DNA of 50,558 nt from Dinochytrium kinnereticum. Taxonomy: Eukaryota; Chytridiomycota; Chytridiomycetes; Chytridiales; Chytridiaceae. The stretch's first letter is position 1. Each line of letters begins with the position of its first letter. The notes beneath the pieces are model-generated. The model saw only the letters and a program-made list of their open reading frames with translations, was not told the DNA's origin and did no database searches. Where the stretch lies: NCBI GenBank assembly GCA_027604005.1, contig JADGJT010000151.1, positions 1 to 50,558 of the forward strand, in the 5' to 3' direction. This document shows positions 1 to 50,558 of this stretch, piece after piece. The translations under genes and the position numbers were made by a program.

Positions 1-374
1 GTGTGACAGTTCCGGTACCAGCTGCACTATGAGTTCGGCCCAAACCTGTTCAATAAGTGGGCCATAGCTGCTGGTGTTTTTTGGCACGTTTCCATCTCCA
101 ACAGAGATGGATTGAAAGCAATCACTCTCATCCTGCAACACTCTCATCGGGTATGCAGTTCTTATGAACACAGACCAACTCCTTCGCTCTCAAGTCTGCC
201 CCAGTATAATGATCCAGCTACCTACATGCATTCGCAGTACAGTACTTGATGAAAAGCTCGTATTAGTAAAAATGTGCTCGGCGAGGTCGTGGGTTATGGT
301 GTGGACCATTCCCAGAGCGACAGAGTAAGTCTGGATTGGAGACTACTTCACCAGTATATGATCGACACCATCAA

Positions 375-1089
375 ACACCTTATTTCGGTGACAATTTCGA
401 CTCTTATCTTCACCTACCCAAGTCCATTTGCATTGATCAATCCCAATATTGCTCCATTATAATCTCACGTTTCCTTGCAGCCGCCGATCTTACCATCCAC
501 TCCACTCCACTCCCTCATACTTTTGATGCTTCCCTCCTCCTTGCCCCTCAAACCCCTGATGGTCTCAAAATCCCTTCAACACCTTCCCTACAGCCCCCTG
601 ATCGGCAGCCTCCAATACCTCGCGGTAGGCACCCGACCCGATATCAGTTTCGCCGTAAACACCCTCAGCCGTACCTTCGAAAAGCCAAATACCTACGCCT
701 GGACTTGCGGTATCCACCTCCTTCACTACCTCAAAGGCACACAACACTACGCTCTCTGCAAAAAGAGCCTCCCCAGAACCACGCCGCCCATCATGACGCC
801 ACTTACCTGCTACTCCGATGCAAACTTGGGCGATGTCTGTAGCTCTCGGGCTACAACCGGCTACCTCATCCAACTCGCTGGCGGCCCCATCTCCTGGCGC
901 TCTAAACAACAACATGATGTCTCCACCTCAAGAACAACCGCCAAACTTATGGCATTAGACAGAACCGCCAAAGAAGCTACCTGGCTCTACAACATCCTCA
1001 CCGATATTGGCACCCCCCATCCAACACCACCACATTATAGAAACTATCCTAACCTCAAAACATTCCAAGCCGCTATCAAAGTATCCTAA
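375..1089 (+). mobile_element. Degenerate Ty1/copia retrotransposon pol fragment (RT end plus RNase H)
   Basis: This is the 3' part of a copia-type polyprotein, broken by at least one frameshift. The upstream frame (about 375-560) reads like the end of reverse transcriptase, with YFG near 381 and IDQSQYCSIIISRF followed by a TPL motif. The frame then shifts and continues from about 562 with YSPLIGSLQYLAVGTRPDIS and the RNase H core: CYSDANLGD, TTGYLIQLAGGPISWRSKQ and AKEATWLYNIL. The segment that normally reads SSTEAEYMAL here reads SRTTAKLMAL, so the catalytic glutamate is lost. No integrase, gag or clear LTR is visible, and the frame ends in a tandem repeat. It is a dead relic. Confidence 0.85.
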
Positions 1090-1151
1090 CCTCAAAACAT
1101 TCCAAGCCGCTATTAAAGTATCCTAACCTCAAAACATTCCAAGCCGCTATT
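1045..1151 (+). repeat. 37-bp tandem repeat, about 2.9 copies, at the end of the copia relic
   Basis: Units start at 1045, 1082 and 1119 with TATCCTAACCTCAAAACATT and differ at one or two bases. Because 37 is not a multiple of three, each unit shifts the pol frame, and the second brings in the stop at 1087-1089. It looks like a local duplication of the end of the RNase H coding region. Confidence 0.9.
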
Positions 1152-2512
1152 CAGTCGCGCCAAGCTAATGAAGTTCCTTTCCACCCACCTGCATCAGCAA
1201 AACCCTAGTACCGGCATACACGTCTGTGGAGGAGGACTCTGATGATGAACACTACAGCATGGGAATAGTTTAACCTTGCACAATCCTTTTCTCCAAAATC
1301 ACGTAGAACACCAAACTGAGCTAGCAGATCGCACTGTGCAGCCGCGTCGGTAAATCTTGGGATTGAGCTGAACAAAAACAAAAACAAACAAGAGATCTAT
1401 AGGATGAGCAAAATTCCACCTTGCTGGCATCAGCCTACCAAACGAAGAAGCGCCGCCTGGCTTAATAAGGCCAAGGGTTCCCCCAAAAAGGAAGAGTGTG
1501 AACATTGCTTTACATGCCCCGAAGGTGCTTGTAAAGGTAAGATAATGATTAAGGACGTGATATTAACAAGAGTTCAGGTAAAACAAAAAAAAATGGGTCA
1601 AGATGCCCTTTCGCCCACACCTGAGTTTCGTTAATTGATGGAGTCAAAATGTTTGGACTGCTGGACCCCAGCATTGAAGAGTTTCTTAAAGCATAAGAAC
1701 CAACATAGGTTTAAAAGTAATTCCTGAGAGAAGATATTTGTTGGGGCGAGCAATGGGTCAGCTCATTTATGACGGATTTCTGAGACAGTGGGAGATGGGT
1801 TGTTTGGTCGGTGAAAGGTTGATAAAATCTGAGCAAGCGAGAGATATTCATGGAGGAATAAAGAATAGAAGCGGATAACAGCGATGACATGCATTGTTTG
1901 CCTGATTGGTCTCACAACTAAATGGATTGAACAACACAACTTCTCATGAAAAAAATCGATAACATTCAAGCTCAGAGCCACGCGACGAACCGAAGGCCCA
2001 GGCGGGGTGCCTCAACAGCAGGACGTCAGACCTTCGGAGCATTCCAAGTGTCTGACGAACCGAAGGATGGACGGACGGGACAGTCCATTCGGTGACAACA
2101 CGATCTTGGGAATGATGAGATTCGAACGACAACATTCAGAGATTTAGGTACATAGTTACTTGGACAATAAATATTAGGCAATATCTTTCTTTGAAAAAAG
2201 GTGTCAAATCCTCGGTCGATATCAAGTAAAGCAGAGGCGCTAGTCAGATATTTATAAATAAGAGGCACAGATACAAGCGTAAGTCTTAAAACAAAGCTTC
2301 AATTAACATATCATTAGGAGACAAGCAATAGTAAAAAAAGAGGATTGGGATAAGCAGCAGAATATGATCTTCAATGAGACCTAACAAGAACCATAATGGA
2401 AAGCAAAAAAACAGAAAGAAAGAGAAGGCAGGGATATTCAGAGCACAACACTGCATTAAAGATGAAAAAAACATCAAGCGAAAGGATAACAAGTGAAGCG
2501 GGGAAAACGCAA
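1152..2512. other. Intergenic, no supported gene
   Basis: The stretch lies between the copia relic and the 3' end of the ATPase gene. A 76-codon frame at 1404-1634 (+) holds a small Cys cluster (CEHCFTCPEGAC) but has no recognisable relative. A 13-bp direct repeat GACGAACCGAAGG occurs at 1984-1996 and 2054-2066, with an inverted CCTTCGG at about 2032. Confidence 0.6.
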
Positions 2513-5500
2513 TTACTTCCTGTCGACAGACTTCACCGACCTCAGGGATCTGAGCGACCTGACTGAGGACGGTCTGCTCAAGGAATCCCTCTTGGTCGAG
2601 AACCTCACATCCTTCCTGAACCTCCTCCAAGAGCTAACAAAGTCTTGATCAGGCCCTCCCCTTCGAATAACAGGGTCCTGCACATCCTGGTAATGCCCAA
2701 TGAACACGACGGCGGTCTGAACGGTTCTCCACTTGGAGCCGGGAGTAAGAGGGGCCGAGTTCTCAACTGTCACGCGGTCGTTAACATCAACCGTGGTCCA
2801 TGCTGCCACGGGACCCTCTTTACCGGCGGTGGAGGCTGTGATCATGGGAGGGGCAATAGCAGTTTGAACGATATCCTTTTCAGCGTGGTTAGAGGTGGGA
2901 TCGGCGGAAATTCCAGTGGGCAAGAAGTTGCGGCCAATGATGCGGGCGATGACGGTGAAGATAAAGTTGGCAAGGGCGATGACAACGGCAAGGGTCCACT
3001 CCCTCCAACTGAGGTTGATAGTTGAAAGGAAAGAACCACCAACTGTCGAGACAAAGATTTGGATACCAATGATCAAAACAATCATCAAGAGGAAGATCTT
3101 GTTTCGGAAGAAGCCACGGAAGGGGTTAAGCTCGCCGTTCAACTGCCTGGACATGATGATGTTGCTGATCTGGAGGAAGATGAAGGTCGTAAACACCACA
3201 GTCTTAGTCCTCATTGACGCCTTATTGTTGACCTTCTCAACTTGGGAAGGAGAGAAGAAACCCATATCGGCAGGCATCACGTTCTCAAGGCCAAGGTAGA
3301 GGGTTAAAAGACTTATGAGCTGGTAGACGATTTGGTAACCCATGTATGCATACATGTGACGGGAGAGGAGAGGTTCGGTGCGGCGGTGAGGTGGGTGTAG
3401 GAGAATGTCATCGTCAGGTTCATCCGAGGCGAGGGCGAGCGCACCGAAAGAGTCCATGATGAGGTTGACCCAGAGAAGCTGAACCGTGTTGAGGGGTGAC
3501 TCTCCAATAGCAGAGGATCCAACGAAGGTGAGGACAATAGCGATGAGGTTGACTGCGAGCTGGAACTGAAGGAACTTACGGACACTGTTGAGCACGTTTC
3601 GACCCCAACGGATCGAATTGACGATAGAGACAAAGTTATCATCAAGCAGGATGATATCAGAGGCGTTCCTAGCTATCTGTGTACCCGAAACACCCATAGC
3701 GAAACCAACATCAGCCTCCTTAAGGGCAGGAGCGTCGTTGGTACCATCACCAGTCACAGCGACGACCTCACCAAGCTCACGGAGCAACGAGACCAAGGTG
3801 TGCTTGTCAGCAGGGGACGACCTAGCAAGAACAGCTAACTTGGGCAGAACCGCGATTTTCTCCTCCTTCGACATGGCCCTGAAGACTGGCCCCTCTAGAG
3901 CAACGAGGTCCCCGTAAAGAATGTTGGATTCCCTCGAGATCTTGCAAGCCGTTAAGATGTTGTCACCAGTAACCATACGGACAGTAAGGCCAGCGCGCTG
4001 GCACCTAGCAACAGCATCCGGGACTTCGCTACGAAGCGGATCCTTAATACCAATGAGACCGATCCAAACTAAGTCGTGCTCTGGGTCGGCACCGGAAGGA
4101 TCAACTGTAGTGTAGAGCTGGTCGGTATCGCGGTAAGCTAGCCCAAGAGTACGAAGACCTTCAGAAGCCCAACGAGTGATAATGTCCTGAATGTTGGATG
4201 AGACAGCAGGGGTGATGTCAATAATTTTGGTGCCAGTGGTATCTAGCATCTTCGTGCAGAGGCCAAGGATAATCTCGGAGGCGCCTTTAGAGTACAGCCT
4301 GTACTTCTTCTGATCAACGGATTTGGCGGTTGGAGTGACGAGAGTAGACATGCGCTTGCGGTCAGAGGAGAAGGACCAGATTCCGTTCTCAACCTTCTCA
4401 ACGCTCTGGCGGATCTCGTCATAGTTGTAACCCATAGTGCGGCAAAGGACTAGCATAGCCCCCTCCGTGGCAGAGCCAATAAACATGTCAAGACCGTTGG
4501 ACTCGTTCGCCTTGATGAAGCAGTCGGAGTTAATGCACATGTTCTCAACCATTAGGTCACGGACGATAGGATCAAAGGTTTCCTTGGTGTACTTCGTAGA
4601 TCCAGGCTCACCGGATCCCTCACCATGGTAGAGCTTGTCGCCAGCCAAGACTTTCACCACCGTCATTTTGTTCTCTGTCAAAGTACCAGTCTTGTCCGTG
4701 CAGATGCAGGTAGCCTCTCCCATGGTCTCAGAAGCATCTAGATGGCGAACAAAGCACTGATCCCTAATCATCTTGAACATAGAGAAAGCGAGAGAGATGG
4801 TAACGGCAAGCGGAAGACCCTCAGGAACAGCCACGACAACCATAGTGATGCCGACAACAAAGAAGGAGATGACGGTCTGAACATTCTGAAGAGTAGCGTT
4901 GGCGGAGGCCTGGCAGGCGTGTCCGCCACCACTGATCTCGCCGCGCGAAAGGAAGATAGCCCATCGAATGGTCAATCCAAGGAAAGTGGCAATACCAGCA
5001 GCAACACCGACTTTACCGATGAGGATAGCGACGACCTTTAACTTCTTCTGGAGGACAGTCTGCTCGCTCTGGGCCTCGTTCAGAAGTTCTTGAATCTGAC
5101 CACCACTAGAGCGGACTCCAACACCAGTGATAAGCATGCGGCCAGAACCCTCGCTGACTTGGCAACCTGAGAAGAGGAAGGGTTCGGTGTGGTTCTTCTT
5201 GACAGGGATGGATTCGCCAGTGAGCGGGGACTCATCGACAACGAGACGGTTTCCGCTGACAAAAATACCGTCGGCAGGGATCTCATCACCCGTGGAAAGT
5301 TCAACGATATCACCGACCATAACGTCCCAGGAGGAGACCTCATCTTTGACGCCGCCACGAAGGACCTTGACCTTTTTGTCACTTTGTAGGAGGAGGAGCT
5401 TTTTGAACTTCAGGTCCTTCGTGTAGTCGTTTCCGGCAGTGACAGCGAGCACGATGAAGACGGCAATAAAGATGGCGGTACCCTCAATCCATCCCTCCTT

Positions 5501-6010
5501 AGGGCACATGACCATACCGAGGACGAAGACGACAATGGCACCGATCAGCAAGACCTTGATGATGACATCCTCCTTGATGTTGTTCCACACCAATTCAATG
5601 ATGGTCTCAGACCTCGGCGGGGGAATCTTGTTGACTCCAAACTCCTGCCTACGCTTGTCCTGGTCGGCCGCAGTCATGTCAATGCCAGTAGACCCAGCTG
5701 CCGCCGAGGCAACAGGGGTTTTCAGCGTAAGACCATCCGAGATATCGGAGCGAAGGAGAACTGCAACACCTTCCACTCCACCGTACTCAGAGTCAAGGCG
5801 AGAGACAAGGTCAGGGCTGGTTCTACGGTCAAAGTCGCAGATCTTTCCGAGATCATCTGCCGTGATGCCAAAGCTTCCTTGTGGAGCCTTCGATATCCGA
5901 GCGCGCATCTCGTCGACTTTGGACGCCGTGTCGTTAGCCGTAACATCGGAGTTTGCGGAGGATGTCAAGAAGCCAAGCTTCCCTTCTATCGGTGAAGGTG
6001 GATGGGGCAT
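2513..6010 (-). CDS. PMC1: P-type Ca2+-transporting ATPase, PMCA/Pmc1 type (IIB)
   Basis: An uninterrupted 1165-codon frame encodes a complete type IIB calcium pump. Such pumps move Ca2+ out of the cytosol across the vacuolar or plasma membrane using ATP. Visible in order: an N-terminal cytosolic region (about 1-130); the TGES actuator loop (264-267); PEGLP in TM4 (396-400); the phosphorylated aspartate in DKTGTLT (439-445); KGA of the nucleotide-binding domain (575-577); TGDGTNDAP (753-761); and QLLWVNLIMDSFGALALA in TM6 (844-861), with the Asn and Asp that ligate Ca2+. After the last membrane segment there is a roughly 125-residue tail ending in a basic patch (SWRRFRKDVRFSTKR) and a Ser/Arg-rich end. 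A calmodulin-binding or phospho-regulated tail is possible, but the match to animal PMCA tails is not clear. All catalytic motifs are intact, and no intron is needed. Confidence 0.95.
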   Translation of the reverse strand: MPHPPSPIEGKLGFLTSSANSDVTANDTASKVDEMRARISKAPQGSFGITADDLGKICDFDRRTSPDLVSRLDSEYGGVEGVAVLLRSDISDGLTLKTPVASAAAGSTGIDMTAADQDKRRQEFGVNKIPPPRSETIIELVWNNIKEDVIIKVLLIGAIVVFVLGMVMCPKEGWIEGTAIFIAVFIVLAVTAGNDYTKDLKFKKLLLLQSDKKVKVLRGGVKDEVSSWDVMVGDIVELSTGDEIPADGIFVSGNRLVVDESPLTGESIPVKKNHTEPFLFSGCQVSEGSGRMLITGVGVRSSGGQIQELLNEAQSEQTVLQKKLKVVAILIGKVGVAAGIATFLGLTIRWAIFLSRGEISGGGHACQASANATLQNVQTVISFFVVGITMVVVAVPEGLPLAVTISLAFSMFKMIRDQCFVRHLDASETMGEATCICTDKTGTLTENKMTVVKVLAGDKLYHGEGSGEPGSTKYTKETFDPIVRDLMVENMCINSDCFIKANESNGLDMFIGSATEGAMLVLCRTMGYNYDEIRQSVEKVENGIWSFSSDRKRMSTLVTPTAKSVDQKKYRLYSKGASEIILGLCTKMLDTTGTKIIDITPAVSSNIQDIITRWASEGLRTLGLAYRDTDQLYTTVDPSGADPEHDLVWIGLIGIKDPLRSEVPDAVARCQRAGLTVRMVTGDNILTACKISRESNILYGDLVALEGPVFRAMSKEEKIAVLPKLAVLARSSPADKHTLVSLLRELGEVVAVTGDGTNDAPALKEADVGFAMGVSGTQIARNASDIILLDDNFVSIVNSIRWGRNVLNSVRKFLQFQLAVNLIAIVLTFVGSSAIGESPLNTVQLLWVNLIMDSFGALALASDEPDDDILLHPPHRRTEPLLSRHMYAYMGYQIVYQLISLLTLYLGLENVMPADMGFFSPSQVEKVNNKASMRTKTVVFTTFIFLQISNIIMSRQLNGELNPFRGFFRNKIFLLMIVLIIGIQIFVSTVGGSFLSTINLSWREWTLAVVIALANFIFTVIARIIGRNFLPTGISADPTSNHAEKDIVQTAIAPPMITASTAGKEGPVAAWTTVDVNDRVTVENSAPLTPGSKWRTVQTAVVFIGHYQDVQDPVIRRGGPDQDFVSSWRRFRKDVRFSTKRDSLSRPSSVRSLRSLRSVKSVDRK

Positions 6011-7583
6011 CTAGATGAGGAACAGCATCAGCAAAATCGTGCAGAAGCAACATGGGATGAACGCATGGTCAGTGGTAGAAGGCAAGCTGACCTGGTGTGT
6101 GTGTGCGTGTGATGTGATGGTTGGTTCAGTGCCGGGAGAGTTGAGGGGAGAGTCGAGGTTAAGCAGGGGAAAGGTCAGAGGTTTTGCAAGCGATTGTGAG
6201 CGTGTTTTGTGATTGCTGTGAGGCGAGAGGTGGTGGGGACAAAGAGAGGAACGCCCTCCTTTTATGACTGCTCGCCAGACAGACAGACAGCCAATTGGCC
6301 TTGTCAGATTTCGGTTAGAGTTTTTGGTCCAAGCCTTTAAGGTTTGGGTTTGTGAGGCGAGCTCTGTATCACAGTGTGCAACGCCTAATCCCGATTGCGC
6401 CAGTGCTTCTGGGACGTTTTTCCCTGGTTCCACCCCGCCTCACCGCCTGTTCCAGGCTGCTTGCGGCATTTACGGTTTTCACAGTAAAAATAACGGGAGA
6501 AACAGTGAGGATTTTCACCGTCACGCTGAAATATGGCGGTGCTCACCCAACCTTGACTCTATTCTCAACGCTGCTGATTCCTTCCATCCGACCGCTTGGC
6601 TCGTGAGGTGCCGATGCGCTGGGAGCTGCGAAAAAAGATGAGCGCTGATGGTGCGTGGGTTTCTTTGCGTGTTTCAGCCTATTGCAAGCGCCGATGAACG
6701 ATAATTTTTGTCAGAGTCATGATTTTTAAAGTCCTCTTTGGGTGCAACGGGAATCGAAGAAGTAGGGAATAGTTTTATCTTGCGGGGGAAAGAGGGTGCA
6801 GCAGATCGAGCCCATGCACACAAACCACCCCTCTCTCCTCACCTGAACGGGATCCAACAGCCGATTGCTCATTCTCCGACAGATTGTCTCTGCTGCAGGC
6901 GCTCTCCGAAGCAATCCGTGGTCCATGGGGACAGAAATTATTCGTGCTGGTAGCATGTTGTGATGGATACATGTGATGCTGATTTTATAGTCTCAAAAAA
7001 TAACCAACAATCGATTATCTTGGACCAAAGCAATGTGAAGGAGGAATAGGACTTCCCACTCGCTCATTTGTTCTTGGTATCCGACAAACAAGCTTCTGAG
7101 GTTATGGATGCACCTCAACGTCGGCATATGGAAATCACCATAATCTTGATTTCTTCTGCAGTTTCTGAGTTCCTTTCAATATCAGAAAACCCCCTTGATT
7201 TACATATTTACGATGTATCTTAAAAAAACGGCATAATTAAAAGTCATCAGGTCGATGACGTCGCAGAATTTGAACACAACGCCTTTTTTCTGCGTTTCAA
7301 ACTATCGGAATGCCAGGTTTAAGCTGAAGTGATAGCAATATCAAACAGATTTTAACCCATATTCTTTTAAGAGGGGCCGTTATTGAGCCACATACTATTT
7401 TGGATGCTTTGGTCCTCTTCCCTTTATCCTTTTCATAGCTTTTGCATTCCCTAGCACGTTATCTGCTTTGGGGAATATGCCGATCTTTATTTTAAAAAAA
7501 GTGGATATTCCATTCTCACAAAATAATGATCCATCGTCTTCGAAAACGAAATGAACAGAAAGGGCGTTTATGACTACTCCAAA
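6011..7583. other. Intergenic region containing the Ca2+ ATPase promoter; no gene seen
   Basis: This holds the upstream region of the ATPase (toward 6011) and the 3' flank of the reductase gene (toward 7583). Open frames here are short and have no family signal. The ATPase-proximal part has a GT-rich stretch (about 6094-6120). I found no tRNA or clear TATA box. Confidence 0.5.
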
Positions 7584-8916
7584 CTAAAAGAACCTTCTCA
7601 GCACCTCCTCAACAGTTTCAACCAGCGTCTTCTCTAGGCCGATATAAGTCATTCCCAAAACTTCCTTAGACCTTTCATTTAACTCCCGTACAGCCTTGGG
7701 AGCCTCGGCAGCCGCCTCAGCGGAATACTTGATAACAGGTCGATCGGGAAATCTTTTAGAAAGCACATCAACAATCTCATAGTGGCTGCAAGTTCCAGCT
7801 GACACAAGGATTCGCTTTCCCGATGCCTTCTCCGAGACAAGTGAGCGAACGTGGGCTGTTGCGACGTCGCGGACGTCAACGAATCCAAGAGCGACGTTAC
7901 GGACGGGGGTTGCGCCAATAAGGTAGTCGGAAATAATTTTTACCTAAGGAGCGGTCTCAGATGTGAGAGTTGCATCACAGGCTTACCGATGTGTTGAGGT
8001 CTTCGTATTTGGCAACCTCATGAATGGGTGGTCCGAAAATAAATGGAGGGTTATTGACGCAAAGGTCAAAGCTTCTCGGAGATGCCTTCATAAACTCCCA
8101 AGCAGACTAGGGAGAAAAAAAGAGAGAGAGAAAGACGGGTTTAAAAACAATACGTACATCCATCGCATATCACTTTCAACCGAAACCTCACCTTCTCTGC
8201 CAATGTTTTGGAAGCGGGATAAGCCATCATAGGCGATAATGCATTCCCCAATCGCTTCAACTCAGCCAGCGACAGCTCGTTCCAATCCTCTTCCGACAAT
8301 CCCGCCGGATTGACTGGGTTAGCAGACCGAATGGCCGCCATCGAGGACGTGATGACAACCCTCTTAACGGTCGGTGCATACTTCACAATCGAATGGAGAA
8401 TACCAGTCGTTCCCTTCACAGCAGGGTCAATGAGGTCCTTGTAAACATCGGTAACATTGTAATGGAACGGCGATGCAGTGTGAATGACATAATCAGCACC
8501 TTGGAACGTCAGATAGGGAAGGCGAAGAATCAATAACCTTTCACGGCCTCATCGAAGGCGTGGTCAACAGCAATGTCTGGAACCTCAACAATCTGAAATC
8601 TATCGCCATGCGCCGCAAAGATCTTTTTCAAGTGATCTCCCTACAGGTAAAATCAAACACCACAAATCAAACACCACAGAAAGTATGTACTGAGTATTAA
8701 TGCTATAAGCATGTTAAAACTTCCAACCTTTTGGATAGATCGAAGCGTCCCTCTGTGCGCGTATTGTCAAATGATTAGCATCCTCATCGAAAAGACAGTA
8801 GTCTAAAAAGGAATCAGACATTTCTACCTGACAATGTATCCGTTCTCGAGACACTCGCGGGCGACGTGGGCGCCAAGGTATCCAGTGACTCCAGTGACCA
8901 AGACGAGGGCAGGCAT
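7584..8916 (-). CDS. NAD(P)-dependent extended SDR, Gre2 / dihydroflavonol-reductase-like, six exons
   Basis: Spliced exons 8916-8828, 8752-8728, 8640-8538, 8499-8192, 8106-7987 and 7943-7584 give 1005 nt (334 aa). The protein starts MPALVLVTGVTGYLGAHVAR, with the TGxTGxxG cofactor-binding loop at residues 8-15. It then has GADYVIHTASPF (73-84), the catalytic serine in VVITSSMAA (120-128), and Tyr166/Lys170 in YPASK. NPPFIFGPP and FVDVRDVATAHV follow, as expected for this family. Family members reduce aldehydes or ketones such as methylglyoxal, cinnamoyl-CoA or dihydroflavonols in the cytosol; the substrate here cannot be told. All introns are GT-AG. Intron 3 is only 38 nt and intron 5 only 43 nt. 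Every splice phase fits the family alignment. Confidence 0.9.
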
Positions 8917-9160
8917 ATCTTTGAAATCTTGAAATTTGTCAATGGTGACTTCGGTGACAAATCGAAGTTACTTTACACTGCTCCAGAGGATTTGCAAGAA
9001 AAATTAAACCGCAAGGCGTAAGATGAGCGACCATATGAATTTATTCAGCGCAATAAGGCACTGAAATATTTGATCACAAACAGTGTACGAATTAGAAGAT
9101 AAATATGAACTCAAGCATCCAACTTCAAAAGGCACCGTCAAATTAAGAAGTTAGAAGCCT

Positions 9161-10954
9161 CTAACTATTTCCTGAACCTTCAACTACGTCAACAATGGTT
9201 GCATCTTCATCCCGATTCAGCTTTGCAAATATATGCATGCAATCTTCATCTTTAAGCTCACGTATGATATTCAGATGATCAAAAAGTTCCTGCGCAATGT
9301 AAACGAGCTAAAGTAAAGTAAGTACAAAGGCAATCAAGTAAATAAATGCTGATAAAATGATATAAAAGTAATTTCAACGATTTCCCGCTTATTTAAAAGA
9401 AAAGAACTCATCCAACAACAAAAGCATCACCCGATAAGAAAAAGAAATCAAACTGACCTCATTCACATCCACATTTAACTCTCCAAACCATTTCTCAAGC
9501 TCAGGTGGCACATTTCCTGCAGGCACGATAGCCGCCGAAGAAGTCCCTGAAACTCCACTCTTATCCTGCAATCCAGCAGTAACAAGAATAGCACAAAGGG
9601 CAATCATGTATGGTGGGTAAAGCAACGGGATATCAGACCGGTAACAGTCGTTCACGAGCATCCAAGCCGTCTGAAGAAAATGGGAATCAGCACCTATATC
9701 GGTACAAAATCTGTTTTCGCAGAATAAATAAAAACCCGATTTAGAAAAAAGTGGAGTGTTATCATATTAGAGGTGAAGATATAGGAAACTGCAGTCAACT
9801 TACAGAGAAAGCGAACGGTAAGGGTGGTATATGATGGTATAAAAACTAAGCTCCTCCAGAAGGTAGAACTCAGATTCGGCAATACGAGAGGGGTCATGGG
9901 GAAAACCGCCGGCATCTACAAGAATAGACCACAAAAGAAAAAAAGAATTAAACGACTTTAGCATACCAAAAAGCATGAAATGGAGGAGAGCGAAAAACTA
10001 TAAAGGCATAAGCAAGAAAAAAGACAGTAGAAAGTATAGAGGAATACACTGGAATCCACCCTAATGCTGCACTGGATGAAATACTACAGCTCGTAAAACA
10101 TCAGGTCCCTCCACAACTCTCAATCCCAAACAAAAAATAGCCAGAATGCTATATCAACTAACCCGCCATAACATTCTTCATCTCCGCAACAACATTCTTG
10201 ATATGAACTGGGCACTCCTCAACTTTTGAAGCAAGATAAAGGCAAGTGGCGGCGATGAGCATGGGATCACTCTTCCGAAACGGATTTCTGGTTGAAAGGA
10301 AAAAGCAAAACTTTCAGAATTACTGCATCGATATCAAGAAAGGGAATGTGCTCATGTATGGGAAAGATGGGGTGGAACAAAAACGAAAAGGAGGTTCATC
10401 ACCTTGCAAAATACCGTTTGAAATAAATCAAGGCGGTGGACACAACCTGCTGCCGAACGTGAAGCTTCCTCCCCAGCTTGTGAATGACTAACAGTAATAA
10501 AAAGAACCGACATCACAGTCAGTGAATTGAAGTGAAAAGAGAACGTCGGAAGCATCATACAAACAAAAACCACTAACACGAAAAATAATAAAACACTGAA
10601 AAGAGTTTCAGTAAAAGAACAAAAGAAACAGAAGCAACAAGAATAACGAAAGAGGGTTTGGGCTGTCACTCAACGTGTAGAGAAATGAATCTTGAGTTTT
10701 GCCCTCTCCCGAGGCGTGATGAAAGATGTATCCAAAAGAAAGGCCGGGGCTTCCCTTAGCTCATATCGCTTAAAGGTCCAGTACTTCCTTTAAAAACAAA
10801 ACAAGAAACGATAAGCATGCAGGACTTCAACCACCGTCGTGAACAACAATTGGTGAGCGACAAATCCAGTAGTTGGAGGGCCAGACGGGTGGGAAGAAAG
10901 AATAATGCACCAAGCGACGTACCCTTGCGAGCCTTCCCAGTAGTTTGCGGTCAT
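9161..10954 (-). CDS. Cyclin C (Mediator kinase-module cyclin, Srb11/Ssn8), seven exons
   Basis: Exons 10954-10923, 10787-10675, 10487-10403, 10287-10163, 9915-9804, 9710-9458 and 9307-9161 join to 867 nt (288 aa). The start MTANYWEGSQGKYWTF matches the cyclin C N-terminus and fixes the ATG at 10954. Further hallmarks are LHVRQQVVSTALIYFKRYFAR, MLIAATCLYLASKVEECP, RIAESEFYLLEELSFYTIIYHPYRS and LLYPPYMIALCAI. Cyclin C binds and activates CDK8/Srb10 in the Mediator kinase module and, in yeast, controls stress genes. After the YPPYMIAL helix there is a 20-odd residue Gly/Ser/Ala/Pro insertion (DKSGVSGTSSAAIVPAGN) before EKWFGELNVDVNEV. It is read straight from exon 6 and is not an obvious intron. 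The start lies about 250 bp from the S4 stop. Confidence 0.9.
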
Positions 10955-11206
10955 CTATCTGGCCTTGAGGCAGGCTCGACCTTGTCTGAGCATGCGGTTT
11001 CCACCACTCGAACAGGCAAACTGGCTTTTGTTCCCCAAAAAATTTGAGTGGTTTTCTCATTGAACGTAGTTCAGTGCTGAAGTGAAACAATAACTGTAGT
11101 GATATACGCTGTAGAAAAAGAAACACGAGCTCTTTATTTTCAACGAAGGGCAGCTACAACACTCCGAAAGAAAACAAAAAAACCACAACCCGCCAAGCCT
11201 CGGAAT

Positions 11207-12637
11207 TTACTGGGAGGCAAGAGCCTTCTCCCTCCTCCTGTCACGCTCCTCCGTGATGGTGAGCTTGACACCCTTGCCCTTGGGAAGCGAGATCCAGGGC
11301 TTGTTACCCTGACCGATGATGAAGACGTTGGTGAGACGGGTGGCGAACTGACGGTCGAGAGCATCCTTGATGTGGACGATGTCGAAACCGCCGTGGTGAC
11401 GCTCACGGTGGGTAACAACACCAACACGACCCATGTTACGTCCGCCAGTGATGTAGGCAAGGTTACCGACCTCAAACTTGATGAAGTCAGTGACCTTGTT
11501 GCTCTCAATGTCGAACTTCACGGTGTCGTTGACCTTGATGGCGGGGTCGGGGTAACGGATGGTGCGGCCGTCGTGGGTGACGCAGTAGGGAATGCCCTTG
11601 TTCCCGACCTTGACGCTCTTCACCTTGGCGAGCTTGTACTGTAATTATTAGCAGTTAGATCCATCCAATTTACTAGATGAAGAAGGGGAGAAACCAGAAA
11701 AAATAACTACCTTAGCCTCCTCAGAGCCGATACGGTGGATGGTGAAGCGACCCTTGGTGTCGTAGACGAGACGGAAGTTCTCACCGGTCTTGTCAATGGA
11801 GATAACGTCTGCATTTCAGAAGGGTGAAAGTATGCAATCGTTAGCCAATGACTCAAGCAGCACCTAAGCACCATCAGCAGCCGCATGGTGTCTAGCAGTG
11901 CTTCGATACCACGGTAGAATGAATGTTCCAAGAACGAAAACTGACCCATGAAACCAGCGGGGTAGGTGTGGTCAGTGCGGACCTTGCCGTCCACCTTGAT
12001 CAAACGCTGCATGACAATGGACTTGGTCTCCTTGCCAGTAAGAGCGTAACGAAGGCGGTTACGGAGGAACACCACAAGGGGGAGGGACTCCCTGAGCTTG
12101 TGGGGACCGGGAGAGGGCCTGGGAGCCCAGGTGCCGGTCAGTTTGTCAAGCATCCAGTGCTTGGGCGCATTAAGCTATGAAGATGAAGACGAATCCAGTG
12201 AGTTCACTGAGTTGAATTCCAGGATCAGTTAAACAAAGTACTTACACGCTTCAAGTGCTTCTTCTGACCACGGGGCTAGAATTGGTGGAAAGCGAAAGAC
12301 AAGCAGAGTGGTTAGCCATGCGAGGTCCAGGACAGACTGCAAGAAAAAGGGCAATATATGCTCCAGATGCTGCATTCCACAGTTCTCCATTGCGTATACT
12401 CCAGCGAAGTGGCAACACCTCCAGTCTGGCATGTGAGCAATCTCAGCAATCAGGTTTCCCTCCACCTTCCCAGTAGCAAGTCATGGCATCATCCCCCAGC
12501 CGTCCTTCTCCCGACCGATGCAAGCGCGGTGTCCCTCTTCTATCCAGTGCCGTTGATGCTCCGTTGTGCCGTGCGATGGATAGATGGATGGGATGGATGG
12601 ATGGGATGGGTGGCCGTCAGGGGGAGTCGCCTACCAT
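11207..12637 (-). CDS. RPS4: 40S ribosomal protein S4 (eS4), five exons
   Basis: Exons 12637-12635 (ATG only), 12275-12246, 12174-11946, 11808-11711 and 11638-11207 give 263 aa, the usual eS4 length. The sequence reads [30 protein letters not shown], the S4-type RNA-binding region [57 protein letters not shown] and the C-terminal block [20 protein letters not shown]. The protein is part of the small ribosomal subunit. Exon 2 starts with CCC in phase 0. The only upstream ATG directly followed by a GT donor is at 12637 (ACCCACCATG, then gtaggc), giving a first exon that holds the start codon alone, followed by a 359-nt intron. A CTCTGCAG just upstream could be the end of a 5' UTR intron. Exons 2-5 are certain; the start exon is inferred. 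Confidence 0.93.
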
Positions 12638-15260
12638 GGTGGGTTACTGCAGAGAAAATAAAAGGGTTGAAAATTTGAGTTGGACCTGGCGCTTTTGCAA
12701 TTCCCTCAGTGTCACACACCTAACTCCAAAGATAATTCAGTCATTCATTCAGTTGAGAGCCTCGCGCATTCTTCCAGGGCGTGTCCCAAGCTTCACCACT
12801 CGTTATTCCGCTGGCGATGCTGCGAATGTGTATAAGCTCTGCGGTTGCGAATTTGGATTAGCGAAAGGCGATGTGCGCTCAGTGAAGAGCTTGCAGCTGT
12901 AGTATACAGCCTATCAGACTCTGCATACCTCTCTTCATGCCTTTTGCACACTCCCAAGGTTACGGGGATACTGCTCAATTACACTTCAAGTGAAAACAGT
13001 ATCGAAGTGATAAACGTCCAGTAAGGGACTATTGGAATGCCCATTGAGTTGATGTTGGAGCCCTAAACCTGTCAACAACTCGATAGCACCCAGTAGCACA
13101 TTCGCCCTGCTTGACAGCTTAAAAATGAAATATTTACATAATCCTAGTGAATAATGTCTCTTTGGTAGAAGTTCATGGCACTGATGAAGACTGTCAAGAC
13201 AAATGGCCAATACATAAAGAAAAAAAATATGATCACGTTGCGAAAGCGAAGAAGGTAATCGCGACTTCCTTTGAGGGTCTGATGCTTAGATTGCAAAAGA
13301 AAACTCTTTTAGTGGGGGGCCGAAGAAGGCTCTGTCGCCTTTTTCCTAAGCATCGCCCTTCGTCCCGATGCTCAGCTTCAAATTTGAAGGAGTGATCATG
13401 CTCTGTCACAATCTGGCTATTGAGATTAATACAGTATAACTTATTGACGCGTTTTCTATGGAAGGGCAGAGCACTTCTGAAAAAAAAGTAATATTGCATT
13501 CCTCTCCACACTCATCCCCCCCCCAACCGTTCAAAATGGTTGCAGCCATCTAATGAACGTGTCCGCATCATAAGACGTGACTCGACCGTTGCTGTAGGCT
13601 CCTGGTGCAGTTTTGCCGTGCCTTAGTGTTGCGATGATGCGGCATCCGGTCTGGTCATGGTTGGTTTATTCCTGTCAGAAAATGTAAAACACACAGTAAT
13701 AATAAATATGTTAAAGGACTTTTTTTGGTTTCTAAGATACTTCCTACCTGAACGGCTGGAAGGCTTGGCTCTGCCCTGATTTAGAACGATATCTCCCTTG
13801 AATCATTTAAAAGCTAGGTTCGAGCGATGGCGGATGGTCTGGGTACCAGTTACCACCATCAAGGGGAATACTTTAAAATAGGGTTAAAAAAACTTCAAGA
13901 TGAGGAAGTACATAGTGATGGAGATAATGCGTGCCAGGATGGCACATACATTTTAAATGGAAATAATGATCGGCAAAACACTATTGCTGGATGATGTGGG
14001 TCTGTAGGGTCACCAGTCGAGAGGTTCAAAGGAAGATTTATTATGAATAAACGGAAGGGGGGTTGTCAGCAGGTGCTCGAGTGAGTTGAGTTGATGAGTA
14101 GGCACAGGACAGACCCTGGCTACTTATATTATCACTCTGGCTCTCGAGGCGACGAGTGTCGTCGCCCTTTTGGTGCGAGGTGCCTCCGAGGCTGTGTATA
14201 TTCCACCTGAATGTACCTCATGATATCTTTGTAGATATGATGTACGTTATCAGATACCCTTTCGGATACCCTGTCCTCAGCCTCACCCACACCGCGTAGG
14301 GTGGCGCGTGGGCCCTGTTGCCACCCACTCATGCCGCCTAAACGAGCCGTCTTTCTTTCTGAGGTTTTCTTTCCAATGGTTTGTGCTTAAATGACCTCGA
14401 AGGTTCCCGAAGCCCAACCCTCACCTCAAACTTGCTTGCTTACCCCTTCCCTTTGTCGTCAAATACCCCCGTACATGTCTTTATTATTGATTCGCGTGGA
14501 ACTTCAAAGGTTGAAGTTATCCCAAATCTCTTTCCTTTCGTTCCCTCTCTTGTAGTTCCGCCTTTGACCCTCACCAGGTCAGGCAAGCTAGGCCATAAGC
14601 CCATCCAGAAGAATACGTTTGCCATGGTGGATGTTACGCTGCGAGCCTCGACTTGTTGGCATATCCCGCTATAATGGCCTACCACCACGCCAGACCTCTC
14701 CCCAATATGTGATGACTGACACCCTCATTCCCACTGAAGGTTGGGCGGAAAAGACCGGATAGTGACGGTGTAAGTCCGGAATGTGGGGCTAAATGTCTGA
14801 TTCCTCAAGCCTAGTCCTCTCAAAATGTGAGATGTAGATTGTGTTGTTGATGCCATTGTTTTAGAGTACATTTTGGATGAGTCTTATCACACAATTATGT
14901 TGCATATAAACCTTGATTACCTACTTTTGATGTTGAGCTGATAAATGGTTTTCGGACTTATTCGCGTGGGCAACACGGATACCTCTTGTGAACTCCCGGT
15001 TTACACACTGCGCAGACCCAGGGCAAGAGCTTCATAGCACTATATGCTCTTATAAATGAGTTAAGACTCCAAGAAACAACTTGCGAAATAAGCATTGCAT
15101 GTACAGGAAATGCTAAGTTTTAACTGTTGGTTTATGGTTCAAATATTTTCAAGAAAAAATAATAATAATAACAAAAAACAATAAGAAACAAGGTATAAAG
15201 ACGAGTCCCAAACCACCCGCCGAAACGAAATTCACACCATCCGGGAAAACAACATTTTGC
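12638..15260. other. 2.6 kb without a recognisable gene
   Basis: Includes the S4 promoter side and the 3' flank of the bZIP gene. It contains a GATG/GGATGG simple repeat (about 12578-12612), a perfect hairpin at 14148-14166 and several short frames without family signal. The piece at about 14060-14340, read on the minus strand, has a TATA-like stretch followed by a CA-rich leader and could be an old solo LTR, but I see no target-site duplication. Confidence 0.5.
14148..14166. repeat. Perfect 8-bp stem, 3-nt loop hairpin
   Basis: GGCGACGA, loop GTG, then TCGTCGCC. It sits in a gene-free stretch, so it may be structural or part of an old element. No run of T follows on either strand that would suggest a terminator. 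Confidence 0.6.
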
Positions 15261-17553
15261 TCATCCACATCCATTACCCCCAGTCACCCCCATTTGCTCC
15301 ACAGATTGGCCACCAGCCCCATCCCCAAGCACCATTCTCGTCCTTATCAAAAGAACTGACCTATGCGCCTCCTCCAATTGCACCTCCAACGTTCTCACCC
15401 TTTCCACAAGCTCCATCTGCCTAATGAGAAGATTCGATTTTTCATTCTCAAGTACAGCGGTGCGGATGTTCAGCATCGAGTTTTCGTGCTCCAGCTCCTT
15501 GACCATGTGCTCCAGCTGATCAAGCTGCAAACGCGTTGACGCGACCGAAGTGTGGGAAAGGACAAGGGAGTAAAAGAAAATTTTGCGTGAGTCATTGAAC
15601 TTCTGGTAGCCAATCAAATGGGATCGGGGGCACCTGAGGATCGATGCGCCAATGATCTGAGAGGATCATCGCCGCTGATCCATTCAAAGGAGGTCAAGCA
15701 GAAAAAAAAATAAATAAATAAAAGCTCACCCTCGAGTTCTTGCGTTCACGACTGCGACGTGCTGCCAGTGTGTTCCTGCGGCGTCTCAGGAGATCCTTCT
15801 CGTCAACCTCCTCACCGTCTTCACTCCCCGCATGCGCATCCGTCTTCCCGTTACCAGCCTCCATGGCACCATCCTCCGTCTTGAGCTTCGGAATCCGCCG
15901 CCGACCTCCTGCTGTTGAAGACGTATCACTCTGCCGCATCTTCTTCACCGTTGCCTTCCCGCCACTCGATGCCACATCCGCAACGTCGTCATTCTGCGGC
16001 CTGCCTCTCTTTCCTCCAGCCGCCTTCTGACGTTCACTCTCCATGACGGACTCAATTAGCTCCTCGATTGTTGCTTGCTTCCGCCCAAGCTCGATCTTGT
16101 CGTTGTGCCTTTGTAAAGTATAAGAGCTTGCTTGTGCTGGGGATGCCATCGTCATAAGAGACCCTGGGGTGTAGGGCTCGGAGATGGATGTCGACCTTGC
16201 GCTCGGTTCATGCGTGGATGTGTCGGGCTGTTGGTAAATCTGGAAGCCTTCCGGTAGTGGGGAAGGGGAAGGGGAAGGAGACGTTATGCCATTCTTGGTT
16301 TGTGAGGCGATGGAGGTAGGCATTCGGATAGGATGATGTTGAACGTGAGATGTTGGGAAAGGCTGTACCAGGCATAGTGAAGGGGTTACAGAATCGGAAA
16401 GACGGTTGGTGCTGGCTGGGCTGTCAGTTGCAGGCCGTATTTTCGCGTACTGGCGTTGACGTTGCGTACTTAATTGTACCGCTGTAGTTAACAAGTCTGC
16501 GCTAGCGGCAGCGACGGACGCAGAGAGGCGTCTGGTCATTGTTGAGGGGGAGAATGGCGTATTCGACGTGGAGGACACCAAGGCGCTAACCGGCTGCTGT
16601 GGTCGGAAGACGGTGTCGAGGAGGAATGGGTGGGTGGAGCCATCTCGTAGGGAGGTCGGGCTCGCGTCTCCAGTGGATTTAAAGGAAGGATACCCGGAGC
16701 AGTTTGGGAGGGTAGTTTCATCATCCAGACTGATGAGCTGGTTCATAGCGTCTGTTATGGCTCCTGCAGTTGGTCGACCATCCACCATCATTGCGGTTGT
16801 CGTTGGAGCGGACGAGGTTTGTAGGCTCCTAAGAGCCCAATGATCGTCAGTACGAAATTGTTGCAGCATGTCGGGGAGATCCCCCCAAGCCTGGTTCATG
16901 TCTTTCAGCATGGCCAGATGAGACTGCTCTAGGTTGCTTGATGTCGTTGATAAGAAGGATGGTGCCAGCATGGCTTCCGCGGATGCCCCCGCCGTTGCTA
17001 CAACGGCGGCGGCAAGGGAAGTGACGTGGCGATGAATGCCGTCCCATTGTAGCGGGATGTCGAGCGCGCTTCCTGCATCCGCAGCTGATCTACCCAGAGT
17101 CATGTCCACACCTCCACCTTGTCCTCCGCTGAAAGAGGCTGCCATTGCCCGCTTGTTCTGTTTCCTCTGTCTCATCTGGTCCCAACTGTCACCCATGAAA
17201 GAACTGGGTGTGTTTCCCCCCGGTGATGATGGCGAATCGCTGCCGTGAGGACGATAATGCTTGAAGACAGCAGCAGAGTTTGGGCTGAAGGTGTTGTAGA
17301 AAGCAGCAGATGACGGCCTCCCCTGAGCAGTTGGCAGCCTCAGATAACAAAGACGGCCAGCACAAGGATGCTTGATTGGGCAGAGGCGAGCAACGGATTG
17401 GAGGGATCGTCGGAGGTGAAGCTGATCACAGAAGTGATGCGACGGTCGCTGCTCCTTCGACACTTTTTTCGCTGGCCAACGACATAGTGACCGCGTGCTT
17501 GGGCCCTTTGTTGTTGCGGTGCCACAGGAATGACTCAGGCTAGTTGCCTGCAC
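15261..17553 (-). CDS. bZIP transcription factor, two exons
   Basis: Exon 1 (17553-15730) encodes 608 residues, mostly low-complexity Ser/Thr/Pro/Ala with an acidic stretch (EDGEEVDEKD) just before the basic region. The DNA-contact helix is NTLAARRSRERKNSR (594-608), with the invariant Asn594 and Arg602. The zipper lies in exon 2 (15524-15261) and follows in exact register: LDQL then Leu at 612, 619, 626, 633 and 640. Choosing the acceptor GCAG before CTTGAT restores the canonical R-x9-L spacing, which proves the join. Total about 695 aa. The protein is a nuclear DNA-binding dimer of the Gcn4/AP-1 type; targets are unknown. The N-terminal start at 17553 is the longest choice and could be further in, since the first 90 residues have no family match. 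The C-terminal end could also be altered by a further intron near 15360. Confidence 0.85.
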
Positions 17554-17807
17554 ATCCGGGATATTCCGTACGGGAACAGATACCTTTTTCGGACTGTTAC
17601 CCCCGGATTGCCGCCAAAAGATGCATCAAATGATTCAGCTTTGAACGCGTCGCCTCACCAACCACGCGTTGCTTTCACGAGTCAAACCACTGTTTTTGGT
17701 TTTTTATTTTACACGATTGAGGATATACCGTAATTACAAGGGAGAGGAGAGGGGGGAACAGAAGAATACGCGGAAGCAGCATCGACATGGCGGCAGAGAG
17801 AAGGTCT

Positions 17808-18430
17808 TCACGCGTCCTCAACCTCGATCTCCTCCTCAGCATCAGCCGCCGGTGGAGCTCCCGGCTTGCCCTTCCCTTTCGCCGCACCCTTAGCACCTCT
17901 CTCATTTTCAGCATCCTGTCCCTTTTTCGCCTTTGCTGCTTGACTCTTGGCCGCTCCCTGGCCCTTCGCCTTTGCAGCTAGTCTCTTCGCCTCGCCTAAC
18001 CCTTTGTTTGCCCCTTGCCCTTTGTTTGCCCCTTGACCCTTGTTTACCCCTTGACCTTTGTTTGCCTCTTGACCTCTGTTTCGGCCTTGACTCTTAGCAG
18101 CCCCTTGACCGTTGCCAGCGCCTTTCCGTTTCCCTTCACCTTGGCCACGACCTCGGCCCTTGGGAGCGACAGGTTCCGCTTGCGCAGCGACTACTGCCGG
18201 GTTGACTGCGCCAGCCGCTGCAGCTGCAGCTTCGGCGATCTCTTGTTCAAGAACATCAGCCTCCTGACGACGGTATATCAAGTTCGAGGTTCCTGGAAGC
18301 TGTGAATTTTCGTTAGTTATGCATTGTGGGACAAGCAGTGTGAAGGTTTGGAGAGACTCACCACTGCAGCCTCAATAGCGGCGACAGAGGCCAGAAGGGC
18401 GAGAAGGCACGAGATGGTGTTGAATTTCAT
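17808..18430 (-). CDS. Secreted Lys/Gly/Gln-repeat protein, array gene A
   Basis: Exon 1 (18430-18362) is 69 nt and encodes the 23-residue leader MKFNTISCLLALLASVAAI then EAAV. A short phase-0 intron (gtgagt...cacag) is followed by exon 2 (18299-17808). The predicted 186-aa precursor is a signal peptide, a short propeptide LPGTSNLIYRR ending in a dibasic pair, and a mature disordered region: an Ala-rich start, then repeats of the type NKGQGANKGQG (about residues 90-130), then Lys/Ala-rich sequence and an acidic end (EEEIEVEDA). Mature charge is strongly positive. I recognise no domain. It lacks the LKxxVDxFK motif of the other members but shares leader, intron position, RR site and GQ-type repeat with genes B and C. 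Confidence 0.8.
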
Positions 18431-18562
18431 GATGATTTTGATTTGTTTGCAGTGGAGATGATACGCAGAGAGTTGTTGCTTGGCTGGATGCTTCAAAGCC
18501 TGCAGCGCAGTATCTGAACAGACAGGTGTGTGGTATAGACGTGAGAAGTGGACTCCCTCGAC

Positions 18563-18570
18563 CTTTATAG
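18563..18570 (-). promoter_or_regulatory. TATA box of array gene A
   Basis: CTATAAAG read on the minus strand, about 135 bp upstream of the ATG. All seven array genes have a similar element 75-180 bp before the start. Confidence 0.6.
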
Positions 18571-18854
18571 CCAACCTCGTTCCCATAACGCCTCAACGGC
18601 AGGCGTCGCCAAAAAGTAACTGAGCGCGTTATTGGTGCATGCGACAGAACAATATAAAAAATATAATGTTGTACATAAGAAGAAAATTAAAGACCGTCGT
18701 ACACTCTAGAGGGAGGCGTGAGTGTGGCGATCGACACGACACGCAACACCCCCTTCATCCTCCAGCGCCTCATGAGGCAGAGGTGCTGGATTGGTGGTCC
18801 GTTCAGGGTTGATATTTCACCCTCAACACTTTGCTTTCTGGTAGATTGCTGTAG

Positions 18855-19127
18855 TCAGAGCCAGTGTTTTGAAATCTTATCACTGGGTCTGACGGTATAT
18901 GCTAAACCTTGGACTGGTAAAGTATTCCGTCTGTCAGCATGTCTAATCAACACGGACATTTGAAATGGCGTGTGCTTCATAACAGTGGCCCTCTCATCCC
19001 ATGCCATGTTATTCGGCAAGTTGCCATTGCCTGTTGCCTCAACGAAGTAGACGGTCTTGACAAAGCGACCGCGTAAGACGCCATACACACACAAGATGAA
19101 GCAAATCCAAGACATGAGAGCCTTCAT
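18855..19127 (-). CDS. Possible small secreted protein or decayed array member
   Basis: A 90-codon frame starts MKALMSWICFILCVYGVL, a hydrophobic leader that resembles a signal peptide. It then reads RGRFVKTVYFVEATGNGN with no low-complexity region. It lies between array genes A and B in the same orientation. There is no clear TATA box, intron or RR site, so it may be a chance frame or the relic of a leader exon. Confidence 0.25.
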   Translation of the reverse strand: MKALMSWICFILCVYGVLRGRFVKTVYFVEATGNGNLPNNMAWDERATVMKHTPFQMSVLIRHADRRNTLPVQGLAYTVRPSDKISKHWL

Positions 19128-19555
19128 CTTGCTGACTGAAAATACAAGATCGATGAAAGAGAACATCGGAATAGAATATCAGATGATATTGATGCATCCT
19201 CAGCAGGAGTATCTGATTCACTGTGAACACTATTTCCACTGTTTGATGACCTCGAAAGTATTGCTAATGCTCGGAAGGCTCACTACAACAAGCGTAAAGG
19301 GTCAAGAAGCAGCATGAGACGAAGAGCAAGAGCTCTAAAGAGATTAGATCGAGCTCCTCAACATTTATCCAAGAAAGATGATAAACACCATAAAATGAGA
19401 AAACAGTTTTAAAAAATGCGATGTGCAATGGATGTGTTATTTACCTATACAAATATGTGCAGGAAAATCGATCCAGCAAGGGAATGGGGGACCATGAATC
19501 AGCGCACGTCCAAGTGGAACCAGTACCGTGCATCCAGGAGTGACGAGCCACCAGT

Positions 19556-20084
19556 CTACTCGTTCGCAGCATCACCGTTTCCAGAGTTAGCTTCAGCAGC
19601 CTGGGCATCAGCGGCACCAGCAGCCTCCACCTCCTCCTCAGCAGCAGCCGCCCCACCCGCAGCCACCTCAACAGCCGCTGCTCCACCCGCAGCCGCCTCC
19701 GCCGCCTTAGCCGCCTCAGCAGCAGCAGCAGCATCCCCAGCTCCAGCCCCATTCACAAGCGTCTCAAGTTGAGCGGTAAGCGTCTTGAACTGATCCACCA
19801 CAGCCTTCAATTGATCCGCCGCAACGGCTCCAGCCGCCGCGCCACCAGCAGCAGCTTCAGCAGCCGCATCCGCCGCCTGCTTCGCGGCCTCAGCAGCCGC
19901 AGCGTCCCCAGCTCCAGCAGCAGCGGCCGCCCCCGCAGCTTTCTTGGCAGCATCCACAGCGGCAGCGTTTCCACCTGCGTCTGCAGCAGCCTTGGCGGCC
20001 TTTTTCGCAGCCTTCTCAGCGGCTTTGGCGGCCTTGTTTTGTTGACCCTTGTTGTTCTTGTTCTTGTTCTGGCCTTGACCTTGG

Positions 20085-20123
<39 letters not shown>

Positions 20124-20357
20124 GCGGCAGCACCGGCTGCTACCGCTGCGGCCGGAGGCTTAGGATCACGACGTGAAAGCCCAGTGTTGGAGGAGGGGAT
20201 CTATAAAAGAAATAAGATGATGAGGATGACTGGGTATAGGAGAATATTTTGATGACCAACACGCAGGTTTAAAATAGAAGAGACTTACAGCAGCGGCATC
20301 GACCAGAGAGACGGCAAGGAAGGCGGCGACAAGGATTTGCTGGATGGAGAACTTCAT
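19556..20357 (-). CDS. Secreted Ala-rich protein, array gene B
   Basis: Exon 1 (20357-20289) is 69 nt: MKFSIQQILVAAFLAVSLVD then AAA. Exon 2 (20200-19556) completes a 237-aa precursor. After the leader comes IPSSNTGLSRR|DPK with a dibasic site, a perfect GQ dipeptide run encoded by a 6-bp repeat at about 20069-20130, NKNKNNKGQQNKAAK, then a long Ala/Gly/Glu/Lys stretch expected to be helical or disordered. The conserved segment LKAVVDQFKTLTAQLETL follows, ending in VNG, then more Ala-rich sequence and the C-terminus GNGDAANE. Gene C is a close paralogue, as are parts of gene G. Codons are GC-rich, and long spurious frames on the opposite strand are shadows of the Ala repeats. Location is probably extracellular or cell-wall; function unknown. 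Confidence 0.85.
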
Positions 20358-20498
20358 GATTGCTTTGATGCTTTGGAAACCGGTGATTTGGAGGGTAGTA
20401 AGGGCTTTTGTAGTTTGAATTGGAGGTATCAAAAAAGGTTGGATTATCTCGATTGCTAGATGCAGCTGATGAAAAACAGATAGTAGCGTCCAGCGTCC

Positions 20499-20506
20499 TT
20501 TTTATA
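20499..20506 (-). promoter_or_regulatory. TATA box of array gene B
   Basis: TATAAAAA on the minus strand, in the context GGTATAAAAAGG, about 143 bp upstream of the ATG. Confidence 0.65.
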
Positions 20507-21311
20507 CCTTGCATGGGCTAACAGATAGCATGCATGGCGAGTAACGCCCACCCCCTAATTGGTTTGCAATTGACCCCCCTTTCGTGTCAGGGCGTTCGCC
20601 TTCGAGGAATCTTTCAGGGCAAAGGGAAGTAAACAGTTTCAGGTAACCACTGTCACACGCGTGAAATTGGTGAGCGCGTTTCAGGCTTTCCGTCCAGCGT
20701 GATGTTTTGACGGGTGAATAACAGCTGTAGAGATTGGTCCTTTGGAATGTGTGAATGGGTGATCTTGTTATGTTGTTGGTTGGCTTCATCCCGCCGTCTC
20801 CTTACTTAACGCAAGTTTCTATTGTGTGGTGTTTGATTTGATTGCAGTTGGGATGCGAGGAAGGTGATATCCTGCAAAGATCCCATCGCAATATTCAGGC
20901 AAGAGAAACCTTTTTTTTTTGACGGAATGAGAACGAAGTATTCGCTGGTGAAGAATCCACGAAACTATCATCATAATTTATTTCGTGGTAACGGCGGTCT
21001 GTAAACACAAGCAGCTACTCCTTGACAGTAACTGCAGAGAGATGATCGTTCTCTTGATAGAACTGGAAGTCAGGAACACGCCATGAAAACGTGGCGTTAT
21101 GCCCACTACGAAATCCAGGAAATCATACGAGATAAAAGAAAACGAGTGATGTGCAGGTTTTTATTTACACCATCCATATTTACACGTGCAAAAGGTAAAG
21201 AAAGGTATTGAAGAAAAGAGAAGCTCAAAATAAAAATAAAAAGAGAATCAATGATGCGTGTAAAGAACCAAAAGAGGATGGCGGAGTTGCTCAAGTGCTT
21301 TTGGAGGAACC

Positions 21312-22213
21312 TCACTCATTAGCAGCGTCGCCGTTCCCAACGGCAGCACCTTCGTTAGCTGCACCAGCAGCGCCTTGGTTCGCAGCCCCACCAGCTGCAG
21401 CCTCCTCAACCTCAGCAGCCTCAACAGCAGCACCTCCGGGAGCCGCGACCTCCCCAGCACCAGCAGCAGCACCTCCGGGAGCCACGACTTCCCCAGTCTC
21501 AACAGCAGCACCTCCGGGAGCCGCAACCTCCCCAGCGCCAGCAGCAGCACCAGCGCCATTCACAAGAGTCTCAAGCTGAGTCGTGAGAGCTTTAAACTGA
21601 TCCACAATGGCCTTCAGCTGATCAGCCGCGACCACCCCAGCCGCCGCACCTTCAGCTGCCGCTCCACCAGCAGCAGCACCAGCCGCCTCAGCCGCAATCT
21701 TCCCAGCCTCAGCAGCAGCAGCCTCTCCAGCTCCAGCAGCAGCAGCAGCCTCGGCGGCCTTCTTCGCCGCATCAATAGCAGCCGCATCTCCCCCAGCGGC
21801 AGCAGCAGCCTTTTCAGCCTCCTTTGCAGCCTTCTTTGCAGCCTTCTGTTGTTGCTTTGCCGCACGGTTTTGTTGACCCTTGTTTTGTTTCTTGTTTTGG
21901 TTCTGGCCCTGACCTTGAGCTTGGCCGGCTCCGGCGGCAGGGGTTGCAGCGGCACCAGCCCCGCCAGCGACGTCGACTACTGCGGCACCTCCTGCGGCAG
22001 CTGGAGGCTTGGGGTCGCGACGGGAAAGGCCAGCTGAGTTCGGTCCGGGAATCTGCAGAGGGGGATGAAAAGTTAGTGCGGGCCCCAGTAGGATGAAAGA
22101 ATAGCATATGGGAGAAAGAGAGGACGGCGGGGAAGGATACTTACAGAAGCGGCCTCAGTGACAGAGAAGGCGAGAAGCGCGGCGACGAGGATCTGGTGGA
22201 TGGAGAACTTCAT
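21312..22213 (-). CDS. Secreted Ala-rich protein, array gene C
   Basis: Exon 1 (22213-22145, 69 nt) encodes MKFSIHQILVAALLAFSVTE then AAS. Exon 2 (22052-21312) completes a 269-aa precursor. The propeptide is IPGPNSAGLSRR before DPKPP, almost the same as in gene B. Then come a Gln/Asn/Lys-rich part (QAQGQNQNKKQNKGQQNR), a helical-looking Ala/Lys/Glu stretch, the shared motif LKAIVDQFKALTTQLETL then VNG, and three copies of a 14-residue unit of the type GEVAAPGGAAVEA. The C-terminus is GNGDAANE. With gene B it forms the clearest tandem duplicate pair. No enzymatic domain is visible. Confidence 0.85.
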
Positions 22214-22328
22214 GTTGATGAATTGAGTAGGCTTGAAAAAGGAAAGGGCTTTGTTTGCAGCTGGAAGGTATTCAATTGGTATCTCAGATATCGCGTTTTA
22301 CTGATGGTGAACGAATTGATGGTTTTCC

Positions 22329-22335
22329 TTTTATA
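22329..22335 (-). promoter_or_regulatory. TATA box of array gene C
   Basis: TATAAAA on the minus strand in the context GGGTATAAAAGG, about 116 bp upstream of the ATG. Confidence 0.65.
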
Positions 22336-23178
22336 CCCATCTTTTCCTCCTGACTGCAAGAATCACTTTAAGCGGTTGCACGGGGTGCAGCCATCCCAGA
22401 CGCAAATTGGTTTTAGGCCACTTCTAAAGCCGTCATTGCGTCAAGAAACAAACGCTGCCGCATAACGCAGCGTCCATTTCCCCCAACACCTTTTCATTAT
22501 GGCATTTACAGCAATTTCTGTTGGTGTGTGACCGGTAATACCTGCGGATGGTTTCAGAGTCAACGTACTTGACAGCATGTGTTGAGGGTAAGCTCCATAT
22601 TGGACGCATAGTGGATTGGCGCCAAGACTAGGGCAACGCCATATATAGACCTAAAAGTGCTCATCTCGTTAAGCATTGGCTGCAGCCTGCAAAAGTCAAT
22701 GGACTGCTCTTCTAGAGCTGAAACATCAGCAGTGCGGCTTGTTTTAGAGTTGGATGAAATGAGTTTCAAATTTAGATGTTTTTTGCTTTTGTTAACTTTT
22801 TTCCTCGCTGGTCCTGATGTTTTCAAACTAGGAAGTTGAATAAAAGGGAGCACACAGTAGCAAGGAAAAAGTAAACGAGATAAATATTCTCAGAAAGAAA
22901 TGAACAAAACATCATAGGTGAGAGTAGAATCTCACGAAAAGAGAAACGAAAAGATACGGGAGGGAATATACAAGAAGCAAAAAAAAAAAAAAGAAAGAAA
23001 AATCGTAGGCAAAGTAAGCAAGATATTTACAACCAAAAGAATGCTAAATGCATAAAGAAAGATGCCCAAGTCGAAGAAGAAAAAAAAAGAAAATGCCCAC
23101 AAAATAGAATCCAGAAGCTGCAGATCAACCAAAACCTCATTCCATATCCTCAATCCCGTCCCTAGATACACCTCAGAT

Positions 23179-23424
23179 CTATGAATTCTCTACCTCCTGA
23201 AAACCGCATTGCTCGTCCCTCCTGTTGAATTTTACTCCCTTGACTACTATTCCAGGTGTTGGTGCCACAGTTGCTGATGCAAAAGTACCAGCCGTACCAG
23301 AAAATGTGGAAGAGCTCGAAGTAGAAGAGGTAACAGGCGCAGCAGACGTTACGGCTGGAACAGCAGGAGGGGCAGGAGGGGCAGAAGGAGGAGCAGGGGG
23401 AGCGGCATTTGCAAGGGCCTCAAG
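23179..23424 (-). pseudogene. In-frame continuation of array gene D after TAG
   Basis: 81 sense codons directly follow the TAG in the same frame: LEALANAAPPAPPSAPPAPP, then Ser/Thr/Val-rich sequence, ending in FNRRDEQCGFQEVENS before a second TAG at 23181-23179. The composition is like the secreted paralogues and unlike noncoding flanks. From 24108 to 23179 is 930 nt, exactly 310 codons. Confidence 0.55.
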
Positions 23425-24108
23425 CTAAGCAAAAAGCGACTTCATTGCAGTCACAAGTTGCTTTAGGCTACCGGCACCAGGAGTAGGAGGTGTGTTTGCA
23501 GCACCTGTAGTGGCACCTGAAGGAGGGGCATTGGCTGAGCCAGCGCCGGCGGGAGTAGCGGCGGCTTTCGTAGCCTCGGAGATAGAGCTCGCGATGCTAG
23601 TTACTGCCTTTCCAACACCAGTGATAGAACTCGTGGTGGTGGTTGTTGAAGAGACTTGGGCAGCACCAGCACCAGCAGCCACTACAAAAGTTGTGCTCGA
23701 GGGAGTTACGGCGGATTCTGGAAGCTTTGGAGCGTTGATACCGACAACGACAGGTGCAGCTGCTTTAGGAGGGCCAGCCTCAGGAGCGGGGGTGACTGCA
23801 ACGGATGGAGACAGACTTGGCGTTACTCGATCAGCTGAAATGGATGGGCTAACGCGTGTAGGGGATCTGGAAGGAGAGCGGAGTGCACGAGGTGTGAAGC
23901 TATCGTCAAACCGGTCGTCATTGTCATTCTTATCCTTAAATCGGTCATCATCAAATCTGACATCGTCAAGGCGATCGTCATCGTCGTCCTCGAAGCGACC
24001 CCGCCTTGGGGTTCGACGTTGAATGCCGTGACTAGGTTCCATTGCAGCATCCACAATGAAGCTGCACGCAAGGACCACCACCAAGATAAATTGGATGCAA
24101 GGTTTCAT
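23425..24108 (-). CDS. Secreted Asp-rich/Ser-Pro-rich protein, array gene D (intronless, possibly truncated)
   Basis: A single exon of 227 aa. The 23-codon leader MKPCIQFILVVVLACSFIVD then AAM is the same length as the first exon of its neighbours, but the intron is missing. Next come EPSHGIQRRTPRRGR with the dibasic site, an Asp/Arg/Phe repeat zone (about 38-70, such as DDDRFKDKNDNDDRFDD), a Ser/Pro/Thr region with SPSISADRVTPSLSPS, and a Ser/Thr/Ala/Pro part. The frame ends at TAG (23427-23425) inside the shared motif: LKQLVTAMKSLFA, stop, LEALAN. Paralogues carry Gln at the stop. The frame remains open to 23179, so the gene is truncated, read through, or recently mutated. It combines features of both array subfamilies. 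Confidence 0.75.
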   Translation of the reverse strand: MKPCIQFILVVVLACSFIVDAAMEPSHGIQRRTPRRGRFEDDDDDRLDDVRFDDDRFKDKNDNDDRFDDSFTPRALRSPSRSPTRVSPSISADRVTPSLSPSVAVTPAPEAGPPKAAAPVVVGINAPKLPESAVTPSSTTFVVAAGAGAAQVSSTTTTTSSITGVGKAVTSIASSISEATKAAATPAGAGSANAPPSGATTGAANTPPTPGAGSLKQLVTAMKSLFA

Positions 24109-24234
24109 GGCTTTTATGGATGGAATGAGTGAAGGGAGATATTGGATATAAAGGGAGATGAGGATATTGAGCGAATTTCGTGTAGAGATTTCGATGCTTC
24201 CGATGAGAGACATTTGGCAGCGCATCTGCTCCTT

Positions 24235-24240
24235 CTTATA
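24235..24240 (-). promoter_or_regulatory. TATA box of array gene D
   Basis: TATAAG on the minus strand in the context GGCTATAAGAAGG, about 127 bp upstream of the ATG. It is a weaker match than in the other array genes. Confidence 0.5.
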
Positions 24241-25139
24241 GCCAAATGAACGACGTATGCAAGGTTATAGCGTCGGTTAGCCTGTTTCGAGTAGGGTGGC
24301 TCCTAACTCTAACCCTTTAGACCTAAAGCAACATCAACAACAATACCTTGGCTCTTGCGACCAACAAGATAAAAGATCGTGACCATTGTACCACATCCGA
24401 ATAAGCCAAGACCCAAATAGGAACTTGACCTGTTTCAATTTTGATTTCGACATGCTAGCCATTTCCCAGTTGGCACATATATGAGGGCTGGCGTTAACAG
24501 CGTCTGAGCCAAGATCGGAGAAGAAGGTTTCTAAGGTTGTTGCGTCCTTCAAATGCTCTCTTGCATAACTCGTAATCTTGGAATACGGCCAAATTAATAT
24601 AGATATAGCCATACGTGTTTCATTTATGATTGACTTTAACTTAAAAGGTGTTTGGAAATAATATAGAAGTGTCTTTGTATGATTAATTGAGGGCAGAGGA
24701 ATCCTAATGAAGGGAGTGAAAGATCTGGGGACGACGCAGCTTCAACCTACTGAAAAGGCACACAACACTTTTAAATACCCGGCCATTGTATACAAAACAA
24801 GTCTTTATTGGCAGAAGCAAGAAAAACATCTACATACACAAAATATTGTATTATTTTAAACCAATACTTGGCTGATATGGGCTGGAGCACGCTTCAGGTG
24901 ATGCTGACAAAAAATGGCCAATCGTCTGAGGCATGGATGCCCAAATATAATTCAAGCCTTACAAAAAGGTAGAGAAAATATATATACACACAAGTACAGC
25001 TTAAAAAAAAAAAGAATATATTTAAAACAAAAAAGAAAAGAGCGCAAAAGATCTCACACAAGTCCATAGCATCAAAACAATACAAGAAGTTAAAATATGG
25101 TACAAGAAAAAGCAAAGTAATGCAAGTAACTGAGCACGT

Positions 25140-25670
25140 TCAATCATCGTCACGGCGCCCACGACTGTCATCGAAGCGATCATCATCATCATCATCGTCA
25201 TCCCGACGTCGACCCGTACTGTCGTCAATGCGGCGGTTCCTAGACAACCCAGTGCTGTCATCCATCTGGCGGCGTCCCGTCCCAACACGACTGGTACCAC
25301 GAGCAGGGGCTTGGCGCCTTCCAGGAATGGGGGAGGGAGAAATACTAGGGGAGGTGACTCGACCGACTGAAGGTGTTGGGGTTGAGACACGAACGCCGGG
25401 TGTAAAGCTATCATCGAACCGGTCATCATCGTCGAAACGGTCGTCATCATCAAAGCGGTCGTCGTCAAAGCGGTCACCATCGTCATCGTCGCGACCGCGT
25501 CGAGGAGCGCGGCGGTGGAGGCTATGTTGAGCGGGTATCTGTGAGTGGGATAAAAATGGGATGATTGTTGAGCGAATTTAGCCAAAGGATAAAAGACTTA
25601 CCATCGCAGCCTCGGTGATGGAGCTGCATGCGAGAATGACCGCAGCGAAAGCAATGATAGATATCTTCAT
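25140..25670 (-). CDS. Secreted Asp/Arg/Phe-repeat protein, array gene E
   Basis: Exon 1 (25670-25602) is 69 nt: MKISIIAFAAVILACSSITE then AAM. Exon 2 (25538-25140) completes a 155-aa precursor. The propeptide IPAQHSLHRR leads into APRRGR, then a repeat zone of DDDDRFDD units, a Ser/Thr/Pro linker (SPSISPSPIPGRR), then DDSTGLSRNRRIDDSTGRRR and a final poly-Asp run with RFDD. Strong Asp blocks alternate with Arg, so the protein is a polyampholyte that is surely disordered. Gene F shares every block. The function is unknown; binding of Ca2+ or of a charged wall polymer is conceivable only from composition. Confidence 0.8.
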
Positions 25671-25745
25671 GATTCTGTGTGTGAATTTTTAGTGCTGAAA
25701 GAGCTAGCAGGATGGTGTTGATAGAGTAATAGCTGAAATTAGTCC

Positions 25746-25753
25746 TTTTTATA
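25746..25753 (-). promoter_or_regulatory. TATA box of array gene E
   Basis: TATAAAAA on the minus strand in the context GTGTATAAAAAGG, about 76 bp upstream of the ATG. Confidence 0.65.
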
Positions 25754-26664
25754 CACATGGTCGCAAACAAAGGTTGCAGCGTAAGTGTCACCGATCCAAG
25801 AATGCTCTCGTCTAAAACCTTTAGCACCGAATTTTAAGTTTCCATTTGTTTCTTGACATCTGTCGGCAGGTAGTATGAATTTGGATCGGCTTATTCTTGG
25901 AATGCCAAGGACACGGTTGGATCTCTGGCCAATCAGTCTGTTTGTCCATCAACCTCGAGAGAGCCAGGATGAGGGGATCTTCAACGTTTCGACCGCTCAC
26001 AATAGCATGAGCTATTCACTACAAGAAATTTGATTTTTGAGAATAAGCCAAGACTAGGATATAATAATCAAGTGTTGTCAAATCATGAAGCTTGTTTAAC
26101 TTTATGTAAAGGCCAAGAAAGGCATTGTGGGAGGGGTTAACGCCGGTGCAATGTTCAAAGTAGCATCTTACAGATCTGAAAGGTTTTATCCACGGTCTGA
26201 GAGGTTAGGTCTTATCACGGGCGGATTTAGCTCCTGCTTATTTTGCTGACTGAACCGCAATACAAGACAGGAGCTCATTACAAGACTATATAAAGAAATT
26301 CAGAGTAATAACTTAAGGGTGAATTCAGCCTCCTTCGAGCTTCATTTCCATCTCATCTATAGCGTCAAAGGTGTAAAAACTACCACGTATTTATTCTCCT
26401 TTCATTCTGATGCCTTATTCCACTGCCCTCTTACCGGATCTTTCCGGATGGCTGCTCTTTCTATCCGTTCCCAGAACTTTCCATAGCGGCAGAATAAAGA
26501 TTCCTACAGTAATGACAGCATCGAATATTTAGGCAAAGGATATATTTTTATTGAAGCGCATTGAAAAATGTACACTGAAAGGAAAAACAGAAAGGAATTC
26601 ACAAAACAAAAAAATATCTCTTTCCGGCGGGCCAGATGTCTTAACACATCATCAAAAGTTGCGT

Positions 26665-27509
26665 TTAGCGGCGGTCATCGAAGCGATCATCATCGTCATC
26701 ACGTCGCCTTCCAGTGCTGTCATCAATGCGACGATTCCTGGGTAACCCGGTGCTGTCATCAATCTGTCGGTTCCTCGGAAGCCCGGTACTGTCATCAATC
26801 TGTCGGTTCCTGGGAAGCCCGGTGCTGTCATCCACCCTTGGGTTCTGGCCCCTTCCACCAGCTCCTTTCGGATTCCTAGCTCTTCCATTTCGCTGTGGGC
26901 CGCCACCAGCGACAGGCGTCGCGCTGGGAGATGAAGAAGGCGAAGTCGGGGGGGATACAGCCGCGCGAACTCTGGGCGTGACGCTGGGAGATGAAGAAGG
27001 CGAAGTCGGGGGGGATACAGCCGCGCGAACTCTGGGCGTGACGATAGGAGACGAAGAAGGCGAAGTCGGGGGGGATACAGCCGCGCGAACTCTGGGCGTG
27101 ACGCTAGGAGACGAAGAAAAGGATTCAGCTCCACCTGAAGTAGATGGCGTGACCCGTGGAGCTGCGACGCCACCAGCCGCGGCTCCACCAATTGAAGGAG
27201 TTGGAGAGCTTGAAGGAGATGCGACGGCACCGGAAGTGATGCTATCATCAAACCGGTCATCATCGTCATCAATGTCATCAAATCTGTCTTCGAAACGGTC
27301 GTCGTCGTCGTCGTCGTCGTCACCACCGCGGCCGCGGCGAGGGGCACGTCGCGTGAGGCCGTTAATGTGAGCAGGAACCTGTTCCGAAAAAGGATGTGAA
27401 GTTAGAAGGAGTGGGACTTCTTCAGAAGAAGGTGTTCTACCAAGGCTGCTTCGGCAATGTAGGTGCATGCGAGAATCAGCGCGGCGAAGAAAACGATGGA
27501 AAGCTTCAT
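26665..27509 (-). CDS. Secreted Asp/Arg/Phe-repeat protein with 60-bp repeats, array gene F
   Basis: Exon 1 (27509-27441, 69 nt) encodes MKLSIVFFAALILACTYIAE then AAL. The intron runs gtagaa...gaacag, and exon 2 (27378-26665) completes a 260-aa precursor. After the leader: VPAHINGLTRRAPRRGR, a poly-Asp/RFDD zone, a Ser/Pro/Gly region, three 20-residue repeats (VTPRVRAAVSPPTSPSSSP-type) encoded by a 60-bp minisatellite, a Gly/Arg/Asn stretch, then repeats of DDSTGLPRNRQI, and an acidic DDDDDRFDDRR end. It is the longer sibling of gene E. Exon 2 could be read without splicing in one frame, but splicing gives the shared 69-nt exon and the signal peptide. Confidence 0.8.
26941..27120. repeat. 60-bp minisatellite, three copies, inside array gene F
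   Basis: Units 26941-27000, 27001-27060 and 27061-27120 are nearly identical (a few changes near the unit end), and a partial fourth lies at about 26920-26940. The period of 60 keeps the reading frame, so repeat number can change without destroying the protein. A shorter in-frame repeat (about 39 bp, encoding DDSTGLPRNRQI units) lies at about 26715-26835. Confidence 0.95.
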
Positions 27510-28639
27510 GTTGGAATGTTACTGCTAGACTATTGAGTGCGGGTGCTGCTGTTGTTGGTTGTGAGGGCGGACAGAAAATCTAGGCGCGCTTTTATACACC
27601 CATCAAGAGCCATTGGAATGGTCATGGGCGGACCATTGTTTCAAGCAGATCTCACACAGCTAGGAATTAGGACGGCTAACGCTAACGAAACAGCGTGTTC
27701 ACTGACTTAGAAAGAAGAGCCAAGAATCCTTTCAACAAACTGTCTTCTGACCAAAGTAGCGCCAAGGACACTGTCAACAAACTGTTTTCTAACCAATCAT
27801 CCAAATTCGTCAAAAAAAACAACAAAACAGCTGTCAGAAACCATCAAAATCAAGGAGTGCCCATCGTTTCGCCCACTACCCTGCAATAGGATTTGTAATG
27901 ATGATGAAGGAGAGCCAAGAAAGTGGATTTGGTTCATAACCTAGCTTACGATCCCTGCATCTATGGTGTCAAAATACCTTTTAGCCCAGAAGTGTTAACT
28001 CCTTTATATAATCTAGGCACTTATTATAACTAATTATTATAATGTTTGGTTCCTCGCATTAAAAGCCGCTATTTTTTTTGTGGCAATTCAGCCCTGTTTT
28101 GCCCTTTGAGAAAACGATAAAACACTTTAAGCAGAGAATTGTGTTGTGTGCTAATAAGTGCCACGATGCGCACAAATATTACAGATCATTTCAGCTGGGA
28201 AGGTTATGTCGAGATCTAAAAAGATAAGCTATAATAAAGATATATTCAATTGGCAAGTAGTAGGTATTGAATTAACCATTAACGGCATGGCTGTATGAGC
28301 CGAGTCAAAGACGCTTTCCGAGACTGCTCGAGCGATGGCATGGCACATGACAGGCTAGATTTGCATCGCCTCCTCTCCAATAGATATGGTTGACTGCACA
28401 TGACGACGAAACATGGTCGGTAATAGAACAATTCTAAACAGTTGAAAAGTGCCCTAAACGCGACTCAAATTCAAAGGCATTGCAGTTTGTGTATAGAAGT
28501 TGGAAATATGACCAGAGCAGGTTGAGGTATTGGGAAAAGGGTATAATTCTGGTGTGTATTGTAAAACATGTGCAATGAATAGACCAGGGCATGAAGAAAC
28601 GAAATAATAAAACCACAAAAAGTTCCACTAAAGAAGGAA
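27510..28639. other. Intergenic between array genes F and G, AT-rich
   Basis: It contains the promoter of gene F and an AT-rich part at about 27990-28080 with near-repeats of TTATTATAACTAATTATTATAA. No gene signal. Confidence 0.5.
27590..27596 (-). promoter_or_regulatory. TATA box of array gene F
   Basis: TATAAAA on the minus strand in the context GTGTATAAAAGCGC, about 81 bp upstream of the ATG. Confidence 0.65.
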
Positions 28640-29726
28640 TTACTCATTCGCCGGGTCGCCGTTACCGCCGTTGATAGCAGCCTCAACAGCCTGAGCAGCC
28701 TGAGCAGCCTTGGCCTCCAATTCATCAGGTGTGGCCTCAGCTGCAGCCTCCTCCACCTCCCCCGCCTCGGCAGTATCAGCAGCATCAGCCGCGGCCACCT
28801 CCGCGTCAGAGGCGGCAATCACAACTTCCCCAGCTGCGGCGCCAGTCTCAGCAGCAGCCTTCTCCGCAGCAGCCCTAGCATCGGCAACTTCTTTCTCCTC
28901 CGCGGCCTTAGCCTCGGCGGCGGCTTTCGCGTCGGCAGCGTCAGCGGCTGCAACCTCGGGGTCAGACGCGGCAACAACGACAGGCGCGGCAGCTTGACCG
29001 TTCAAAAGACCTTCGAGTTGGTTCGTGAGTTGCTTGAAGGAGTCGAGGACTTGCTTGAGTTGATCGGCATTGACGGCCGCCCCCGCGGCTTGACCTTGCT
29101 GGTTCACCTGACCCGGCTGTTGCTGTTGGTTGGCCGCAACCTGACCTGGTTGCTGCTGCTGGTTAACCTGGCCCGGTTGCTGCTGCTGGTTGGCAACCTG
29201 GCCTGGCAGTTGCTGGTTGCCCGCTTGCTTTTCTTGGTTAGCTCCTTGTTGGATGGCCGCTTGCTGCTGCTGCAGGATAACTCTCTGTTGATTGGCCACC
29301 TGCTGCTGCTTAATCTGCTTCCTAACCGCCTTCTCCAACTGTTTCTGCTGATTCACCGCCTGGTTATTCCTCTGCTGCTGGGCAACAACCTGATTCTTGA
29401 TTCTCTGCTGGTTGTTCAGCCTCCTCTGCGCCTCAGCAGCAGCCGCAGGTCCAAGGCCCTGATTACCCTGACTAACAATCTTCACCCCTCCATTCCGCTG
29501 AGGCTGAGATCCCTCAGTGATCACGTTGACACGTTGACCTTCGACGCTCTGGATGTCTTCGGCTCTAACGGATTGACCGATGGGACGCCTGGGAAGCTAT
29601 GAAAAAATGAAGGGTTAATTATAGGCTCAAGGGTGTTTGGAATTATGAGTAACTTACTGCTGCAGCGTCGACGAGAGAGCAGGATGCGGCAAGGACGGCA
29701 AGGACGGTGACGATGGTGATCTTCAT
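28640..29726 (-). CDS. Secreted Gln-rich protein, array gene G
   Basis: Exon 1 (29726-29658, 69 nt) encodes MKITIVTVLAVLAASCSLVD then AAA. Exon 2 (29596-28640) completes a 341-aa precursor. The mature part begins LPRRPIGQSVRAEDIQ, then a Gln/Asn-rich, prion-like zone of about 150 residues (NNQQRIKNQVVAQQQRNNQ and several copies of GQVANQQQQP). The shared motif is LKQVLDSFKQLTNQLEGL then LNG. An Ala/Glu-rich helical region follows, and the C-terminus is GNGDPANE, matching genes B and C. No catalytic motif is visible. The Gln-rich zone suggests self-association or an adhesive or coat role, but that is only composition. Confidence 0.82.
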
Positions 29727-29901
29727 GATTGCAGTTGTTGTTGAGCCTTTGGTGATGAGAGGTGATGGAAAAAGAAAAGAGTGAAGCGAGGTGCGTAGAA
29801 AGTACGTGGATATCGGGAGCTTGATGAGAATGAGAAGGTTTCTTCAAAGGGGTATGTAGGTATGCAGGTTCTTGCTTACACCTTGCGGGTGAAGGCCTTC
29901 A

Positions 29902-29908
29902 TTTTATA
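29902..29908 (-). promoter_or_regulatory. TATA box of array gene G
   Basis: TATAAAA on the minus strand in the context ACGTATAAAATG, about 176 bp upstream of the ATG. Confidence 0.55.
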
Positions 29909-31063
29909 CGTGACCGAGCCTTACGTGATAGTTGCACAATCAAGATGCCTGAAACTCCCTGAAACATACCCAAAGCGATACGCCAAAAAGCAAAGTGTTT
30001 TAATTAAAAAGTCGGAGGAACCAACTCTATCTCAATCAGTCAAGAGCACCCTAATGTTAGAGGCTGGCGGTTTGGTTTCAATTTAGCTCCGTGGCGTCGG
30101 AGGGTGTATGAGGATGCCTGAAGAATGGTGAGTGTGCGAGACTTGAAATTGATGGTTGTAAACACAGCTCAATGAAAGGAAGCAAGCAGGCGCCTCAATG
30201 CCTTTATGTTGCAGAGTTGTGTTATTGAGCTCGGATTGGGTCGAGTCTTCCCTTTACATTTTCAAAGGTTTCCCCACCTCAAGCTTAAATGTCAATTTGA
30301 CTCAAGCAATAACATGACTCCTGAATCGCATCTCATACTGAACAAATATCAGTAAGCAGACATATTGACTATACCCAGTTGGTTTATGTATGGGGTTGAC
30401 TTCTGGATGCAGGTGTTATCCCTAATGAATGTATATCCCACTTTGACCCGTCTTCTACTCAACCTACTCAATAGTAGTCCATAACCCTGCCATTCACAAT
30501 AAAACAACACAAAGAAACTAAGAATAATATATTCCTCTGAGACTTCAAAAACAGATTTCTTGCAAAAGGGGAAGTGAGCCTACAGTACAAAACAATAGAA
30601 AAAGCACCACGCCAGAGAGAAACACTGGCGAAAAAAAACGGAAAGAGAGAAATGACAGAGAAAAAAAAGGCTTATCCCGCACATCCAACAGTCTTCCAAA
30701 AGACAACTGCAAATAATACCATCCGATAGCCAATTATTAAAATTAGGAGAGAAAGAAAGGAAGAAAAAGCAACATGAAAATAGACGAAGAAAAAAAGAAA
30801 GAAAAAAAAAAAAAAAAAAGGCAGTTGACTTCGCCAACATAAAAGAAACCAAACCGTCACAAACAGCAATAAACATTTATAAACGCCTCACAGTCAGAAG
30901 GCAACACCACAATAAAAACAATCCTCCTCCCCCTCCAAAGGAAAAAAAAAGGACTCCGTACAACTAGATAAGCTCAGCCTAAGGAAGCACGAGCCAGATT
31001 TCGGAGAAAAGGATCATGACGATAAAAAAACAAAACAAAACAAAACACCCTTACAAATCTCAC

Positions 31064-32074
31064 CTACAGAGCAACCCCAACAACCCCAACGGCAGCCAAC
31101 ACACCCATAACAGCCACGAAACCCCTTCCAAGAGCCTCATCAACAATAACGCTCTTCCCAGCCGCACTCGCCTTCCCAGTTCCAGTAGCAACCTTGGTAG
31201 TCGTGGTCAACCCCGCAGTAGCCGAAACGCCAAAAGGCGCAGTGGGCGAAGCAATCGACACCAAAAGCGACTGAGTAGCCAACGGATTAGCGTTCGGCAA
31301 GTCAGCGGTGCACACAATCTGCTGGTTCGCAATATCAAACACCCTCAGCTGGTTGACAGAGTTGAACGAGTATCCAACGATAGGGTCACGGATGAGACTG
31401 TAGATGGAGGAGTTCTGGTTGTTGACCGGGGCAACGTCTTGCGCAGAAAAGTTGACCGCGTCGTCGCTGCGGATGACTTGCTTTGTGACGGGGTCGAGGC
31501 TGATGATGCCGGCGTACCATTTGGTTTGGAGAGCGTTGCCAAAGATGAAATCTTTTACCATGAACTAAGGCAAAGGGGGTATTAGAGAGGCTCTGGGTCA
31601 CTGAGAAAGAGGTGCACCCCGACCAAGCAACAAAACCGCTCATACATCCACAAGTTAAAAATACTCGATGAGCCAACACTTCTACTCCACTTAAGACGAC
31701 ATCCCCAATACAAGACAGTGGCATCAACCACAGCACGTCCAGCCGAATCTCCCAAGCGCAAAGCTCTACAAATATAAATTCCACACTCTAAGGAGAAGCC
31801 TCCCCCGCTCCCTTCCCTCCATCCAATGAGCCTAAAAAACAAAAGAAAGCCAACTCACCGAACACCCATCCAACACAACAACCGTTCCAGAGCACCTAAA
31901 CGCAATGGTGGGGTTGGTCTTCTGATACCCAGTGACCTGAATCAACGGCGCCGTAATCCTCCCAGCAACCCAACCATCCGGAAGCTTAGCAGGGTCACAG
32001 ACCTCCGGTTTGGGTGGAGCGGCAGCCGAGAGCGTCGCAAAGACGGCGAGAGTGAGTGTGAGGAAGGAGAGCAT
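31064..32074 (-). CDS. Secreted, possibly GPI-anchored protein of unknown function, two exons
   Basis: Exons 32074-31859 and 31564-31064 join in phase 0 to 238 aa. The N-terminus MLSFLTLTLAVFATLSAAA is a signal peptide. The mature part has two or three Cys (PEVCDPAKLPDGW, IAFRCSGTVVVLDGCS), a central segment with YAGIISLDPVTKQVIRSDD and QLRVFDIANQQIVCTADLP, then a Thr/Ser/Ala/Gly stretch. The C-terminus is hydrophobic (VAVMGVLAAVGVVGVAL) and ends at the stop, a layout typical of GPI-anchored fungal surface proteins. It is not similar to the array proteins next to it: the leader is shorter, no RR site follows, and the intron position differs. I do not recognise a family. Confidence 0.75.
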
Positions 32075-34259
32075 TTTTGGTTTGTTGTGAGGTGTGGGGT
32101 CTTGTTGGGTTTCTTGGGTGTTATCTCCCTTGCCTTCTTTTTTTTTTTTTTTGACCTTATCTTTTGGAATTCTTCACCCGCCCCCCTCGTGTTTTTTTTA
32201 TCTTTTTCTTGTGTGTGCTTGACGGCGGGAGGCCAGGGGGGGGGGGGGGGGGCGAACCTCGGTCTGGACTTCGGACGTTTTTTTTGTTGTGACTTTGACA
32301 AATCATGACAAGTCTTAGCTCCAAGCATATGGGATTGCCCTGATTGTGGGGCCATTCCAGGGTGAAAGGGAAAGCTTTGTCCAGGTGTGAGTGAGGCATG
32401 TGTGAGGACGAATGGACAGCCTTTGTGGACAAGCAGTGGAAAGCTAGCGCCGATGCCTCAGTTAGCACATAGAGCCATCCTTAGATTATGATGCTTTGTG
32501 AGATGGAAAGGTGTTGAAGATGGGAGACCAGACTTGCCCCCGTTTTTTTCACCTGACGATTGTTAAACTTTGAACCTGGAGAAGTCAGTTGCCCCAGATC
32601 ACCTACCTTCACTTCCTCGCTTCTTCTATTCTATCGGCAGCATCAACACCTCCGTGGACAGCATTGAGACTCTTAAGCATTGAACAGGTTCGGAAAGCAA
32701 TTTTACACAGGTCCCACATCCATGACAGCAATTGCCAGTCTCATGAATAAATCCCCATACCCTCATTAATCTTAAACAAATTTCCTGCTCGTCCAATGAA
32801 CAAAGTATCATTGATGCGATTCAGTAAGCACGGTGTGTGTGTGTATTCCATCACTCGCGAAAGGGGATACTTTCTGTCTTTTATCAACATATTCACAGCT
32901 AACCTCAAAACCCAAGCATCTCCACCAAAACAGACAAATGATAACTCAATCAAGCCTTTTATTTGTTTTCGTGCTTAAGAAAAAAACATTCAGTTCTTTC
33001 TTCTTCTCTTTCCTCTTGCTTTCATGTTCACGCTCTCTCTAATTGGTTTTTGGATAGGTTACTTCTTGTTTGTTTTTTTTCTCTTTTTTGGGATACAGAA
33101 TTAATAAGGATGTCAGAGAACAATCATAATGAAAGCAAACAGTCCTGAAGCATAAAAAATCTGTCAATGACAGTATCTTAATCCCTCCCCACCAAAGTAA
33201 ACAAAAAAAAAAAAAAAAAAGAAAAGAGGTGAAAGACAGCAAACGCAAACTGTGTTCAGATTCCTCAAAAGAATGAAACCATTCAACCCAAATCCATTTC
33301 ATCCAACCATCAATAAGCCAACGTAACCAAAGAAAATGCTAGCTATTATTCAGCTAGAGCAATAAACCCCAAATCATCCAAAAATCTCCAGAAAGGGGTC
33401 AATGATAACTCAACGGTCGCCATTTTATTAGACCAAACAGCGACCCCTCCTCAAAAAAAAAAAAAAAATGCTAAAGAGAGGAACCCCCCTCAACAACATC
33501 CCCTTCCTAAGAACGAAAAACAGTCCATTTAAAAAAAACCAAAAGGTGTAATAAAGGAAGGTAAGAGTGGGGGAAGAAACAGATATAAAGAAACAGAAAA
33601 AGAAAAGGAGGCATCGCAATCCCTTTAAAGTGATAAAACGGAGAGCGGGGGGAAAAAAAAATCAACAAACTCAATCAAAATCCAAAAATCAACATGAGAT
33701 TCAAACGCCAAAAACAATTTAAACCCCCTTTCTTCTCTCTCTTTCCTGGTCGAAAAAACTTTTCTTCCATCCATACCGAAAAAACAGTTCCATTTTATCC
33801 AAAGGAAAATTTCGTTAAGGATGCCACTCACACCCGAAAACTCAGAAACCAAATCCACATTGAGAAATAGATATCTTGTTTACTTGTGACAGCGCGTTGG
33901 ACAGTGACGTGAAGAAGAAAACGGTGGAAAGGTCGGAAGGGTATTGTTGGCGGGGTTTTGTCTCCAGCAAAAAAAGTTAAAGAGGACATATAACAAAGAG
34001 ATTGGTGAGGAGAACAGAAACAATCTGATCTGCCAGGTTAAGAAAAAGATATGAAAGGAGGGAGTACCCATGAATTGTCTCGTTATTCCATAAAAAGGAA
34101 ATGGGCGGGTGGAGAAAGAGGGCAAGAGAAAGTATGTAGGGTAACCGAAAGAAAACAACAACAAAGAAAACCGGTTTGGCGGAATATAAAAGACAGTGAC
34201 AGAGCGAAGAAAATGAGAGAAAGTCTTTTAAGTTTTTAAGAGCAACTCCGTCACACGAT
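32075..34259. other. 2.2 kb gene-free region rich in homopolymers
   Basis: This is the promoter side of the secreted-protein gene and the 3' flank of the carrier gene. It contains a T run near 32140, 17 consecutive G at 32236-32252, a TG repeat near 32834 and an A run near 33203-33221. No coding signal was found on either strand. Confidence 0.5.
32236..32252. repeat. Run of 17 G
   Basis: Uninterrupted G tract upstream of the secreted-protein gene. Similar C or G runs lie at 42474-42492 (C, Rieske intron 2) and 42854-42868 (G on plus; the pyrimidine tract of the Rieske exon 2 acceptor on the minus strand). Confidence 0.9.
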
Positions 34260-36111
34260 TTACTTGCTGTTCTTAAACCAAGCCTCTTCAAACGACTTCC
34301 AAAGCACCGAGAACATGATTCCCTGCAGTCCATTGGTAAGAATCCTAGTCTTAAGACCACGTCCAAACAGCCCAATAACTCCATCCTTGGCAACAATATC
34401 CTTAATAGCTTGACCTGAACGCCAAGAAAAAAAAAAAGATAAAAAGATTAATCAACTTCAATAAAAACGCAACCAAGAAAGAAAAGGTAAAGCAAACATG
34501 ACAGACCGTAGGACACTCTAGTCTCATGAGTCTGCCTGTAGGTCTTGATGACACGAAGTGAATTGGAGATTGTGTCGGAGACAAAGGAGGCGGAGAACCC
34601 AATGACCGCGGAACGGGCGAGACGAAGCTCTAAACGGTCTTGCTTAGGGATGTACTCGCTCAAGACGTTGTAGGTAGCAAACCCTGAAAGTTTTCATTTG
34701 AGTTAAATAATGAAACATACAAAGAAAGAAAAGGACCTACAAGGATAATGCCCAACAAACGTAGCGGCGGCCGTAGCTTTTATATAAAAGTTTTGGAAAA
34801 AAAAGTTAATAAAATATGATAAAAAACGGATGAAATATTTTCATTCTACCTCCAGCACCGTACCACAGCGTACCAACACCATGGGCCCTCATCCTGTCCT
34901 TCAGCAGCTTAACACCCTGCGAGCCTTGAGTCTGCATGGTTGTCTTCAGAGTGTCGACGGGGGTGAGGACCATGCGGAAACTGGCTGCAAAGGCGGAAGC
35001 CTTTTTTTTTTTTTTGGGAGAGAAAAGGAAGAAGAAGATAAAAAGGATTAGAGCCACAATGCGAGTAGACCAAAGAAAGAATTAGAGGTTAAAAAAAAAC
35101 AAGATAAGGAACACTAATGGCATGGGACGGAATAAAAGCAACAAATGAAAGCGAATAAAAGCAAACTGAGGGAATTGTCATAAAGTTCAGCCGAGGTGCA
35201 GATGGAACAAAATCAAAAGTGTGAATTGTCAGCATCTGCACTGACGTCAGACAAGGAGCCTTTGAAATGCAGAGTAGGGCCAGGGAGGGAGAGAAGCCGA
35301 CGGTCCAACGGAATGGAAGAGGGAAAACAGAGACAGAGACAGAGACAGAGACAGAGAGAGGGATCCTGCGATGCGGCCAAGGGCCCTCATCCCCTCAACG
35401 CCTGTACTCACAAAAATCGTCTTGACAGTTATCGGCAGCTCCTTGGTAAGATCGCTCGACTCAAGCAAGGCAAGCGCTCCCGCATTGCTGGCGGTATCTC
35501 CAAATCTGGACAGAGGCCCCTGAATCAACGCGGGCGCAAGACCACGGTAAAATCGAAGCATCCCACCATCCTTGTAGAGGACCGACATGGCATTCACCAT
35601 CGAGGACCCATTCTTGTATTGATAGTTCATGACCGTGCGCATCGGCTTGGCAGAAGGAAGGAAAATATGTTGTTATCTTTATGAAAGAAAGAAAACGCGC
35701 CATCGCGAAACACGGGGGGTGAAATAAAGTTGTGATGGGTAGGGACATACATACCATGAGTGTAAGCACTTGAACGACCATCGCGGCTGCGCCAGAGACT
35801 CCACCACCGAGAGCACGCGACAGAGCCTTGTTGAGATCAAACCTATTCCATTCATCAGTGGGGTAAAAGACGGCTAGCAAAGATGATCTGAGAAAGCGAG
35901 ACACATCTGCATTGTGATGATGGAAAAGGTAAAAACGAGGTGGATCGAAAGATAGAGTTGAATTTTGGGGGGGTGGCGTGGGGCAGTATGACGCCTAGAC
36001 AGATCTCAGCAGGATCCAGAGTGAACTCAACTTGTTCTGGGCCTTTGCGGGAGCAGCAGCAGCCGGGGCCGCAGCAGTAGTGGTGGTGGTTGTGGTGGTG
36101 GTTGAGGACAT
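34260..36111 (-). CDS. Mitochondrial-carrier-family (SLC25-like) membrane protein, seven exons
   Basis: Exons 36111-36032, 35842-35755, 35645-35412, 35000-34850, 34776-34741, 34683-34507 and 34414-34260 sum to 921 nt (306 aa), normal for the family. The protein begins with a Thr run (MSSTTTTTTTTTT) and an Ala/Pro stretch, then three repeats. Repeat 1 has PMRTVMNYQY (57-66) where PxDxxR is usual, repeat 2 keeps PVDTLK (148-153), and repeat 3 has SDTISNS. Conserved stretches include LYKDGGMLRFYRGLAPALIQ, GPLSRFGDTASNAGALALL, TLWYGAGGATAAATFVGHYP and GLFGRGLKTRILTNGLQGIM. The divergent signatures fit a carrier-like subgroup with unknown substrate, probably in the inner mitochondrial or another organelle membrane. 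It shares a 630-bp divergent promoter region with the HAD gene. Confidence 0.88.
35327..35358. repeat. ACAGAG hexamer repeat in carrier intron 3
   Basis: About five tandem copies of ACAGAG, ending in AGAGAG, located between exons 3 and 4 of the carrier gene. Confidence 0.85.
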
Positions 36112-36740
36112 GGTGGATGTGAGTGTGAAAGGAGAGCCAGGAGATCAGCAAGCGAGTGATGGGTGTGGTGGCGATGGAGCAGCAGCGTCGCAGGAGAGAG
36201 TGCGTTGGGCAATGACGGCCAGCAGCAGCAGCAGGAAGGGTTGGCTGTGTGTGTGGGAAACTTCTTAATTGCTTCCGCGCTGGCTGGTTGGTTGCCTCCT
36301 GGGCTCATCTCCAATTCAATTCAATTCAATTCTGCTGGCAGGAACTGGCACCACTGCGGCCGTTGCGTCTGATTGGCTGCACGCATCCACGCCTGTGCGA
36401 CGATGCTGGGGCCGGTTTGCTCCGGCCCTTGACCCCCTCGCGTGCGGCCCTTTGCAGCAGCCGCTGGCACCCGCATTCTCCCGATAGTGCTCTTGCGGCA
36501 GTCAGGCCATTCTCAACACAACACGCGCGCGTCACGTCTCAGACGATGCGTGCACCGGTGCGGCACTGATGGGCATGCACGCAGCTGGTGGAGGGAGGGA
36601 GGCGGATGGATGGATGGGTGCAGATGGATCACCGACGCATCGATGATTCCATCCCATCATCATCATCATCCATCCATCCATCCATTAACTTCATCATCAA
36701 GACAATCTCTCGGATAAATAACAAATACCTACCTAGATCC
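36112..36740. promoter_or_regulatory. Divergent promoter region of carrier (-) and HAD hydrolase (+) genes
   Basis: 630 bp between two start codons facing away from each other. It contains an AATTC pentamer repeat (36312-36331) and a CATC/CATCATC repeat (about 36655-36685) just before the HAD start. No clear TATA box. Confidence 0.5.
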
Positions 36741-38163
36741 ATGCCCATCAAGGCTGTCGTCTTTGACATTGGCGGCGTCGTCGTCCACTCCCCACTCGAG
36801 GGCATCCGCAAGTTTGAGCGCAGCATCGGTCTCCCCGAAAACTACCTAAACGGTCAGCCTAAAACCCCTCTTTTCAATTCTTCCTTCCTTCCCTAACCAA
36901 CCCTCATCACCCCGCGTTCCACCCGGGTAAACAACTCCCACCAACAAAAAACAGTCGCCATGTAAGTCACATCATCAAAAGAGCAGTGAAGCTGATTAGC
37001 ATCCATCAAACCACCCACCCATCCGCTGGATTCATTCTTGGTTTTGCTGTTCCATAGCCAAGCGAGAGGGGAGAAGGGAGCGTTTCAGAGACTGGAAAGG
37101 GCCGAACTCTCTTTAAGGGACTTTTATGATCAGTTCGGGAGGGAAGTATCTGACCCCATCAACCTTACCCACTACGCCACCTACCTACAATCCAAAGGCC
37201 GGAATGTTCCTCCCACCCTCACTCCCCCGAAAATAAACGGCAAAGACCTCTTCAGCGCCATGATGAAAGAATCCGAAACAATCGACCCAGTCGTCATTGA
37301 AGCCATCAAGCGCATCAAAGGTCTGCTCCATCTCTCCTCTTCCTCATCTTCTCTTAACCATCTTTCTCTTTCGAAAACCCCTCTTGTTCAGCCTCAAATA
37401 GATATAAACTGGCAGCGTTGACCAACAACTTTCAGTACACGGATGATGAGACGGTGGGCCAACCACCAGTTCATGTTATTTCGGCGCTGTTCGATCATTA
37501 CATTGAGAGCTCAGTGGTGGGATTGAGGAAGCCCGATCCAAACTTTTTCCTGCACGCCTGTAAAGTGTTGGGGGTTCAACCCACGGAGGTGGTGTTTTTG
37601 GATGATATTGGGATGTGAGTTGCCTTTGTAGATTTATTTATTCATGCCTAGGATGGGAATGGTTATGACATTCGTTAACTCCTGGCTGCTGAATACGCAT
37701 TCCTCGTTCCATCACCTTCTCCGCCCTGTCCTTTCCCTTCTGTACATTCCTAATCCATCATTCCATCGTTTCCTTGCCTTCACATCGCTTCTTTGCATCT
37801 ATCAAAAAAAAACAAAAACAAAAACAAACGACTAATCCTCCACTCCCAACCAACCCTCCAAAAAACATAAAAAAACTAACAACAACTAAAAAAAAAAATA
37901 ACCAAACCAGCAATCTGAAATCCGCTAAAGACCTCGGCATGACAACCATCCGTAAGCCCCCCCATGTTCCAAACTTTCAACCCCCTAACCTCTTCCTCCA
38001 CCAAAAAACAACAACAAAAAAACCACCCCCGCCCCCCCACACCAACGAGGCAAGAAGAACAAAAAGCACCTGTACATCAGGCGTCCACGTCGGAAGATCC
38101 ACAGAGGCCATCAAGCAGCTCGAAAGCATGATCGGAATCCCACTGCTCCCCTCAAAACTGTAA
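36741..38163 (+). CDS. HAD-like hydrolase (class IA; ACAD10/epoxide-hydrolase N-domain type), six exons with a 7-nt microexon
   Basis: Exons 36741-36852, 36955-36961, 37058-37320, 37392-37614, 37911-37951 and 38081-38163 total 729 nt (242 aa). HAD motif I is FDIGGVVVHS (Asp9; the second Asp is Gly, as in some DxG members), motif II is LAALTNN, motif III is the Lys in GLRKPDPNFF, and motif IV is VVFLDDIGINLKSAKDLGM. The cap follows NYLNVAIQARGEKGAFQRLE. The VAI of that block comes partly from a 7-nt exon (TCGCCAT) between a CAG acceptor and a GTAAGT donor; without it the frame breaks. Family members are soluble phosphatases or dehalogenase-fold enzymes, and the substrate is unknown. The start MPIKAVVFDIGG is well placed before the first strand. 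Confidence 0.9.
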
Positions 38164-39029
38164 TCCCCGCAAAACACGCCGTAACCAGAAAACCAGGTTA
38201 GGCGGGCGTTAAAAACCAGAAGTCTGAAAGTGAAGTAAAGACAGATCTCTTGGCTCCATGGTTTTTTCATTATTGACTGGACCGCACCTTCCAATCCAGA
38301 TCAAAAGCAGAGACGCCTTGACACATCCATCAAGAAACACACACTGAGAAAGAGATAAAAAAAAAAACCACCTCAAGTCTATTCATTTCACCCCGCACAT
38401 ACATTGACAGCCAGGAGACAAATGAACAACAGAGCACAAGAGGCCCAAAAAAACCAAGCGACAAAAAAAACAAACCAGAAACAAACCAAAAAAACCAAGC
38501 GACAAATAAAACAAACCAAAAAAAACCAAAAAAACCAAAAAAGAACCTGAAGTGATCCCAACGCTCCACAAAGCACGTCAAAGAAACCCCGACCAACAAC
38601 AAAAAAAAAAAAAAACGAAAAACCAACAAACCCCAAACCAGACCTTATTTTTTTTTCCCTCACGATCCCTCCAACTGCTCAGAGAGATTGGACAAGGAAA
38701 AGAAACAACTCATAAACCCATCCACCTTTTACCTTAATAAAGCAAAAACAAAAAAAGAAAAAAGAAAGTAAAATGACACAATGTGGGTGGAAAAAGAGAA
38801 GAAAAGAAAAAAGGCAGAGGGGTGTCTCCTCCTTAAAGAAAAAAAAAACCAAACAAAAAAGGGACAAAGAAGGACAAACAAAAAAATAAAAACAACAAAA
38901 ATAACCAACAACCCCATTCAAACTCGTCCGAAATCAAAAAGAGGTTTTTAAAAAAACAAACAAACAGGAAACCAACAAAAACTCGACCAAATAGAATTCA
39001 AAAAAGGCCGCAGCACCGAAAAACAATCA
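38164..39029. other. A-rich intergenic between convergent HAD and Rieske genes
   Basis: No gene. It is very A-rich on the plus strand and has a 41-bp direct repeat (CCAAAAAAACCAAGCGACAAA at 38445-38465 and 38486-38506) followed by AACCAAAAA units to about 38540. Both neighbouring genes end here, so it holds both 3' ends. Confidence 0.6.
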
Positions 39030-42000
39030 TCACCACTCAAGACCCTCGTACGCAAAAGTTCTAGAGTTGGGCGAATAGTTTCGCTTATAAAACTCGCTGT
39101 GTTATCAAGAAGAAAAAAAAATCAGAGTTTAGTCTACAAGCAGCACAGACGGACAGAAAAACAAATCCAGAAGCTTAAAAAAAAAAGTTGGGAGTAAGGC
39201 AAGAGCAAAAAACAAAAAGCAATCCAAACTCCCGACCTAGAAAGAGCAAAGGAACAGGAAAAAGAAGAGAAAAAAAACAACAACAAAAAAAAACAAAAAA
39301 ACAAGCAAACGATCCAACACGCAAACCCACAAAATAACTTTAAAAAAAGAACAAGAAAAAAAAAACAACATCACCCACCGAAACCTCTTAACAGGCCTAT
39401 CCTCCTTCACAAAAACCGGTCTATCAAAATAAGTCTTATTGCTCCACAAAAAGATATCATCCGCAAACGCATGCGCAGCCTCATTCCAAACATGCTTCGC
39501 AAGCAACCAAGGCACCCCCCTCTCCGCAAACACATCATCCCTCATATGAAGCACAAGTCCACCCCCGCCACCCCCACTGACCGGCAAAAATGTCTTCACA
39601 GTCGTCACCTCCCCATACGGCGTCGAAAACCGAAAGTACACGATCCCTCCTTGACCCGTAAACTCAACGCGGGCGTGAACGTTGCCAGACGGGAGGGCGT
39701 GGTCAGAAAAGACGCTGTGGAGGGTCGGCACGTCAAAGAAGGTGAAATGGTGGTGGCTGGGGTCCGGGGTAACATCTGATTCAGATGCGCGGAGGTAGCG
39801 GTTGCTCGGGTCTTCGGAGGGATCAACTGGGAAGGGAGGCGTCGTGTTGAGGAGGGGCCCGTCGTCGCCAGTAGACGGCGCCCAACGGGTTCGGTGCTTC
39901 ACATAGAGAAATCTGTCGAGGAAAGGCAGGGCAAGGCGGGAGTGAACTTTACCAAAGTGCATCCTAGTTGTTGTTGTTTTTTTTTTAGTAGATGAAGAAG
40001 ATCAAAAGGTTCGGTCCAAGCAGTGTAGTCAAGGAGCATGGTGTTAAGCAACCAAGCTTCAAAACAAAAACCAAAATAAAATAAAGCAGCAATATCGTGA
40101 GCTTAACGATAACCTTCCACATCACGGATCCAGTCCATTACACAAACAAAAAACAATCCCCCCCTCCAAGAAACCAAAACCAAGAAATCCCAATCCGCCA
40201 CCAACCCCAATCCACCCTCTCTCAAGAAAAAAAAAACACCATCTAAAACACACCCCAAACCCCTTCCCCAATAACCCCCCCCCAAAAAAAAAAAAAAGGA
40301 AGGAAGGCACCCACCAATCCGCCGCATTCTCCGCAAAATCCTGAATATGCATGTTGAGCGTCGAAGACCGACTGGAAACCGAATAAAACTGCTTCCCCTC
40401 CAACGGAAACGGTCGAGGCTCATACAACGGCTCGCGTCCCTCCGCGTCAAAATAGATGCAAACAATGCCAGCAAACTCTCGAACGGGCCATGACCGAGTT
40501 TTGGCAACCTCCGGTACGCTGGCGGCGTAGGGGATGTCAATGCATTTGCCGGTGCGGTCGAAGCGCCAGCCGTGGAATGGCTTTTTTTTTTGGTGTGGGG
40601 AGAGGTGTTAGTGAAGGGAGGAAATGGGGGGGAGGGGGGGGGGGGTAGGGAATAGGTGAGGTTTGGTTGGTATTTCTCTTTTCTCTCATTCTCGGTGAAA
40701 TGAGTTTAAAGGTGAAAACCTTTCTCCTACCCCAACCCCCCCAACAACAAAAATAACAAGAAACGGAAGGGAAAACAGCAATCAAAAATAAAAAAAATCA
40801 AACCATTAATAAAAGCCAAAAAAAAAACAAACAACAAAAAAAAAACAACAACAACAAAAAAGCACTCACACACTCCACAGAATTCCCCACCACCTTCCCC
40901 CCAACCGCCACATTCGCCCCAAGATGCGGACAAATCGCATCCAAAACCCCAACAACCCCATCCACCCCCCTAAACACAGCAAACTGTCTCCCAAGCGCCC
41001 CAACAAGTCTCACCTTCCCAACCCCCACATCCGCAGCCCCAGCAACGCGATACCATCCATTCGGAAAGGGCGGGGGAAACCTCCTAGCCCTTCTCCTCTG
41101 TCCATCCGTCTCAGCAATCTCCCCAGCGTTCGTGGTGGTCAAAAAGACCTCACCAGGAGGGTGGTGAGGAGACATCGGGTCAAAGCTCTTCTTTTGGAGG
41201 GTGAGGTTCAGGGCTTGGATGAGGGGTTGGAGCGCCCAGCGGATGCCGAGGATGAAGCCGGCGGAGGCGACGAGGGCGAGGGCTAGGAGTTCGCGGTTGT
41301 GGGAGACGTAGGGCATCAGAAAGGCTACGAGGGGGTTGGAGTCCAGGGCTGGGATGACGGAGAGTAGACCTGCTGCAAGGGGGAGCCAGAAATAGTTCTG
41401 CAGGATTTGAGAGGGAAGGGGGGGTTACCAAAAAGCGTTTTTAGAAAGGAAAGGTTGGGAATACCATCAGAGAGTAAGACTTGTTGTTCAAGAGGATGAA
41501 GCAGGAGATAGCGGCACTAAGCAAGAGGATATCATGACTGGTAGGGTCGAGACCTGCATCCACGTGAATGATAAATGTTAAAAAAAAATAAGACAACCAT
41601 AGCAAATGTAATACCCCCTTCCCACGGAAAGGGCCAAGATCACAAAGAGACTTTAAAAATCAGAAAGAAAAAAAAGGTAAAAGGTCACTATACACTCTAA
41701 AGCAAGCAAACCCCCCTACTCCATTCATACATGAAGTAAAATCAAAGCAAAAGAACCCCCCCTCTCCAAGCAATAAAGCTTCAAAAAACAAAAAGCAAAA
41801 CTAAAAAACAAAACAAAACAAAAAACAACCAAAGAAGCAAAACCTACCCGTCGCATCACAAATAGCCTGAAAAGCCAGCCTCCCCGCGACCAACACCCCC
41901 GCAAAAGACAAATAATACCTCATCACCTCCGTCTCCTCTCTCTTATCCAACTTCCTCTCATGATAATCATGATGAATAAAGAACCCAATCGAGAACGCCA

Positions 42001-43350
42001 AGGTGTGAGATAACCCCAGAATCGATGCCCCGAGTGTCGTGATGGTCTCGGGGTCGGTGGGAGACGTCGATTGAAGGAATCGGGACACCCGCATGAGAAA
42101 GTATCGGTACCTTGAAAAAAAAAAAAAAACAAGGGAAGAAGAGTGGACCGCCTTAGAAAGAAAGCAAAGAGAGACCAACACCAACACCAACGCCAAAACC
42201 CGAAGCCAACAAAAAAAATAAAAATAGAAAAATAATGATGGAAAACAAAAAACCAACGTGAAAGAAGAACGAAAGAAAGAAAAAAAAATAATAAAAAAAA
42301 GTAGCGAACCCCCTCAAACTACCACCCAAACCCAAAGCCAACAAAAAAAACAGCAAACAAGCAAATAAACAAACAAACACAAAAAAAAAAACCAACGTGA
42401 AAGAAAAACGAAAGAAAGAAAAGAAGAAAAGAAAAAGAAAAAAAAAAAGAAAAGGAAGCAGCAAAGCAACCTTCCCCCCCCCCCCCCCCCCAGCCCCCCC
42501 AACACACCCCAAGAAACTCCCCCAAAAAAAAATAAAAATAAAAAAAACCCCCAAGAAGCAAACCACAACCCCCACCAGGAAAAACGCAACCCCCCGGCCC
42601 CACAACTTCCCCACAAACGCCGTCACCCAATTCACAACAAAAAGCCCAATGGCAAGGCAAAGCGCGTGGGACGCCCCCGTCGTCTGCTGAACAATGTCGG
42701 GCAGCGGGAGTCGGAACCAATTCTTGGGCGTCGTGATCGTCGTCATGGGTTGGAGGGGTGACGCGGTTGTTGCATGCATCCCTTGAAGGCTGCGGTAGAG
42801 GTCGAGGAGGAGGGTGAGTGAGCGACCCGGGGCAGGGGTGAAGCAGGCGGCTAGGGGGGGGGGGGGGGTGTTGGAGAGGTGGTTAGTCATTGTCATATTG
42901 AACGAAGGATGGTGTGAGAAAGTGGTGTTGGAGTCCAAAGGCAGCGATGGCCTAGATGTGTGAATGGTCCGGTGGTAGTCATCCCAGGCCCAAGGGAATT
43001 CACACATCACCATCCATCCCACGACGACGCATGCCATCCATCCCAACGCCACATCTCACTCAATACCACATACAAAAACCCACGCATCCCAACAAGCATC
43101 AATCCGCAACCCAGCAAGACCAAGACAGAACTCACAAAGAGAGAAGGAAGGAAGGCAAAGGCAAAGGCAAAAACCCACCGTAAGTTCCAAACAACACAGC
43201 AATCAAAACCCCACCCTGAATAAGCCTAACCCTCGGAAAGGACCTCGCAGCCGAAATGATTAAATACAATCCAGAAGACGACACATAGGCAAACAAAAAC
43301 GTTGCTGGGATGGCAAAGAAGAGCCAAAAGAGGTTGACGGTGAGGAGCAT
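39030..43350 (-). CDS. Rieske oxygenase (Neverland/DAF-36 cholesterol-7-desaturase-like) fused to a multi-pass membrane domain, eight exons
   Basis: Exons 43350-43179, 42850-42604, 42110-41848, 41553-41465, 41397-40870, 40580-40315, 39963-39375 and 39092-39030 sum to 2217 nt, 738 aa. Residues 1-310 hold about eight hydrophobic segments (such as VNLFWLFFAIPATFLFAYV, LIQGGVLIAVLFGTY, ILGLSHTLAFSIGFFI, YYLSFAGVLVAGRLAF and ALALVASAGFILGIRWAL). The Rieske domain follows: CPHLGANVAVGGKVV (Cys413, His415) and ECPFHGWRFD (Cys433, His436), CxH-x17-CxxH. Mononuclear iron ligands are Asp521, His524 and His529 in ENAADWMHFGKVH. The end DDIFLWSNKTYFDRPVFVKE...RFRWFYKRNYSPNS is typical of the sterol C7-desaturase group. 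A sterol substrate at the ER membrane is inferred. The exon 2 donor (about 42604) is the least certain splice; another phase-2 GT lies 2 nt away. Confidence 0.85.
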
Positions 43351-46300
43351 CGCTCTGGTCTTTTCTCAGAAACTGCCAGAAACAGTTGAAGGACAGAAGG
43401 GCCGGCCGGGCTTGAATGGGGTTTTCTTTCTTATTCTTTTCTATTGTTGGGGAAAGGTCTCTCTTTTTTTTTTTTTTTGATACTTGAACCGCTTATCTTC
43501 TTTAAACTGTAAATGAAGGTGGTTTTGTGAGTCAAGGGAATTGGGAGACGTTGCAGCAGTGAATCTTTTGTGGGCCAACTCTTGCATCGTCGTTTTGGAA
43601 CCCCGCCAACAGAACCCCTAAACTGATCGGAGATGCAGATGATGCTTGGGGGTTTTTGAAAGCATGACGAAAGGGAGGGCTCAGAGACGAGAAGAAGGGT
43701 GGTTTGCCAACGACAACGCGTCTCTCTGATCACAGCAGCAAGAGGCTATCAAAGTCTTTCTTCCAACTCCAACCAAACCAAGCCAACAAAACACCCCTGC
43801 ATTCATCATCCCACATTTCCCTTTCCAACCAAGCACCCCATCCACTCCCAACCACACACCACACACAAACGCTCGCAAACCCTCCCCTCCCTCCCAACCG
43901 CGGATCAAAATGCGAGAAGGAACAGGAAAAGCAAAGGATCCCTACCCTCCGTCGGATCGCAGCGCAGGAGATGACGGCGTCGTTGGTTCGTCCGGTTGTT
44001 CACAAAGAAAAGTACCAACCCCCCAATGAATAATTTTTCTCACGGTCTCATTCAAAATCGACCAATGAGACGCCGCCATCTTCACGCGTCAAAAAAAAAA
44101 AAAGAAGTTCACATGCTTGTGTTGTGCGTGGGTAAAAGGGGCGCACCAAGCATGCATGTTTGCCACAGACGACGACGCGTGAGCGAGCTGCCCGTGAACA
44201 AAAAAGAAAAGCACAGAAACAACAATAATAATACATGGTAAATGGATGAAGCAAATGCGAGGGAGGGTGAGGACGCGCGGTCTGGCCAGCCTCTGCTCAA
44301 GCTGCTGGAGAGCATGACCAAAACACCTCCCAATTCACAATTCACAATGGACACAGCGTTGGAGGGCTAATGCGTCCGTCCCTTCAACAACACTCCCACG
44401 GGTTAGGCTTGATCAGACCGCCCTTCACCCCTTCGCTTCTCTCTCCGCCAGCCAGTCACAACCAACGCATCCCCACAGAATAAGTAAGAGCCCAGACAAA
44501 ACCAAACCAAGCGCAAAAGAGAATAACAAAAGGCATTCCACAGAGCATATGCGCACATTGGTCATCTCTCTGCAACCCGTCCACCTCACCGTCGACACAA
44601 AAAAACCAGCCGAAAACGGAATGAGACTGGTGGTTAGGTCCTTCACACACCTTGCTGTTTTCTTTCCCTTCCAACCTGCAGGCTCCCTCACCCGTCAATC
44701 AACATATGAAAGAAGAAGAAGAAAAATACCCAAACATCCTCCAGCAGCAACAAACCAATGCCCGCATTACATGGTTCCCTTTTCTCTACGGGGAGGAAGA
44801 AAGGCAGACGCAAAACCCCAAACAAACATTAACTTTCACCAAGCAACGTCAACCGCACAGTTTCCCCCGCCGGAACCCAAAATCTGAAACAAACAACAAA
44901 CAAAAGCGGTCACGAATGAGAGTCCCAGAAAAAGAAAAGAAAGAAAAATAAAGAGTCACTCCCCCAACAACCGATCTTTCGAAAGCCCTCAAAGACATGA
45001 CCACCTCCCAAAATGCTTGGTGGTGTCAAAAACAAAGAAAACAAAACAACACACAGAGTAAAAAGATGCACACCCATCAAAGCAGCAGGACCAGGGGAAA
45101 ACAGCACCAGAACATCGTGTTCTTGCCATCCGCAAGACGGCCATCCCGGTTATATCGCAGTAGTGAGCCGAACGACCGTCAATCTCCAGCACTGGGGTGC
45201 ACCGTGAATCTCACACAGAAAGTAAACCTCCTCCTCCCATTCCAAACTCCATACCAGTCAAAGGCTCAGCGGGTGAGGTTTTACCCGAGACCCCCAACCT
45301 CCAAATTTTTTTTTTCATGTCGGTTAAAATGTCTGACAAGGTCCGCAACAGACACTGATGATAATGCCATCATTTGTTGGATGGTTGAACGCCAGAGTGA
45401 TTAGGTGGATGGGTCGTCGAGGTCCGCCGCGCAACTTGATGAACGGGTATTCGTTTAGACAGACTGAAGGGAGGCCATTACCAAACCATGAATGGATGGG
45501 GATGTTTCCACGACTGCCACCGTGGTTTCATGCAACGCAGACATATCCACGGTGATCCCTCCATCATGCAATTGGCCAACAAACAAGCTCACAGAGACAA
45601 GACGTGTCATTCCACGAAAAAATACGGGGTCCATTCACCACCATCAAAGGAACAACCAGGTCCGAGCAAATGCGACCAATCTTTCTTGATCAATCACCCA
45701 TATGGAAAGGAAAGAAATAAGCAGGAGAGAGCAAAAAGGAGGCTGAATAATCGGCACGTTCTTCTTTTTTTAACCGTTAAACTCAATCAAACGTTTTGAG
45801 GCGCGGTACGTTGCGCGGTTTTGCTTCTTTGTTGCATGAAACGGGAAGGATGTTCGTGGACGAGTTGGCGCGGTCGCCTCGGGATGTGGGACGCCGATAG
45901 CTGCTCCTTTCCTTTTTTTTTTGCCATGGTCGCGCCGTCAAAAGGAGACAGACGGGAGAAATGCGGAGCTGAAGAAGATGGAGAGGCCAAAAAGGCAAAG
46001 TCAGAAAGATAAACCATCACGTAATTTGAATTCGACGACCCCGACTTGTGGGTGATGAATCTGTTGCATGGATGATTCATGCAGCGCAATCGCCACAAGC
46101 TTTCCAACTTTACTCCTTCTTTCTTTCATTTTAGTGACGGCTTCATGGAAAAACGTCTGGTGCGGACGTGCACGCGCACTTTACTCAAACGGATTGCAGA
46201 GACCCTATTAGAAAAAAGGGGGGAAGCAAAAGGCAGAAGAAAACAGAACCAAAACAGAGAGAAAGATAAAGGATCACGTTTCACGTTTGATGGAAAGGCT

Positions 46301-46825
46301 GAGACTCAAGGTCAACTTTCTTGGATGCATGGATGGTTCATGCAGAGAAGGAGTGAGTCGTGCAGGCTTTCGCAACCTCTTTTGTGAACTTTCTCTTCGT
46401 GAACCCCATCACTCGAAAACACTCACGGGACGCGCGAGATGAAGGCAGAACGATGGTGCAGAGAGCGAGACCGCCTCAAAGAGAAAGGATTCTCGGCAGG
46501 CGGAAGGGAAGGGTGGGAAGAGATGGCATGAATTGTCCTGAATGGATGGATGGCATGAAGGGAAAGTGATAAATAAATAAATATTGGAGATGTTATGCAT
46601 AACACGATGATAATAATTATAATAATTAAGAATGGAGATTGCATGAACCGCAGCAAGCAGCAAGGAAAGCAGGTCGGGTGACTGCATAAAAGAAATTAAC
46701 AAGTTGCAGGAGATCATTTGTCAATAACAACAATAATGAACAGCAGTGATTTTAATATACTTAAATGAATAAATGCCAGAGCAAAGAATTAACAGTAGAG
46801 TGAAAGCCCGCGTTGTTAATTAAAT

Positions 46826-46955
46826 TTAATTATTATTATTATTATGCATTATTGTTTTTGATAATTGAATAATAATATATTATTATTATTATTATCTTGT
46901 ATGTGTGTGTGTACATCATCATCTTTTTAAATTATTTCAATAATAATAATAATAA
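46826..46955. repeat. TTA/AAT trinucleotide repeats
   Basis: Several runs of TTATTATTATTATTA and AATAATAATAAT, separated by a short TGTGTGTGTG stretch near 46903-46911. Confidence 0.85.
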
Positions 46956-47251
46956 TGATGGCATGTGATGCGGAATGCAGCAAACAAGAAATGCATGCAT
47001 GTGGATATGGATGGATGGATGACTGTCAATAGTAACAAACAACAACAACAATAAGCATAATTCATGTGTTTCCCCTGAATGCTGCAGCCACTGCCTGACA
47101 TGGCTGACAGGATTCAATTAAAAAAACAATCTAAATGCAGAAAGGTTGCACAAGCCACATGACATGCAGAGAGACACGCACGGGGAGAGATAGAGTTTGC
47201 ATGATGCTTGTCGGCTGTACCACCAGCAGTTGTGTCTGCTGTGCTGCCAGT

Positions 47252-47302
47252 CAGGGAGAGAGAGAGAAAGGAGAAAGGAGAGAGAGAAAGAGAGAGAGAG
47301 AG
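47252..47302. repeat. GA-rich purine repeat
   Basis: GAGAGAGAGAAAGGAGAAAGGAGAGAGAGAAAGAGAGAGA-type tract about 400 bp before the glucanase gene. A C/T-rich tract (TTCTTCTT) follows on the same strand at about 47386-47516, so the two could pair as a purine/pyrimidine element. Confidence 0.8.
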
Positions 47303-47598
47303 CCTCCAAAGGAAGAATTACCATTATTACTATTATTTATTACTCTTTGATCTAATAATAATAAATCATTCCGCGTGTGAGGGCTGCTGCTCTTTCTCTT
47401 TTTCTTCTTCCACTGTTCTCTTATTCTTTTCTTCTTCTTTTCTACTTCTTCTTCTATTCTTCTCCTCTTCTCTTCTCCTTCTCTTCTTCTTCTGCATTCT
47501 CTTTCTTTCTTTCCTTCAACTTCTCAACCAACATTATTATTTATCATTATTATCAACAATAATAATAATACTACTCACTCAACCCCCTTCTCCCCGCG

Positions 47599-47605
47599 TA
47601 TAAAA
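47599..47605 (+). promoter_or_regulatory. TATA box of the GH16 glucanase gene
   Basis: TATAAAA in the context CGCGTATAAAAGGCGCGC, 104 bp upstream of the ATG, with a long C/T-rich stretch before and after. Confidence 0.75.
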
Positions 47606-47708
47606 GGCGCGCACTTCCTCCCATCATCCTCACCCTCACCCTCACTCACCTCCCCTTCCTTGCCTCATACAAGAAACACACCTCCTGCCTGCCCATTGAA
47701 TTCAAGTC

Positions 47709-49610
47709 ATGCTCTCGCTCAACACCCTCGCCGTCCTCGCAACGGCCATCGTCGCCACCGCTCCCGCGGCATTGGTCAGTGCCCAGCAAACCTGCGGAAC
47801 CACTCCCTACAACCCCGCCCAGTACTCGTGCACGAACGGCATGCTTTGCCCCGCCGGCCTCGTCGCCTGCGGCTCCCCCGCCGCCTTCTCCTGCTACAAC
47901 AGCGCCGAGTACTGCTGCGCCGGCGGTCAGATCCAGCAGGCCGGCTCGCCAAGCTGTGCCAACGTTCCCCCGCCCCCCACCACCACCACCGCGGCTCCAG
48001 GTGGTGGCGGCAGCAACCCGCCGCCCATCGCGACGACCACCACCGCTGCTCCTCCCGTCAACACGGAGCCCGCTCCCCCTGCTGATCCTGGAGCCGCGCG
48101 TGTTGGGACAAAGAACACCTCGCAGTGCGTGCCGGCCTCGCCGGGTGCACAGAGGAACTATTGCCTAAAGTTCCAGGACGACTTTGACTTTCTCAACTTT
48201 GACAACTGGAAGCATGATGTGACCCTTCGCGGAGGTGGGAACTGGGAGTTCCAGGTGAGAGAGTCCATCTGATAATATTTTATTCCCCCTTTCTTTTCTT
48301 ATCTTTTTATTTTATTTCTTGTTTTGCCCTTTCCGCGTCAGTCACCATGTCATGACACTCACGACTCACCCTTGATCTCTTTCAGTCTTACAGCAACAAC
48401 CGCACCAACTCGTTCATCCGTGATGGCAAGCTCTTCATCAAGCCCACCCTCACCTCCAACAACATTGGCGAGTCTGGCGTCATGAGCGGGACCACCTTGT
48501 CTTACTGGGGCAACGTTGAGGATCTCAACTCTTGCACCGACAATGGCGACTTTGTGAGTTTCCTCTCTCTCTCCTCCATCCTCTCTCTCCTTTCACCCAC
48601 TGACAGCTTCGAATGCCGATATTTTTTTTCTCCCTCTCCCCTTGACAACAATCATAACAGGGTTGCATGAGGACCTCAGATGGCAACAACATCATCAACC
48701 CGATCCAGTCGGCCGCCCTCCGATCCGTCAGGTCCGTCAACTTCCGGTTCGGAAAGGTTGAGATTAGGGCCAAACTTCCCAAGGGTGATTGGATCTGGCC
48801 TGCCCTCTGTAAGTTTGGCTTTTTATTTCCATCTCTTCACCCAGTAGAAGAATCGTGTCTCTACTTTCTGCTTCCCTTTGGTCTAAACCATTTTTTTTTC
48901 CTGCTTTTTTTTTTGTTGCTCCCTTTCAGGGATGTTGCCCAAGCACGGTGTTTACGGTCAGTGGCCTGCTAGCGGTGAGATTGATATTATGGAGTCTCGC
49001 GGAAACGGCCCTGCTTACCCCGAGGGAGGTTACGGTAAGCCCCTCTTTTCTCTCCAAATCTTGAGAAAGAAAAAAAAAAGAGAAAGGAAGGAAACACCAA
49101 ACAATGCGTTTGCACCAACGCTAACACGCTCCCCCCCTCCCCTTCCCCCTAGATCAAATTGGCTCCACCCTCCACTGGGGCCCCAACTACTTCTTCAACC
49201 GCTACCGCCTGACCCACGCGACCAAAAAGATCCCTGACGACGGGTTCCACACCTACGGTCTGCTTTGGACGCCCGAATCCATCAAAACCTACATTGACGA
49301 CGAATCCAACATTGTCCTCGACGTTCCCCTTAACGATTTCTATGCCAAGGGAAAATTCCCCGAGGGCGTGAACAACCCCTGGGTGCATGGTTGCGCTGGT
49401 CAGGCGCCCTTTGACCAGGAGTTTTACATCATCATGAACGTGGCTATTGGAGGCACTGCCGGGTACTTCCCTGTGGGGACTCCATGGTCTCCCACCTCTG
49501 TCACCGCGGCCAGGGACTTTTGGAACGCGAGGGGCCAGTGGCTTCCCACTTGGAAGGGGGACGATGTCGCCATGCAGGTGGACTCGGTCAAGGTCTGGGA
49601 GATGTGCTAG
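47709..49610 (+). CDS. Secreted GH16 endo-1,3(4)-beta-glucanase with N-terminal Cys-rich sugar-binding module, five exons
   Basis: Exons 47709-48254, 48386-48553, 48661-48808, 48930-49034 and 49153-49610 total 1428 nt (475 aa). A signal peptide (1-25) is followed by a small Cys-rich module, CGTTPYNPAQYSCTNGMLCP ... CYNSAEYCCAGG (about 29-80), of the fungal CBM52/Carb_bind type. Then comes a Pro/Thr linker (PPPPTTTTAAPGGGG) and the GH16 domain. The catalytic motif is GEIDIMES, with Glu304 (nucleophile) and Glu309 (acid/base) both present. WPALWMLP, TLHWGPNYFFNRYRL, FHTYGLLWTPESIKTYID and the end DSVKVWEMC are typical of the laminarinase/beta-glucan-recognition branch. The enzyme would cut beta-1,3 glucan of its own wall or of food. 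Introns are 78-131 nt, all GT-AG. Confidence 0.93.
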
Positions 49611-50558
49611 ACCAATCGCACCTCTTGTCGTCGTTCTTCCCTTTGTTGCCCATTCCAGACGCACCAAGTTGTTCTCCCTCTCGCCCCTTATTAAGAAAAA
49701 ACAAAACCAAGAAAAACAGTAAGCCTCTTAGACAGTCAAACCCCCCCCTTTCCCCCTCCCCTTTATTTTTTCATGTGATTTACTTCCTTTTGATTTGTTG
49801 AGCCTGGCCGCCCGCCCCTCTCCTTCCGTTTGACTCGTCCAAGTCCACTGCGCGGGGGATACCTCTCAACTCTTTTCATGTGCAAAGCTCCTTGTTGTCG
49901 TGCCTCTTCCCCCTTCCCCCAACCTCTTGACACATAAGCCCCTCTCCCCCCGTCTCAAAGAAATGTGTACAAACGCCATCTGAACAATAAAAACAAAATT
50001 AAAAAAAAAAGAAAGAAAGAAGCAAGACCCCTGCCAAAAACAAACCCCTTTCCCTCCCCCACCCACTCGCCACGAAAATTGACCACCTACTACGGCGAAC
50101 CAGAGAGAGAGACGCGCGGTGGTTTCCAACGGGAAAGAGGTGGGCGGGACTGGGATCACGAGGAGGCGTGTGTGAGTGTTGGGGGGTGTTTCATCAGCGA
50201 AGAGAAACAAAAGAAAGAACCGACAAGAATCCACCTTTTCCCGCGAACCCTTGTGGAAGGAAACAGTGACGAGAGGCAGCAAGCAAAACGACCAGCTCAT
50301 GATGCCACGCTTTTCAGAACTCATGTTCAAAGAAAACCCAGGTAAAACACGCTTCCAAAATGCAAAAAAAACAAAAAAAAAACAAGACCATCCCTAACCC
50401 CCTCCCCCCCCCAATAAAAAAGCACAACTGTAAGAAAAAACATCCAAAAAGCACCCCTTCACCAACCCCCCTAAAACAACCACCACAACAACAGATATTT
50501 GTCGAGAGAGAACCAGTTGTCAACTGAACGGACGCACCTCTTTTTTTTTTTTTTTTTT
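49611..50558. other. 3' flank of the glucanase gene; no gene
   Basis: C/T- and A-rich sequence. AATAAA at 49986-49991 could be a polyadenylation signal, though it lies about 376 bp past the stop. The window ends in an 18-T run (50541-50558). Confidence 0.5.

Follow-up and report, generated by a model that had tools for sequence, protein, structure and literature searches.

Gene array and gene models

The window analysed here, a stretch of chytrid DNA of 50,558 nucleotides, contains seven neighbouring minus-strand genes (A to G) that together span positions 17808-29726 (11.9 kb), with gene starts 1.56-2.22 kb apart (Table 1), which bears out the seven same-strand tandem genes reported in the initial annotation. 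The gene models, in which splicing is predicted, also agree with its account of the exons: in six of the seven genes (A, B, C, E, F and G) the first exon measures 69 nt and is followed by a predicted phase-0 intron of 61-92 nt with GT...AG ends, and D has the same 23-codon leader and is intronless. The donor of the F intron, GTAGAA, is non-consensus; because this intron is 62 nt long, not a multiple of three, it is needed for the F reading frame. The frame of D terminates at an in-frame TAG at 23425. As had been noticed, every gene is preceded by a TATA box, TATAA[AG]A at -83 to -182 in B-G and TATAAAG at -139 in A, and all six minus-strand TATAA[AG]A sites in the 17.5-31 kb region lie less than 200 bp from a gene start. 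A search against Rfam gave no match in the window. A bZIP-like gene at 15.3-17.6 kb and a further gene at 31.1-31.8 kb lie on either side of the array. The window also holds a PMCA reading frame, the nearest match of which is the PMCA of Dinochytrium kinnereticum (72% identity).

Table 1. Coordinates of genes A-G and associated features in the window (introns and exon boundaries as predicted)
Feature	Position	Strand	Remarks
Gene G exon 1	29658..29726	-	23 codons: predicted signal peptide + 2 residues; donor GTAAGT
Gene G intron	29597..29657	-	61 nt, phase 0, predicted
Gene G exon 2 incl. stop	28640..29596	-	LPRR start, Gln-rich, helix module, GNGDPANE tail
Gene G helix module	28988..29089	-	ADQLKxxxDxFKxLTxQLExLxNG
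Gene F exon 1	27441..27509	-	69 nt; non-consensus donor GTAGAA
Gene F intron	27379..27440	-	62 nt, predicted
Gene F exon 2	26665..27378	-	RRAPRRGR, Asp/Arg block, near-identical 60-nt (20-residue) repeats, DDSTGLPRNR repeats
Gene E exon 1	25602..25670	-	69 nt
Gene E intron	25539..25601	-	63 nt, predicted
Gene E exon 2	25140..25538	-	Asp/Arg polyampholyte
Gene D single exon	23425..24108	-	23-codon leader, EPSHGIQRRTPRRGR, Asp/Arg block, in-frame TAG end
Gene C exon 1	22145..22213	-	69 nt
Gene C intron	22053..22144	-	92 nt, predicted
Gene C exon 2	21312..22052	-	Ala-rich, helix module 21549-21644, GNGDAANE tail
Gene B exon 1	20289..20357	-	69 nt
Gene B intron	20201..20288	-	88 nt, predicted
Gene B exon 2	19556..20200	-	GQ repeats, Ala-rich, helix module 19742-19840, GNGDAANE tail
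Gene A exon 1	18362..18430	-	69 nt
Gene A intron	18300..18361	-	62 nt, predicted
Gene A exon 2	17808..18299	-	LPGTSNLIYRR start, KGQG repeats, acidic tail
TATA box of A	18562..18569	-	TATAAAGG, -139
TATA boxes of B-G	begin 20506, 22335, 24240, 25753, 27596, 29908	-	

Leader exon and propeptide

The leaders had been described as identical, which holds for their length (23 codons) and not for their sequence, any two being identical at 6-16 of 23 residues. Over residues 3-20 they have on average 5.3 of 18 positions in common versus 2.0 in shuffled sequences, and none of 5000 shuffles reached 5.3. Each leader has a hydrophobic core, and Ala21 is the one cleavage site that the -3/-1 rule permits in all seven. 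The second exon starts with [ILV]P in six genes and with EP in D, followed in all seven, rather than in most as first described, by an RR pair that lies after 7-10 residues of exon 2 but after only 2 in G. A dibasic pair after a short pro-segment and a kexin-type gene in the same genome are both features expected of kexin substrates, the cleavage itself being predicted; kexin P-domain (P_proprotein) matches over the cut-off are located on three contigs (C7, C29 and C33), and SURF4/Erv29 domain matches on one. Placement of an ER-ESCAPE motif (PMC6097701) at the very N-terminus was rejected, except as part of the speculative matrix-kit scenario outlined last: it needs a cut after residue 23, which the -3/-1 rule allows in only three of the seven proteins.

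A pattern describing this layout (ATGAAR, an exon of 54-84 nt, GCNGCNNNN, then GTRAGT) matched eight times in the 22.4 Mb genome. Five of these matches correspond to the leaders of A, B, C, E and G, each with an exon of 69 nt; two of the others contain in-frame stops, and the last is a 21-codon frame on contig C255 resembling a membrane segment. The pattern read backwards matched twice.

Mature chains

Contrary to the initial annotation, in which the mature parts differed completely, only that of A is unlike the others. A helix module of 24 residues and a GNGD[A/P]ANE tail recur in B, C and G, and a block rich in Arg and Asp recurs in D, E and F. When the 22.4 Mb genome was searched with a 34-residue module segment of G, only G itself, B and C matched (E values 3.7e-6 and 8.0e-6), and the first 115 residues of D matched only F and E (3.2e-12 and 6.4e-12). 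The whole-exon DNA likeness of B and G is within the control (66.8 vs 69.7), so the homology of B, C and G rests on module and tail. For A, no likeness above composition was found, 22, 88 and 184 of 300 shuffles being as good against B, C and G, respectively; A was therefore rejected as a mature-part relative of these genes and is joined to the family by its predicted layout alone. Rejected too was a hybrid origin of D from both mature types; the likeness of its end to the module is only weak, with 24, 31 and 3 of 2000 shuffles scoring equally well for B, C and G, respectively. An origin of the mature types by frame shift was assessed by comparing second-exon DNA likeness in shifted frames with the maximum of 20 codon-shuffled controls, and was discarded: C/G (51 vs 62 bits), B/C (41 vs 55) and A/B (29.7 vs 32.6) are within the controls, with E/F (34.0 vs 28.3) and A/C (28.3 vs 26.8) slightly above the maximum.

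None of the seven proteins contains Cys or Trp beyond the leader, has a Pfam match above the cut-off (LEA included) or ends in a hydrophobic, GPI-like tail (over the final 20 residues hydropathy averages -3.1 to 0.4). Pro, Gly and Ala together make up 47, 59, 60, 33, 19, 31 and 34% of the residues after RR in A to G, respectively. By charge-hydropathy, E (-0.39), A and F (both -0.11) fall on the disordered side; B, C and D are placed on the ordered side, with G at the line itself, because Ala-rich chains score as hydrophobic. AF2 models obtained from 3-row alignments (pLDDT 52 and 54) are of too low confidence to settle order versus disorder; in the model of B the Ala/Lys/Glu-rich stretches appear as low-confidence helices. 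The amphipathicity of the helix module is equalled by 78, 62 and 1 of 5000 shuffles in B, C and G, but ranks only 16th of 180 windows in B and 13th of 212 in C.

Rates of change and codon usage

The proposal that a fixed secretion exon is joined to fast-changing second exons is for the most part unsupported: the second exons of B, C and G are homologous to one another, as are those of D, E and F, all seven have a similar start, and in the two closest pairs the dN values of exon 2 and leader are similar (0.18 vs 0.17 for B/C; 0.24 vs 0.19 for E/F). What stands is the faster change of exon 2, by 1.2-1.9 times, in three deeper pairs (D/E 0.55 vs 0.41, D/F 0.74 vs 0.38, B/G 0.61 vs 0.52), together with the many indels between second exons, which dN omits. 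Exon 2 dN/dS is about 0.15 for B/C and about 0.11 for E/F (dS near saturation), and in both pairs pN is far under that of 8 codon-shuffled controls each.

The codon adaptation index (CAI) of A-G is 0.24-0.42, compared with 0.77-0.78 for EF2 and RPS4, which themselves constitute the reference set, and A, D and F are below even the PMCA+bZIP expectation. Such codon usage is not what highly expressed genes show and argues against a structural protein that is constitutively abundant; a high-expression coat protein was accordingly dropped from consideration.

Search for relatives and comparison with known systems

Searches of the 22.4 Mb genome produced no convincing family member outside the cluster; F matched weakly on contigs C459 (E value 0.02) and C412 (0.06), both matches containing stops, and G on C64 (0.42), all of which were judged to be due to chance. 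Public proteins were searched with two queries, covering two of the seven genes: exon 2 of C found no relative among the 7995 candidates sharing most words, and residues 1-90 of G none among 147 candidates. In the literature on the layout and on chytrids, nothing recognisable as the A-G family was present among the matches listed.

The initial annotation knew of no named family with this layout, which is contradicted by the AGL (arabinogalactan-protein-like) genes of Rhizophagus (Glomeromycotina). In the sections of the source drawn on here (PMC8786786), these have an exon 1 of 65-71 nt (65-79 nt in another section) and a single intron by the ER signal cleavage site, lie mostly in one stretch of 10.7 or 16.6 kb, and encode small, disordered, repeat-rich secreted proteins described as unique to the lineage. 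The layout of the chytrid cluster is thus not new: six of its seven gene models likewise have a single intron at the signal end and a 69-nt exon 1, and its seven genes are comparably clustered (11.9 kb vs 10-17 kb). However, according to the same sections the AGL products mostly exceed 70% Pro+Gly+Ala (lowest, 58%) and carry a C-terminal GPI signal, whereas the chytrid proteins range from 19 to 60%, with B and C reaching only the lowest AGL value, and have no GPI-like tail; they also include Asp/Arg chains and an RR propeptide. These sections describe a frame-shift origin of differing products, name Kex2 once, for Geosiphon proteins, and do not contain the word 'dibasic' (PMC8786786). In the searches made here, no convincing relatives of the A-G proteins emerged, although other organisms have genes laid out in this way.

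The products of vertebrate SCPP genes (enamel, dentin and milk proteins) are disordered. These genes, too, carry the signal peptide on its own early exon, with phase-0 introns, and grew by tandem duplication into P/Q-rich and acidic groups (PMC4373244, PMC6732285), an arrangement resembled, not by descent, by six of the seven chytrid gene models. SCPP genes are vertebrate, with several mature exons, the SxE phosphorylation motif and descent from SPARC-L1 (PMC4373244, PMC6732285); no sequence relation is claimed, and SCPP descent was left out of account, the nearest matches of the genome being fungal.

Possible function and evolution

The data support a tandem family of proteins that are predicted to be secreted, lack cysteine beyond the leader and are likely disordered, and we see an even chance that the seven genes form one family of extracellular coat or matrix proteins; judging from composition and analogues, the products are probably part of an extracellular coat. 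After splicing at the six predicted sites, signal peptidase would cut after Ala21 and kexin would cut after RR in the Golgi, removing a short propeptide, and the cysteine-free mature chain would act outside the cell, in coat or matrix. The two mature types would differ in role: in B, C and G, Ala-rich chains that each contain one conserved amphipathic helix of three heptads could pair or form bundles, and in D, E and F the Asp/Arg polyampholyte chains could bind water, ions and each other. Tandem duplication of units of roughly 1.9 kb probably built up the array, after which exon 2 would have drifted by repeat gain and loss and by indels; D likely lost its intron.

Among the chytrids of this neighbourhood are some that live on algae, and the genes might encode secreted effectors or toxins that act on algal or other prey and diversify under its pressure. 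Predicted secretion, clustering and the lack of a public relative for both queries (exon 2 of C, residues 1-90 of G) are consistent with this possibility, but the dN/dS values, well below 1 in both closest pairs, and the lack of a Cys-rich fold or a Pfam domain above cut-off make it unlikely. We assign the same low probability to precursors of short peptides, KEP-like or antimicrobial, cut several times by kexin with the fragments as the product. Besides RR in all seven proteins and kexin-type domains in the genome, in-silico cutting at KR/RR breaks E into 8 fragments, F into 5 and A into 4; however, B and C each contain just one RR, which ends the propeptide. KEPs (KEX2-processed repeat proteins), which occur in some Chytridiomycota, combine a predicted signal peptide, dibasic sites and repeats in the mature part; the chytrid proteins likewise have dibasic sites and repeats, and leaders that resemble signal peptides by hydrophobic core and -3/-1 rule. 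KEPs are defined, in the part of PMC6339444 used here, by at least three alike fragments between KR/RR sites. Judged by eye against that rule, the fragments of none of the seven proteins appear to fit, the repeats not being parted by dibasic sites and the common RR ending the propeptide. Mussel myticalins, animal antimicrobial peptides, are likewise a multigene family with a conserved signal peptide, a dibasic site and a very variable mature part (PMC5577615), but their propeptide is C-terminal, and one exon encodes both their signal peptide and their mature part.

Stress proteins, LEA-like or ice-active Ala-rich helices passing through the secretory path, are suggested by the Ala/Lys/Glu-rich stretches of B and C and the low-confidence helices modelled in B; this is improbable, given that D, E and F have the layout without such stretches and that no Pfam LEA match was found. 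Slightly more improbable is exon shuffling, in which a mobile phase-0 secretion exon was joined to unrelated second exons: the predicted phase-0 intron, which falls precisely where the leader ends, the unlike mature part of A and the higher exon 2 dN of the deeper pairs point that way, but the homology of exon 2 within each type, its common start and the about equal per-site difference of leader and exon 2 in the two closest pairs argue against it. Non-functional low-complexity frames or decaying copies, to which low codon bias, the in-frame TAG of D and the poor donor of F might be attributed, are very improbable in view of the synonymous excess in B/C and E/F relative to codon-shuffled controls and the conserved splice layout, TATA boxes and C-terminal tails.

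To our knowledge, chytrid coat, cyst and adhesive proteins are poorly known, and low-complexity secreted proteins escape sequence-based searches. The layout itself (23-codon signal exon, phase-0 intron, hydrophobic-Pro...RR start, TATA box) offers a handle for such families in other chytrids. If it recurs, as in AGLs and SCPPs, separate signal exons and phase-0 introns may accompany fast-changing disordered matrix families generally.

With respect to the coat or matrix reading, it is conceivable, though rather doubtful, that the chytrid independently evolved the arrangement that serves vertebrates for the matrix of teeth and bone: disordered matrix proteins encoded as a kit at one locus, with an Erv29/Surf4-read start and a kexin-cut propeptide. 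Such a kit would comprise Ala/Gln-rich and Asp/Arg-rich proteins, each with a signal exon and a hydrophobic-Pro sorting start, and the propeptide would block chain assembly until the Golgi.

Layout and relationships of genes A–G

Genes A–G, a tandem row of seven on the minus strand (17808-29726, start-to-start spacing 1.56–2.22 kb), form a tandem family whose products are predicted to be secreted and are likely disordered; the layout is of a known kind. As the initial annotation had it, the gene models put the 23-codon leader on a first exon precisely 69 nt long in six of the seven genes, followed by a predicted intron of 61–92 nt, whereas gene D has the same 23 codons without an intron, its leader being continuous with the remainder. 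The predicted donor is GTAAGT in B, C, E and G and GTGAGT in A; that of F (GTAGAA) is poor, and this intron is needed for the reading frame because its length is 62 nt. A TATA box lies upstream of all seven genes, again in line with the annotation: the six minus-strand TATAA[AG]A sites in 17.5–31 kb each fall <200 bp upstream of one of B–G, and gene A has TATAAAG at -139.

All leaders have the same length, Met-Lys and Ala21-Ala22, and their sequences are modestly alike; described earlier as identical, they agree at only 6–16 of 23 residues per pair. In the leader core, a mean of 5.3 of 18 positions are alike versus 2.0 in shuffles (none of 5000 as high), and the leaders look homologous though not identical. 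Exon 2 starts similarly in all seven genes, with Ile/Leu/Val-Pro but Glu-Pro in D, and the RR pair reported soon after the leader is present in every protein, 7–10 residues into exon 2 (2 residues in G). Cys and Trp are absent from all seven mature chains. Contrary to the view that the mature parts differ completely, B, C and G share a 24-residue helix module, ADQLKxxxDxFKxLTxQLExLxNG, and the tail GNGD[A/P]ANE, and RRxPRRGR is common to D, E and F, as are blocks rich in Asp/Arg. Because of these common motifs, and because gene A has the layout alone in common with the other six, the mature parts are, judged by sequence, two families and one singleton.

A pattern for a first exon of 54–84 nt (18–28 codons in any frame) that ends in GCNGCNNNN and is followed by GTRAGT had 8 matches in the 22.4 Mb of genome searched, five of them A, B, C, E and G, each of 69 nt. 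The reversed pattern, used as a control, gave 2 matches, so that a few strays are expected from the forward one. Two of the three strays have in-frame stops; the third, on another contig (C255), is a 21-codon frame followed, across the presumed intron (by eye), by a membrane-like segment with a KRR end and without the Pro start. Genome-wide, the sole hits other than the query were B (3.7e-6) and C (8.0e-6) for a 34-residue stretch of G containing the module, and F (3.2e-12) and E (6.4e-12) for the first 115 residues of D. Exon 2 queries from A, C, F and G gave no convincing match outside the cluster among the best-scoring candidates of a possibly incomplete assembly. Among the best 120 matches of the calcium-pump frame in the window, the top-scoring named ones are chytrids (identity 72% with Dinochytrium kinnereticum, 69% with Phlyctochytrium bullatum and 68% with P. 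planicorne), and the source is accordingly taken to be a chytrid. Public proteins thus include those of related genera; no relative of C exon 2 or of G residues 1–90 was detected among them. Within reach of these searches A–G are new as a family; the kind of layout is already known.

Rates of change

The annotation's fixed secretion exon joined to fast-changing second exons is mostly not borne out. In the close pairs, exon 2 dN is about that of the leader: 0.18 versus 0.17 in B/C (205 aligned codons; dS 1.17 and 0.57) and 0.24 versus 0.19 in E/F (120 codons; dS 2.12 and 0.97). Exon 2 is faster in the deeper pairs D/E (dN 0.55 versus 0.41), D/F (0.74 versus 0.38) and B/G (0.61 versus 0.52), with exon 2 dS of 1.7–3.5. 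On these alignments, its per-site rate is thus near the leader's where the two genes are close and as much as double it where they are more distant; indels are a further change beyond these rates, and repeats are a source of length and composition change, gene F holding near-identical copies of a 60-nt unit. Eight codon-shuffled sets per pair, aligned by the same procedure, gave pN of 0.42–0.49 (B/C) and 0.44–0.56 (E/F), far above the 0.16 and 0.20 of the real pairs, and the low dN is therefore not made by the aligner. The genes compared here have the look of constrained coding genes.

Comparison with known systems

The claim that no named family has this layout gives way to the Rhizophagus arabinogalactan-protein-like (AGL) genes, described with a single intron next to where the ER signal is cleaved, an exon 1 of 65–71 nt, clustering (10.7 kb contain four of the five genes, and in R. 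clarus 16.6 kb contain five of the six), disordered products with repeats, and signal DNA more conserved than mature DNA (PMC8786786). A–G are nevertheless not assigned to the AGLs because the GPI tail is missing, as is the AGL composition, of which B and C alone reach the lower edge. Vertebrate enamel, dentin and milk protein (SCPP) genes are reported to carry the signal peptide on exon 2, to have introns in phase 0 and to have multiplied in tandem (PMC4373244, PMC6732285). Myticalins, as portrayed in PMC5577615, have a similar logic but a different layout, and A–G do not seem to follow the rule for KEX2-processed repeat proteins (KEPs) as set out in PMC6339444.

Proposed maturation and structure

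Signal peptidase would cleave after Ala21, proposed because no other cut site agrees with the -3/-1 rule in every one of the seven proteins. Kexin would cleave at RR; kexin-type P-domain matches occur on three contigs of the genome. SURF4/Erv29, also encoded in the genome, is described as a cargo receptor reading N-terminal tripeptides such as hydrophobic-Pro-hydrophobic, with dentin sialophosphoprotein as a cargo in yeast and binding of yeast pro-alpha-factor predicted by the authors (PMC6097701). The hydrophobic-Pro motif would be exposed to it only by a cut after residue 23, which the -3/-1 rule permits in three of the seven leaders. No high-expression codon usage was seen in the cluster genes. 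By charge and hydropathy, E is the clearest disordered protein, then A and F, with B, C and D on the other side. AF2 models, weak evidence with three alignment rows each, have low-confidence helices in B exon 2 and no secondary structure in E exon 2.

Features of the window
Feature	Position	Strand	Remarks
Possible Ty1/copia-type polyprotein fragment	463-1089	(+)	Judged by eye; Pfam at 0.01 gave no match
Calcium-pump frame	2513-6010	(-)	Plasma-membrane calcium ATPase; intronless, 1165 aa
bZIP-like gene	15261-17625	(-)	Pfam bZIP_2, E 0.0033, under cut-off; directly downstream of cluster
Short open reading frame separating A from B	about 18900-19127	(-)	Begins MKALMSWICFILCVYGV; start unlike cluster leaders, by eye
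60-nt repeats inside gene F	26915-27118		92-96% identity between shifted copies
Frame upstream of cluster	31064-31564	(-)	No Pfam match; hydrophobic C-terminal tail; possibly a GPI-anchored surface protein
Rieske-type oxygenase gene	39237-41424	(-)	Rieske and KshA_C matches, adjoining frames
Frames with Carb_bind (PF10645) and GH16 matches	47700-49610	(+)	Pfam; signal-like start continues without intron; GTATAAAAGG at 47598
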